From contig NC_049565.1 in NCBI RefSeq assembly GCF_013368755.1, forward strand, positions 868,001-932,000: DNA of 64,000 nt, read 5' to 3'. A program made the translations under genes and the position numbers. Below are positions 1-64,000 of the stretch, in pieces; the first letter of the stretch is position 1; the number at the start of each line of letters is the position of its first letter. Origin of the DNA: Talaromyces rugulosus (Eukaryota; Ascomycota; Eurotiomycetes; Eurotiales; Trichocomaceae). Under the pieces are notes generated by a model. The model made no database searches and was not told the DNA's origin. It saw only the letters and a list, made by a program, of their open reading frames with translations.

Positions 1-954
1 ACGCTTCCCAATATGCCCCTGCATACTCGTATTGTTTCGTTGTGTGCGGTTCGACTATGCCCTTCACTCTTTCGCCATTGATCCCTTGTCTATGCTGATC
101 TGCGCCATTCTTGCGAGCGGTATTGAGGAAGGATTTCGATTTCTTTCGGGGAGCCATCAGGTTAGATACGTGTGCTGCTTTGAATTGCAAACAGCAATAA
201 TAATAAAAAAATACCAAGTAGATTGTATTGAATAGAATGGTTCAATCCCAGGAGCTGAGTTCACGGCTTTATCGTCCCATGATCTCCCCTCCGATTGGAA
301 CGAAGGAAATTGGCCATGGAAATTCCCAACTCCGCTCCAGGGGATGAAATGAGCCGTCGCAACGCATCTCGTCTAAAGTTGACGATATTCAGATAGTACG
401 CGGCTTAGACGAGCAGTAGATGGAGGGCGAAGAGGGCAGGCAGCAGCAACAAAGCAGCCAGAACGGGAGTTGACGCGAGCAGAGTATGAGCTTACGGGAT
501 TTGAGGGAGTGCTGACGGGAGCACGACGGAAGCCAGGGAGCCTCTGGAGGGGAGCAAAGCGGCGGGAGGCTAGGTCACATGCATCACCGACGGAACTGGT
601 TTTTCGTAATAAACAACTGAAAGTAGTAAAAAAAGTCTATCTTTATATTTCTTTTTCCAAGAAAGGATAAGTTTCTCTATATGCCCCATTGTACCAGTCA
701 GGAGATATCTTTGGTGTATACACTGAAAAGATTTGATTCCGTTATAATTAAATCTCTGGCACGTTGCCATCGCCCGCATTCTAAGTCCTATCATAGCCAT
801 CAACGCATATACTTGGACAAGGCTGGAAGGACATCATACAAAGACCAACGGCCTGGTCTGCTCCGTCTCGTAGAAGCTGACCACCTTGTGGCCCCGGATC
901 AGATTCTTGAATCGGCAAATAATAATGGCCATGCAAATCAAACGAAGAGTCACC
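1..954. other. Intergenic, no supported gene
   Basis: Only short overlapping open frames on both strands, none with a recognisable domain, start context or splice structure. Nothing else seen. Confidence 0.5.
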
Positions 955-1312
955 CCTGTCGTTCCCCGACCTATGAGCCCGTTCACTGTATCGGCTGATT
1001 TAGATCTAATAAAAGACTATCACCGACTAGGTGTGGTTCTGCCACCAATCCCTTCGCGTACGGTAACCTGGTGAAGTTCAGAGCCTGCAGTGTAGTGGTG
1101 GAGACGCTCATCTTCCACATCACTTTCGAGTGTGGTAGAGCACAGATTGACTCGCCGGCCCATCTGGTGCTCTGGACTGGTTACTACGTCATCCTTGGAT
1201 ATATACATGCATACAACAACAGCCAGAAGCAGATTTAATGGCGTTCTGAAAGTGAACTTTATCGTTCCAAGCCGAGTATAGTGCCAATATCTCCCGGGGA
1301 CCGCGCAGGCCA
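955..1312 (-). repeat. Dispersed repeat copy R1 (inverted relative to 16199-16745)
   Basis: Read on the minus strand from about 1312 down to 955, this stretch is clearly related to the plus strand at 16199-16330 and 16546-16745. Shared blocks include GGCTGTTGTTGTATGCATG, AGATGGGCCGG and GGTGGCAGAA. The second copy has about 215 extra bases between the blocks. Both copies contain a short open stretch reading TLESxVEDExL, so the repeat may derive from a coding sequence or a mobile element. No terminal repeats or target duplication are visible. Boundaries are approximate and the family is unidentified. Confidence 0.6.
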
Positions 1313-1622
1313 TGGGTCAGTATTCCTGTGCCTGCAACGGATTCGGATCCGTGGCTCTAGATCACCGCGATCCTAGGAAGCCAGTGTTCCTGTGACTGTT
1401 TATCTGGGACTGTGGGACTCCGCGGAAAGGGGTCCTGAGATTGTCAGATTTACAGGAGGATACGCCTAGGAAAAGTAAATGAATCTTAAATTCAATTGAA
1501 CTAATGTAGAAACAATGATTATCAACATAAATCCCGAAAAGAAAAGAGAGAGAAAAACACGACTAGCAAAATACAAACTTCAAGCGTAGTATAAAAAAGC
1601 ATGTTAGACAGGTTATAAGCGT
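1313..1622. other. Intergenic, with a decayed paralogous tail near 1575-1622
   Basis: Mostly unremarkable. Just beyond the stop codon of the 1623-3356 gene, the minus strand from 1619 to about 1573 encodes a 16-codon stretch (YNLSNM then YTTLEV) matching the fragment at 4529-4750 (YNLSNM then YTIFEV). It is therefore probably residual coding sequence of the same family rather than a true 3' UTR. Confidence 0.4.
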
Positions 1623-3356
1623 TTACTCAGTCGCCAATCCACGAGTTCCTCTAGAGATTGTGGGTCTTCTCACAAAATTCTTTTTGATTTGGGCAATCTC
1701 TTCTTCCTGACGTTGGATCTCGGCGCAATTTTCATGGAAAGCTGGAGAATTAGCGAAGATTGCATTCCCTGGGAAAAATTTCTTTCTTCCATCAATTGTG
1801 TGAAATATAACTCTCGGGAAGAGACACCAGGGTTTCATCTTAGATATATTTCCCGGCTCGGAGTTTGCTTCCACATCAGCTAGTCCAAGATCCGGGCAAT
1901 CTTCTGCTTTCCAGCCCGGACTCCAGACTGAGGGCGGCTGAAGATCGAACGCAACCACGCAGCTGTCTCTTTTCAGCTCATCCCAGATCCTAATAGACTC
2001 AAGAAGAAGCTCTTCAAGGTCTATCTCGAAATCTTTGTGTTTTTGTTTCGGTATTAGCCGTTGAAGAATCTCGGCAATTCTCTTGACTTCCGGGCGGACT
2101 TGGCAGCGATCTTGTGAGGAAGTTGGCATATCAAGACCCTTAAAGGTGAGGTTTCGCCAAAGACTTTCTTTATAACGGTCCTCCTCAAATAACTTGTTGG
2201 ATATTTGGGACAGTGGAGCTACTGCCTCGGATGTGAGACTTCTAGCAGTGACGTAGAAAGGCTGCCAAAAGCAGCTGCAAATTGCTTCGACGATTATACA
2301 TTGCGCACCGCGAACACGAAGAAACCTGGATGCCACGGACGCGGACAAAGAGATTGTTCCAAAGATGCTTTGTAGCTTCGTGAACTCCTTTTGAACCTCA
2401 TCGATGTCCTTTTACTGTTAGAAACAGAACTCGAAACGGTGTACATATACCTACCAGTTCATTTTCTGGCGGCAAGTTACACAAGTAAGTCTGTGTGATA
2501 GCTCTTATCTTTTCACGTAAATTTGAGAATGCGTTCTCGCTACCAGGAGGTTAGTGTCAAAAGAGTATTAAGGTGGATCAAAACTTACTAGTGTTCAGTA
2601 GATAGGCTCTGGATGGGATGTCTCGATTCAGACTCCTTCAGCTGCGATTCCAACTCCGTGACGTTTTTGACGTATAGTCCTAGAGTCTTCTCAACCTGGG
2701 CCTTTTCTGTGCGGAGAGCATTGACTTGGCTCTAGAGTTTTGCGGTTTCTTCCTTTGCGAGCTGGAGTGGTTTTGCGTAATCTTTCACGAGTCTGTCCTT
2801 CTCTGCGTCGAGCTTCCTTTCGTACTTCGTCTGCTGTTCTTTGTCGAATTGCTTGCGCCGTTCTTTTTCTTGTTTTTTTTCAGCCTCAAACCTCTGTTGA
2901 TTATCAATCATAGTAAGCTCCCGTTGCTCCAGTTCAATCAAGCGATTTGAATTTTCTTCGATCTCTTCCTTCAATCCTTGAAGTTCTTCGTTGTTAGAGT
3001 GTTTCAGTTCCTGGATCGCAGAAGAAAGGGATTTGATTTTTTCATCTTTTTCCATAAGACGATCCAGTGCATGTTCAATCTTATCAACGTCATCGTTGTA
3101 AGATCCTAAAAATTGAACGAGATTGGTGATGCGAACAATAGCGTCTCGCGGTATTGTACCGGCAGCGTTGAAAGTAGCATGTTTGTCGCTGTTCTCTGCT
3201 TTTCTCCGACCATTACTTGGTTCTAATTTTCTTTTCTCCCGTCTCGACAGGGTTGGCGAAGAGTTCTGGTAGGACTTGAGTGAGTTAGCTCAAAACAAGT
3301 TGTGGAGGAGACTGTATTACCTGCGAATCGGTTGGACTCTGAGAGCGACCGTTCAT
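1623..3356 (-). pseudogene. Long coiled-coil hypothetical protein, frame intact except one internal TAG
   Basis: Four exons on the minus strand splice into one frame: 3356-3321, 3265-2589, 2539-2455 and 2408-1623, with GT-AG introns of 55, 49 and 46 bp. The total is 1584 bp, about 527 residues. The start ATG at 3356 gives MNGRSQSPTDSQ. A basic patch (SRREKRKLEPSNGRRKAEN) is followed by an extended charged coiled coil at about residues 75-235, rich in E, K, Q and L. The C-terminal half is a mixed region with no domain I recognise. The only defect is an in-frame TAG at 2732-2734, about codon 190, in the coiled coil; a C-to-T change of CAG would explain it. All splice sites and the rest of the frame are preserved, so the lesion looks recent, or a sequence error. 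The true C-terminus may have been longer, because homology to 4529-4750 continues past the stop. Function unknown. Confidence 0.65.
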
Positions 3357-4528
3357 TGCGATAAGTCGCTTTATGGGACCCACCAATAAAGAATTCCCAC
3401 TTTTCTGGTCGACCATGGAGGACTTAGTTACCATCTACACTACTGGGAGATTTTGGACGCTTATAAGGCAAAAAGGCATCAGTTACATTTTTTGAGCCCA
3501 TTGTAAATTGATACGTGTCAGAGGGAGAGTGTGCTTGCATCATGGTTCGCCTCATTCACTAGACAGGGGTAGAGATATATAATGCTGCTCATTCGAGCAT
3601 TGTTTCTTGGTGCAAGGTAAAGCTCATGCAGTATGTTGGACCGATACGGCTACATCTACGTGTCATGGCAAAAGGTGACTTCCATTACAAAGTGAGGCCA
3701 TGCGGCATGTAGGCAGTGCTACATGAACAAGGCTGAAAGATCCGTGCTGCATAACTTTGATGTCTCTCAGTCATCCTTTGGTTTCCATCATTCTCACAAA
3801 CCGCCTCGTCTTTCTTGATTTAAGTCGGTAGAAATTGGCACATGATTCATGGGCGAGTTATGCTCCAAGCTATTGGAGAGAGTCTGTAAGATAATCTAGG
3901 CTATGGGATACAAGACTTGATTACCCCGCAATGATACAAATTCGAAGCTATTAGAGGAGAACATGTAGCACTAATTATGCAGATAGCCTTGTCCGAGCTT
4001 TACAAGAATTTAAATGTGCATGATACTGGTCTAGTTAGGCTTGCTTTTCTATCCTTCGCCCTCCTTGATTTTGGAGAGATATGGCTGCTTGATTGGCTCA
4101 GAGGAACCCGTGGAAGAACTCATCCACGCTAATGATTTGCACCAGTCCTGGCGTGCCGCGTGCGACGTGAAGGGCAATCGCCGCTCATTGTTGATTGGAA
4201 AGTCGTTACCAACAAAGCCTTGAGAAGTCTTATGAATCTCTCTTTGTTTGCGGAACTACCGAAAGTATTGATGACAAATGAAGTACAATATCTCACTTTA
4301 GTTTCTGGAAGGGGAATATGTTTGAACAGGGTACTCAGGACGTCTTTTGCGCGGAAGACAGGGAAGGAGCAACAGAGAATGCCTTGTATAATGACATGTG
4401 AATCATTCACATGTAACAAATGTAAATTGCTACTTTGTCAATACTGTTGAACCTCTTCGGAACATGTGAATGGAGAGAAAATAGATCCATTCTATGATGG
4501 ATCTAATCGGGCCCAGGCATGAGACCGC
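3357..4528. other. Intergenic, no supported gene
   Basis: Upstream region of the coiled-coil gene and spacer to the 4529 fragment. The short open frames around 4041-4450 overlap on opposite strands and show no domain. Nothing else seen. Confidence 0.45.
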
Positions 4529-4750
4529 TCACGGCTGATAATCAAGGACTGCCATTTTCACTTTTTGATCCAAATAGTCTCGTAGTATCAGCTGGGTTCG
4601 GTCACGGACCTGGTTGGATGCTGCCACTACAATATCGTCATTCGATAGATGGGCTTCACAAAAAACCTCAAATATAGTATAAAGACGCATGTTAGACAGG
4701 TTATACTCATTCATTGTGTTGACAATGTACGATTGTTGCTCTGACATCAT
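4529..4750 (-). pseudogene. Fragment paralogous to the tail of the 1623-3356 gene
   Basis: A 73-residue minus-strand open frame contains NEYNLSNMRLYTIFEV, which matches 12 of 16 residues encoded just past the stop of the upstream coiled-coil gene. The DNA at 4676-4714 aligns with 1590-1628. It continues with VRDRTQLILRDYLDQKVKMAV and ends with a stop at 4529. A plausible intron acceptor (ACAG) lies just upstream near 4762, so it may be the last exon of a larger decayed gene. I see no complete gene around it. Best read as a duplicated 3' remnant of the same unknown family. Confidence 0.4.
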
Positions 4751-4983
4751 ATAGATAGAACGGATCTCTGTTTCCTCACGATGGTAATTGACGAGATTAA
4801 AAAACTACCTACCGCTACCATTGTTATCGACCTCGGTTATCCTCTGCAGAAGTAACCCCTAAGAGCGTCTAAGGACTACCTAATACTGGACGTTGATCGC
4901 AAACACAAATTGTAATATTCACGCGATCAAAACATCCTCGTCAAAAGCAGATATTGAAAGCTAAGCAGATATATACATGCCAA

Positions 4984-6072
4984 TCACTTTACCCCGAACG
5001 TCGCGTAAATGGGGCCATCATTCGTTCCAACCTGAAAACCGGAGTTATTACTTCCGAAAGTAATGCTTGTATAATGATCTCCTTCCTTCAGAACATTAAC
5101 CATTCTTGCTTCCTGTTCCACCTGCTGGGGAGCAATTCGATACAAAAGGTCTTTGGCATAGGCAGCTGCAACCATGGCCGCATATCCCTGCCAGGCTTTG
5201 TTCTTATGCGAGTCAGCATAGTCGCAGATGCCTCGGATTACTAGGCAAGGAAAGTGGTTCTTCAATCCAGCTGCTTCCATTTCAAAGCACAAAACGTCTT
5301 TTTGCGCAGCCAATTTGTCTCGGGCCAAAGCATCTTTCATGAGTTGGTTGGCTGAGGCAATGAGGCCGTAATGAATTGCTGGATTATCATCATCTTCGGT
5401 GCGGGGAGATCGCGGCACTAGGCAGGATGGATCCTCTCCGCAACTCAAAGTGCAAGGTAAATCACTGCCTAGGGGATGAACAACCTGACTTCGGTATAGC
5501 TGATCACTAGCTAAATCTGGGCGCTGATATTTCCTTCGTAGTCGCGGCTTTTTTTCGAGGATCTTATGGACCGTTTCGTTGAGTTGGTTTCCTTCGCTCT
5601 CATACTGGGCTTCGAGTCCATTTACTGCTGCGCGTAGGACAGTGGGTGGCTGGTCTAAAAAGCTTGTGGGCTGGAAGGCTTGGCCCTGGATCGTCTTGCC
5701 AAAATCATACTGAAGGACACCGCCCTGGCTATTGCGGGGAATGCTAACCACGACATCTCCAAGACGGATATCATGCTTTTGGCTTGGCGCGCCGCCACCG
5801 ATGCCGACCATAAGGCCGATACGGATATTCGGAAAGCTATGCATCATATCTTCTGCCACCCGAGCTACCGAGCTCGTGCCATATTCACCCATGGGTAGAA
5901 CGAAAATAACCACATTATGCTTCCAAACTCTTCCTAACGTGTAGTCGGTCTTGTTGTGGGGCGGTAGATACGCTGGGCGGTCATGTTTTTCGTCGAGGAA
6001 CGCTTGGGCCGCAACATATTCAGTGTTTATAGCGCAAATCCAACCGACAGTGTAGTCTTCCGGGTTAGACAT
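4984..6072 (-). CDS. PNP_UDP (nucleoside-phosphorylase-fold) protein with C-terminal GFQVG motif; putative NLR-partner effector
   Basis: Single-exon, 362 residues. The start is ATG at 6072 ([15 protein letters not shown]), preferred because the open frame upstream begins only with TTG. The fold of the phosphorylase superfamily 1 (PNP/UDP/MTAP) is shown by [14 protein letters not shown] near the start, [11 protein letters not shown] at about 86-96, RLGDVVVS at about 103-110, [12 protein letters not shown] at about 267-278 and [18 protein letters not shown] at about 286-303. In fungi this domain is a common N-terminal effector of STAND receptors. Here it stands alone and ends with [20 protein letters not shown] at about residues 338-357. 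That tail matches the first exon of the NB-ARC gene transcribed divergently 404 bp away (14 of 20 positions identical). The core G-F-Q-V-G fits the RHIM/PP-type amyloid motif pattern. Inference: a cell-death or nucleotide-hydrolase effector triggered by the neighbouring receptor. The catalytic activity is not provable from sequence. Confidence 0.88.
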
Positions 6073-6476
6073 CACGAAGGCACAGGTAAATGTAGGAAGT
6101 GGAGAAATCGCCAACGTAGCAAAGAGGCTGTTGGCGTTGGTGTGTGGATACCTGGGTTTATGGCAGCGATGTCCTTCAAGGGGACCAAAGGGAGGGAGGG
6201 AAGAGGAGGCTAATCACTATTCAGCCTCGCCTACTGCCTTATTTATGCGTTAATAAAACACGTGATATTTTTGGAAACATATCAAGCTGCATAGACCGGC
6301 CTATAAATAGTCTAGGTCAGGATTTTGGGCAGGGCAGGGCGGTAATATTCCGATGGTGACTGGTTGAAAGGACGGACGCGTCGGCATTTTGCGGGTTTGG
6401 AAACGTATGCGACACCGTTCATTCGACCAGGTCTATGTTGTCACTTGGGGGACCCCGCTGTCAATAGGTTCGATAG
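6073..6476. promoter_or_regulatory. Bidirectional intergenic promoter of the PNP/NLR pair
   Basis: The 404 bp between the two divergent start codons holds a CACGTG E-box near 6259 and a TATA-like CTATAAATAG at about 6301-6310, which is roughly 170 bp upstream of the receptor start. Co-regulation of effector and receptor from this shared region is an inference from orientation and spacing. Confidence 0.45.
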
Positions 6477-8475
6477 ATGGGGGGAAGAGAGCCCCAACTT
6501 GGTGCTAAGCCCACGGAACGCCTAGCTATATCGTTTGGTGACAAGAATTCCGGGTTCCAGGTGGGGATCAGCCACGGGCCTATATATGTTCCAGCGGGTG
6601 AGTTCCACCAGCCATGAAATTGAGCTCAGGTCGGACTAACAAATAGTGGCCTCCCCTTCTAGACCGACCGGAGCCTCGCCCAGAGCCTCTGTGGACTGTG
6701 CCGTTCCCATACGATCCAAACTTTGTCGGCCGTGATGGACTCCTTGATCAAATCCACGAAAAGTCCTCGATCCCGGGGTCTAGAATAGTACTTGTCGGTC
6801 TAGGGGGCGTTGGGTTAGACATCACAGGCGTAATGGCGCCCATTCAAGGCTAAGTTTATAATAGGAAAACTCGGCTTGCCATCGAATACTGCCACCGGGT
6901 CAGACAGCAATCGCCTGACACCTGGGTTTTCTGGGTTCATGCGAGTAATGCGGCTCGGTGCGAGGCAAGTCTACGCAACCTTGCCGACCGTGCTAAGATT
7001 CCCGGACGCCAGGACCGCAACGCAAATATATTCGAACTCTTCGGGAACTGGTTGCAAGACGGAAAAATCGGAGAATGGATCCTTGTTCTTGACAATGTCG
7101 ATGATGACGACCTCCTTCGCAAACCATTAACAACTCCTATCGAGGCCCGCGGAAACGCCCAGAACCATGCCTCGACGCAGCCACCGCTCAGATACCTTCT
7201 CGAAAACTCGAATGGCTCTGTCATTATCACGAGTCGGAATAAAGGAGTAGCATTGGAAATTGCCGGCTATAAGAAGAATCTGATCGATGTGCAACCGATG
7301 ATTATGGCCGAGGCGCTAGTTCTAATGCAGAAGAACCTAGATTGTTGTTCTGAGAGAGCGGACATAGTTCCGTTGGTGGAGGAACTTGAGTTTATGCCAC
7401 TCGCGATTGTGCAAGCGGCTAGCTATATCACCCACCGTTCACCCAGTTGCTCGGTATCACAATACCTAGAGAAGCTTCGGCAGAGTGATCGTCAAGCCAC
7501 AAAGCTTCTTAATCATGAGGGACACCACACGCACCGAGACTGGGAGGCAAAAAACTCTATTCTATTGACATGGCAAATATCGTTCGACCATATCCGAGGA
7601 ACTAGGCAGTCTGCGGCTAACCTGTTATCTCTGATGAGCTTTTTCGACTGGCAGGGAATCCCAGAGGATCTTCTACGGGTTCAAGGTATGGAAAAAGAGC
7701 ATGAAACTATAGGTTTTTCGGGAGAAAGCGTGGACAGCTCTAGTGAAGTGGATACGGATAGTTCGTCTGAATGCGACCCAGATGACGAGTTCGAGAGCGA
7801 CATTACGACTCTCAGAGACTATTCTTTATTGCTACTAGTGAAAATAGCATGGTGTTCACGATGCATCGGCTAGTTCAGCTCACGGTACGCACGTGGTTAA
7901 AAACACATGGCCTGGAGGAGGAGTGGAAGGAACAATTTATTGAGAATCTACATGCCGAATTCCCCACCGGTGAATATGAGAATTGGGAGAGATGCCGATC
8001 ACTCTTTCCGCATGTTAGATCAGCGGTGTCACATCGACCGAAATCGCAAGACACTCTACGGAGCTGGGCTGCTATACTTTACCGGGGGGCATGGTATGCG
8101 AGAGGATGTGGCAATATCTCGGATGCACGCGAAATGGCATATATGTCGAGAAAGGAGAGAATAAAGATTAGCGGCGCGGAAGATGAAGAAGCCCTTAGCA
8201 GCACTGCCATGTTAGCAGACGTATACCGTTTCGAGGGCCGATGGGAGGAGGCAGAGAAGCTTGAGGTGCAGGTCATGAAGACTCACAAGACGAAGCTCGG
8301 CGCAGATCATCCCTCGACGCTGACGAGCATGGCCAACCTTGCATCGACGTATAGAGACCAGGGCCGATGGGATGAGGCAGAGAAGCTTGAGGTGCAGGTC
8401 ATGGAAACAGGATTTCTCAACCGAAGCCAAAGAAAACTCCATACACTGCCGCGGGACAGAACCGGTCCGTCGTAA
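6477..8475 (+). pseudogene. NB-ARC/TPR STAND receptor (fungal NLR) with N-terminal GFQVG motif; 1-nt frameshift
   Basis: Exon 1 is 6477-6597, exon 2 is 6663-6813 and exon 3 starts at 6865, with introns of 65 and 51 bp. The start ATG at 6477 directly follows an in-frame TAG. Exon 1 encodes about 40 residues containing SFGDKNSGFQVGISHGPIY, the counterpart of the tail of the divergent PNP protein. Exons 2-3 give YDPNFVGRDGLLDQI, the P-loop GLGGVGKTRLA (split by intron 2), Walker B LVLDNVDDDD, GSVIITSRN, MPLAIVQAASYI (GLPL-like) and MHRLVQ (MHD position). Two kinesin-light-chain-type TPR units with near-identical DNA follow (about 8221-8406). The frame breaks near 7825-7827: the NB-ARC frame runs to a stop at 7873 while the continuation (TSENSMVFTMHRLVQ) is in the next frame, consistent with one base lost from a T run. 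The TPR array is very short for the family and ends in non-TPR sequence, suggesting array contraction. Role in the family: self/non-self or intracellular sensing that nucleates effector assembly. Confidence 0.85.
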
Positions 8476-8773
8476 CAAATGAAATCCTCCAGTTTAACCA
8501 TGGAAATTTTTGAACTTGGCTCTTAATACGTTTATAGTCCAATTCTCTCTCTCGAATGTTTTGTTATATATGAAGCTATTCAAAGCAGCATCAGCATGCG
8601 AAGGCATTGAGCAGGATAACCTAACAATGTAGACCGAATAAACAGAGTTTTTAATTCCTTTCTCTTTTATCATCTTATCTTCGCTTGACCATAGAGCGAT
8701 AACTTGTCCCCGCTGCGTTCCTGGCGCGATCCACTGGCAGGATAAAGAACCTTTTGTTCCTGGTATAGACTTA
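8476..8773. other. Convergent intergenic spacer
   Basis: Lies between the 3' ends of the receptor and the minus-strand paralog X1. Short open frames only, nothing recognised. Confidence 0.4.
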
Positions 8774-9364
8774 TTATGCTTTTTCAACTGCAAGATTGAA
8801 GAGCATATCCGCCACGGGGATCATGACAGGATGGTTATGGAATTTGTAGATGTACCTGCTCATATGCAACAGTACCTCAGGCTTAGAATCTTGTGGAATA
8901 CGTCGGAGTAGCCTTTCATGGGCCACCCAAAAAAAAGGGTGGAATGCATTAGGTACCCCTGCAGGTCTTGTTCTATTTTTTCTGGAAAGTGCGTTTATCA
9001 TATCATACTCATTCATTTGCTGGTTAAAAAAGACGTGGATTAGAAAGAAAATTTCCTGATAGAATATCTGGGTACTATTATTGAATCTTATAGGCTCGGG
9101 TATCCAGGATTGTATTGCAATATGGGCATATCCTGCAAGGGTATTATTAACAATGTTGGTCATTGCATTCTGTTGTTCATGTTCATTGCCCTGATGAACT
9201 CCTCTGAAATGGCGAAGCCATAGGTCTTCAACATCAGTTGACCTGCTTTCGTAATATCGTTTTAGCCATGCTATTTCGTCTTTAAAGTACTTCCATAGAG
9301 TTGGATGTAAGTGGTATAGTCCGCTAAGAAGGATATTACAATGTGCAGTGTCCGCATTCGACAT
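8774..9364 (-). CDS. Hypothetical protein X1, paralog of 11704-12297
   Basis: Single-exon, 196 residues, no recognised domain, signal peptide or membrane segment. The start at 9364 (MSNADTAH) is chosen over the ATG three codons earlier because it aligns with the start of the paralog (MSDADATN). The two proteins are roughly 60 percent identical over their full length. The best-conserved blocks are YHLHPxLWK near residue 17, VHQGN, FHPxFW, HERLLRxIPQDS and PEVLLHMSRYIYKFHN near the C-terminus. The conserved His, Trp and Arg residues suggest a folded globular domain under selection. The genes are inverted relative to each other on both sides of a glucanase gene and share upstream DNA (9487-9585 against 11503-11604). 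Function unknown. Confidence 0.7.
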   Translation of the reverse strand: MSNADTAHCNILLSGLYHLHPTLWKYFKDEIAWLKRYYESRSTDVEDLWLRHFRGVHQGNEHEQQNAMTNIVNNTLAGYAHIAIQSWIPEPIRFNNSTQIFYQEIFFLIHVFFNQQMNEYDMINALSRKNRTRPAGVPNAFHPFFWVAHERLLRRIPQDSKPEVLLHMSRYIYKFHNHPVMIPVADMLFNLAVEKA

Positions 9365-9486
9365 GGAAGGCATTCAAAGTATTCTCTGTAGATATTGGAT
9401 TTCTGCTGTATTAACAATAAAACAACTGTTTTGTTGATCTTGTTCTTCTTTCAGGAACGTTTGAGTTGATTTTAGATTCGAAGGGA

Positions 9487-9585
9487 AAACAATCAGATTT
9501 ATAGTATTTTGCCCGTTTAGTCTCGGTGCCATTTCCGCCACCACGGCCCATCATGGAGCCAGTAGTAGCCCCTTGTGCGTAAGTC
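9487..9585 (-). promoter_or_regulatory. Conserved upstream box of paralog X1
   Basis: On the minus strand this contains CAAGGGGCTACT, GGCTCCATGATGG, CCGTGGTGGCGGAAAT and CTATAAAT in the same order and spacing as 11503-11604 upstream of the paralog. It is either promoter sequence carried along with the duplication or a conserved regulatory element. The ACTATAAAT is a plausible TATA box for both genes. Confidence 0.5.
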
Positions 9586-9998
9586 GGAAAAGCCAGAGCT
9601 TATCCATCCTATCAATTAACAGTTGTTATCTTTGCTACGTAAATTTCTTGAATTATTATTTCATATAATATTAAGTCCATGAAATTCTTTCTAGTTCTGA
9701 CCTTGAAACGGGTTTGTAACTGAGCTCTATAACGATGTCTTTCCTTTGGGCCGTTTAAATCCACCCTAGATGAGGGTTTCATAATAGAAATTTGTCGCTA
9801 TTCAAAATCTTGATACGCATATCACTACGTCCCGAGTACGTGGCTGGCGGCGCGTAGTTGGCTTCTAGGTCGCTTAACCAAACAGAGCTTGGAGAGTAAA
9901 TAATGACATTAATACTTCAATGATATCTAGAAACACTGATGCGTTTATTTAAAATTTCTCTAACTAAAGGAGTTTAGATAAGATTTATGTGGGCATTT
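9586..9998. other. Intergenic between X1 and the GH16 gene
   Basis: AT-leaning spacer with no supported gene. It contains TAAACGG and CCCTAGATGAGGG segments that also recur loosely upstream of the second paralog. Confidence 0.35.
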
Positions 9999-10935
9999 TC
10001 AAGATATATAGACAGCAACATAAGCGATCTCCATGTCGCTACCGTAACCATCGAGGATTTCAGAGTTAGGATACCCAGGCTAAAAAAGCAAATACGGTCA
10101 GCTCATCTTCTACTATACGTAAGGCCTATAAAAACAGGCACTAGCATCAACATACCCAATTGCCGCCCACGGCCACATTGAGGATAAAGTATAGCGGGTT
10201 ATGACATAGTGTTGCCCATGTGTCTGAGTTACCAGTTTGGGATCCAGTGATTTGATAGAAATTCTGGCCATCCATGGACCACGTAATAGTTTCAGACTCC
10301 CATGAGGAAGGGGTCCGGTCCCAGGTTATACGCCATGTATGCCATGACTGATCAGGGATAGTGATGCTCCCCCCAAGTGCGTTAGGTTCCTTGCACATGC
10401 CATCTATGGTGACATCGCAAAAGTGTGAAGTGCCATAGCCCGTCAACTGACCATTGATAGTCTCAAGAATGTCAAGCTCCCCACACTCGGGCCATATAGT
10501 CCCTGAGTGGACCGAGTTACCCAGTATCCAGAAAGCTGGCCATATGCCCTGTTTATTCGAAACGGAATTACTTCCAAACCGGATATTGGCCTCGGCAAAA
10601 GTGACCTCTCCCGTACCTGGAGTAAATACATACTTACTCTCGATCCGACCTGAAGTCCATCCGCCAGAAATAGAGCTATCCATCCATGGGATTAGCTGTA
10701 GAGTGCCGCCACCACTTAGCTGAACATTAGTATTTGAGCTAGTGTATGTTTCAAGCTCGCCATTAACTTCTAGGTTCCCTATTATGATATTCCAATTATT
10801 AGTGTTAGGCAATGCTCCCGCAGAGCCAGTGAAGCTATCGCTCCACAACGGCATATACCCTGAGTACGAAGGGGGGGTCCAGGCCAAGGCCAAGGAAGTC
10901 AATGCCAGGAGGAAGGAAGTAGAATAGTTATTCAT
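9999..10935 (-). CDS. Secreted GH16 family endo-beta-1,3(4)-glucanase
   Basis: Two exons on the minus strand: 10935-10156 and 10079-9999, separated by a 76-bp intron (GTATGT to TTAG). Without splicing the frame stops at once. Product 286 residues. An N-terminal signal peptide is visible (hydrophobic FLLALTSLALAW at residues 8-19, processing expected near there). The catalytic motif GELDILETING (ExDxxE type of GH16) lies at about residues 151-161. WPAFWILG precedes it and the beta-sandwich finish FILNVAVGGNWPGYPN spans the splice, where the second exon supplies the conserved end through VAVYIS. Known role of the family: hydrolysis or remodelling of mixed-linkage or 1,3-beta-glucans outside the cell. 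Both predicted catalytic glutamates are present, so it looks intact. It sits between two inverted paralogs of unknown function. Confidence 0.88.
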
Positions 10936-11502
10936 CTGTAAGATAAAATTCAGTTACCAAACAGAATTCAGAGGTAAGCAGGCGGCCAGGAAATTCACTC
11001 GCGCGTCAAGAAACATGTAGGTCGACGATCAGCGATGAGGTTAGCCCTTAGATAAGATGATTGCTAAAAATCTTCTGGTATATAGCGACCAGTTTCGAAT
11101 ACGACAGCCAATTTGGCGTTGAAAAGGGTTCTAGGGCTTTATAACTGTGACTTTCAAAGGTACCGCTTTTGGCTCCCAACCGACAGGTGCGATATCCGCC
11201 TCCATGGTCGACCGTAAGTATCCAGAAGTAGCTCCCTCGACACGAATTTTCTAAAAAACTCGTAAGCCCAACTTGGGTATTTTTCAGTTCTTTGGTTTTT
11301 AACGGTGTTTTATATGTACACGCTGTGTGCTATATGCAAGATGTTTTGTAATTGTTAGGTTATTCTAGTGCGTTCCCGCCCTAGATGGGTACATCCGAAC
11401 GAAAAGCCATACGGAGATGCACACGTCAATTGAGTATATTAGATGACAGCCGTCATGGAATATTTTTCGAGTGTTAGGTAAGTTCTGGCCCTTTTAACTT
11501 AG
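10936..11502. other. Intergenic; contains a third degenerate copy of the X-gene upstream box
   Basis: No gene seen. At about 11165-11265 the plus strand carries TTTTGGCTCC, CTCCATGGTCGACCGT and AGAAGTAGCTCCCTCG in the same order as the upstream boxes of the two paralogs. This hints at a third, lost or partial duplicate upstream region. Confidence 0.4.
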
Positions 11503-11604
11503 AACAAGGGGCTACTCTTGGCTCCATGGTGGACCGTGGTGGCAGAAATAGCCCCGTCCTAGATTCTAAACGGCAAGCACTATAAATGTGATTAATCCCT
11601 ACAA
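11503..11604 (+). promoter_or_regulatory. Conserved upstream box of paralog X2
   Basis: Contains ACAAGGGGCTACT, GGCTCCATGGTGGACCG, TGGTGGCAGAAATAG and CACTATAAATGTGATT, matching the minus strand at 9487-9585. The TATA-like element lies about 120 bp before the ATG at 11704. Confidence 0.5.
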
Positions 11605-11703
11605 ATTTGAAATAAATTCGAGTATCAACGAATACTTAGGTCAATAAAACTGGTGTTGTATTGTTAATACAACAGAAAAAAGAGAATACTTTGAACATCT
11701 TCC

Positions 11704-12297
11704 ATGTCGGATGCGGACGCTACAAATAGTAATATCCTTCTCAGTGAACTATACCATTTACATCCAAATCTATGGAAACACTTTGAGAACGAAATAGCAT
11801 GGCTGAAAGAAAATCACAGAAACACGTCAACCGACATTGAAGACCGATGGTTTCACCATTTCAGAAAAGTTCATCAAGGCAATGCAGAAGAACAACAGAA
11901 TGCAATAATCAACATTCATAATAATCAGATTGCAGGATATGCCCAGCTTAACATACAACCATGGAAACCTCGGCCTATAAGATTTGATGATAGCACCAAT
12001 GAATTCTATAGGATAATTTTCGCTAACATCCATGCCTTCTTTCTCCAGCAAACGGCTGATTATGATATGATTCACATACTTTTAGCAACAAATGACGCGA
12101 GACCTGAAGGAGCACCTAACAAATTTCACCCTTATTTTTGGATGCCTCATGAAAGACTGCTTAGGACTATTCCACAAGATTCTATGCCCGAGGTACTATT
12201 ACATATGAGCAGGTATATCTACAAATTCCATAACTATCCAGTCATGATCCCCCTGGCCGACTCGCTCTTCAATCTTGCAGTTGAAAAAGTGCCATAA
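11704..12297 (+). CDS. Hypothetical protein X2, paralog of 8774-9364
   Basis: Single-exon, 197 residues, start MSDADATNSN at an ATG. Aligned end to end with X1 and about 60 percent identical. The blocks LYHLHPNLWKHF, KVHQGN, FHPYFW, HERLLRTIPQDS and HMSRYIYKFHNYPVMIPLAD are the best conserved. No transmembrane segment, signal peptide or known domain seen. Both paralogs remain open with conservative changes, which argues that both were maintained after the duplication. The gene is inverted relative to X1, with the GH16 gene between them. It could be a lineage-specific accessory family; I do not assign a function. Confidence 0.7.
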   Translation: MSDADATNSNILLSELYHLHPNLWKHFENEIAWLKENHRNTSTDIEDRWFHHFRKVHQGNAEEQQNAIINIHNNQIAGYAQLNIQPWKPRPIRFDDSTNEFYRIIFANIHAFFLQQTADYDMIHILLATNDARPEGAPNKFHPYFWMPHERLLRTIPQDSMPEVLLHMSRYIYKFHNYPVMIPLADSLFNLAVEKVP

Positions 12298-13003
12298 GTC
12301 TCGCAGGACCAAAAAAGTCCAACAGTGGGTCGGTTCAGAAAGTAGCGCAAGAGGGCGAGTTATCGGCACAACCATGGAAAGGTTATATGATCAAGAGGAA
12401 GGTGATAATTAGACAAGGAATTTAAAACTCTATATTTATTCAGTCGATATTGTGCCCTCACATGCTGATGTTGGTTTAAATAGCTACGTCGTAAGAGCCA
12501 AGTTTAGAATCTTCCATAATTAAAATAGACTGTACTATCTATCATGAATATACGACAAATCAACGGTCTAGAGTCGATGCTATTTATCAAAAGAGGACTC
12601 ATCGTTTAGGCAACAAGTCCACTACATATTACCCTTCCGCAGCCCTACACATAGAGGTTAATAAGGAGAGTTCTTTGGCTTTTATGACCACATTCATTCT
12701 TGTCAGTAAGAAATTTGCCCTGCCATGTTCTCAATTAGAATTATTTTCGCTGAAAATTTTCTCTCATAATCACGTGGATTACGTTAGCAAGTTAGTGAAA
12801 CACAAAATATCCCTAACAGAGACACCCCTCGTGAGAACCTAGCCAACCACCTCTTCCGTTGCTGGAGGGAATAATAGGCTATTCTCGCTCCACGTGAGGC
12901 CTAATCTGCCGAGAGACCTTTCTAGACTTGGCCTGCAGACGTGATGTCTTAGTTTACGAGGCACCAACAAAACATCAACTAATTATATGCTGACTCGAAG
13001 TGA
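12298..13003. other. Intergenic, nothing recognised
   Basis: No coding frame, repeat or RNA gene that I can support lies between X2 and the DUF7924-like gene. Confidence 0.4.
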
Positions 13004-14635
13004 TTACTTAGTCAGTTTCTGGGTAAGTTGTTCCAACTGAGCTAGAAGTCTGTCTTCTCGTTCTCTTTGCTTTAATAGCAGTTTTTCTTCCCGTGCCTTT
13101 TGTTCTGCTTCTCGCTTCTCTTCTCGCTCCCTCTGCCGCTCCAATTGCGTCAGCAGCTTGTCTTCTCGGTCCTTCTGCTCTGCTAATTGTTGCTGCAATG
13201 TCTGAACCATCATGCGTAGCTCTGGTTGTAAGCCTCGACCCAGTGAGGATGTTGTTCGGCGTAGCCCGGAACGCTCCTGGGACCCGATGCGTGACACCTG
13301 AGATTCGATCTCAACATCGTCACTCAATGAGTATTCTTCTAGTTCTGGAACATCTTCTAGTAATCGTATCAACCGGTCGGTATGAATCGGTAGAAATTCA
13401 CGGTCAACGTTCTCCATAAAACGATAGCATGCCCATTTATCCTCCTTCGTCCAGATGTTGAGTTGCGCAACTGGCCAGCGGAAATATGATGTATTCCCGC
13501 CATCAATTTCAGGATAGTACCCATATATCCGAAGCCCTTCAAGTTCATGAGACAAGGAAAAGCCGAGAATCCTCCGGTGTACCTTTTCAGGACAACCCGC
13601 GGCCCGAGACAGAGAAACCACAGCTCGCACGGCGATACACATGCTGTGCATGTTCTGCCGGTCCGCGAGCTCCAAAGCCTGATTCCCGCATTTGATTTCC
13701 GCTGTCACATAAGGGAAGTACATGTCTTCTCGAGCTGTATATGGTGATTTATCATCTGGTTTGATTCCCAGTCTTCGCCGTTGACTCTCTGAAAACGTCG
13801 ACCATTTCAAGCCTCGCGCGTGATCTGGCTGTGGCTTTGGGCCATAGATTGGCTCTGTCTTGACCCACAGATCATTATATCCATCAATGACATCCTTCAG
13901 TCTTGTCTTTCCCTGGATAAATTGATTCTCGGCGGATGGCATGAGAAGAGGGTGTAGGTCCACAAAAAGACGCGCTTCTGACCGATTCTGCAATGCATTG
14001 TGAAAGTCCGTAATGTATTGATCATCGAACAATGTGCCTTGGGGGGGTTCGATCGGTTGATGGAGGAGTCGCTCGCAGAGCGCAATGTCGTCGGGGTGAG
14101 GACCAGAGGATGACTGTCGCATGAAGCAACCTTTAGTCTCGAGAATTGTAACGTAGTTGACAGCCTTATACGCGGATGACTTGGCATCTCGAGCCGAGCT
14201 CCTGTCACTGTCCGACGAGAGGGATCGCGCCCGCCCACGATCAGTGGAGATCGACCGCGATCGCGATCTTTTCGATGCCGGTTGGCTCATATTATCCAAC
14301 TCACCAATCTCGGATGGTGCGGGTATCCAGTCAAAAATTTTATCAGTATGTTCTGTCGCCGTATTCGTGAGGGAAAGCCTAGTCGTTGCTTGACGCTCCA
14401 AATTGACCGGATTCTAAGACAGTCAATTACTTCAACACTACGAGAGGGAATTGTAACTAACCTCACTGTCAGGATTGGGAGAGAAGGGTGAAGGCGGATG
14501 TTGTACTGTGATCTGCTCTTCTTGGTCTCTCTTTAGTGATCCTGAGGGGGTGCTCAAACTCTCCTGCCGTCGTACTTTGGCCGGTCGCTCGTCATGGCCG
14601 CTGTCATGTAAACAGGGAGATTGCGCACGTTTCAT
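13004..14635 (-). CDS. DUF7924-like nuclear protein with PD-(D/E)xK-like core and C-terminal coiled coil
   Basis: Two exons, 14635-14462 and 14413-13004, with a 48-bp intron (GTTAGT to TTAG). 527 residues. The ATG at 14635 (MKRAQSP) is the first ATG; the frame upstream opens only with GTG. Basic clusters (RPAKVRRQ near residue 20; SKRSRSRS near 100) look like nuclear localisation signals. The centre has LFDDQYITDFHNAL, YNDLWVKTEPIYGPKPQPDH and YFPYVTAEIKCGNQALELADRQN, the hallmark block of a large uncharacterised fungal family (DUF7924, from memory). PD followed by E-x-K resembles the PD-(D/E)xK nuclease fold. The last 80 residues are a charged coiled coil with repeated REREEK units. The protein looks complete. 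Alternative: a degenerate, non-catalytic member of that fold. Confidence 0.7.
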
Positions 14636-16198
14636 AGTGAACTTATTCCCGTTCAGAGAAGCGCAAATCTGGCGCTCGCACAAGGCAGAAGACACGGATA
14701 ATCGTAGGACATTGTTTCATCGGTGTGGTAAGGAGTTGGTTCTTTGGTGGTAGAGCGACGAAATCGATTCCGCTGGCGCCGAGCCTAGCGACCATGGTGG
14801 GGCGTTTACGGATGTCCAACCAAGAATACGCAGGCGCCCCGGGCGACGATCTTACCTTGGCATACTGCCTAAAAATAGATCATACATATTTACTCTGATG
14901 TTTTATGTTTACTCCGTTGTGCATGGATGAGGCGTCCCTGGAAAAAAAAGGGATGACGTCAATGGCTTCCGCAACTGTGTTTCACCTAGGTTGTTGCCTG
15001 GACTTGCTGAGCGCAAGGCTGAGCCAAAACGTCAAGCCACGTCCCCGATTTCATGTCGATCCGGATCTCCGTCGCATACCGTTCCTGGAAATGTAAGGAG
15101 GATCATGCGTGGACCAGAAATTACCCCTCATTTGGGGAAATAATTATAAGACGTATGGTTTTCTTCCGCACGTTATCCGGATTTCATAAATCGCAAGCCG
15201 AGCCTCCAAATCGTCGTTTCCCGCAATTTGGGGTTAGAGATTCTGTGGACCGGTTTCCTTTCGAAACTATTCGCTTCGATTTGATCGTCTAGACCCTGCG
15301 CCCCGCAGCCGGACTGTCTTCTTTGGTACCGTCAACTGGAAGGAATACATGAACTGGAATTCGGTTTTTCTCGGGCACAACGACCATTTTGAGTCCCTCA
15401 CCAAACGAACTACCTTGATTTCTATCACACCAACCATTATCTCAACGGGTTCACCCTTATCCCAGTTGCGCCTTCCTGCTCACCCTCTTTCAAGACCATC
15501 ACTTTCCTAAGGTGCTGAATATGGCCCCACCTTTGAAAACCTGTCGCTCGCCCTCTTGTGGCCGGCAATCGCCTGCCTTCATTCACTAGCCACACCAAAT
15601 TCATTTTCATTTTATTTTATTATATTTCCTACGTTGGGCATATTGTCAAGGTGTTTATTTTTATTAGACACTCAATGGGAGGACAGATTCCTGAGAATTC
15701 TATGGTATTGTAGAGAGCAATAGAAAGATTTTTCCATTGAAAATTTGCCCTGCAGAGTGACGATACATACGGCCATAGCGCCTATCTTACAGGAGTTCCA
15801 CTGGCCGAGACCGTCGAAAACGACCTCAGAGAACTATATTACATCACCCCAGGGGACGGACACAAGAGCACAGGCACACCAGCCTAAACATGGAGCCTTA
15901 AAAGTTTGTGTTTAAGTCTGAGGCTGGTGACTGTATATTTCATGTTTATTTTGCCATATATGAATAAGTAGTTAGTTACTGTAGGAAAGCATTATCATCT
16001 AGATAGAGCCGTCTAATAGTTTGGATAGGATACGACATATCAACATTTTATGCGGGGAATCGAAGGAGATTTTGAAGGCCGTCCCCTCCTCACTGTGCAA
16101 ATTAGATGAGGCCCAGCCGCAAGACTTTACTTCTGTCCCATGGCAGTGGACGGACATTCTTTAGCTTCAGTTAAGAGATCCTGTGCAGATATAGGCGC
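14636..16198. other. Intergenic, possible short gene remnant near 15760-15885
   Basis: No supported gene. A plus-strand open stretch at about 15763-15885 (GVPLAETVENDLRELYYI and onward, ending in TAA) has coding-like composition but no start, splice partner or recognised family. It may be a relic. The rest shows only short random frames. Confidence 0.35.
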
Positions 16199-16745
16199 AC
16201 CATGCTCGGCTTGAAACAATAGATTTCACTTTTACAGCGTCATCGAATCGGCTTCCGGCTGTTGTTGTATGCATGTATATAGTCCAAGGACGTCAAGAGC
16301 AGCAGATGGGCCGGTAAGTCAATGCGAGGATGTCTGCCCCCGCTAACTGTGAGAAGAAAAGTGCTGCTCTGTCGTTTAGTTCAAACCTTGAGAAACATAT
16401 GTCCCCTCCTGCATCTCTTTAATTGGCCGCTCGTGTGTGGGATCAATGAGCACTGTCTTGCGGGTCCCAATCATCGCTTCAATTCATTTCTAATAACCCT
16501 TATTGCAAATACTGACCTTAGGTCAATATGGCTGAAGCGGCCTTGACACTCGAAAGCAATGTGGAAGACGAGTGTCTCAACCATCCCACTGCTGGCTCTG
16601 GACTCATCTGCTCGCCGTATGCGAATGGCTTGTTGGTGGCAGAATCACACCAATCGGTGATGGTCTTCTATTGAAATCCGAATAGCCGATACAGTAAACT
16701 GGCTGATAGGTCGGGAAACGACAAGGGTGATCCGGGGGACGGCCT
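16199..16745 (+). repeat. Dispersed repeat copy R2 (partner of 955-1312)
   Basis: Two blocks, 16199-16330 and 16546-16745, align with the minus strand of 1312-955. They are separated here by about 215 bp absent from the other copy. Shared signatures include GGCTGTTGTTGTATGCATG and GGTGGCAGAATCACACC. It ends about 175 bp upstream of the F-box gene, so it could contribute promoter sequence. Family unknown. Confidence 0.6.
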
Positions 16746-16921
16746 ATAGGAGAATGATCACGCCCGCCTGATCTCCTGCGTGGTTGACCCTTGGGTATTA
16801 TTCGTTCAGTCGGAAGTTACCGCCACTCTCATGGCTATAAGAGGGAGCCACTTTCCCCGACCGTGGCATCTGATTGCCATGTCACAAGTCTGATCCCACC
16901 ACAGTCCTCACCCAGATCACA

Positions 16922-17833
16922 ATGGGGGAACTTTTGCGCATGCCCAAAGAGATCTGGCTCATAGTTACCGACTCCCTGGAGAGTGAGGACCTAGTTAGAC
17001 TCTCTCTGACATGCAGGAGGGTACAGACAATAGCTGAAGAGCGGCTCTACAGACAATGCAACTTGGAACAGGTTATTTCATGGGCATGGGAAACCTGGAT
17101 TCGCAACAAGACCTTTGAAAAGCTGGTCCACTATCGAAAGGGACCAGGCAGACGAGAATGGATTTTTCGTGACATCCCTGTACTGATGTCTGCTGCTCTG
17201 CAAGTAAAGCGCGATGCAGTCAATCTGCTGTTGAAGAACGATTTCGTTGTCACAAAGGAGGCAATTTCGTTTCTCCTATCCCAGGGTCGACAACAAGACA
17301 TCATAAGCACATTAATCAACGGAGCTTTGTATGGCTATGATGCACTCGTCAAAATGATGGTAAAGTGCATTTCTGGTCTGGAAAGCGCCGAAGTCGATAA
17401 GTACGGGGTGAAGAAGGTCGGCGCCCTTGATATATTCCAGGCCGCCTCCCTGGATCGTCCTGAGATTACCAAGTCAATATCATTGATTTTACCAAGGCGT
17501 ATGCGTCAGAGTCAGCTATATACCGCGCTGGTCTTCGGAATCAATACAGGAATGCTTGACGACGGTCAGAAGGTAAAAGCTGTGAAATCCCTACTGGCGC
17601 ATGGGGCCAAACCAGTCGACGGCCGCCACGAGAAACCTCTGGAACTCGCAGTGCGGTGGGGTTATGATGAAATTGTGTCGATACTATTCCAAGGAAGGAA
17701 ATTCAATTCGCGCTCGGAATCACATCGGAAGGCGTGGAGGATTGCAAAGAGAAGGGGGCACAACAACATTCTGAAGACTTTATTACCGGAACATAGGGTC
17801 AGTACGCGACAGCTGTCTTCGCAGTTAACCTAG
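16922..17833 (+). CDS. F-box protein with ankyrin-like repeats
   Basis: Single-exon, 303 residues. The start is the ATG at 16922 (MGELLRMPKEIW); the longer frame begins with TTG and is not credible. The N-terminal F-box (MPKEIWLIVTDSLESEDLVR through the TCRRVQTIAEERLYR helix, residues 7-45) is the canonical Skp1-binding fold. Downstream segments are helical repeats resembling ankyrins (AVNLLLKNDFVVTKEAISFL; SLLAHGAKPVDGRHEKPLELAVRWGYDEIVSILF; AKRRGHNNILKTLL). Family role: substrate recruitment to an SCF ubiquitin ligase, with the ankyrin region as the expected substrate platform. F-box-ankyrin proteins are strongly expanded in filamentous ascomycetes. The gene looks complete and is the last one before the transposon block. 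Substrate unknown. Confidence 0.8.
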   Translation: MGELLRMPKEIWLIVTDSLESEDLVRLSLTCRRVQTIAEERLYRQCNLEQVISWAWETWIRNKTFEKLVHYRKGPGRREWIFRDIPVLMSAALQVKRDAVNLLLKNDFVVTKEAISFLLSQGRQQDIISTLINGALYGYDALVKMMVKCISGLESAEVDKYGVKKVGALDIFQAASLDRPEITKSISLILPRRMRQSQLYTALVFGINTGMLDDGQKVKAVKSLLAHGAKPVDGRHEKPLELAVRWGYDEIVSILFQGRKFNSRSESHRKAWRIAKRRGHNNILKTLLPEHRVSTRQLSSQLT

Positions 17834-18345
17834 GAAGACAAGTCATCGATTGTGTCTGTAATGGTCAGCGTAAAATAGTGATGATATAAATATGAATTGG
17901 GTGAAAAAAATACTCCGGCCTCTCTTTTATAGCACCTCCTTTTGTGTGATTAGAATCCATAATGGGGGGGAAGAATTGGACGCGCTCCAACCGCGGAGAG
18001 GATAGCAGACCAAGACCCGATTCCATGATACAGTCGTCTACTGATAATGGCTCGCGTGAGGAGCACAGATACTTCGTACGTTCGGCTGGTTTCATGTGAC
18101 TTACTGACTAGTAGGGTGACCAGTTGCCGGCAAGTTTAGCCGACGTTGGTCCCAGCAGTACGACCAATCATAAATCTCAAATGGAGCGGGTGAGTGGACC
18201 TTGCCCGGTGGCCCCCGGTGGTGGGCCCGTGCACCGTGATTGGCCCCGGCGGGCACTCGCGTAAAGCGGCGACGCACTGGGGGAGCGCCAGGCGGTCGCT
18301 CGAACGCGACATGCGGCCGCCGCGGATCCGTCTGTGAGAAATCAG
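17834..18345. other. GC-rich spacer ending at the RIP boundary
   Basis: No supported gene. From about 18120 to 18345 the sequence is strikingly GC- and CpG-rich. It then switches abruptly at 18345/18346 to AT-rich, RIP-degraded element A'. The junction has no LTR end or target duplication, so it is probably a deletion or rearrangement breakpoint. Confidence 0.5.
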
Positions 18346-20013
18346 CTTTCTTTTCTTTTTTAAGGATTGGCGTATCCTTGCGTTTCTTGTCATAATAGAT
18401 CTTTATTTAGTTTTCAGTCTACTTGATATCTTTCAATATTGTTTAATAAAGTATCTATAGTTTGTTAGCTTATATTATTATAGCTTTGGATAATCCTTCT
18501 TATAGTACTTTAGACCATATCATTCTTGGATATTGTCTAAGATTTGCAAAATATAGAACTTGTTTCATTATAACGTTTTCTATATTATTTAATGCAAACT
18601 ATGTTAATAGTAGTAGTTCTACCTAGTTATCTTGTTCCTAGTCTAAATAGTGTCAAAAATACTGTTCAATTATTTAAATTATTCTTTCAGACTAGTTATT
18701 AGTCTGTTGGTGATTCACAGTTGATAGTTTATAATACATTCTATATGCTTTTATAATTATCTACCAATATTTAGATATAAATAACTTGTCTTGGTCTGTG
18801 ATAAGTTTATTTAATAATCTAATTTATATAAAAACTTTTTATAATATAAGTTTTGTATATTATTCTACTGTTATATCTTTTGATATTGGTTCTAGGATAA
18901 TATATTTCGTAAATCAGTTAATTATTATTATGGTATTGGTATAGGTAACTCCTGTTATTAGATCCTTAGACTATAGTAGTCTTTAGATAAAGTCAATAGT
19001 AATACTTTTCTATGCTTCTTCTAGTACTTCTGATATTTGTATTTTTTAAAGGATTTATAGTATACTGCCTTATTTCTATTATATTTATCATAGTTTCTAA
19101 TATAATTCTCAACCCTTTTTCGGATATAAGGAAAGTAGAATGTTTAGATAATTATTTTAATTATTTTTTCAACTCTTTGGTGTCCTTTTGTTAGAGAATT
19201 ATAGTAGTGCTGAATAACTTCCATAGTTATATTCTGTGGTACTCTAATTATTCTATTCTATATTACTAAGCCTTTCTGAATATTTTTTGTAACTTGTCTG
19301 GTTTATAATTCTTTTTATATTTTTTAATCTTTGTTGGTTTCCTAATGTATTTATTTATAGAATAGATTATTATTAATAACTCTTATTACGGTCGCAATAA
19401 TTATATTATAATTATAGTATAGAACTCCTAATTCTTCTTACAGAATGTTTATCTTAGAGGGTTCTATCCTGATCGCATAATCTAGTTGTCTATTTAATGT
19501 ATCTATGGCTGTATTTTATTTTCCTAGAATATATTTAATCCTGTAATTAAATTTGGCTAGTTCTTTGGCCTATTATATTTATCTTCCAGATAATTCTTTT
19601 ATTATCATAAAGTACTTCAAATTATAATAATTATTTTTAATAATTACTTTATATTTCGCTCCTTGGAGATAGTATTACCATTATCAAAATATTTAAACTA
19701 TTATAAATAATTCTCAATCGTGGATATCATAGTTAACTTCTGTTAATATAAACTTTCTTAAATAGAATATAACAATCTACGTTTCTTCCTTTTCATTGAT
19801 TTGTTCATGGATTGCTTTAAGAACATATCTAGATATATCTGTTTGTAGAATGCTTTGTAATTCTAGATTAAATAGTTATAATATTAGCGTAATTTTAATA
19901 AATTTTTTAATATTTTTAAAAAATTATTGTTTTCTTACTATCTAATTAAATAATTCATTTTTTTTTAATAATTCTGTTATTAGTGTTATAATATCTAAGT
20001 ATTTCTTAAGATA

Positions 20014-20340
20014 TCATTGAACATATCTACTAGCTCTAAGAAAAGATTGTACATTATAGACGTTCGTTAGAGTTGGCCATTCAAGGATAGCGTCTAATTT
20101 TTCTTTCAGTATTTCTAGTCTGTTTATTATATATACTATTTCTAGATAGTTGACTTGTATGGTGTCGAATTCATACTTCTTAATTTTAAGAGTTAATTCT
20201 GTTTCTATAAGTTTTATTATAACCAGTTGTATATAGTTATCATGTTCCTTCAGGTCTTTTAAGTAGATTATAACATCATCAAAGTATATTACAACGAAGA
20301 GGTTAAGGTATTCTTGTAGGATATGGGTTATAAACCTCAT
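20014..20340 (-). pseudogene. Relict reverse transcriptase segment of A'
   Basis: A 108-codon open remnant whose peptide (for example YLNLFVVIYFDDVIIY) is the decayed counterpart of YLNLFVAVYFDDVIVY in the intact A polyprotein. The flanking frame is destroyed by RIP-type stops. Not functional. Confidence 0.8.
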
Positions 20341-23213
20341 GAATTCTACTGATAGTTGTTTGAGTCCTATAGGTGCTACTAGCTATTCATACAGTTCTAA
20401 GTCTGTAAAGAATACTATTTTCTAGATATTATTATTTTTTATTTATAGATTATAGTATCCTTATTTAATGTTAAACATTATTATAATTTTTGTATCTTAT
20501 AATAAATCTCTCTTCTGTTTCTAATATAATATTTTGTTTGTGTTGTCTTCAGTTATATTATTTAATTTTCGGTAGTTAATGACTATTTGTAGTGATCTAT
20601 TATATTTTAGTATAAATATTACTTATGTAGAAGCCTTTGCTTTTAATTCTTTGATATAACCAGCTGCTAAGAATTTCTTAATGAATTTCTTAGTAGTTCA
20701 GAGTTTATCTTATAAGATTTGTCATTACTTCATTTATAGTATCTATGTTCCTATTTTAAGAGGTATCTCTATTTCGTATTCTTTTTTATATTATGATAGT
20801 CAGTATTTTTTTTTTATAAATAATTTAGTAAAGTCTTAGTATTTCTTTGATAGCTTGTCAAGCACTTTTTTTAGTTCCTTTTTATAGATTTCTTTTGGTT
20901 TTCTTCATGTTTTAATTTGTTGGTCTATTTTGTTTATTTCTTTAATATGTTTCATCTTTAACTGCTGGTCTAGTTTGATCTCTATTTGCTCTGTTTGTAG
21001 TATCTTTAGATTTATTAATACTATCTCATATTTCTAGTTAATGACAGGATTATATTTCTATAGCTATATTATTCTAAGTATAATATTGAAATCCTTTTAC
21101 TTGAATGGACTTAAATCTAGTTAGATACTTTCTTCATGTTCTTCTGATTTAATTGTAATATTTTTAGTTCATCGTACAAATCCTTCAATCATGATTTGTC
21201 CTTCAAAATTTTATATAGTATACTATAGATTTGTCTCGTATATTTAGATCCTATTTTTCTTAACATATGCTTCACTAATGTAATTTGTTGATACTCCCAA
21301 GTCAAGGAATAATTTGGCTTCATATCTGTTAATTGTTCTTTTAATAATGATCATAGTTTCTCCTATCTTGATAGTTGTGGCAATAAGATGGTGTCTTTTT
21401 CTATACCTCTTAAGGTATTGTTTCTGTAATAGAATAATTTCAGTTTAATTTTTATTGGTATAGACGACTCATCCTTTATAGTATAGACATTTTTTTGTGT
21501 AGCACTGGTCAGTTTTAATGCTATTATAGAAAGGATGCTAGATTTCTTCTGTGTAGTATCAATATTTGTTCTAGCCCTTCAGACAGTCCAGGATGGATTG
21601 ATAGATGATTATTAATGCTGTTGACTTCTATTTATTCTTTTTTTTTTCTTCGAGATGAGTCGGATATTTTAATTTATAGCATTACGTCTAGTGTATTTTC
21701 TTGTGATGGTATCCTCTATATTATGGATAGTATATATATAAACATCTTTCAGTATACCTAAGCATTAGATAGCATAACTATATTCCTTTAATAAATGAGA
21801 TATATTTAAATTCATTTATAAGTACAATATTCTTTTTCCTATATATATTACATTTATGAAATATCTACTTATAGCATTCTTTATATTTAAGGATATATTA
21901 TCAGTATGTCTGAATAAAGTCTTCCCAATATACTGATTTAAATAGTTTATAACTATATTCTTGTTTTAGTTCTTTATAATTAATTTTAGGAAATTCCTCT
22001 ATTATTTTGGAGTCTTTACTATCTGTTTCCAGTTCTTCTTTACTTGTTTCTGGAATCTTAATTCTTGTTCCTAGAACCGTCGTGTTAGTTCCTAAGACTG
22101 AATCCCATTCTTTCTTTGTGATTAGTGGTTATTTCTGGAACAGTCTGATTATTTCATTTGCTTGGTTGATCACTCTTATAGCGTCTTTTCTGAGGTTGGT
22201 TGTTCTTGCTAACTATAATTGTTATGGGGTATCTAATTCTCAATCTAAGTCCTTATGGTTAACTTCCTTGTTTTTTCTACTGTCTTGAAACGTCAGGAGA
22301 TGTTGGCTTTCACTTTCTGATAAAAGGTCATTAATATACTGTCTAGCAGTTTTGCTGTATTGGTCTTCTCTATAAGGTTCTCTGATTGGTTCTTTCTCTT
22401 GACTTTGTTATAGGTGAAGTTATGCTTCTTCTAGGTTAGTGTTTTCTTTCTGGGGTAGTTCCCTTTCTGAATTCTGTCTAAGGCATTTTTTAGATTATCT
22501 AGGGGTATCTTCTTGCTTAAAATTCTTAAGCGATTTGTATATTTCCTTTTCTAGTATTAGTCCTTAGAAGTCCTTAACTTCGTTGACCTGTTTATTTTCT
22601 GACTTCTTCTCCTCACTGTCCAAGAAAATCATAATTATCTAGTATATAGCTGTAATTTATTAATAGACTGTTATTATTTTCTAAGGGTTGATGTTACTGT
22701 TCTGTCTGCCTTATTCTGATCAGCATTGTTATGTAAAGTATCCTTTTTATCTATACTTATAACAAGCTTTGTTTTTCTTACACTTAGCTATTTCTTCTTT
22801 ACTGATTATGTTGTTGAGCTATATCTTAATATTACTATCTTTATTATATTAGGTTCCTCACTTTGCCGATGTATTGGCATACTAAGGGAATTCTTTAATT
22901 TTCTTCTATTTCTAAAACTTCTGTCGCTTCTATTTGATCTTAAACAGTTTATTGTTAATCTTGACTGCTATCTTAATAAATCTATTAATATTATTAGATT
23001 GGTTAAGTTTAATAAATTCTATTTAGACTTTTTCTTTAAGTATATTCTCAAAGATTGCGATTTAAATAGCATTATTATAGTGTAATGGTGTTACTATCTG
23101 TCAGAATTTAATTACTAATTATTAAGCGGATCTAGTCTGTTATAGGTATCTTAGTTGTCTTTCTACAGTCTATAGCTTGTCAATATTTCTAAATACTTCT
23201 TTAAGTTTCTATT

Positions 23214-23487
23214 TGTGACGTGCCTTTTCCAAAGATATTCGATTCCTATCTAGGGGTGCGATTCTCTAAAACAACAAGCATGGGAAAGGAATCTAACTAC
23301 CAGGACCTGCGGGAAGGTTTTATCTTGTGTGCTTAGATAACCAGCTTGACCCCTTATGGCCTCAGGGTGAGGCTATTCCTAGATCTAGCACCATAGATTA
23401 GGGTTAATGCTTTTCCTGTCTGAGGCCTTCCATCCAGCCATAAGGCCGCTTTTACTCTTAGGGATAGCCTTAGATTCAGCTGTTATA
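23214..23487 (-). repeat. LTR of element C (3' LTR)
   Basis: 274 bp beginning TGTGACGTGCC. The first half is little mutated, while the second half is RIP-degraded relative to the other LTR. Confidence 0.8.
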
Positions 23488-26400
23488 TCACTCCTTCTTT
23501 CAGAAACGCTTGCCTTTAAGTGTTGGTTGCTGGTCTGTTATCATCTATATACTTTTCAACAAATCGATCCTTCTCTATAGCTTTTATCTATGTATTTAAT
23601 TAGTACGGTGGACCTAGCTTCTTAGGGTTGGTATTATAGAATGATTTCAGCATTAGTAAAGTGTTTAAAAAGTATCCTGCTGGATACTATATTGGATCTA
23701 GGTCCCTGTCTAGCTAGCTTACTTAATAGTATAGCTTTTTCTAGTGTATTTGGGAGTCTAGGATCCTATTGACTTCCTATTCTAAATTTCTATTAACCTG
23801 GAGCTTAGGATATTCTTTCTTTAGTTGACTAGCAAGAGACTTAGTTGAAGCAGTATAGCAGAGCTTATCTAGAGAAAAGATATGGTGTACTTATATACCC
23901 TACAACAAATCTAATTTAAAAGCATATTCTATCTTACATAATATCTTATATAGCTTTTTAGACTAATAGCCTAGCTTTCTATCTAGTTATCCTATATCCT
24001 ATTTTTTATTACTAATATAGATATAGTCACTAACTCTAAAGTTTATCTTCTATCTATACTTATTCACTTGCTATTACTATCTACTTTATACTTCTATAAT
24101 ATTATTACAGATATGGTCCCATATGCGCTCTAAATACTATATCTATACTCAAGCTTTCTTCTTGTTCAGTGTATAGCTTCTAAACAGTGTTAGTAGCGCT
24201 TAATTAAACAATATCCAAAGAGCATAATCTTTTTTTATCTCAAATAGAGATATCCTTATAGATTCTTATAACAGTGATACAGCTATAAAGTTAATAATTA
24301 GTAAATACTCCAATCAGTCGTCTATTATAAAATTAATATATAGCTATAGCTATTACTAAAGATACTAATTCGTTATCTCTATTTATCTATCTGTCTGGGT
24401 ATATTATACTGTCAACAGCTTTATCTTAATATAAAGAATTTGGCACGCTTCTCCCTAGAACTTAGAGATAAACTAGTCTTTTTAATTTAATACAATACTA
24501 TCTAACAAGCCTGTCCACAGAAAGATATACCAAATCTATAACTTTACCATATCTCTAGCTATCACCCTCTTATAGCATAATATAGAAACTAATCTTTTAG
24601 TTAAGCGGTCAATAGTGACAAAAACATTATTAAATCCCTATTTATCCTAAGACAGCTTCATAAAGTCTATTAATAAATACTACTAAGGTTGTACTAAAAT
24701 AAGTAATGATTAGAGGAGTCTAGAGATCCTATCTCTATACATATTTATCCTTTTACATGTCTTATAATTATCCATATACCAGTTCATATCATTACTCTAT
24801 ACCTCCTAGTAGAACTATTCTCAGACTAGCTTCAGCATCTTTATACATCCTAGATACGCTATTATAGATTGTTAATATACTTCATCTAATAGTTATGCTC
24901 ATAAATCATCCTTCTTGGAAATATAGAATTATTTATTAAAAAAAAATTATCCTTTAATCATTCTATGGCTCTCCCCTTTCTCTAAGAGTAAGACTTTAGC
25001 ATCTTTCTCAGCTATATATTCCTTATTAACCACCAACACTTTGGTAACAATATCATCCTTTATAGTTAAGATAACTAGTTCTATATATATCATCTTAAGT
25101 ACAATCTTATTATTGATTTTATGCTGCAGTAGTAGTGTTTAATTTTAGTAATCAAAGTTTTTTATTTTTTTATCTTTTCTCTGGGTAAGAGTGTCTGTCA
25201 ATACATTTACTTTTCTTAGTCAATATCTAAGTATAAAATGGTATTTCTCTAAAAACTCATATTATCAGACTTATTAGACATTCAGAGCTTTAGTAGTCAT
25301 AAAGTATTCAAGAGCCTAATAATCTAATAGGACATTAAAAGACTTCTATCCTCTTAGTTTAACTAATTCAGACTTCTATTTTCTTAGAGCTTTTATTACT
25401 GCTAGTAGTTCTTTATTATAGATATTATAATTATATTTAGCTAAGGTCATTAATATAGAGTAGTATACGACTAGATGCCATTTCTTATCCTTATATAGTT
25501 AAAATAAGACTATGGCCATTACTCTATCTAACGCGTCCATTTCTATGTAGATTTAGCGATTAAGATTATAATAAGCTAGCACCAGAGCTTTTGATAATTT
25601 CTTTTTCAGACTTTTAAATACTTCTTCATACTCCTTACTCTATATAAATAGAACGTTAGTTTAAGTAAGGTAATATAATAACCTTATAGTTTAGCTGTAG
25701 ACCTTTATAAACTTTCAATAAAAGTTATAGAAATCAAGGAATGACTATATTTTTAAAACTATTATTAACGTCTTCTAGGAAAAGATAACCTCAATCTTTG
25801 CTGAATTGACCTCTATTCTCTTTGAGATAATAATAAAGCCCAGATACTTAGTTAATATAATATAGAACTTATATTTTTTAATACTGGCTTATAGTCTTGT
25901 CTTTTAGAGTCTCTCTAACACCTGTCGCATATACATCTTATACTCTAGCTTATTCTTATTATATATTAATAGATCATTGATAAACATAATTATAAACTGG
26001 TCAAGGTAGTCTATAAAAATATCATTGATCAGTTATTGAAATGTTACTAATCCATTAATAAGGCCAAATAGCATTACCTTATACTTAAAAGTGCCATACT
26101 AATAACAGAAGATAGTCAGATCTATAAAGTCTAGGTACATTCAGATTCAATAGAATCTCTATCTAATATCTAGCTTAGTAAAGATCTTTGTCTTACTTAA
26201 GCGCTTAAAGACTTCCTTAATAAGTAGCAGTAGATATCGGTCTTTTCTGATCAAAATATTCAGTTTATGGTAATCAATATAGAAATAGAATCTACTATTG
26301 GCTTTCTTAGCTATAAAAATTAAAAATATAAATAGTGTATTACTAGAAATAATAAATCCTTTATCTAGGTTATTAATAATATAGTCTCAGGCTGCTTAGA

Positions 26401-28946
26401 GCTATTTCTTTAATATTTAATATAAAAGACTATAATCTAATTCTAAATCTTAATTTAATTTAATCTTGTAGTTATACTTCTAGTAAACTAATAACTTATT
26501 TAAGCAGATCTTTAAGAAGATATCAATAAATTTATAATATTGATCCAGCAGCTATTGCTTAATCTCCTTATTTTTAATTAACTTAACTATTCTTTTTTTC
26601 TTAGTTTCTAGCGCTTACTTTATCTCATAAAGACTAGTCATAAAGATATCTATAGTCTTGTTTTTCATATAATGATAGAATTTAGCAGCTTTAATAATTG
26701 CTATATCTATTCTATATGTCCTTCTTTCTGAGTGTTAATGATATAGATTTCTTGTTAAACTAATAACTGGTGACATTTCCTTAGTACTGTTAAAAGGTCC
26801 TATAGTATTCTCTAATTGTAAAGCTTTTTTTATTTTCTGTAGTTCTATTCTTAATTATATCCTTTATGTTCTTTCTATAATTGTAGGCGCTTTTCTTTAG
26901 GATTCTAGTTATAGGAGTAGGATAGATTTTTTTATCAATTAATCTCAGCGCTCTATATCAGCTTGGTACTTGAGATTAACTGGTCTATTTCTCTTTAGTA
27001 TTATTTTTAGTATATAGATGAATTATTTTCTTTCTATTTAATCTTTAAGAGATACATCCTCTGGCTATAAAAAGTGATAGTTTCTATAATCTACCAACAC
27101 ATTATACTTCTCTAGCTATATATAACCTAAAATGACATCATAACAACCTAATCACACTAAAAAAAAGGATAGATACTACTGCATCCAGCTATTAATAATT
27201 AGTGTTAAGATTATAAGATACATAACCAGTTCTACTATCTTTCTATCATACTCTCTCATCTCACAGGGTTCAGAAACAGGTACTGTGTATATCTAAAAGT
27301 GTTGTGCAAACTTCTCTGCTAAAAATATATCTAAAAAGGTAAATCTGTTAGTTTTAGTATCAGCTAAAGCTTTAGTACAAATTGAATATCTATTCTTAGC
27401 TAGCTGAATAGATATAGTTATATTATTCTTCTCTCTTTTTATTAGCTGTGAGAGATCTAAAGCTTTGTTATCCATACTTAATACGCCTAAGAAGGAGACT
27501 TCTCCTAAGTATAGATGTTTTCCAACTCCTTACCTGTGTTATTCTTATTCTATTTCTCTAAGGCCTTTAGATCCAGAGCCTTCTTTTTGAAAGAGTATTT
27601 ATTAGTATAATAATTATTTAGTTTATAATTAAAGTACTTGTCCTTACTTATTAGCTTCTTCTTTTCTTTCTAGGAGAGTTGTAGTTAAAAGACTTTATTC
27701 TTCAGCTTTAATCCTTTGGAGGTATTCAACTGGTGGCCTTCTTAGCTATAGCCTTTACTGCTTCTAATTCTATAGCTACAGACACATTGTTTCTCTTTAG
27801 CAATCTACTTAAGGCAGTTGACAGTAATATAATATCTTTATATAAAGGTCTAATACAATATTATTAGATTAATACTTTTCTTAATCATAGCGCGCTACAT
27901 ATCGAATAAAAGTTTATAGTAGAGTTCCTCTTTCTATTTTAATAAGATAAAGCCAGCTTTCTGGGCAAGAAACGTGAATTTTAATAAAAAGATCTAAAAC
28001 TTTAAATCTTTTATTGCTAAGCGACAAAGTTTTATCTTTGTATTAATCACGTGGTTCTTATCTATATAGATTGTTCTTAAATACTCGAAGATGTCACTGA
28101 TATCCTAGTAATATTGTGCTGAGTCCTTCCGAAATTATAGGAGTAAGTGGTTGGCTGCTTCTTTTTTATATATCTCCTTCATGTACACTATACAGACCAG
28201 GGCTGTTGGGTAATAGTTAGTGTTGGTTTTTAATTTATTCTTAATGTCAATCTTCTATAATTTGTATTTAGGATCAATTCTATCTAATAGCAGCTAGCTA
28301 TCTAGCAGCTTGGTGGTCTTCTTCTTATAATCTCCCCTAGCTAAAAAGATATTAGCGATTACAGCATCACGCTCTATGATTAGTTTAGATATAGTCTAGT
28401 AATAATCAATTAGATTGTTTTTGAGATTCTGAATCTCTTCTCTTATAGAGTTAATTTTCTTTATATTGTTGTTGCTAGACTTAGCGAGAGCCTTTTCTAG
28501 TTGTTTTTTCTATATAAAAAGATATTGGAATAAATCTTCAAATAGGCCTCTAGGGTCACTTCTGTAAAGCTTAAGGAATTTATCCTTATTAAATAGTTTT
28601 TTAGGAACATCTCTAAGCTTTAATTTTTTAAGGTTAATGGTCAAGTGATAACTAGGCTCTTCTATATTATTATTATTAGCGCTCTTGCTATGTTAATGTC
28701 CATTAGTAGTACTTAGTCTTATTATTATACTAGCTTATAAGATTTTTAGGTTTTGAATGAAGATAAATAAAGATTTAAGGTCAGAGCGTTGATAAGGTGT
28801 TTATTGTGGCTATATAGACTATGTTAAATATAAAGAGGTTAAGATAAAGAAAAGTCTATCTCTAACTAAAGTGCTGACTATAGCTAAGTGCTAGCTATAC
28901 TAGTTATAAAAAAGATGAAGATAAAGTATAGTAATACTTGTTGTAA

Positions 28947-29220
28947 TATAACATATCTTTTCCAAAGATATTTGATTCTTATCTAGGGGTATGATTCTTT
29001 AAAATAACAAGTATAGGAAAGGAATCTAACTATTAGGACCTGTGGGAAGGTTTTATCTTGTGTGCTTAGATAACCAGCTTGACCTCTTATGGCCCTAGGG
29101 TAAGGCTATCCCTAGATCTGGCACCGCGGGTTAGGGTTGATGCCCTTCCTGCCTGAGGCCTCCCATCCGGCCACGAGGCCGCTCCTACCCTTGGGGATAG
29201 CCTCAGGCTCAGCCGTCACA
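28947..29220 (-). repeat. LTR of element C (5' LTR)
   Basis: 274 bp ending CAGCCGTCACA. The outer 90 bp or so (from about 29125) are GC-rich and unmutated, while the inner part is RIP-degraded: the reverse of the pattern in the left LTR. Confidence 0.8.
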
Positions 29221-29815
29221 CTATTTGAATATGCTGTAGTTCAAAAACAGTTCCTTGGTAATAGTTCTCCAACTACTTCTATTAGTAGTGTACAATTTAT
29301 TTAGTATGGATTATATTTATTCTACTACTATATCAGTAAAGTATAATATTACAAAGATCATTTTCTTTTTATTATAGATAATCTGGTTAGCTTCGATATA
29401 CATTTCCATATTGACCAAAAATGTCTTCAACTTGGATCTAGTTCCATCGAAGATTATAGATTTTAGTAGTTTGACTCTGTTGCCAGCTGTTCCAGCTTTA
29501 CTAGATAGTATAGTTATAACTTGAGCTTTAAGTTGGTTGATATAATCGTCTCTTTTAGTAACTATAGCTTATAGTCTTTGAATATATTTATTTATTTGAT
29601 TGATGACTTTTTTTAATGTAATGAATCTTTACTGGGTTTGCTTATTGGATTCATCATCATTGTCTTGATTAACTGGTCTTGCTTGTCTTATAGGTAGATA
29701 TAGGATTACCGGTTCTGCTGCTAGTGTATTGCTATTTCCTACTATGATTAACTTATTAATAAGGTTTGATTACTTACCTAGTTCTCAAAACTTTTGTGTT
29801 ATGAGGGTGTTTTAT

Positions 29816-30761
29816 TGTTAATCGGTTCAACAACTCGTCATCAAGATGTGAATTAAGATAGGTATTTGTAAAGTGGGTGGTGTCTGAAAGACTTATATAT
29901 GAGGGAGTTGGAACCTACTGGGCTCTGAGGGGGTTCCTACTAGGAGTCGAGGCAGTATATAAAGTAAATAGATATGGGTTATATTGATATAGAATAAACC
30001 GCTTGAGCCCCTTCATCCTGGGGGATGGGGTCTCAAGCTTATAAGCCTGATCTAGATGAGATCCTACTTCCTAACAGGGTTATATTCACCGAGCATGAGG
30101 GGTAGATGCATCCTTTGTGATGTATCAACTCAACCCGCGGAGGATATGCAGGCCTTTGTAAGCCGGATCGGCATCCCCGAGCCTGGCACTTCACAGTATT
30201 CTGCTAACAGAAGGTAAGATAAGAAGTTTGTGTAAGGTAATTCTAGAATAAGTAGAGTACTATTACAATAATAGGCTATAAAGTATATTGAAGAATAATA
30301 GTAGTATGCTATTTACTTAAAAGAATAAAACATAATAAACTAGATATATAATAGTAAATAAGTGTCCTTATATAGCTAATCCTAAATATAACAAATATAG
30401 TTAAGCTCTGCTTGACTATATCAGTATATAGTTTCTTAGTATAGTCTTACTATATTGACTATATAGTCATGTATCTAAGTCTATAAGGTAGATCTTTTCA
30501 TATAAAGACTCTTTTCACATAGAGATTCTTTCTGTATAGGATCTCTTTTCGTACGGAGTCTATTTTTATATAGAAACTATTTCTATATGACACAGGCTTC
30601 CGTTTAATGAGTTATTCTATGTGAGAGTATAAGTATAGGTATTTCTTCCTTCTCAGATATAATCAGAGATTCTATCCCACAAGAATATCCAATAACCTTT
30701 GCTTATGTAACTAGCGTCCACTGTTACATCTATTGGCTGAGCGTTATCGATTCTTATGACA
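29816..30761 (-). repeat. 5' LTR of A', split by a solo LTR
   Basis: 29816-29866 and 30201-30761 together match the 612-bp LTR of element A, with RIP-type transitions. The interruption 29867-30200 is a solo LTR plus its target duplication. The LTR ends with CGATTCTTATGACA at 30761. Confidence 0.8.
29867..30195. mobile_element. Solo LTR (family F) with TSD GTATT
   Basis: 329 bp beginning TGTAAAGTG and ending GGCACTTCACA, flanked by GTATT at 29862-29866 and 30196-30200. It lies inside the A' LTR. The left half looks RIP-degraded, and the last 75 bp are GC-rich and clean. No internal region is present, so it arose by LTR-LTR recombination. Superfamily unknown. Confidence 0.75.
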
Positions 30762-31877
30762 AGTAGTAGATATCAATCCCTTTTTATCATAGCATTGAAC
30801 ACCTAATAATCAATATAGAAGCGCAGTCCTCTTCTAGATTTCTTTATAAATAGTACCGGCGCTACAGTGGGCGAGTTACTCACATATATAAAGTCTTTTA
30901 ATAGTAAGTCATAAAGAGTTTTCTGTAGGACTAGCAGTTCTTTCTATAATATATTATAGAGAAGACCTTATAGTATCTCTAGCTTATATCTCTTCGCATT
31001 AGCATTAATTAGTTTAATCTAATAGTTAATATTTGAATGTGATGGTGGTAGCTTATCAGCTTCTTTTAGGTTAAATAGTTCTAGGAACTTGTGGTAATGC
31101 TTAGATAGCTTGTTTCCTAGATCTGTCTGTGGTTTTAGGGCTAGAGTTTTCTTAATATCCTATATAGAGACTGTAAATATATTAATTTTCTTTTTTCTAC
31201 TTTATATTTTTTTCAAAGCGTTCACTGCAGCTGTATTGATCTGTTAGGGGACATACTTAGATCATAATAGGTTCTTTTTATTAATAGATATTCTATTCCT
31301 AAATTCTAGTCAGTCTCTAGTGGCATCAATTCTTACATGTTGGTGTTCTATCTATAGAAGACCCAATATCATATTGTATTTGCACTTTAGAACTATATAG
31401 AAGTAGGCTTTCTCCTGTATATTTCTTCTGATATCTAATGTTATATATACAATTTCTTTGATATATTGAGGTGCCGAACCATTATATTCCTTAATAGATT
31501 GAGGTTTAATAGTGTTACAATTCAGCTTTTTCTTTCAAGCAAAGGTCTTTTTGATGATCCTATAGATAAGGCACCCACTATTAATTAAAGCATTAGCATT
31601 GGTTCTACAGTCTAACTATGCGTCTATATTAAATAGAGATCTATTAAACTTTCCAACCATCTTCTTAAAATTCTTGAAGTTATGAGCTATTTTGTATTTT
31701 AGCTCCTATGGGCGATTTTGTACAAAAACTACTCTTTTGATTCTAATATATTATCTGAGCCTGTATTAGATTTAGTTTCATTCTTCTTTACTCTAGTATT
31801 GGATATTTTTATGAATATATCGTGTTTTTTCTTGCCATGGTTCCTCAGAGATAATACCTGTAACCTGATGGAGTGGT

Positions 31878-32489
31878 TGTCAATCGGTTCAACAACTCGT
31901 CACCAAGATGTGAATCGGGGTGGGTATTCTGCTAACAGAAGGCAAGATGAGAACGTTGTGTAAGGCAATCCTAGGATAAGTAGAGTACTATCGCAATGAT
32001 AGGCTGCAAAGTATGTTGAAGAGTAATAGTAGTATACTATTTGCTTAAGAGAATAAAACACAATAAGCTAGATACATGATGGTAAATGAGTGTCCTTATA
32101 TAGCTGATCCTAAACATAGCGAGCATAGTCAAGCTCTGCTTGACTATGTCAGTACATAGTTCCTTAGCATAGTCTCACTATGTTGACTATGCAGTCACGT
32201 GCCTAAGTCCGTAAGGTGGGTCTTTTCGTATGGAGACTCTTTTTGCGTGGAGATCCTTTCCGTACGGGATCTCTTTTCGTACGGAGTCTGTTTTCGTATG
32301 GAAACCATTTCCATACGACACAGGCTTCCGTTCGATGAGTCATTCCATGCGGGAGTATAAGTGTAGGCGTTTCTTCCTTCTCGGGTACAATCAGAGATTC
32401 TACCCCACGAGAATATCCAATAACCTTTGCTTATGTAACTAGCGTCCGCTGTCACATCTATTGGCTGAGCGTTATCGATTCTTATGACA
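31878..32489 (-). repeat. LTR of element A (3' LTR)
   Basis: 612 bp, TGTCAATCGG to CTTATGACA as read on the plus strand. It contains short palindromes around 32127-32205 (CATAGTCAAGC with GCTTGACTATG) and about five imperfect repeats of TTTTCGTAYGGA at 32220-32320. Confidence 0.92.
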
Positions 32490-32501
32490 ATCCCCTCCTT
32501 C
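32490..32501 (-). promoter_or_regulatory. Polypurine tract of element A
   Basis: On the sense (minus) strand, GAAGGAGGGGAT directly precedes the 3' LTR, the expected place of the plus-strand DNA primer. Confidence 0.7.
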
Positions 32502-32602
32502 GAAGGCTGGCGTCCCGACAGTCACATAAATAGTCGCAGGTCCCCGTCGCACAGGTAGGCTGATTCCTTTTCGTTAACATTCTTGGTGGTGATGTTCTAA
32601 CC

Positions 32603-33136
32603 ATGTCGTCAAAGCAAAATATCGATAAAAACAATTTGTTCGCCCGTATTGTTGAAACCGGGATCGTTCTTCTTTTCCCTTGCCACAAGTGTGCTCTCTC
32701 AGGGAAGTCGTGTATTAAATCAGAAATTTCAAAGCGTTGCAGTGAGTGTGTTCGCAGCGGTCGCGGTCGCTGTGTTGAGATGGCGTCTTCGGATTTGGCA
32801 TGGAAGAAGTTGTTGGCTGCTCAAAAGAAAATTGAGGAGGATGAGGAGGCAACTCTAGCGAAACTTCTTCGTCTCAAGAAACAGCGGAAGCTGCTTCAGA
32901 AGCGCGCCGGTCAGTTTATCCAGACGGATATTAAGGATGTGGAGGAGTTGGAGCGTTTGGAGGAGAAGGAGGAGGAGGAACGGAAACGAGAGGCCGAGCT
33001 GCAAAAATCAAACGAGATGATTGCGGCTGCCATCCAGGAGTTTCCCGTGTCGTCTAACAACGAGTTCGACCACGTCCTTTCCGAGTTTCTTTCTGGCGAA
33101 ACGCTCGAATCTTTTCGGGGCAGTTCAAATGCCTAA
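32603..33136 (+). CDS. Antisense ORF of element A: Zn2Cys6-like cysteine cluster plus coiled coil
   Basis: 177 residues from an ATG at 32603, transcribed opposite to Gag-Pol and overlapping its 3' end by 83 bp (33054-33136). Residues about 27-58 have cysteines spaced C-x2-C-x6-C-x8-C-x2-C-x7-C (CHKCALSGKSC, then CSECVRSGRGRC). This is exactly the spacing allowed for the fungal Zn(II)2Cys6 binuclear cluster, although the usual R/K and P positions differ. A long charged helix (residues about 70-145, rich in E/K/R) and an acidic end follow. The gene begins 113 bp after the LTR, so an antisense LTR promoter could drive it. It has no counterpart in elements B or C here. A captured regulator or accessory protein is an inference; the ORF could be non-coding. 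The overlap region is constrained by both frames. Confidence 0.6.
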   Translation: MSSKQNIDKNNLFARIVETGIVLLFPCHKCALSGKSCIKSEISKRCSECVRSGRGRCVEMASSDLAWKKLLAAQKKIEEDEEATLAKLLRLKKQRKLLQKRAGQFIQTDIKDVEELERLEEKEEEERKREAELQKSNEMIAAAIQEFPVSSNNEFDHVLSEFLSGETLESFRGSSNA

Positions 33137-36100
33137 CTGGTTCCCATGAATTGTGTTCAGGTCCGTATCCTTTCCAGCTGACTAAGTAAAAGATTCTTCC
33201 TTCCACTAACTTTCTCTTCAGAATGTTTTCAACTTCATATTCATCCTCGGTTGCTTCGTCGTTACTGTTTTCTGGGTTTTCGGTTGGTTCCAATAATGAG
33301 ATGTGAAATACTGGGTGCACTTTCATTCTTGCTGGTAGTCGGAGTTTGTAATTGTCGTTGGCGAGTTTTTCTTGAATCGTGAAAGGTCCGTATTTGATAG
33401 CGTCAAGTTTGTTGCTTGGTCTCTTGCTTGGAATGTTGAAATTTTTCTGTCCAATTGTTCGTCGTAGTAAGTAAACTTTCTCCCCCTTTTTGAGGATTGG
33501 CGCGTCCTCGCGCTTCTTGTCGTAGTAGGTCTTCATTCGGTTTTCAGCCCACTTGATGTCTTTCGATATTGTCTGATGGAGTGCCTGTAGTTTGTTGGCT
33601 TGTATTATCGCGGCTTCGGATAATCCTTCTCGTGGTACTTCAGACCATGTCATTCTTGGGTGTCGTCCAAGATTTGCAAAATGTGGAACTTGTTTCGTCG
33701 TAGCGTTTTCTGCATTGTTTAATGCGAACTGTGCTAATGGTAGTAGTTCTACCCAGTTATCTTGTTCCCAGTCTAAATAGTGTCGAAAATACTGTTCAAC
33801 TGTTTGAATCATTCTTTCAGACTGGCCATCAGTCTGTTGGTGATTCGCGGTTGATAGTTTGTGATGCATTCCGCATGCTTTTGCAATTGTCTGCCAATAT
33901 TTGGATGTGAACAACTTGTCTCGGTCCGTGATGAGTTCGTTTGGTAATCCGGTCCATACAAAAACTTTTCGTAACATAAGTTTTGCACATTGTTCTGCTG
34001 TCATATCCTTTGGTGTTGGTTCTAGGATAACATATTTCGTAAGTCGGTCGACTGTTATTATGGCATCGGTGTAGGTAACTCCTGTTACTGGGTCCTTGGA
34101 CTGCGGTAGTCCTTGGATAAAGTCAACAGTGATACTTTTCCATGCTTCTTCTGGTACTTCCGGTATTTGCATTTTTCCAAAGGGTTTGTGGTGTACTGCC
34201 TTGTTTCTGTTGCATTCGTCGCAGTTTCTGATGTAATTCTCAACCCTTTTTCGGACATAAGGAAAGTAGAATGTTCGGGTAATCATTTCGATTGTCCTTT
34301 CAACTCCTTGGTGTCCTTTTGTTGGAGGATCGTGGTAGCGCTGAATGACTTCCGTAGTCATATTCTGCGGTACTCTGATCATTCCATTCCATATCGCTAA
34401 GCCTTTCTGAACATTTTTCGTAACTTGTCCGGCTTGTAATTCTTCTTGTATTTTTTGATCCTTGTTGGTTTCCTGATGCATTCGTTCGTAGAATGGATCA
34501 TCGTCAACAACTCTTATTGCGGTCGCAATGATTGCATTGTGGTTGTGGCGTAGAACTCCTGATTCTTCTTGCAGAATGTTTGTCTTGGGGGGTTCTATCC
34601 CGATCGCGTAATCTGGTCGTCTGCTTAATGCGTCTGCGGCTGCATTTTGTTTTCCTGGAATATGTTCAATCCTGTAATTGAATTTGGCTAGTTCTTCGGC
34701 CCATCGTATTTGTCTTCCAGATAATTCTTTTGTTGTCGTGAAGTATTTCAAATTGTGATGGTCGCTTTTGACGATTACTTCATGTTTTGCTCCTTGGAGA
34801 TAGTGTCGCCATTGTCGAAATGCTTGAACTATCGCGAGTAATTCTCGGTCGTGAACGTCGTAGTTAACTTCCGCCGATGTAAACTTTCTCGAGTAGAATG
34901 CGACAATCTGCGTTTCTCCCTTTTCATTGATTTGTTCATGGATTGCTCCAAGAGCATATCCAGATGCGTCTGTTCGTAGAATGCTTTGTAATTCTGGGTT
35001 AAACAGTTGTAATATTGGCGCAATTTTAACGAGTTCTTTAACGTTTTCAAAAGATCGTTGTCTTCTTGCTGTCCAATCAAATGGTTCGTCTTTTTTCAGC
35101 AATTCTGTCATTGGTGTTGTAACGTCTGAGTATTTCTCAAGATATCGTCGAACGTATCCGCTGGCTCCAAGAAAAGATTGTACGTCGTGGACGTTCGTTG
35201 GAGTTGGCCATTCGAGGATAGCGTCTAATTTTTCTTTCGGTATCTCTAGTCCGTTTGTTGTATATACCATTCCTAGGTAGTTGACTCGTGTGGTGTCGAA
35301 TTCACACTTCTTGATTTTGAGAGTCAATCCTGCTTCCATAAGTTTTGTCATAACCAGTCGTACATGGTTATCGTGTTCCTTCGGGTCTTTTGAGTAGACT
35401 ATAACATCATCGAAGTATACTGCAACGAAGAGGTTAAGGTATTCTCGTAGGATGTGGGTCATAAACCTCGCGAATTCTGCTGGTAGCCGTTTGAGTCCCA
35501 TAGGCGCTACTAGCCATTCGTACAGTCCCAAGTCTGTAAGGAATGCTGTTTTCCAGATGTCGTCATTTTTCATTCGTAGGTTGTAGTATCCCCATTCAAC
35601 GTCGAACATTGTCATGATTTTTGCACCTTGCAATAAATCTCTCTTCTGTTCCTGATGTGGCGCTTTGTTTGCGTCGTCTTCGGTCATGTTATTTAATTTT
35701 CGGTAGTCGATGACCATTCGTGGTGATCCGTCGCGTTTTGGTACAAACATTGCTTGTGCAGAAGCCTTTGCTTTTGATTCTCTGATGTAACCGGCTGCTA
35801 AGAATTTCTCAATGAATTCCTTAGTAGTTCGGAGTTCATCTTGTGAGATTTGTCGTTGCTTCACTTGTGGTACCTGTGCTCCTGCTTTGAGAGGTATCTC
35901 TGCTTCGTATTCTTTTTCGTGTTGTGGTAGTCGGTATTCTTTTTTCACAAATAATTCGGTAAAGTCTCGGTATTTCTCTGGTAGCTTGTCGAGCACTTCC
36001 TTCAGTTCCTTTTCGTAGATTTCTTTTGGTTTCCTTCGTGTTTCAATTTGTCGGCCTATTTCGTTTATTTCTTCAGCATGTTTCACCTTCAACTGCTGGT

Positions 36101-38843
36101 CCGGTTTGATCCCCATTTGCTCTGTTTGTAGCATCTTCAGGTCTATTGACACTGTCTCGTGTTTCCAGTCAATGACAGGATTATGTTTTCGTAGCCATGT
36201 CATTCCGAGTATAACGTCGAAATCCTTTCGCTCGAACGGACTTAAATCCAGTTGGATGCTTTCTTCATGTTCTCCTGATTTGATTGTGATGTTTTCAGTT
36301 CGTCGTACGAATCCTTCGATTGTGATTTGTCCTTCAAAATTTTGTACAGTATGCCATAGGTTTGTCTCGTACGTTTGGATCCTGTTTTTCTTGACGTATG
36401 CTTCGCTAATGTAATTCGTCGATGCTCCCGAGTCAAGGAGTAATTTGGCTTCGTGTCCGTCGATTGTTCCTTTGATAATGATCACAGTTTCTCCTGTCTT
36501 GATAGTTGTGGCAATAAGGTGGTGTCCTTTTCTGTGTCTTTCAAGGTATCGTTTCTGTGATAGAACAATTTCGGTCCAATCTTCATCGGTGTAGATGACT
36601 CGTCCTTCGTGGTATGGACATTTTTTCGCGTAGCACTGGTCAGTTTCGATGCTATTATGGAAAGGATGCCAAATTTCTTCTGCGTAGCACCAACATTCGT
36701 TCCAGCCCTTCGGACAGTCCGGGATGGGTTGATAGATGATCATCGGTGCCGTTGGCTTCCATTTGTTCTTTTCCTTTTCTTCGAGGTGAGTCGGACATTT
36801 TGACTCATAGCATTGCGTCCAGTGTATTTTCTTGTGATGGTGTCCTCCATATTGTGGGTAGTACATGCATGAACATCTTTCGGTATGCCCAAGCATCGGG
36901 TGGCACAACCGTGTTCCTTTGGTGAGTGAGACGTATTCGAATTCGTTTGCGAGTGCGATGTTCTTTTTCCCGTGCATATCGCATTTGTGAAATGTCCACT
37001 CGTGGCATTCTTCGCATTCAAGGATGTGTTGTCGGTATGTCTGAATAGAGTCTTCCCAACATACTGGTTTGGGTGGTTTGCAACTGCATTCTCGTTTTGG
37101 TTCTTCGTAGTCGATTTCAGGGAATTCCTCTGTTGTTTCGGAGTCTTCACTGTTTGTTTCCGGAATCTCAATTCTTGTTCCTGGAACCGTCGTGCTGGTT
37201 CCTAGGACTGAATCCCATTCTTTCCTTGTGATTGGTGGTCGTTTCTGGAACAGTCTGATTGTTTCATTTGCTTGGTGGATCGCCCTTGCGGCGTCTCTTC
37301 TGAGGTTTGTTGTTCTTGTTAACTGTGATTGTTGCGGGGTGTCTGGTTCTCGATCCGAGTCCTCGTGGTCAACTTCTCTGTCTTTTCCACCGTCTCGAAA
37401 CGTCAGGGGGTGTTGGCTTTCACTTCCTGATGAAAGGTCATCAATACGCCGTCCAGCGGTTTTGCTGTATTGGTCTTCTCTGCGAGGTTCTCTGATTGGT
37501 CCTTTCTCTTGACCTTGTTGTAGGTGAGGTTGCGCTTCTTCCGGGTTAGCGTCTTCTTCCTGGGGTGGTTCCCTTTCTGAACTCTGTCTGAGGCGTCCCT
37601 TAGATTGCCCAGGGGTATCTTCTTGCTCGAAATTCTTGAGCGATTCGTATATTTCCTTTTCTAGTATCGGTCCCCAGAAGTCCTTGACTTCGTCGACCTG
37701 TTCATTTTCTGACTCCTCCTCCTCACTGTCCGAGGGGGTCACAATTGTCTGGTGTATGGCCGCAATTTGTTGATGGACTGTTGTTATTTTCTGAGGGCTG
37801 GCGTTACCGTTCTGTCTGCCTTGCCCTGATCGGCACTGTCGTGCAAAGTGTCCTTTTCGTCCGCACTTGTAACAGGCTTTGTTTTCCTTGCGCTTGGCCA
37901 TTTCTTCCTTACTGATCACGTTGTTGAGCTGCATCTTGACATCGCCGTCCTTGTCGTATTGGGTTCCTCGCTTTGCCGATGTGTTGGCATACTGAGGGAA
38001 TCCTCCAACTTTCTTCCATCTCTGAAACTCCTGTCGCTTCTGTTTGATCTCGAACAGTTTGTTGTCAATCTTGACCGCCATCTCAATGAATCTGTCAATG
38101 TTGTCGGGTCGGTCGAGTTTGATGAGTTCCGTCTGGACTTCTTCCTTGAGCATGTTCTCAAAGGTTGCGATTTGAATAGCATCATCATAGTGTAGTGGTG
38201 TTACTATCTGTCGGAATTTGGTTGCCAACTGCTGAGCGGATCCGGTCTGTCGTAGGTATCTTAGTTGTCTTTCCGCGGTCCGTAGCTCGTCGATGTTTCC
38301 GAACGCTTCTCCAAGTTTCTGTTTGAACATGCCGTAGTTCGAAAACAGTTCCCTGGTGATAGTCCCCCAACTACTTCTGTCGGTAGTGTACAATTCACTT
38401 AGCATGGGTTGTATCCATTCTGCTGCTGCATCGGTAAAGCATGATGCCACAAAGATCATTTTCTTTTTGTCATGGGTGATCTGGTTGGCTTCGATATGCA
38501 TTTCCATGTTGACCAAAAATGTCTTCAACTTGGATCTAGTTCCGTCGAAGGTCATGGGTTTTGGTAGTTTGACCCTGTTGCCGGCTGTTCCAGCTTCGCC
38601 AGGTGGTATAGCCATGACTTGAGCTTCGAGTTGGTTGACATGATCGTCTCTTTCAGCGACCGCAGCTTGCAGTCTTTGAATGTGTTCATTCATTTGATCG
38701 ATGACTCTTTCCAACGTGGTGAATCTTTGCTGGGTTTGCTCGTCGGGTTCATCGTCACTGTCTTGATCGACTGGTCTTGCTTGTCTTGCAGGTGGGCGCG
38801 GAGTTGCCGGTCCTGCTGCTGGTGCGTTGCTATTTCCTGCCAT
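33054..38843 (-). CDS. Gag-Pol polyprotein of element A (chromovirus type)
   Basis: 1929 residues in one uninterrupted frame from ATG 38843, without the usual gag-pol frameshift. In order: Gag with zinc knuckle CYKCGRKGHFARQC at about 322-335; an acidic linker; an unusual Cys/His-rich segment at about 583-745; aspartic protease LLLDSGAS near 803; reverse transcriptase with VYFDDVIVY near 1143; RNase H LRTDASGYALGA near 1290; and integrase with an HHCC zinc domain near 1520-1555. The integrase D,D,E core follows (TVDFIQGLP near 1577, TDRDKLF near 1642, E in NHQQTDGQSERM near 1672). A C-terminal chromodomain (YEVENILKRKLVEG to WKGYGPEHNSWEP) lies near 1865-1905. Known function: copying and integration of the element, with the chromodomain steering insertion to heterochromatin. 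All catalytic residues are visible and the copy looks competent. Confidence 0.95.
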   Translation of the reverse strand: MAGNSNAPAAGPATPRPPARQARPVDQDSDDEPDEQTQQRFTTLERVIDQMNEHIQRLQAAVAERDDHVNQLEAQVMAIPPGEAGTAGNRVKLPKPMTFDGTRSKLKTFLVNMEMHIEANQITHDKKKMIFVASCFTDAAAEWIQPMLSELYTTDRSSWGTITRELFSNYGMFKQKLGEAFGNIDELRTAERQLRYLRQTGSAQQLATKFRQIVTPLHYDDAIQIATFENMLKEEVQTELIKLDRPDNIDRFIEMAVKIDNKLFEIKQKRQEFQRWKKVGGFPQYANTSAKRGTQYDKDGDVKMQLNNVISKEEMAKRKENKACYKCGRKGHFARQCRSGQGRQNGNASPQKITTVHQQIAAIHQTIVTPSDSEEEESENEQVDEVKDFWGPILEKEIYESLKNFEQEDTPGQSKGRLRQSSEREPPQEEDANPEEAQPHLQQGQEKGPIREPRREDQYSKTAGRRIDDLSSGSESQHPLTFRDGGKDREVDHEDSDREPDTPQQSQLTRTTNLRRDAARAIHQANETIRLFQKRPPITRKEWDSVLGTSTTVPGTRIEIPETNSEDSETTEEFPEIDYEEPKRECSCKPPKPVCWEDSIQTYRQHILECEECHEWTFHKCDMHGKKNIALANEFEYVSLTKGTRLCHPMLGHTERCSCMYYPQYGGHHHKKIHWTQCYESKCPTHLEEKEKNKWKPTAPMIIYQPIPDCPKGWNECWCYAEEIWHPFHNSIETDQCYAKKCPYHEGRVIYTDEDWTEIVLSQKRYLERHRKGHHLIATTIKTGETVIIIKGTIDGHEAKLLLDSGASTNYISEAYVKKNRIQTYETNLWHTVQNFEGQITIEGFVRRTENITIKSGEHEESIQLDLSPFERKDFDVILGMTWLRKHNPVIDWKHETVSIDLKMLQTEQMGIKPDQQLKVKHAEEINEIGRQIETRRKPKEIYEKELKEVLDKLPEKYRDFTELFVKKEYRLPQHEKEYEAEIPLKAGAQVPQVKQRQISQDELRTTKEFIEKFLAAGYIRESKAKASAQAMFVPKRDGSPRMVIDYRKLNNMTEDDANKAPHQEQKRDLLQGAKIMTMFDVEWGYYNLRMKNDDIWKTAFLTDLGLYEWLVAPMGLKRLPAEFARFMTHILREYLNLFVAVYFDDVIVYSKDPKEHDNHVRLVMTKLMEAGLTLKIKKCEFDTTRVNYLGMVYTTNGLEIPKEKLDAILEWPTPTNVHDVQSFLGASGYVRRYLEKYSDVTTPMTELLKKDEPFDWTARRQRSFENVKELVKIAPILQLFNPELQSILRTDASGYALGAIHEQINEKGETQIVAFYSRKFTSAEVNYDVHDRELLAIVQAFRQWRHYLQGAKHEVIVKSDHHNLKYFTTTKELSGRQIRWAEELAKFNYRIEHIPGKQNAAADALSRRPDYAIGIEPPKTNILQEESGVLRHNHNAIIATAIRVVDDDPFYERMHQETNKDQKIQEELQAGQVTKNVQKGLAIWNGMIRVPQNMTTEVIQRYHDPPTKGHQGVERTIEMITRTFYFPYVRKRVENYIRNCDECNRNKAVHHKPFGKMQIPEVPEEAWKSITVDFIQGLPQSKDPVTGVTYTDAIITVDRLTKYVILEPTPKDMTAEQCAKLMLRKVFVWTGLPNELITDRDKLFTSKYWQTIAKACGMHHKLSTANHQQTDGQSERMIQTVEQYFRHYLDWEQDNWVELLPLAQFALNNAENATTKQVPHFANLGRHPRMTWSEVPREGLSEAAIIQANKLQALHQTISKDIKWAENRMKTYYDKKREDAPILKKGEKVYLLRRTIGQKNFNIPSKRPSNKLDAIKYGPFTIQEKLANDNYKLRLPARMKVHPVFHISLLEPTENPENSNDEATEDEYEVENILKRKLVEGRIFYLVSWKGYGPEHNSWEPVRHLNCPEKIRAFRQKETRKGRGRTRC

Positions 38844-38903
38844 GATTAGCTCGTTAGTAAGGTTCGATTGCTTACCTAGTTCTCAAAACTTCGTGTTATG
38901 AGG

Positions 38904-38913
38904 GTGTTTTATT
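38904..38913 (-). promoter_or_regulatory. Candidate primer-binding site of element A (self-priming type)
   Basis: The sense strand reads AATAAAACAC at the 5' LTR/interior junction. No TGG tRNA-type start is visible. The reverse complement GTGTTTTATT occurs inside the sense LTR (39096-39087), allowing intramolecular pairing as known for Tf1/sushi elements. Confidence 0.45.
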
Positions 38914-39524
38914 GTCAATCGGTTCAACAACTCGTCACCAAGATGTGAATCGGGGTGGGTATTCTGCTAACAGAAGGCAAGATGAGAACGTTGTGTAAGG
39001 CAATCCTAGGATAAGTAGAGTACTATCGCAATGATAGGCTGCAAAGTATGTTGAAGAGTAATAGTAGTATACTATTTGCTTAAGAGAATAAAACACAATA
39101 AGCTAGATACATGATGGTAAATGAGTGTCCTTATATAGCTGATCCTAAACATAGCGAGCATAGTCAAGCTCTGCTTGACTATGTCAGTACATAGTTCCTT
39201 AGCATAGTCTCACTATGTTGACTATGCAGTCACGTGCCTAAGTCCGTAAGGTGGGTCTTTTCGTATGGAGACTCTTTTTGCGTGGAGATCCTTTCCGTAC
39301 GGGATCTCTTTTCGTACGGAGTCTGTTTTCGTATGGAAACCATTTCCATACGACACAGGCTTCCGTTCGATGAGTCATTCCATGCGGGAGTATAAGTGTA
39401 GGCGTTTCTTCCTTCTCGGGTACAATCAGAGATTCTACCCCACGAGAATATCCAATAACCTTTGCTTATGTAACTAGCGTCCGCTGTCACATCTATTGGC
39501 TGAGCGTTATCGATTCTTATGACA
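38913..39524 (-). repeat. LTR of element A (5' LTR)
   Basis: 612 bp, same sequence as 31878-32489 by eye. It includes AATAAAACAC at 39087-39096, which recurs at the LTR/interior junction 38904-38913 in inverted form. Confidence 0.92.
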
Positions 39525-39866
39525 GTGGTGCAGGTTTAGGACAGTATTAGATAATATAATCTGGTTTTCTATATTGAAAACAGTTGTCTATTTTAATAAT
39601 ATTAATTAGCAGGCCTGTAAGTGTCCAGTCTATAACTTAGGACTGTTCTCTATCAGAAAAGATTCCTTTTGTAAATAGACAAGAAGTATTCCATTTATAT
39701 CAAAACTAGATATTATTAATCCTTTTTAGCTCTTTAAGATTGTTTACTACTCAGTGTAAGCGTTTATAGAAAGCTTTATACTGTTTTAATATGTCGCTTC
39801 TGATAGTCACATACCTTATTTCTTAGTTAATCACAGTTTTTAGTTATAAGATTTTTATATTATTAG

Positions 39867-40012
39867 TAGTCTTCCGCACGACCCAGTAAAACCCAGACCC
39901 AACCCAGACCCAACCCAGACTGGGTTGGGTTTTGGGTCAAACATGTCGACCCAGTAATGGGTCTGGGTTGGACTGGGTAACCCAGTACTGGGCCTGGGGC
40001 CCCAAATTGGGT
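39867..40012 (+). repeat. Left TIR and subterminal ACCCAG array of the hAT
   Basis: 19-bp TIR followed by about 130 bp of direct and inverted ACCCAG/CTGGGTT copies. These are likely transposase-binding sites, as in other hAT elements (Ac subterminal repeats). Confidence 0.75.
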
Positions 40013-40150
40013 TACAAACATAACAAATATACCAAGAATTCTAATTGCATAACTTATGCATTTTGTAGTTGTATTTTTGAGTATTTACTTTACAGATTTA
40101 TTAGGAAAAAAGGTAAAAGAAAAGCCTTTATTTAGAATTTACATATTTAA

Positions 40151-42764
40151 CTAATGATATTCAAATATATCATCTTCCCGGCTCTTACGTTTCCGCCCTG
40201 ATACCCGTGTCTGTGTACAGGTTGGTGGTAATGACGGTGAGCCTGGACTATCTGGTTCAGCAGCAGATAAGGAAGTCGTATCTAGTCCTATATCCTCCAT
40301 TTCATTCTCTGGTCCATTTTCTAGCTCATCCTCTTGCTCCTCTGTATCACTAATTGGATTGATCTCATCCTTGTTAAGCTTCTCTTCCCTTTCTTCTTTC
40401 GCCGCCTCAAGCTCATCCTGTGAGAAGAATTTTTCAAGAAGCTTTGCTTCCTGTGCCTCTATATCGAATTTGGATGTACAAAGAAACATCATCAACTCCT
40501 CAATCGTCTCGGTCTTCATTCTCCCACGACGATAGTGACAAACATCTCGAGCAGTATTAAAGAGGCGTTCCACTCCTGCACCAGTGGCTGGGAAGGAGAG
40601 CGCATCTCGCGCAAGGGCGGCAATAGCTGGAAAGCGATATTGATGCTCTTTCCAAAAGATAAGTGGCCCAACAGAAACAGTATCTAGTTTAAGATTAGTG
40701 AACTAGCAATACATAGGTAGTGGATAATCACTGACCACTATCAAGATATTGACTAATTTCATCAGTCATCGCTCGTGGCTGTATATCCTTTCCATCAAGC
40801 ATCTCCTCCAGCCTTGAGCTTGGTTGAGCTGCAGTGTGAGAGCTGTATGCATCCTGGCTTTGACTTTTTACTTGCGCTTGGTATGGGATGAGGGCTTGCT
40901 GAAAGGCGTTGCGATAGATATCTCGCCACTTCTGATCCCAATCGCTAGAGAGAAAGAATCTAAATTTATTCACTGGTGCAAGCATCGTACTGACGGCATA
41001 GATATGCCCTCGAATAGTATCGGTTTGAGCGTAGTACTCATCAAGCTTGGTCCGTCCAGCGTCCAGTGCGTCCAGCATTTGTTTCTTCCATGGGACACGC
41101 TTCCGTTGTAGCTGTGTCTGTGATCGCTCAAGATGATCAAAAAGTCGGTTGTAAATCTTGAACACATAGTGGGCAGTGACGTCTCGAGTCTTTGATAACT
41201 GGGTTGTATAATCGAAGAACGGCTCAGTGATACAGAGAAGATAGTCAATTTGGCGCCACTCGTGCTCGCTAAGTAGCATCTCCTCACAGTCATACTCTGC
41301 ACAAAATAAAGAGAAGATAGCACGTAGCCGTTTGGCCCGGCGAAGCATAAGAAATGTAGAATTCCATCGTGTTTTCACATCTTGGATGGGAACAATCTTG
41401 ACGTTTGTTGTCTGAAGATTGTAGAATGTCTCTCGGCGCTGGGGGCTTGCATTTATATAAATTGCAAGATAACGTACTTTGTTCAATGTAGAAGAGATCT
41501 GACATTGCTTCGCATTCTCTTGAACCAGCCTGGACTGACTCTCTGTCCACTTTGTCTCCGCGGATTCATTGGATGGAACTGCCTTAATCCGAACAAGAAG
41601 CTGATTAAGACTGAGCTGGATAACATGGGCAAGGCATGGTATTCGTGTAATAATGACACCATCTGATAAAGCTTGTTGGAGAGACGCAGCTAATGCCTTA
41701 TTGTTTGATGCATTATCTGTGGTCAGCCCAAACACTCTATCTTCAATGTTGTTCTCTACCAGGGTTTCCATCAGAACACCACTTAAGTAAGACCCCGTAT
41801 GTGTACCGTGAAGTGGCTTAAAACCAAGAAGCACCTCACGATAAACCCAATCACTGTCGATAAAATAACCAGTGATCGCCATAAATGCCTGCGAGAATGG
41901 AGATGTCCAACAGTCAAGCGCAATAGATATCTTTGAACCAGCAGGTAGCGTACGAAGAACCCGCTGCTGCCGGTCTTTGACCAAGCTCCCTAATCGGCGA
42001 CGGATTGTATCGGCAGACGGGATCACTGGAGCGACAAGAGCAGAACGCGCTTTGTAGATAATCCGCTTAAATGATGGATGCTCGATGAGGTGGAATGGTA
42101 GCCGATTGAGAGTCAGGAATTGCAAGATATCGTCTTCCCAGTCCTCTTGTAAAAAGGGTATATCTGCTGAGATTTCGCCCTAGGAAGACATACCATAGAT
42201 TAGTATCTAAGTATCGTTTCACAGTCTAAAACATACCTCTTTTTGGAGAAACTTTGTAATCTCTGCCTTCTTTCCCTTCTCCGACCGTAGGCACCCAGCT
42301 GTCTTCAGATGTTTCTGGATTGTTGATGTGCCGTGATACTGCGCTTTGCCGGAACTGTTCAGACTCAGGGAATAAGGATGCTCAAGAATCTTTCCACAGC
42401 GTTTGCACATGACCTTTGGTGTGCCATCTACACCCTCAGCAACCTGGTTGTAGCTATTCCAGATCACCGTGTGGCGATGTGAATCCCAGTTGATCTTTCT
42501 TTTCCGCCCATAGTCCGTCTGTAACCACCAGTCGATAAACTCGTTGTGTGACATCTTGTCGTAGAGAACAAACCTATTCCGGCGATCAGGTCCAACACGT
42601 ATCAAAGAAGGGGGAACGAGGAGGTCATCTGGCCGGTGGAAGCCAGAATCAATTGTATGATGACTTGCGGATGGAGTGATTTGTTGCGTTGAGAGAGATG
42701 GAAGATCATCAATATCTCCACTATAAAGTGACGATGTGAAGTCGGAAAGCTGGCTTTGAGACAT
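40151..42764 (-). CDS. hAT-family transposase
   Basis: Three exons on the minus strand: 42764-42237, 42179-40736 and 40683-40151. The introns are 57 and 52 bp with GT-AG ends, and the total is 2505 bp, 834 residues, without a stop. The N-terminus carries a BED-type zinc finger near residues 118-160 (MCKRCGKILEHP to HLKTAGC). The RNase-H-like core shows SIALDCWTSPF and LTTDNASNN, the usual first and second catalytic aspartates. The C-terminal hATC dimerisation block is present (FWKEHQYRFPAIAALARDAL to GVERLFNTARD), followed by an acidic tail and a basic end (SGRKRKSRED). It should catalyse cut-and-paste transposition through the flanking TIRs. Every expected block is present, so the copy is potentially autonomous. 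Confidence 0.92.
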
Positions 42765-42965
42765 GACAAAAGATATGTAAGCATCACGAAGGGGAGAGGT
42801 AAAGGGAAAATATGAATAACATACTGAGATGGAAAAGCACTACAATTAGAAAAATGAGAAAAATGAGAAAGTCAAGTTAATTGATATGTCAGATGGAATG
42901 AATCCTTGTCCTCTCATTCATTGGTTTGGTATACTGATATTATGTGGACCTAATGCATTATCCCT

Positions 42966-43062
42966 GTAATAACCCAGTAATAGCCCAGAGACAACCCAGA
43001 GAACCCAGTCAAGGCCCAGTCAAACCCCAGTCAAACCCCAATTCCCACCCCAGTTTCCCCAA
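42966..43062 (+). repeat. Third ACCCAG-rich array, upstream of the transposase
   Basis: About 100 bp containing AACCCAGTAATAGCCCAG, AACCCAGAGAACCCAGTC and several CCCAGTC copies. It lies 200-300 bp before the transposase ATG, separate from the terminal arrays. It may bind transposase and regulate its own promoter (inference). Confidence 0.55.
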
Positions 43063-43525
43063 GCCTAGCCAAAAAAATTCATCCCGTCCTACTTTCAAAG
43101 TTGAAGCCTTCGACTTAAATGTAGATATCTAGGTATTCTGACAAGCGTCGGAATTATCAATAGAACGGTTTGATATTCTGACAACAGTAGAACATTTAAA
43201 CAGTTCAATACATTCTAATATTCCCCGAAATATTTATTTGATTCATGTAGAAATGTATAATGTGTGAATATATGTTTAACATATATAACTACATCGGTAC
43301 GACGATAGATGCGCATTTTCCCACCACACCGTAGATACGGCCTTTCCATGTAGAACGAGGCATTGTAAAAGATAAGCAACAGTGAATTCGATATGCCCTT
43401 TTCATATTTAAGAAATTCCTTAAAGATTTCATTGATTTCCTGGTAGAAAGTGTTCTATTTCAGTGTAAACATCAAAACGGGAAAAATGACGGCGTGTAAT
43501 TTAAATAATTATACCATAATTTATG

Positions 43526-43680
43526 CCGGAACTGGGTCGAAATGGGTTATTTCTGGGTTTTCTGGGGCCCCAGTGACTGGGCCTGGGTTGGGCCTGGGTT
43601 ATGAAGCTTCGACCCAGACCCAGACCGGGTTGGGTTTTGGGTCGTGACCTTCGACCCAAAATGGGTTATGCGGAAGTCTA
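43526..43680 (-). repeat. Right TIR and subterminal array of the hAT
   Basis: Direct and inverted GGGTTGGG/CTGGGCCTGGG and GACCCAGACCCAG copies ending in the TIR at 43662-43680. Confidence 0.75.
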
Positions 43681-44105
43681 ATTATTAGTCCATGATTAAT
43701 CTCCTGCAAGAAGTAATATCTATTCAAATTCATTAATAAAGTCCTAGAAAAAGATACACCCCTGTCATATACAGTTAAGTTCAAGATTTATCTTTTCTAT
43801 AAGTTGATAATCTTTAAACAGCACGTTAAGATGTATAAAGAAAGCTTTTAGTATAATAAAAATAACCATATTTACATTCCTATGAAGCTATATCTAGAGA
43901 TAGATCTTTATCTAGGCTTTTCTTGTTAATCATCTATAAGTGTATTATAGTTGCTTGTATAGTCCTTTAATCACTAGTATATCGACTGTTAATTTTATAT
44001 ATAGGATTACTATGAACTATATATATTATAAATAATCAGAGTTATTATATTTATTAGGATAGTTAAGAAAGTAGTGTGGTTTATTTATACTATATATAGA
44101 GGTTA

Positions 44106-44362
44106 TGTTACGGGCTAGGTCCCGTCTTACTGGCCTTATGTAGGTCCAGGAATTGAGTAGATTCGAACGTGAGAAAGAGAAGGAAAAGGTTCGCAGGGGT
44201 TCGCATTGTCGAATGTCGATACAGGCGAGTGTGGGTCCCGGGGGCGCCCTAGCGAATCTGGTGTAGCGTCAGGGGGTTCTTCTATGGCGAACCAGGTGCG
44301 GACCAGGTGCGGTTATTCTACGAGAGCGAAGCCTGAGTATCCCAGGGGCTAAGACCCTAACA
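44106..44362 (-). repeat. LTR of element B (3' LTR)
   Basis: 257 bp, TGTTACGGGC to GACCCTAACA on the plus strand. The pol stop codon abuts it at 44363-44365. Confidence 0.92.
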
Positions 44363-47300
44363 TTACTCCCCCCCTTCGGCAAGGGCGTTGTGGTGTTGGA
44401 GCCAGTGGTCGAGTGCTTCGGTGTCTTCCATGGACCGGGCAGGTTCCCATGTAGGTCGCGCATATCCGGTCCAACGGACAAGGTATTGCTTCATATGTCC
44501 GCGGCCCCGACGTATGGTCCGTTCGTCGAGTATGCTATCGACTAGGTACTCTTCATTGCCTTCTACTAGGTGCGCTGGTGGCTGGTAATCGTGTCGGGTC
44601 TGTGAAGGGAGCGGACGTGTGCCCGCAGGGCGGAGGAGCGTCGTATGAAAAACATCATGAATAGTTCCGGGGACATCGAGTCGGTACGCATGGGATCCCA
44701 CTTTCTCTAGTATAGTATATTTCGCATGTCGGGCGTCCAGCTTCTTCGAAGGTCGTTCGGTCCGAATGTTCCGAAGGTCTAACCATACCTTCTGTCCTAC
44801 TTTATACTCCAGAGGAGTCTCTCGGCGACGGTTCGCACTATCTTCCATTCGCTGCTGCGCTGAGACAAGCTCAGTCTGCGCTATATCAAAGGCCTGCCGT
44901 AGCTTAGTAACTATATCGTTTGCACGTTCGGCGGCGGGTCTTTGCTGCTCAGATGTGGGGATAGCTTCATCTAACTGGAGTGGTTCGACGTTGTATCCAT
45001 GGGTCAGGAAGAAGGGGCTGATACCAGTTGCAGTAGCGTCGCGCCCGTTTATTGCGAGTTGCGCAATTGCGGTTAGTGGGCTCCAGTCGGTTTGGAGGTA
45101 GGTACAGAAGTTCCGCAGGTATTCTTCCACCACAGAGTTAGCACGTTCCGTCTGTCCATCAGTTTGGGGGTGATGCGCGGTTGACAATCGTCTCATGATC
45201 TTTAGACGTTCGCACACGCCTTTCCAAAGGTCATTAACAAATTGCGTGCCCCGATCCGATATAATGCTGCTAGGCGGCCCATGTTCGCGTATGAATCGGT
45301 CAACGAACTTCGATATCACTGTCTCAGTATCTATGTGTTTGCATGGTACCAATATAATCCCTTTTCCCAGTCGGTCAACGATTACCATGAGATTCGTATT
45401 CCCGTCGGACATTGGGAGTTTCTCTATAAAATCCATACTAATATCTCGCCACATTCGCGAGGGAACAGGGAGCGGTTTTAATAACCCTTGTCGGCGTTGT
45501 CTCCATACGGTGTTCGCACCACATTTGTCGCAGTTATTCACGAACCTTCGGACATCCTCAGATAGGTTCGGCCAATATAGTTGTCGGGCCACGATGGCAT
45601 AGGTCATGTTTCGGCCTGGGTGTCCGGTGAGATAGGAGTCGTGCGTATCTTGTATAATACGAGTGCGGAGTGGTTCGCTGTTTGGTACCCATTGTCGGTT
45701 TCGAAATAGTAACCGGTCCGCTGCATCGATCGTGCATTCGGATACCATGGTGCGAAGTTGTAGGTCTTGAGGGAACCGCGGGAGCTTCTGGCGTACGGCC
45801 TCTTTGATTCGTTCATAATTCTTATCCTCGGCTTCGGCTAGTCGCCACTGTTCTCCAATTGACGTTAAGTGCTCTATGTGGGTAGCGTGGACATGGGGTT
45901 CAGGTGCGGTGTTCGATAAGCGACCCTGGGGAGGTTGTTCTGGATAGTCTCTCCGTACCTTGTTAGGGTTGATAAGACGCTTATTTCGGTATGCTAGGCG
46001 TTCATCGTCAATCCCATCGGGCATATCTTGCGAGCGTCGCGATAGTGCATCAGGTCTGGCAGCTAGTCGCCCTGGCCGGTATTGGAGCTTATAGTTGAAG
46101 CGTGAGAGTATACCGGCCCATCTCATTTGCCTTTCATTCAACCGTCGGAGCTGCATGAAGTATTTAAGATTCCGGTGGTCGGTCAGGATAGTAAACTCCT
46201 TAGTGCCAATTAGTTCAGGTTCCCATTGCTTCAGACACGCTATTATCGCCAATAGCTCCTTATCGTGGATCTCGTAATTGCACTCCGCGGGCGTGCACTT
46301 TCGGGAGAAGTAGGCGCAGGTTCGTAGGAGTCCTTTGTTATCGTACTGTGATAATGTCCCCCCTACGACATATCCCGAAGAGTCGGCTTCCACGATTGTA
46401 TCCTGCTCGGGGTCGAATTGCACTAGTATTGGGTCGCTCACAAACATTTGCTTTAGTTGTTCGAAGGCTTCATTGGCGGCCTTGGTCCAAACGAAGGTAG
46501 TTCCCTTTTTAGTCAGTTCTGTCAGCGGACGGATTATGTCGGAATACCCTCGGATAAACTGTCGGTAGAAATTTGCGAACCCTAGGAACGATCGCACGTC
46601 TTTCACACACGTTGGGGCTTTCCATTCCAAAATGGCAGAGACTTTCGCGGGGTCCATTCGGATCCCTTTTCCAGCTTCTAATATGAATCCGAGGTATTTT
46701 GTTGTCTGCACCTCGAACTCGCATTTATTGATATCTAGCTGTAGTCCCGCAGTGCGCAGGCGTTCTAGCACCCTCATTACCTGTTTCCGATGGTGCGCGC
46801 GGCTGCCTTCCGTAAAGATAAGCACGTCGTCCAGATAGGCAGATACAAAGTCGTCCAGGAACTCGCGAAGGGTCCAATTGATGTATCGTTGAAACGTGCT
46901 CGGCGCATTGGTAAGGCCGAAAGGTGTTACTAACCATTCATAGAGTCCAAACCTGGTTCGGAAAGCTGTCTTCCACTCGTCTCCTTCGGCGATGCGTATC
47001 TTATGGAAGGCCGCTGTAACGTCAAGCTTTGTAAACCATCGGGCTTTAGATATTCGTTGTAGGGTCTCATGTATTAACGGTAGTGGATATCGGTCCCTTT
47101 TTGTCATAGCGTTGAGCGCCCGATAATCGACGCAGAAGCGCAGTCCTCCTCCGGGTTTCCTTACAAACAGTACCGGCGCTGCAGCGGGCGAGTTGCTCAC
47201 ACGTATGAAGTCCTTCGACAGTAAGTCGTGGAGAGTTTTCCGTAGGACCAGCAGTTCTTCCCGTGACATGTTATAGAGAGGGCCCCATGGTATCTCTGGC

Positions 47301-47977
47301 TTGCGCCCCTTCGCGTCGGCGTCAATTAGTTCAATCTGATGGTCGATATTCGGACGTGACGGTGGTAGCTTGTCAGCTTCCTTCGGGTCAAATAGTTCCA
47401 GGAACTCGTGGTAATGCTTAGGTAGCTTGTTCCCTGGGTCTGTCTGTGGTTTCGGGGCCAGAGCTTTCTCAATATCCCGCATGGAGACTGCAAATATGTC
47501 GACCTCCTTTTTCCTGCTTCGCATCCTTTTCAAAGCGTTCACCGCAGCTGCACCGATCTGTCGGGGGGCGTACTCAGGTCGTAACAGGTTCTTTTTATCG
47601 ACGGATATTCCGTTCCCGAATTCCAGTCGGCCTCCAGCGGCGTCAATTCTTACATGTTGGTGTTCCATCCATGGGAGACCCAATATCATATCGTATTCGC
47701 ACTTCGGAACCACATAGAAGTAGGCTTTCTCCTGTATATTTCCCCCGATATCTAATGTCACGCATGCAATTTCTTTGATGTATTGAGGTGCCGAACCATC
47801 ATATCCCTTAATAGGTCGAGGTTTAATAGCGCTACAATTCAGCTTTTTCTTTCGAGCGAAGGTCTCTTTGATGATCCCATAGGTGAGGCACCCACTATCA
47901 ATTAAAGCATTGGCATTGGTTCTACGGTCTAACCATGCGTCTATATTGAATGGGGGTCCGTCAAACCTTCCAACCAT
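44363..47977 (-). CDS. Pol polyprotein of element B
   Basis: 1204 residues counted from the ATG at 47977. The frame is open further upstream to just past a TAG at about 48066 and overlaps the end of gag in the -1 frame, so translation by frameshift is likely. Domains: protease NALIDSGCLTYG near 24-35; reverse transcriptase with SAYLDDVLIF near 380; RNase H EADSSGYVVGG near 530; and integrase HHCC (HPGRNMTYAIVARQLYWP to CDKC) near 780-825. The integrase core has SMDFIEKLP near 845, ISDRGTQF near 905 and HHPQTDGQTERA near 930. A C-terminal chromodomain (YLVDSILDERTIRRGRG to YLVRWTGYARPTWEPA) lies near 1140-1185. It ends immediately at the LTR. Function: replication and integration. All motifs look intact. 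Confidence 0.94.
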   Translation of the reverse strand: MVGRFDGPPFNIDAWLDRRTNANALIDSGCLTYGIIKETFARKKKLNCSAIKPRPIKGYDGSAPQYIKEIACVTLDIGGNIQEKAYFYVVPKCEYDMILGLPWMEHQHVRIDAAGGRLEFGNGISVDKKNLLRPEYAPRQIGAAAVNALKRMRSRKKEVDIFAVSMRDIEKALAPKPQTDPGNKLPKHYHEFLELFDPKEADKLPPSRPNIDHQIELIDADAKGRKPEIPWGPLYNMSREELLVLRKTLHDLLSKDFIRVSNSPAAAPVLFVRKPGGGLRFCVDYRALNAMTKRDRYPLPLIHETLQRISKARWFTKLDVTAAFHKIRIAEGDEWKTAFRTRFGLYEWLVTPFGLTNAPSTFQRYINWTLREFLDDFVSAYLDDVLIFTEGSRAHHRKQVMRVLERLRTAGLQLDINKCEFEVQTTKYLGFILEAGKGIRMDPAKVSAILEWKAPTCVKDVRSFLGFANFYRQFIRGYSDIIRPLTELTKKGTTFVWTKAANEAFEQLKQMFVSDPILVQFDPEQDTIVEADSSGYVVGGTLSQYDNKGLLRTCAYFSRKCTPAECNYEIHDKELLAIIACLKQWEPELIGTKEFTILTDHRNLKYFMQLRRLNERQMRWAGILSRFNYKLQYRPGRLAARPDALSRRSQDMPDGIDDERLAYRNKRLINPNKVRRDYPEQPPQGRLSNTAPEPHVHATHIEHLTSIGEQWRLAEAEDKNYERIKEAVRQKLPRFPQDLQLRTMVSECTIDAADRLLFRNRQWVPNSEPLRTRIIQDTHDSYLTGHPGRNMTYAIVARQLYWPNLSEDVRRFVNNCDKCGANTVWRQRRQGLLKPLPVPSRMWRDISMDFIEKLPMSDGNTNLMVIVDRLGKGIILVPCKHIDTETVISKFVDRFIREHGPPSSIISDRGTQFVNDLWKGVCERLKIMRRLSTAHHPQTDGQTERANSVVEEYLRNFCTYLQTDWSPLTAIAQLAINGRDATATGISPFFLTHGYNVEPLQLDEAIPTSEQQRPAAERANDIVTKLRQAFDIAQTELVSAQQRMEDSANRRRETPLEYKVGQKVWLDLRNIRTERPSKKLDARHAKYTILEKVGSHAYRLDVPGTIHDVFHTTLLRPAGTRPLPSQTRHDYQPPAHLVEGNEEYLVDSILDERTIRRGRGHMKQYLVRWTGYARPTWEPARSMEDTEALDHWLQHHNALAEGGE
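44366..44377 (-). promoter_or_regulatory. Polypurine tract of element B overlapping the end of pol
   Basis: Sense strand GAAGGGGGGGAG, then the stop TAA, then the LTR. The tract encodes the last residues of pol (EGGE). Confidence 0.65.
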
Positions 47978-48045
47978 CTTCTTAAAATTCTCGAAGTCAC
48001 GAGCTGTTTTGCATTTTGGCTCCTGCGGGCGACTTTGCGCAGGAG

Positions 48046-49140
48046 CTACTCTTTTGACTCTGATGTGCTATCTGAGCCTGTATCAGATTCGGTTTCATTC
48101 TCCTTTACTCCGGTGTTGGATATTCTCGTGAACGTATCGTGTTTCTTCTTGCCACGGTTCCTCGGAGATGGCGCCCGACGGAGCGGCGCAGGTTCGGGGC
48201 AGTATTGGGCAATATGACCCGGTTTTCCGCATCGAAAACAGTTGTCCGTTCTGACAGTATTAATTGGCAGGCCCGCAGGTGTCCAGTCCATGACTTGGGG
48301 CTGTCCTCTGTCGGGGGAGGTTCCTTTTGTGAGCGGACGGGAAGTGTTCCGCTTGTATCGGGACTGGATGTTGTCAATCCTTTTCAGCTCTTCAAGGTCG
48401 TTCGCTACTCGGTGTAAGCGTTCGCAGAAAGCTTCGTACTGCTTCGGCATGTCGCTCCCGACAGTCGCACGCCTCATTTCTTGGTTAATCGCGGTTTTCA
48501 GTCGTGAGATTTTTACGTCGTCGGTCCATGATTGACCTCCTGCAAGAAGTAATATCCGTTCAAATTCGCTGATAAAGTCCTGGAAAGGGGTGCGCCCCTG
48601 TCGTATACGGTTAAGTTCAAGGTTCGCCTTCTCCACAAGTTGATGATCTTCGAACAGCACGTTAAGGTGCGCAAAGAAAGCTTCTAGTGTAGCGGGGGTG
48701 ACCGTATTTACGTTCCCATGAAGCCGCATCCAGGGGTAGACCTTCGTCTGGGCCTTTCCTGCCAACCGTCCATAGGCGTACCACAGTTGCTCGTACGGTC
48801 CTCCGATCGCTGGTGCATCGACCGTCAATTTTGCATATAGGATTGCCACGAACTGCATATATCGTGAACGATCAGAGTCGTCATATTTATCGGGATGGTC
48901 AAGGGAGTGGCGCGGTTTGTTCGCACTGTACATAGGGGTTACCGATGGTGTGGCATCAGTAGGGACCTCGGGCATAGGTGGTTCGGTCGTATTGTTAACT
49001 TGTCCTTCGACATGCGATAGGCGAGCGGACATATTCGTCAGAAGGAGTTCCATTCGTTGCATTTGTTCCAATAACAGCTGGTTCGGTTCCAAAGGTATGC
49101 CCCTTCGGTCCGGGCCGTCCCTCGGTGGGCTATTCGTCAT
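48046..49140 (-). CDS. Gag protein of element B
   Basis: 364 residues from the ATG at 49140 (MTNSPPRDGPDRRG); the longer frame begins with TTG. Contains a short predicted coiled coil (LLLEQMQRMELLLTNMSARL), a retrotransposon gag core (YEQLWYAYGRLAGKAQ and RQGRTPFQDFISEFERIL) and one zinc knuckle, CFRCGKPGHIAQYC, near 305-318. The acidic Ser-rich tail ends in ESKE. It forms the virus-like particle and binds genomic RNA. The stop TAG at 48046-48048 lies about 19 nt downstream of the point where the -1 pol frame opens. Confidence 0.9.
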   Translation of the reverse strand: MTNSPPRDGPDRRGIPLEPNQLLLEQMQRMELLLTNMSARLSHVEGQVNNTTEPPMPEVPTDATPSVTPMYSANKPRHSLDHPDKYDDSDRSRYMQFVAILYAKLTVDAPAIGGPYEQLWYAYGRLAGKAQTKVYPWMRLHGNVNTVTPATLEAFFAHLNVLFEDHQLVEKANLELNRIRQGRTPFQDFISEFERILLLAGGQSWTDDVKISRLKTAINQEMRRATVGSDMPKQYEAFCERLHRVANDLEELKRIDNIQSRYKRNTSRPLTKGTSPDRGQPQVMDWTPAGLPINTVRTDNCFRCGKPGHIAQYCPEPAPLRRAPSPRNRGKKKHDTFTRISNTGVKENETESDTGSDSTSESKE

Positions 49141-49333
49141 AATGGGGAAATTTCTCAATGCTCAACTCGGTCGTCGAGGAGCGGCGATATAATAATTCAA
49201 TCCTCCGAATGAGGAGAGTTGGTACGGTTCTCAGGGGCTCGACTCGAACGAACGAGGAGCGATCGTATAGCTCAACCCTTCGGGTGAGGGGAGTGGCGCG
49301 TTCTCGACCCTTTAAATAGGGGAGGGGGGTGAG

Positions 49334-49346
49334 ACGTTCGAATCTA
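49334..49346 (-). promoter_or_regulatory. Candidate self-priming primer-binding site of element B
   Basis: The sense strand reads TAGATTCGAACGT one base after the 5' LTR. Its exact 13-nt complement, ACGTTCGAATCTA, lies in the sense LTR about 60 nt before its end. No TGG start matching a tRNA 3' end is seen. This matches the self-primed Tf1/sushi arrangement. Confidence 0.55.
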
Positions 49347-49347
49347 A

Positions 49348-49604
49348 TGTTACGGGCTAGGTCCCGTCTTACTGGCCTTATGTAGGTCCAGGAATTGAGT
49401 AGATTCGAACGTGAGAAAGAGAAGGAAAAGGTTCGCAGGGGTTCGCATTGTCGAATGTCGATACAGGCGAGTGTGGGTCCCGGGGGCGCCCTAGCGAATC
49501 TGGTGTAGCGTCAGGGGGTTCTTCTATGGCGAACCAGGTGCGGACCAGGTGCGGTTATTCTACGAGAGCGAAGCCTGAGTATCCCAGGGGCTAAGACCCT
49601 AACA
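49348..49604 (-). repeat. LTR of element B (5' LTR)
   Basis: 257 bp, same sequence as the other LTR by eye. It contains TAGATTCGAACGT at 49400-49412, whose inverted copy lies at the primer-binding position 49334-49346. Confidence 0.92.
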
Positions 49605-50015
49605 GGTTACTAATAATGTAGCATCAGTAGAGATCTTAGATATAGATAATTTAATTATATTATTAACTTATCTTTTAATATGTGATAGATAAGCAGATAT
49701 ATTTATTAGAAAGAATTCTATTTATTGTATTTATTCTAATAATAGCTGGTTTGGTTCTAAAGATATATCTCTTTAGTCTGGGCTGTCCTTTAGTAGGCTA
49801 TTTGTTATAATGGGGAAATTTCTTAATACTTAACTTGGTTATTGAAAAGTAGTGATATAATAATTTAATCCTTTAAATAAGGAGAGTTAGTATAGTTCTT
49901 AGGAGCTTGACTCGAACAAATAAAAAGTAATTATATAGCTTAACCCTTTGGGTGAAAAGAGTAGTGCGTTCTCGACCCTTTAAATAGAGAAAGGGGGTGA
50001 GATATTTGAATCTAA

Positions 50016-50534
50016 TATTATAAGCTAAGTCCTGTCTTACTGGTCTTATATAGATCTAGGAATTAAGTAAATTTAAATATAAGAAAGAGAAGGAAAAAGT
50101 TTATAAGGATTTATATTATCAAATGTTGATATAGGTAAGTGTAGGTTCTGAAGGCGCTCTAGTGAATCTGGTATAGCATCAGAGGGTTCTTCTATAGCAA
50201 ACCAGGTGTTAGGGTCTTAGCCCCTGGGATACTCAGGCTTCGCTCTCGTAGAATAACCGCACCTGGTCCGCACCTGGTTCGCCATAGAAGAACCCCCTGA
50301 CGCTACACCAGATTCGCTAGGGCGCCCCCGGGACCCACACTCGCCTGTATCGACATTCGACAATGCGAACCCCTGCGAACCTTTTCCTTCTCTTTCTCAC
50401 GTTCGAATCTACTCAATTCCTGGACCTACATAAGGCCAGTAAGACGGGACCTAGCCCGTAACACCAGGTGTGGACCAGGTGCGGTTATTCTACAAGAGCG
50501 AAGCCTGAGTATCCTAGGGGCTAAGACCCTAACA
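50016..50534 (-). repeat. 5' LTR of B', split by a solo B LTR
   Basis: 50016-50206 plus 50469-50534 reconstitute a 257-bp B-type LTR with RIP-type changes in most of its left part. The last 60 bp or so are nearly clean. Confidence 0.8.
50207..50463 (+). mobile_element. Solo LTR of family B, opposite orientation
   Basis: 257 bp, TGTTAGGGTC to CCCGTAACA. It appears identical by eye to the LTRs of intact B in reverse complement. Flanked by CCAGG at 50202-50206 and 50464-50468. Inserted in the B' LTR after RIP. Confidence 0.9.
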
Positions 50535-50550
50535 AAAGATTATATAAAAA

Positions 50551-51312
50551 TGTCAAAACGTAATCGTATCAACTGTTCTTTACTAGAGTGGCGCTAGTTG
50601 ATAGCATTCTACGTATTAAAAAATAGATAAAATATAGGTAACTAAAGTTTTAAAGCTATAATTTATAGATAAGATTATAATATAGAATGTTGGGGAACCG
50701 GCTGGTGCGTGGGTCTGAGAAGTAAAACTATTTATACTAATTAAAAGCCCAAACAGGCGACCTTTGTGCTTGTCAAAACGTATCAACCGTTCTTTACCAG
50801 AATGGGTGTTCGTTGGTAGTATTCTGCCGAATAAGATAGAGATGTCGGTAACTAGGGTTGGGTAGGGGAATATCTCTTGTGAACAAGAGGATATTTGAGA
50901 GTAACTTGTTGATAAGCTGGATAAAGTATAGATCCAATTTGGTATGAGAATAAAACACGATCAGACTAAATACATGTTGGTAAATGAGTGTCTTTATATA
51001 CTAAATCCTGAACATAGCGAACATATCCATCTCCATAGTAGTTGCTCTGTTGGCTATGTTTATCGAAATATATCCAACATATCCTTGGCCTAACAACGGC
51101 TCTGTTGGCTATGTTGTCTGCATGATCACGTGACTCCGTCGCGTCGATCTTTCCATAACTACCCGTGTAAGTACCCGCGATAGCCTTGCTTAGGTAAGTA
51201 GCGTCCGTAGGCCTATCGATTGGCTGTAGTTAATCGAATCCTCTGACAGTGCTTATTTAAGTAGCGGACGCTACTTCCATCGATTGGCTGAGCGTTATCG
51301 ATTCTTGCGACA
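50551..51312. mobile_element. Older solo LTR E, A-related, split by solo LTR D
   Basis: The left part, 50551-50770, starts TGTCAAAACG and is partly RIP-like. The right part, 51254-51312, ends GCGTTATCGATTCTTGCGACA, which closely resembles the end of the A LTR. Together they form one LTR interrupted by D. No target duplication could be identified around E. Confidence 0.55.
50771..51248. mobile_element. Solo LTR D nested in E, TSD GTGCT
   Basis: 478 bp, TGTCAAAACG to CCTCTGACA, flanked by GTGCT at 50766-50770 and 51249-51253. Distantly related to the A LTR and shares AATAAAACAC (50949-50958), the putative self-priming segment. Confidence 0.7.
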
Positions 51313-53401
51313 ATATCTATATTCTTTGAGTCTAGTTAGATATTAGAAAACTTCCATAAGGCTCACTAGGGCGGGGATCTGCTGACTTCTGTATCCTGAC
51401 TACAGTGGTGGAAGATATGGCCGCCCCGTGGAATGGGCCAGTGTGAGCAGCGGCAGGGTGTTTGTCGAACCGGCACTTACTTGTAGCAGACAGGGGGCAC
51501 ATGAAACCTCGGGTAATCGTTGCAATCTCAATTCCATTCGCTATCTTAATTTCTCACTTGCTCGCGTATGTACATAAGAAAAGAACCTTAGAGCCTCTCC
51601 AGGAACCATATGGTTCCCGGAGGCCGGGGAAACCACCCTTCCGAGGGTCCAATGCAGTAGTTTCCCACTGCACTAAATATGGGCAATATGGTGATATATC
51701 TAGTACTGTACAGCTAGCGGGGGTTTAGGCTATCGAACCCCCTCAACTAGCGATCATCGACGCGTCCTGTTGACTCTACTCCTCCATCTAGTAATCAACA
51801 CCAACAGCACGCAGCGTATTTCTATACCTAGTGATACCTATTAGGTCCGCAACGAAGAGATGTATTAAATAACCTTTGCCTAATATTAGCCTCCATCAGT
51901 AGAAATAGAAAGGTAATCAACATTATATTAATACAAAATAACTAGTAAACCACTAAACAAGCAGCTTAATTAGGCCCCCAATCACAATTATACGCTATTT
52001 AGGAGTTATAAATTATATAATAAGATTACTTACAATGCATATAGCTATACAGTAGTTATTAAAAGGACTATATTCAAACTCTGAAAGACGATCTTTAGTA
52101 AGATAAAGATATATTAAGTTCTCCAGAAAATATAGAGACCTATGATGCCGGTATTCCTTGGAACTATTAATCTAAAAATAGTCTTCTTTCTCTATAGAGC
52201 TGGGGAGATCCGACATATGCTGCTCATGGCTTAGGAGGGGAGTGAGAGTATCGAAGCAACCCAGAGTTTGATGCTCTTATATGAAATACCTTAGTTAAAG
52301 AGGCAAATCTATAATCTAGGAGCTATCTACCAAGACCTGCGACTTAACAATATATTATAGAATAATAAACTATAACAGGTTCTAATTGTAGACTTTAATT
52401 GTTTTAAGTAGTTTGCTATTCAACAAGAGATCAGGTTAGAATTCTGAAGAGGTCATTCCATCTCTAGTAGAGTAAGTCAAAATGGATTCGTCTTTTGTAT
52501 ACCTGAGCGTTCTATTATATATTGAGTATGTCCTGAAACCATAATGATTTCTCGCTTAAGCACTCATGAATCTCGTCATGTTGGACGGTCTTGAAAAATA
52601 TGTTCTAAAAATTCCAAGCTAGTAGCTAAATTGAGTTAGATAGCTCAAGAAATATGAAGTCTTGTAAGCTAGCTGGAGCTAGCTAGCACACTTTAGGGGC
52701 TAAAGATGCTGTGTAGTATGTAGCTTAATCTGGACGTGCTGATAAGCTTATTTGTCGCGGTACACTTGGAATAGAACAGATATTTTCCCACATGCTGTTC
52801 TGTAGCTCATCTAGACCTTTTTGAAATAAGAGATCTGAGCTTCCTAGCCTGTATCTCTCGCATGCTCATCTTGCTGCTTGACATCAAATTTGTATTACAA
52901 AATCATTTTTTGCTTGAACTGCCAGAATTGAGTGATTAGGAACCGGCAGGTGTTTCATTGGAGATCTCCAAAGAGAGTGCTTTAAAATATTCTACCCCAA
53001 TATGAGTGAGGTGCGCCCCTTCGATGCTCTGGTTATTTCAAGTTGCGCTCTAAACTAAATTCTAGAAAATAACTCGCCCAGCGATTGGAAACCAACGAGA
53101 TGAATAAAAAAACGGGACTGTAAACGCAGCTAACATGTCGTAACTACACTAGTCCGAAGGAGTAGTAGTAGTAAATTCATTACGCCCTCCTATGCCCTAT
53201 TGACTCTCTCCATTGCATACATTGTGGTCATGGTATGATGTGGAAATGCCTAAAGCGCGATAATATTATGGGTAAACACAGCCACAAGAGTATGTCTCGC
53301 GAGAATGTCCAATGGACTGCTCCTAAACTTGTCGTACTCAATTTTGTTGCTTATGTTCGGCTTCATCATTGAGCTCTTTCGCAGCACTGCTTGTTGTCAC
53401 G
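51313..53401. other. Intergenic / decayed sequence
   Basis: AT-rich and largely devoid of coding frames. One plus-strand stretch at about 51501-51728 (ATG through TAG, hydrophobic near its start) is open for 76 codons but has no recognised family. From 51880 to 52700 the composition resembles RIP-degraded repeat DNA, but I could not identify the element. Confidence 0.4.
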
Positions 53402-53794
53402 TCACTCTGTTTTGTTCCAAATTCCATTCACCATCTCAGAGGCAATCTCGGTAAACTTGTCCGGCGTCAGCTCATGCGACAGGATAATTCGAATCGCGTA
53501 TGGTGTCGCGATGACAGAGTCAACCTCCAGCTTTCTCTCTCCTACCACTTTCATGATGTGACACAAGAGAGCCTCCATGGGGAACGCCCGCGCCGCGCGG
53601 TATGTGCAGTGAACAGTGTCGATATGCTGGCTCTTGACGATGATGTCGACGGAGGGTGGGCCCATGTACTCCTGATGATCGCCATCAGTCGCAAGGCGCA
53701 CCTCGCCGGTTGCGCGGTCGTAGTACTTGCCGTCTACGACGGGCGTTCGACCCTCGTCGTGCCATCCGGGGGCGTGAAATTCCAGGGAAGACAT
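53402..53794 (-). CDS. Small hypothetical protein
   Basis: Single-exon, 130 residues from the ATG at 53794 (MSSLEFHAPGWHDEG); the longer open frame begins with TTG. Acidic and soluble, with no signal peptide or membrane segment. Segments such as TPVVDGKYYDRATGEVRL and SHELTPDKFTEIASEMVNGI look like real coding sequence (GC-rich third positions, balanced composition), and the opposite-strand frame of similar length looks like its shadow. I do not recognise the family. Isolated between decayed DNA and a broken fragment. Confidence 0.5.
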   Translation of the reverse strand: MSSLEFHAPGWHDEGRTPVVDGKYYDRATGEVRLATDGDHQEYMGPPSVDIIVKSQHIDTVHCTYRAARAFPMEALLCHIMKVVGERKLEVDSVIATPYAIRIILSHELTPDKFTEIASEMVNGIWNKTE

Positions 53795-54367
53795 GATGAT
53801 GACGACGCGATGTTTACTGAGATGGACTTTGTTATGCCGTTGCAATTTGAGATGGATTAAACTGAACAGTTGATGATTGTCCGATGAACCAGGTTAATGT
53901 AGATGAGAGACGGCTCAGAGTTGAAAAGATGGACATTATCCTCCTGCAGGCAGCAACACAAAAACTTTTCCTTTTACGATAACTTAAGTCTCCTTGGCGC
54001 CCCACTGTTAATGTAACAGTTCGCGTATAATCAGCTCGTGCGGTTGGTTACATACCAAAATTCACCAAAATTCCGGCATCAAGTCGAGATTTATGAGCAG
54101 GTATAAGAATCAGCATTGTGATTATACTAACGTCTCCAGTGGGAATGCCTATCAAAATCAGAAATATGAACTATGTATTGTTATATTAGCTTCTCACTGG
54201 TGTGGCCTATGCCACAGAGCGTTGGTCGCCACATTTGGTGTGTTTGTGCGTTACTTTCCTTAGGGCCTGAAAACGCCGCTAGGCTGCCATATTTTCCTCA
54301 AAGCTGCTCATAACTTTCACAGAAAACATGGCACATCCTAGATCAAAATCGCTACAAAGAATTGACA
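53795..54367. other. Intergenic
   Basis: No supported feature. Confidence 0.35.
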
Positions 54368-54628
54368 ATGGCTGCCATGACACCCCAGCAAGCGCTCGAG
54401 GAGTTTCTCGATAATAGCAATCCGCGGGTAGTCACCCAACCGATTACGGAGGCCTTGGAGCATCCTACTGCCAGTATTGATTAATTTGCTAGCAGCATTG
54501 ATAAAAATGATTACCACAATTTCTACCGAGCGTACTTTCTGGCAGTTAGGTATACTGAAAGCAGCATTCCCAATGTCACAAGGCTTGTTGAGTTACTCAT
54601 AGAAAGACAACCACGTCAACGGAACTAA
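54368..54628 (+). pseudogene. Broken gene fragment, possibly DUF3632-like N-terminus
   Basis: A reading frame of 86 codons from ATG 54368 (MAAMTPQQALEEFLD) to TAA 54626 is interrupted by TAA at 54482-54484. Coding-like sequence resumes at once on the other side in the same frame (FASSIDKNDYHNFYRAYFLA, then NVTRLVELLIERQ). The layout (PITEALEHP, then a helical segment ending in LVELLIERQ) resembles the N-terminus of fungal DUF3632 proteins, but this is a weak call. Nothing recognisable follows, so it is a truncated remnant. Confidence 0.4.
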
Positions 54629-54853
54629 TTCCTGGGCCTCGTGAAAGTTGGTGATGGCAACTCATTTGGCTACTAGTTACCAAAGCGCCTATATGGAGAA
54701 ACAAGTAATGATGTTTTGCACAGAGAATCTCGGATCGATAATTGAATGTAGAAGGTCAAGCAATATTCGATCCAAATGTATTACTGTACAGTATCACAAG
54801 AATATATTCTGGATGAATGTAAAAGGTCTTCACCACTGATAATCTCCTAACCG

Positions 54854-56334
54854 TCAATGTTGACGAAACATACTCTCGAAATCTGATTCGATTTGGAAAC
54901 CAGCTCGTCGAAGACGATTAACGTATATCAGACCAAGACATGCTGGGGTGTAGACCCCTCCCTTTAATCTCTCTCTATCGCCTTGCAAAAGTGTCCCGGC
55001 TGCTTCTGCAAGAACAGCAGCAGTCACTAAAACTTTGTTAGGATTCATTGGAAATCCGAGACAATTGACAATGACTTACAATAGTACATGCTACCGGTAT
55101 ATGAGAGCCGTCCAAAAATCTGTTTGTTGATTTTAGGTTCGACTTCAGTTTCAGCAATTGCTCGGAACTCGATAATTTCCTTTCTAGCCACCTCTTTATC
55201 GGGTCCTTCCCCTGGCTTCGTGATGAACAGCCTCAGTAGTGCTCGGACCGGCGGTAGGAAGAGAAGAACTGCCACAGTTAAAAGAATACAGTGCCCCATC
55301 ACACCTCTAAGAACATTTCCGGCATAAACAAATTCCTGATAGGTGAAATTGGGTCCATAAAATTCATTTTGTAACTCCGGTTCCGTCTTCATCAATCCCC
55401 AGGTGCGAAACACGATAGCTGCATTAGCGTTACCAGTTGGGCTTGATGACAGCAGGCCAAGGCGAGGCACTCTGTATAGTCCGGTGATTGCCGACCAAAT
55501 GGGCCATTTCGGAAGTGGATGTTCGTTCGTAACCGGCGACAAAGCATATGGTTTGTACGACCTGTAAATATCGTTGAAAGAAAAAAAATCAAAAAAATTC
55601 AGAATACTAGCTAGTGTCCCACCGGAAGTCGTAGAGCTACAGAAAGTTTAGGGTTTTTCATTAATATTAAATTGTATAGCAAAACTTACTGAAGTTCATG
55701 AAGGTCCATAACAACATCGCTAATCTTAGACGAAAACTTTGACCGGGCTTCTGTTGCCATTACCCAGGTAAGAATGTCTGATGGAACTGCCAGTCCGGTT
55801 TGAGGAAACATGCAAGCACCACTTGTTCTGGCTGTGGCCTCGTACTTCTTAATCATTGCTAACGTCCATGGTACTTCGGCTGTGCAGTCCACGTAATGGG
55901 TACCAGCTTCCGCACAGGCTTTGAATGCATGTTCTCCGTAGAGCGCGTAGGGACCAACTGCTGAGATGAGACAAAATGTCTTTCTTGCCAAGACTGCAAG
56001 CTCTTTATCGTCGATATTGCACACTTCGATGTCTTTAATATATATTAGTATATGTTGTTGGATAACTTGGTTGAGCATTTTACCAGGCTGAACACGATCT
56101 GGATTCAAAAACTTGCACCGTGAGACTACTTGCTTGAGTTTATTTGGCGAGCGACCGGCAACAGCCCATTGCAGGTTTGATGGAAAGTTAATCGTAATGT
56201 GTTCAGCGGTCAAAAGCCCGGTATATCCTAAGTTTAGAATCAGTCAAAATTCATAACACAACTCAGAGATTAGACTTACCTGTCGCTCCAAAAACGACAA
56301 TGTCATACTGACGGCCATGTTTATTGAAAGACAT
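54854..56334 (-). CDS. Saccharopine dehydrogenase-like oxidoreductase (SCCPDH / trans-acting enoyl reductase family)
   Basis: Four exons on the minus strand: 56334-56280, 56227-55690, 55561-55080 and 55032-54854. Introns are 52, 128 and 47 bp with GT-AG ends, and the 1254-bp frame (417 residues) has no stop. The N-terminal Rossmann motif YDIVVFGATGYTGLL (residues 9-23) spans intron 1. LQWAVAGRSPNKLKQV is the typical second strand-helix. SAVGPYALYGEHAFKACAEAGTHYVDCTAE (near 100-130) is the hallmark of the saccharopine dehydrogenase-like family. A hydrophobic segment near 275-295 (CILLTVAVLLFLPPVRALL) is the usual membrane or lipid-droplet hairpin. The C-terminus ends FQIESDFESMFRQH. It is not the lysine-pathway enzyme; relatives act on lipids or are uncharacterised, so the substrate is unknown. 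Gene looks intact. Confidence 0.85.
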
Positions 56335-57410
56335 GCTGTGCTACCAGTTAAGCCTAACGGCAATGCTGATCTCTCGGAGTTTTGTAGGAGTAAAGAGTAA
56401 ATGAAGAGAAAGGCTTACAACAAGGTGGGAAAGAAAATTTAAACACAAATACAACGTCATTACGCTTAATTCATAGGACCTGGTCAGGTAAATACACCTA
56501 CAAGTTGGGGTGTTTCGGACCTAGAAACTCTAGTTGATTACCAACTAGGGGTAGAATTCACGAGGCTAATGATCATTAGACGCAGTCTAATAATCCAGTG
56601 GGCCGGGCCACATTCGGCCGAATAAATAACGATAAGCAGCCTGTTTCCCACTGAAGGGTAGAGACCGCAGGTCGAGGAAAAAGACTCCCTTTCGGTCCTG
56701 TTTCTATTTAAGGGTGACCTTCGATATGGAATATGAGAGTCAGCGGGTTACAATGTGAGGTATCTACATGTTTTTGTTCGTTCCGCGACTGCGATACAAT
56801 AGATCTGAATCTCTAGGTTAATCGCTAATTCAGCTTGCTAAGAGTCATGGAATTTCCTGTAAGTCTTTCCTCCTTTTCTACTTGGGCATCCTTTTGTTTA
56901 ATCGCCTATCCGGTTACATATGTGTTTGCCGATGAGCCAGATCTACATATGGCGTATCCATGGCATCAAAGATAATCTGCTCCATCAACGATTGATATCG
57001 GTTGTAGGAGATCGTTAGGCGAATGTGAATCGTGTCCTCCTCATTAATACACTCCAAATAGGGTAGAACCTGCTGGGGTGCCCTTCCGCCCTGGGGTCAC
57101 CCCTGTTCTGGACTTAGCACCGTGGTTTAACCCGCGCAGCCTCTTGCCTACGGTCGCTGTGGCGTCTGTTAAGTGTTAACTATCAGTCGCTTAGACTCAG
57201 AGGGGCTTTACTAGGCTTCATTGGGAAAAGTTGGACATACCCCAAGCCGAAATAAAAGCCGAATGAAATACTACATCCATCCTTAATTCCGAACATCAAA
57301 TAGAAGATGTTCTGCAAATTTACAAATTATCTATTTTTTATAGCCATTAGAACGCCTATATGCTATACACGCTGTTCGCGCCTCACATCGTAACTTATGC
57401 ACATAGTTAT
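56335..57410. other. Intergenic, no supported gene
   Basis: About 1.1 kb between the SCCPDH-like gene and the end of the SDR gene. A GC-rich patch at about 57060-57190 has LTR-like words (TAGCACCGTGG) loosely resembling the C LTR, but too weakly to annotate. Confidence 0.4.
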
Positions 57411-58435
57411 CTACACCGCAAATCGAGCTCGAAGCAGGTCTTTATCCACAATCTCGTCCATCTTGCCTAAAAGCTCATCTACATCCCACTTGACTGACAA
57501 GAATCTTCCACTCAGACCCTGTATGCGGCTTTGGTTCTGAGTCAGCCAAACGCAGAATGCTCCCGCAAGATCCGGGCTTTCCGTCATAACTAGAAGATAA
57601 GAAGTCAGAATGATTTTCCGAGTCACAAGGGGGAAGAAAAGACGGTCAAATGGGAAAAGAATAGCCTACAAGGGAGGAAGCTCTCAGGAATATTTGATTG
57701 CCTTGCAAAGTCACTCTTGACCCCGCCTGGATGCAACGATGCAAAGAAAATGCTATCGTCACCATTCGCGGCGTGCTGCTGCTCCTTGAGCATTTCGATG
57801 ACTCGGACCTGTGCAAACTTGCTGGCACAATAATGAATATGAGCAACGGGCCCACTGACTGTTGGCGCGGACATGGAACTAACGGCAAGAAACAGCCTCT
57901 TTTGTGATGTCGTGTTCGCTGCTGCTGATTCGTTCAATATTGGAATGAAAGACTGTGCTGCGTAGGCTGATGCCATGGTATTGATACTGAAAGCATTCTG
58001 GAAATTTTCTACCGATTCTTGCGCAATATCCGGGACAATATGACCACTGTAGCCAGCGTTGACGACAACAATCCCCACAGTGGCACCGAAACGAGTTCTC
58101 GTAGCGGTAGCAACCGCAGCAATATCAGAGGCTGACGAGACGTCACATTGCATTGCCAACGTCTGTATTGATGGGCTTATGGCTTTGGCCTCGTCAGCAA
58201 CAGCTTCGATCAGAGACAAACGACGAGCGGCCAGAACAATTCCAGTTGCACCAGCTCGAGCGTATGCCCGTGCAAGTCCACTGCCCACGGCTCCGCTACC
58301 GCCTAATATGACAGCCGTAAACGGCTGTGTGATCTTAGTTTTACTCGGATCAATAGTATCATACACATCCGTGTGCAAGGTCGGTACAAACTGTCTTAGG
58401 GCACGATCATTGTCTTGACTGGGGGTCGGCGACAT
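57411..58435 (-). CDS. Short-chain dehydrogenase/reductase (SDR)
   Basis: Two exons: 58435-57670 and 57589-57411, with an 80-bp intron (GTAGGC to CTAG) and 945 bp of coding sequence, 314 residues. The start MSPTPSQDNDRALRQ is a clear ATG. The cofactor-binding motif AVILGGSGAVGSGLA (GxxxGxG, residues 41-55), the CDVSSASDI acidic turn, VVVNAGYSG (NAG) near 125, the catalytic Ser in AVSSMSAPT and YCASK (YxxxK) near 206-210 are all present. LHPGGVKSDF follows the active site, as in classical SDRs. Exon 2 supplies MTESPDLAGAFCVWLTQNQ and the C-terminal end. It should be a soluble NAD(P)-dependent oxidoreductase; the substrate cannot be told. It lies 1.1 kb upstream of, and on the same strand as, the SCCPDH-like reductase. 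Confidence 0.88.
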
Positions 58436-58674
58436 TGTTGCAACAAATAATTGATATTGAGAGTATAAAATCTGGACATCTAATTATTTGATTTGTCCCA
58501 TGACCTCTGTCCAACTCGCTCTTATTACGTGGCTGTTCTATTCGCTTGAATCGAAAGCAGACCGGCATTAATGGATATTGCGGAGATTGTGAGCGGATCT
58601 CGGAGATAAAATTGATTCCTAATGGTGAGATTGTGGCCAATCTCGAAAGATCTGACAGTGTTACAGACAAATCA

Positions 58675-59000
58675 TAGGTAGCAAATGCACAGATTGATCC
58701 ACCAGGTCAGAGTCGAAGAAACCAAATAAAATCGGCTATAGTGGAGACCCTTGCGCGAGACCGACATTCTCCAAAGGAAGAATCTCGCTCTCAAGGTTAT
58801 CAAATGTTGCATTTGCACTTCGACCCTCCATGAAGCTCCGGATCCATTGCCGCTATCGTCGTTATGTCCTTTGCTCGTAGGCGGACATCCAGACTATTCT
58901 GATTGACTCCATTGAAGGCTTTCTTGAGGTCAAAAGCGATTGGTGTGACCGACCACCTTGCTCCGTAGCCACGCCCGGGTAGCTGACGTGTCAAGGGATG
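58675..59000 (-). pseudogene. LINE (Tad-like non-LTR) reverse transcriptase relict
   Basis: The minus strand reads VTPIAFDLKKAFNGVNQNSL near 58960-58890, then after a one-base frame change IRSFMEGRSANATFDNLESE and NVGLAQGSPL near 58855-58710. It continues past an internal TAG into PILFGFFDSDLVDQ. These are the reverse-transcriptase blocks preceding the catalytic FxDD region of fungal LINEs. Both a frameshift and a nonsense codon are present. It is a short, dead fragment. The flanking sequence to about 59340 shows nothing recognisable. Confidence 0.65.
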
Positions 59001-59349
59001 CAGTAACTTTACTTAAAAAGAAAGATTACAGCATCAGCGCTAACGGCGCTACCTCCTTCCGTCAGAGCAAGGTCAATTACGAGTGCCACCATATCTGACC
59101 AGCATCCGCCTTAGGAACCCTTGTATTCCCAGAAGGTTTACTCCGGAAGCTGATAGGAGCTACGCCATTCTATGTTAGTACGCAGGGTACTCCCCGATCC
59201 ATCAACTACTGGGCCACAGAAACGAAATTGAATCAGGCTTGCTTCAGAACCGAGGCTTGCAGTCATCCTAAATGCAAATGGGTCGGGAGAACAATTTTGT
59301 CATATAGGGTATTCTTTCGGCTCCGATCTCGTCTACCTCTCAGTCCTCT

Positions 59350-60538
59350 CTAGGTAGCCGTATTGAGTAGCCACTCAACAGCCTCTTCATGCAGAGAATG
59401 TACGGTTTCTTTCAAATTGCTTCCATGGGCTGTTGTCCACGCCCATGTATAGTAATCGTTGATCACGGTTTCACTCAAGGGTTGAGGATACTCCTCACTT
59501 GTCAAGGGCTGCTTAACAGCAATTTCGATGAGAAGGATCTCTAATGCAATAATATTTGGATATTGGTGCATGAGATCATTGGCATAATAAAAGTCCTTAA
59601 GACTTTATAGTCACTGGGACCAACTCTGTCGTCAGGTAGGGCTGTGGTTGTCATTGGCCAGTTAAGCCAGTTCCTTCATGCAATACCTGAATGCTCTCGT
59701 GGGTCCATGGTGTGATCATCCACGGTGAATTATAACATTGCCAAACGGACTTAGCAATAATATAGGCTGGGTATGACTTTCCCTTACTAGAGATATGTGG
59801 AATCTTTTCGAGTCGCTACCCTAGTGAAAGTCCTTCAAAAGGGAAAATACCACGGCTGGGATTGGGATTTGAGGGTCCAATGACTTTAAGCACGTTTGAT
59901 TGGATATAAAAGTGGACAGGATCCCCAAGCCGATCGTCAATCAATTGGCAAAATTCTCCCAGCTCTAGTCGCCTCATTCCCCGCGCCAAACGAGAGCGGT
60001 TTCGTTCCGGCGGTAAAGGTTAACGGGCTGGGGACACGAACCCTACTTTCTTCCGCTTCTGATTATTAGTCCGCCTGCGAACCTCGGCCTTGAGCGTTAG
60101 CTGTATTCGTTGGTTTCATCAAGCGCTTCTCTTGCTCACCTTCGAACCATCACATTCGACTCCTTCCACTGTACCAATGATTGAGAATGTACCGAAGAAA
60201 ACGAGTTGGCTTTAAAGACAAGTTCAAATAAAGCATCTTCATCCCCGTTTTGGGTTGTCAGTGCTTAGTCGCAGCCGTGTCCATTGCAGGTGACCCGTGC
60301 AGCAGTAATACGTAACGTAGGTCTGTAATTGCGTGTAAAGCGATTCATTCAAATTTCCTGGATGTCCAATATCGCCGTCATCCTGGTATCCCTCCTCTGT
60401 ATACAACGGCTCCATTTTATCCGCTGTCAGGCATTCCGAAATTAGACGTAGAAGGGTGTGATATTCTGGGTTTTGTAGGACGAAATGGACCAGGCTTTCC
60501 CGTGTCTCTTTGATGACAGTCTGTCTGATTTTGCTCAT
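59350..60538 (-). pseudogene. Degenerate DUF7580-like gene
   Basis: Three separated minus-strand pieces look like one decayed gene. 60538-60239 carries ESLVHFVLQNPEYHTLLRLI and CCTGHLQWTRLRLS. About 60000-59660 carries LELGEFCQLIDDRLGDPVHF, FPFEGLSLG and, in another frame, AKSVWQCYNSPWMITPW. 59571-59350 carries IIALEILLIEIAVKQPL and HEEAVEWLL. The order (Cys-rich block, RLxLS, LGxxL, LALSVLQLxxTPW-like, LLxxLGxxLLEL-like) follows fungal DUF7580 proteins as I remember them. Stops and frame changes between the pieces are too many for introns alone. No intact copy lies in the window. Confidence 0.5.
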
Positions 60539-61639
60539 GGAATCCTTGTAACTACGAATTCTCTTCAGAGTTCGAAATGGATCTGTCTCGCCCCGCGACC
60601 TCTGCGCAGTGTGTCAGTGAAGGTTGGTTGATTCGATGCATTCTATGACGCCCACTGAACATGCTTTGTCGACAATCTCGAATATCTTCAATAGCTTTTG
60701 TCGGGCGATTGCTGTCTCAATGATCGAAGCTACCTGCTGGGATAGAACGAACAGCTCGCATCCTAGCGTTCCATAAGCCTTATTACGGGTCTGCTGCCCT
60801 ATGAGGATGACCTGATTGCTGATCTACGGTAGAACCTGACAGCCCAAGTCCAGAATTCTTCACCGTCCATGAAGCATTATGAAGGTGAATCTATGTGGGA
60901 TATGATTGAAGTTTAAAATTTATAAACGGGCAAGAGTGGTGTCAGTTAGTGTGAGGTAATTTGGTGACCTGTAGCACGTGCTTACCTAGGCCTCAATGTA
61001 TGAAAGCCAGCCAACCTGTGTATATCAAGATTGTCAATGTTGTACTTAGAGTTATGGCAGCCCAACTACTAATATACGATGCCACACTAGCGTGTTCATC
61101 AGGTTCTCCGAGACTTGAGTGCTGTACCTATCTTAGAAGAATGGGCAGAGACCTGTCTAGCTGACTTGAACTTGTGGGCTAGTGGGGCCGGTGCTTTGAG
61201 CATCCCTCGATGCTCGGCTCTACTTGAACCTGGACGCAAAAATCTTTGTGGTTAACCTATTGAAAATGCTGCAGGATTTTGGGTGTCTTGGGCCTATTCC
61301 AAAATCGATTAGTGCCAAATATTCTGACATGTAGCAAAGTGCACCTCGTAGTTGTGTAAGAAAGTGTTCCACGTAACGGTTGATCTATTATTCCACGCAT
61401 GAGAGGCAGATGGACATTAATAAATTATTTTTAAATCATTATATTGTTCATAATATATAGTCCTAATCCTTGTATAGCTACCTCTATTTAGATTATTCGG
61501 TTGAAAAATATATGTACTAACGAACACTATTCTAGTAAAGAACGGTAGATACATTTTGATAATTACTATAGTTATGATTGTATCTCTATTTTTAATATAT
61601 CTAAATCAAAATAGCTATTATATTAATATAGCATGCCTC
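60539..61639. other. Intergenic; AT-rich from about 61400
   Basis: No supported gene. The last 200 bp before the transcription-factor remnant are very AT-rich, where the missing N-terminal exons of that gene would be expected. Confidence 0.4.
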
Positions 61640-63266
61640 AATGCCTTCGCCGAATTCTTTCTAATAAATATCCCCTGTATTCATATCCCAACATCGAAGG
61701 CAGAAACAGCTCCATCATGTCTTCTGTTTGCAATGGCGTCAATTGGTGCTAGTTACTATGAAGATACTGCTACTGCCAACGACCTTTTCTTCACGGCAAG
61801 ATATTCACTGATGAACTATGTAAGTGCAGCATTTATATATTCTCTTATCCAGCGAGTTTTCTAATAAACAATAGTTAGAGTCCAGTCCACTCACAATCGC
61901 CACTGAGCCTTTACCTTTCATCCAGTGTCTTCTCTTTGTGATGTTAAACGGTATTAAAAGCGCAGAATTTAAGATATTTCAAGACTCGCTGTCATTGTCC
62001 TCACTTCTGGCAAATGTGATGAATATCTCGCTATAATAATATCGCGCGTTTTTTACTAACAATAGTTTGTCATATTTTAGGCAATTCGATACCGAAACTT
62101 GTCACTTCCTGCGTCAGGAGAAGGTGGTTTATTAAACGAGTGGCAAGCCTGGATTGAATACGAAAGTATTGTGCGGTACGTTAAGAAGCCAAGCATGGCT
62201 GTGCCTCCACCTCGCTTTCAAAGTGGCTGATAGTACTTGCAGGACAAATTACGCCATCTATGTATTTCTGTGCACACTAAGCGTTAATTTTGAAGTACCT
62301 AATGCTCTCTTGGACTCAGATATGAAGGACTGCCACTTGCCGTGCAACGAAGACATCTGGCTAAGTCCAACACCCCAAACGTGGTTGGCAGTACGCCAGT
62401 ATGACTCCAATCCGCCAATCCGCTTCTCTGATGCCATGAGAGAACTCAATTCTCCTCAAACCCAGCCAACCGTGGCATTCACTGCTTTTGGTGGGTATGT
62501 GACGTTTCACGCACTAGTCAAACAGCTAGGAAATCTTAATCAGGGGCCGGTATGGCTTGCAATTGTCGCGCCAACCCTTTTGAATTCGCTGGAGCTTGCA
62601 CTAGAAAAGTGGAGGATGTCCTTTGAGAAAGATTTCGAATACCCTTTCTTTCCGCGGTATCCCCAAGGAGTGCTCGTCATTAATTCAATTTCACTCTATC
62701 GCCAGGCGCATGTGCGGCTATGTGGAGATTTCGGACCACTTCGCTCGGCCATGGCAACTCGAGATGTGCAGGAGATCGTACGAGGTATGAATTCAATAAA
62801 TGTTCCCATTACGCGAACAAAAACCTGTTTGAAGGCTGCTCGATGCGCCATTGATGCTCTACGAACACCCATCAGGGTGGGTATGGCGCTTTTAGGCCGG
62901 GTGCCGGGATAGTACCAAAAGCTCCTGTTCAACTTGTATTCAATAGAATGCTGTAAGCTTCCTCTTTTGCGGTGCTTCTGTACGTTTATGTGAAGCTGAC
63001 TCTACATAATTTTAGGTATTTTTTCAAGCCTTTGGATGCGTGAGGTGACAGGTTATACTGACATTATTAGCACGCCCGAGGAGCAAGAATCGGTTAAACT
63101 GACCCTGGAGACCCGGGGAGAACTGAATCTGGCTCCGGTTCACGCACAGAAACCGTTTGCGACACAATTGGTCTATGCCTGGGCCTTGATATTTGAACGT
63201 TGCAATGCTACAAAGGTTCAGGGGATTCTCGCCGAGGCACTGAATATATACGCTAGCACGTTATGA
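61640..63266 (+). pseudogene. Truncated fungal-specific transcription-factor domain gene with frame breaks
   Basis: Coding homology begins at about 61640 (FAEFFLINIPCIHIPT, then SCLLFAMASIGASYYED) and splices well through 61819, 61926-62015, 62081-62175 and 62243 onward. This gives FKIFQDSLSLSSLLAN, YRNLSLPASGEGGLLNEWQA, LSVNFEVPNALLDSDMKDCH and PCNEDIWL. This is the middle-homology (Fungal_trans) region common to C2H2 and Zn2Cys6 regulators. No DNA-binding domain is present upstream. Toward the end the frame is lost twice: near 62880-62905 (stop at 62910) and in a T run at about 63015-63022. WMREVTGYTDIISTPEEQE to LNIYASTL continues in another frame. Both breaks are single-base events in short homopolymers, so sequence error is possible, but the missing N-terminus favours a pseudogene. 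Confidence 0.7.
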
Positions 63267-63384
63267 TGGACCGTGTTCCCATTTTTATTCTAATATCATG
63301 ATCGTTTTTATTCCTTAAGCGAATAAAGTCATACAGCTGCCATTACTTTCGGCTTCCCCCAAGTCTCACAATCGAAGTCGGATA

Positions 63385-64000
63385 ATGTCCTACTTGAGTC
63401 CTGATCTTGCGCCTGATATCCACCGATTGATAGAATATACTGATTTCTTCAAAGAACAATTAGGCTATTCCAGTATAAGTGATCAAGACGCCTTGTCACT
63501 TAGGAAACAAAAATCTATGACTGTACTAGCTTGCATTCATTCCACGGGCCGCTGGGTGGAGAAGATCGTCCCTGTATGTATCAATAATTTCGATTGCGTT
63601 TGCACGTCGCTCCGGGCCGGGTACATGTACCCGGTAAAAAAAATACCTGGTGAAAATTGTTTCTGAAACTGAGGTCAATAACAGCCACCATTCTATTGAG
63701 GTATCACATCTAGTCGATCGTTTGCTCTTAAGCGATTTCTTGGTGGACATTCACTTCCGGTGCGTGTGGACGAACTTGTTTCCCACAAAATAATATCCGC
63801 AATGGCGCACTCAACGAGAGCGTCAACGATGCGTTTCTTCGATGTAAGTGCAAATCTTACCGGCTCTTCTCTTGCATTTGATATTAATAACTGTCAATAG
63901 GTTGCGGTGACTTTCACCGCCGATCAATTTCGTGGTATCTACCGGGGCAAGACATACCATGAACCTGATTTTGGAGAGGTTCTGAAACGAGCTGAAGATT
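63385..64000 (+). CDS. Unrecognised gene, partial at the right edge
   Basis: Begins at ATG 63385 (MSYLSPDLAPDIHRLIEY, then HSTGRWVEKIVP). A likely intron starts near the GTATGT at 63572. Coding-like sequence resumes at about 63720 (FALKRFLGGHSLPVRVDELV, then MAHSTRASTMRFFD). A clear intron at 63850-63900 (GTAAGT to ATAG) leads into VAVTFTADQFRGIYRGKTYH and EPDFGEVLKRAED, running off the window. The exact middle exon structure, and whether a frame break exists, is unclear. Family not recognised. Confidence 0.4.

Follow-up and report, generated by a model that had tools for sequence, protein, structure and literature searches.

The analysed stretch of 64,000 nucleotides of Talaromyces rugulosus (hereafter the window) carries a divergent pair of genes, for a nucleoside phosphorylase-fold (PNP) protein and an NLR-type receptor, which probably represents a fungal NLR signalosome of the PP type (Ses_B, RHIM-like) whose effector is an enzyme. 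Directly observed are the gene pair, a motif shared by the two proteins, the family to which this motif belongs, its occurrence in relatives on the effector as well as the receptor side, and the common active-site residues of the enzyme. The effector CDS (4984..6072, minus strand) is a single exon encoding 362 aa, and the receptor gene starts with the ATG at 6477 on the plus strand. The divergent intergenic region of 404 bp (6073..6476, between the two start codons) is exactly as described in the initial annotation. By comparison, the range 4984..6660 given there spans just the first exon and intron of the receptor, whose gene extends to about 8475.

The effector is recognized by Pfam PF01048 (PNP_UDP_1, E 2.1e-10) and by PADLOC, through PDC-M60C (E 4.2e-11) and ‘Effector, PN-superfamily’ (E 1e-9). 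At the conserved columns it has the common residues E22, E268, M269, E270, R284 and D288 (P0001 numbering, which is 4 higher than in the window protein). In an alignment with MTA/SAH nucleosidases from the PDB, D288 coincides with the Asp of their SDxAD segment. We take D288 to be the catalytic Asp and assume the roles of the other active-site residues likewise; a literature search for papers that give the active-site residues of MTA/SAH nucleosidase by number returned none. As judged from these residues and profile matches, the protein is predicted to adopt the PNP fold with a nucleosidase active site, which agrees with its earlier reading as a nucleosidase-fold enzyme rather than a pore former.

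The two proteins share a motif at the C-terminus of the PNP (5002..5058, minus strand; six further residues follow the GFQVG-type motif quoted for this end) and in the N-terminal region of the receptor (FGDKNSGFQVGISHGPIYV, 6534..6590, plus strand). The receptor segment FGDKNSGFQVGISHGPIY is identical to the PNP motif at 13 of 19 residues. Of 49,798 stop-free 19-mers taken from all six reading frames of the window, none matches the receptor motif as well as the effector motif does (BLOSUM62 score of 72, compared to 30 for the next), while the best scores per shuffled window ranged from 21 to 32 (n = 8), confirming the sharing proposed at the outset. At the DNA level the two motifs agree at only 34 of 57 positions, and for 11 of the 13 shared residues the codons differ, which points to protein-level conservation and not to a recent duplication. 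In the genome scan, Ses_B (PF17046, cut-off 23.2 bits) matched the effector motif with 26.6 bits and the receptor motif with 22.8 bits, or 23.3 bits with its in-frame neighbours; the scores on the whole PNP protein (22.9 bits, slightly) and on the receptor exon protein (21.7 bits) fall below the cut-off. The PP consensus core NxGxQxGxN is satisfied by NSGFQVGTN of the effector and, except for the final N to S, by NSGFQVGIS of the receptor. Both motifs thus agree with the published PP consensus (PMC3321046), and since PP is described as RHIM-like (PMC7885112), the assignment of the core to the RHIM/PP type holds. Two other classes were rejected. The PUASM pattern FxGxGxQxxGxGxF, compared by eye, is not matched, the window motifs having Q-x-G instead of Q-x-x-G, and the sigma profile (PF17106, NACHT_sigma) has four matches in the genome, none of them in the window. 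A PDB search with the motif peptide retrieved designed repeat proteins only (11 sequences), as chance matches to part of the motif.

The receptor gene (plus strand) is resolved into three exons. Exon 1 (6477..6597, from splicing and the ATG) encodes a 19-residue leader followed by the PP motif at residues 20–37; the receptor had been said to begin with the motif, which does lie near the start but after this leader. Intron 1 (6598..6662, GTGAGT...CTTCTAG) has GT-AG ends and lies where the tblastn frames of relatives switch. Exon 2 (6663..6813, from splicing and tblastn) contributes the first half of the P-loop (GLGGVG), and intron 2 (6814..6864, GTTAGA...AATAG), also with GT-AG ends, interrupts the P-loop between GLGGVG and KTRLA. 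Exon 3 (6865..7831, from tblastn) encodes the nucleotide-binding module up to a frameshift (7820..7832) just 5’ of the MHxLVQ (MHD-like) motif, and its frame stays open past the frameshift to 7873. The out-of-frame remainder (7825..8475, stop at 8473–8475) carries MHRLVQ and about two TPRs, matched by Pfam TPR_10 in two stretches (E 4.5e-19). Pfam NB-ARC found no match on the window receptor or on the exon 3 frame, nor there in the genome scan, which gave 14 matches elsewhere, and DUF7779 on the exon 3 frame reached 20.7 bits, below its cut-off of 27. NB-ARC is found on the relative P0140, and close relatives have both NB-ARC and TPR; the window receptor is called NB-ARC because these relatives are. 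For the annotated NB-ARC/TPR architecture, the TPR match and the relatives speak in favour, but the missing NB-ARC match, the broken frame and the shortened repeat array of this copy speak against it.

Three lesions are seen in this gene. Receptor relatives begin with MTSISFG, MASISFG or similar, and their conserved start Met is replaced by Arg in the window copy; the ATG used lies 14 codons upstream of this position, and the database protein P0150, a model of the window receptor, has a start identical to the ATG at 6477. In tblastn with each of the three relatives tried, the alignment runs in frame 2 up to 7831 and resumes in frame 1 at 7825; the P. antarcticum receptor P0124 aligns in frame 2 over 6662–7831 with 73% identity. 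Furthermore, homology stops at 8409, with one weak repeat alignment extending to 8439, while P0124 has 323 further residues past this end, and tblastn over window positions 1–16000 gave no match beyond 8439 to P0124 or two other relatives. With the start lost, the frame shifted and the TPR array truncated, the receptor gene of the sequenced strain is probably a pseudogene. That the receptor works, the frameshift being an assembly or base-calling error or being spliced out, seems unlikely to us: a single assembly was available for this locus and P0150 bridges the lesion, but P0150 is among the seven proteins without the MHxLVQ stretch that is kept in 113 of the 120 receptor matches listed, and neither the lost start codon nor the shortened TPR array depends on the frameshift. 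If the gene is a pseudogene, the pair shows the ancestral wiring, and the PNP may now be an orphan or be driven by another PP receptor.

The genome offers candidates for such a receptor. A Ses_B scan found 11 places, 10 of them above the cut-off, including both ends in the window. The known PP design occurs twice elsewhere, as a HeLo protein with an SBP-like tail and a NACHT receptor, where ‘SBP-like’ is our own reading of exons on which Pfam gave only Ses_B. At a further Ses_B locus of this design, a TPR receptor adjoins a Helo_like_N/PigL_N fragment (read without a gene model). At the three loci labelled A, B and C, PP motifs still precede receptor frames. This persistence and the three signs of decay in the adjacent gene would fit a PNP whose motif is an amyloid tag, the enzyme being a free effector, or hub, common to several PP receptors, next to a dead remnant; non-adjacent pairs have been suspected elsewhere too (PMC9815663). 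Against it, the window PNP tail scores 33–49 with the three other PP receptors, compared to 72 with its own. We regard such a shared effector as a real possibility, though one with rather less than an even chance. Across seven effector tails, the window receptor scores 72 with its own PNP, 63 with an orphan PNP paralogue and 20–41 with the other five. The effector of the same locus is the best match for three of the four PP receptors, by a margin of one point at A, and not at B. In addition, three of the four NACHT_sigma matches, above the cut-off, fall in a sigma-type PNP cluster at C5:3.42 Mb; this one genome thus wires another PNP to a sigma motif. An origin from a giant transposon (DUF3435) was also considered and rejected, with 25 matches in the genome and none in the window. 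The nearest DUF3435 match on C5 (587,911) is weak and sub-threshold.

PNP-PP proteins are found in several Penicillium and Aspergillus species. A strict G-x-Q-x-G is present in the PNP tail of 20 of the 21 nearest relatives and in 35 of 120 among the matches listed; on the receptor side the core is present in 79 of 120 among the matches listed, the window receptor counted in. Linked PNP-PP/receptor pairs occur in Penicillium sp. IBT 18751x (N7523_000076/_000077) and in P. antarcticum (contig c182). The expected co-occurrence in relatives is thus partly borne out: linked pairs exist, but in only two of seven other comparable genomes, as judged by eye from locus tags or contig names, a count limited to partners among the 120 matches listed, so that others would be missed. 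No close tags were seen among these matches for P. fimorum, P. canariense, P. sp. IBT 16267x, P. longicatenatum and P. argentinense. The mean entropy is 0.85 in the PNP domain, 1.19 in the tail and 1.61 in the preceding linker, for 42 rows chosen for the core, in which the G, Q and G positions are fixed by this selection. The higher value of the tail compared to the PNP domain counts against the signalosome reading. The lower value of the tail compared to the linker speaks against the two segments being flexible linkers of common ancestry with no amyloid role. So does the fact that G-x-Q-x-G was found behind the PNP domain at none of the ten PNP loci with long open frames in this genome (unspliced stretch read), which also fails to bear out the initial proviso that the motif might be an ordinary linker of single-chain PNP–NB-ARC fusions. 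Moreover, effectors of four kinds (HeLo, SBP-like, Helo_like_N and PNP) carry this motif, and a signalling role of PP motifs is reported from Podospora (PMC7885112). We consider a plain linker very improbable.

The orphan PNP-PP paralogue (C5:3255926-3257008) is 63% identical to the window PNP. Together with four database proteins, 80–95% identical to it, it forms one clade with a support of 100/100. All five members have Asp288 changed to Asn and Glu22 changed to Asp, two of the five additionally have Glu270 changed to Gln, and the PP motif is intact in all. The orphan tail matches the window receptor best among the four PP receptors (63, the others 31–44). Between the window PNP and the orphan, dS is about 1.9 and dN is 0.23 in the domain, 0.62 in the linker and 0.22 in the motif (21 codons); since dS is saturated, dN/dS is only a rough sign of constraint. 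blastn, and tblastn with three relatives, gave no receptor traces between the orphan PNP and the adjoining GH16 gene. A search for an intact partner was also negative, since 1600 bases read around the start of the top-scoring receptor relative in the genome (C5:3287470-3289440) revealed no PP core. A frame that we read as resembling an alpha/beta-hydrolase (SesB-like) precedes this relative. Tentatively, the altered clade may consist of maintained, catalytically inactive PNPs with an intact amyloid tail, which would serve as a counterpart of HET-s, a decoy or a prion reservoir for the active PNP. In trimeric PNPs an Asp to Asn change alters the base that is cleaved. Alternatively, therefore, the substitution may shift cleavage from adenine to guanine or hypoxanthine and provide a second enzymatic output.

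For the PP-type signalosome that we favour, we infer amyloid templating, ATP as the substrate and cell death. A ligand bound to the TPRs would cause the NB-ARC receptor to oligomerize, and the clustered N-terminal PP motifs would adopt an amyloid fold. This fold would serve as a template for the PP motif at the C-terminus of the separate PNP protein, whereby PNP domains would be concentrated and switched on. The active PNP would then cut a purine nucleotide at its N-glycosidic bond, with ATP as the likeliest substrate, and nucleotide depletion would lead to local cell death. Such a system would add a nucleosidase-fold effector to the RHIM-like PP channel, which is best known for switching on a pore former and a putative lipase, and PP- and sigma-wired PNPs in one genome would mean that different amyloid channels can drive one kind of effector enzyme. 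Should the altered PNP lineage be real and inactive, the HET-s principle of inactive, prion-competent effectors would have arisen a second time, in an enzyme system, and the lineage would be a natural experiment on the damping of amyloid death signals.

Amyloid-wired PNP/NLR pairs are already known and the idea is not new, so the earlier description of the locus as an undescribed system does not stand. In 2012, A. oryzae, A. terreus and M. grisea were reported to have UDP-phosphorylase/STAND pairs whose prion-like extensions match (PMC3321046). HRAM/NLR12, PUASM and PF01048_015 motifs on PNP_UDP effectors followed in 2022, when PP was also noted to accompany both pore-forming and enzymatic effectors (PMC9815663). 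An explicit PNP_UDP and PP pair was not found in the main-text passages covered by the literature search. Like the bacterial Detocs PNP effector, and as its PADLOC PN-superfamily match indicates, the window protein has a PNP-fold domain of the kind that serves as an effector in immune systems. PNP_UDP proteins are described as immune ATP nucleosidases (PMC11249213, PMC10197012), the bacterial ones being wired by other signals; ATP cleavage by the fungal protein is putative. The PUASM pairs of Wojciechowski et al., whose motif showed prion behaviour in vitro and in vivo, likewise place a PNP_UDP effector under amyloid-motif control, but with the motif FxGxGxQxxGxGxF and NACHT or NACHT-WD40 receptors, and range through Pezizomycotina, mostly Sordariomycetes (PMC9815663). 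The pairs of Daskalov et al., present also in Eurotiales, share with ours a stand-alone PNP_UDP effector adjoining an NLR that has no effector domain of its own, and matching prion-like ends at the effector C-terminus and receptor N-terminus, but theirs are classed as sigma-type whereas the window ends are PP/Ses_B (PMC3321046). Finally, HELLP/SBP/PNT1 of Chaetomium and HELLP/PNT1 of Podospora have the same motif family, an NB-ARC-TPR receptor and neighbouring genes, but signal, as far as known, to a HeLo-like pore former and a putative lipase rather than to a PNP (PMC7885112).

The PNP_UDP_1 protein (362 residues; minus strand, 6072–4984, from its Pfam match and reading frame) carries the shared motif region in the 24 residues at its C-terminal end. 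The receptor gene starts 404 bp away on the plus strand (ATG at 6477, from start codon and splicing) and contains two GT–AG introns (6598–6662 and 6814–6864), both of which are required for the receptor frame and the second of which interrupts the P-loop. Its spliced N-terminus reads MGGREPQLGAKPTERLAISFGDKNSGFQVGISHGPIY and is followed by a P-loop module and then TPRs; the matching database entry is TRUGW13939_08845. Exon and genome scans with the Pfam NB-ARC profile gave no match on this copy, and NB-ARC–TPR proteins are present among its relatives with identities of up to 80%.

The agreement between the two motifs stands well apart from chance. When the receptor motif was compared with all 49,798 stop-free 19-mers in the six frames of the 64-kb window (BLOSUM62), the effector motif scored 72 and the runner-up 30, while the top scores in eight shuffled windows were 21–32. 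The motifs share 13 of 19 residues but only 34 of 57 nucleotides, and different codons are used at 11 of the 13 identical residues. The low DNA identity and the differing codons suggest that protein-level constraint is the likely cause of the match.

Both segments are among the 11 places, 10 of them over the cut-off, that a genome scan with Ses_B (PF17046, the PP motif) recovered, with the receptor segment passing only together with its in-frame neighbours. Scanned as single proteins, effector and receptor score 22.9 and 21.7, respectively, both under the cut-off of 23.2. The name PP/ses_B is used in PMC8086366; PMC3321046 sets out the consensus of PP together with its pseudopalindrome, and PMC7885112 describes the RHIM-like core. 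The remaining PP places appear to fit the known PP design. At two further clusters, loci A and B, a HeLo protein is accompanied by an SBP-like tail, whose exons match Ses_B alone in Pfam, and by a NACHT receptor. The HeLo protein of locus B has no Ses_B match in Pfam, its core being recognised by eye, and the receptor piece of this locus has NACHT under the cut-off beside a good NPHP3_N match. At locus C, read without an effector gene model, a fragment of Helo_like_N (PF17111, here named PigL_N) adjoins a TPR receptor. The own-locus effector is the best match for three of the four PP receptors (A, C and window) and not for that of B, and its margin is clear only for the window receptor.

The strict core (G-x-Q-x-G) is found in the tails of 20 of the 21 nearest PNP relatives, the remaining one being degenerate, and in 35 of the 120 listed by protein search; the named species are Penicillium and Aspergillus. 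On the receptor side, 79 of the 120 rows listed, one being the window's own entry, carry the core within the first 140 residues. A PNP-PP gene lies near a PP receptor in two of seven other comparable genomes, as judged by eye from locus tags and contig names: Penicillium sp. IBT 18751x (tags 000076 and 000077) and P. antarcticum (contig c182). Among the best 120 rows per side, also inspected by eye, close tags are absent in the other five. The PNP of the pair (4984–8475) groups, with full support, in a seven-member clade comprising Penicillium, one Aspergillus and unnamed proteins, with 83–91% identity to its members and P. antarcticum as sister (support 97/89); the tree of the receptor gives a less clear picture (88/79). 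The PNP nests with Penicillium and Aspergillus although Talaromyces belongs to another family, and horizontal transfer is a possibility.

As judged from its sequence, the window receptor is probably dead in this strain. The start Met of its relatives (MTSISFG or similar) is replaced by Arg, and its own ATG lies 14 codons upstream of their start. A frame switch occurs just before MHxLVQ, with three relatives aligning in one frame to 7831 and in another from 7825; this segment is kept in 113 of the 120 receptor rows listed and is missing from the database model of the window gene. Homology ends at 8409 after approximately two TPRs, with one weak alignment reaching 8439, and the P. antarcticum receptor P0124 extends 323 residues past this point. 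An assembly error may account for the frameshift alone.

In the effector, the active-site columns are occupied by the common residues. HMMER aligns D288 (numbering of database protein P0001, window residue + 4) with the SDxAD-segment Asp of MTA/SAH nucleosidases, which we take to be the catalytic acid. PADLOC matched the protein to PDC-M60C (E 4.2e-11) and to a PN-superfamily effector (E 1e-9). PNP immune effectors cleave ATP, according to two reviews (PMC10197012, PMC11249213). Taken together, these observations therefore make nucleotide destruction and cell death the likely output.

The genome encodes a second, orphan PNP-PP protein (gene at C5:3255926–3257008, within the segment 3255911–3257023, minus strand) with an intact PP motif. 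It adjoins a GH16 gene paralogous to that at window 10147–10953, and blastn and tblastn found no trace of a receptor between the orphan and its GH16 neighbour. In the window, the GH16 gene is flanked, one per side, by two similar-looking frames of 199–200 aa in opposite orientation (8774–9373, minus; 11695–12297, plus) with no match in Pfam; two long-frame Gypsy/Ty3-type chromodomain retroelements occupy 33054–38882 and 44363–48067. The orphan carries Asn at 288 (Asp in 168 of 175 aligned proteins), Gln at 270 (Glu in 172) and Asp at 22 (Glu in 169). Asn288 and Asp22 recur in four unnamed database proteins 80–95% identical to it, one of which also has Gln270; the five form one clade with full support, and all keep the PP motif. 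The PP-tailed P0246 and P0247, placed next to this clade in the tree, retain Asp288 and carry Met269→Thr. Outside the clade, Asn288 is also found in P0072, a protein lacking a PP tail, and in P0032, where the tail resembles a decayed motif. A maintained lineage that pairs an altered active site with an intact amyloid tail would be expected of an inactive, HET-s-like partner; alternatively, the clade may have changed its substrate instead of becoming inactive. This altered sister lineage is the part worth follow-up.

Tails were read behind the domain at the 30 best of 87 genomic PNP matches, some of which are exon pieces, giving PP in two (window and orphan) and sigma in one (C5:3423008–3424183). 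The sigma cluster (C5:3417666–3424183) combines PNP-sigma and SesA-sigma effectors with a NACHT receptor bearing WD-like repeats, identified by reading, and three NACHT_sigma matches lie within 1.7 kb beside the sigma PNP. By its tails, one effector enzyme type is wired to a second amyloid channel within one genome. At C5:3.25–3.43 Mb, PNP, NB-ARC and TPR matches are crowded together with the orphan, locus C and the sigma cluster, and the stretch looks like an immune gene region.

No explicit PNP+PP pair was found in the literature searched, which covered PMC9815663 outside its supplements; that paper associates PP with pore-forming as well as enzymatic effectors. The general design of the window pair, which the initial annotation had proposed as a candidate undescribed system, was already published in 2012 (PMC3321046) and was validated in 2022 for another PNP-associated motif (PMC9815663). 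The arrangement closest here to the 2012 UDP-phosphorylase/STAND report is the sigma PNP cluster.
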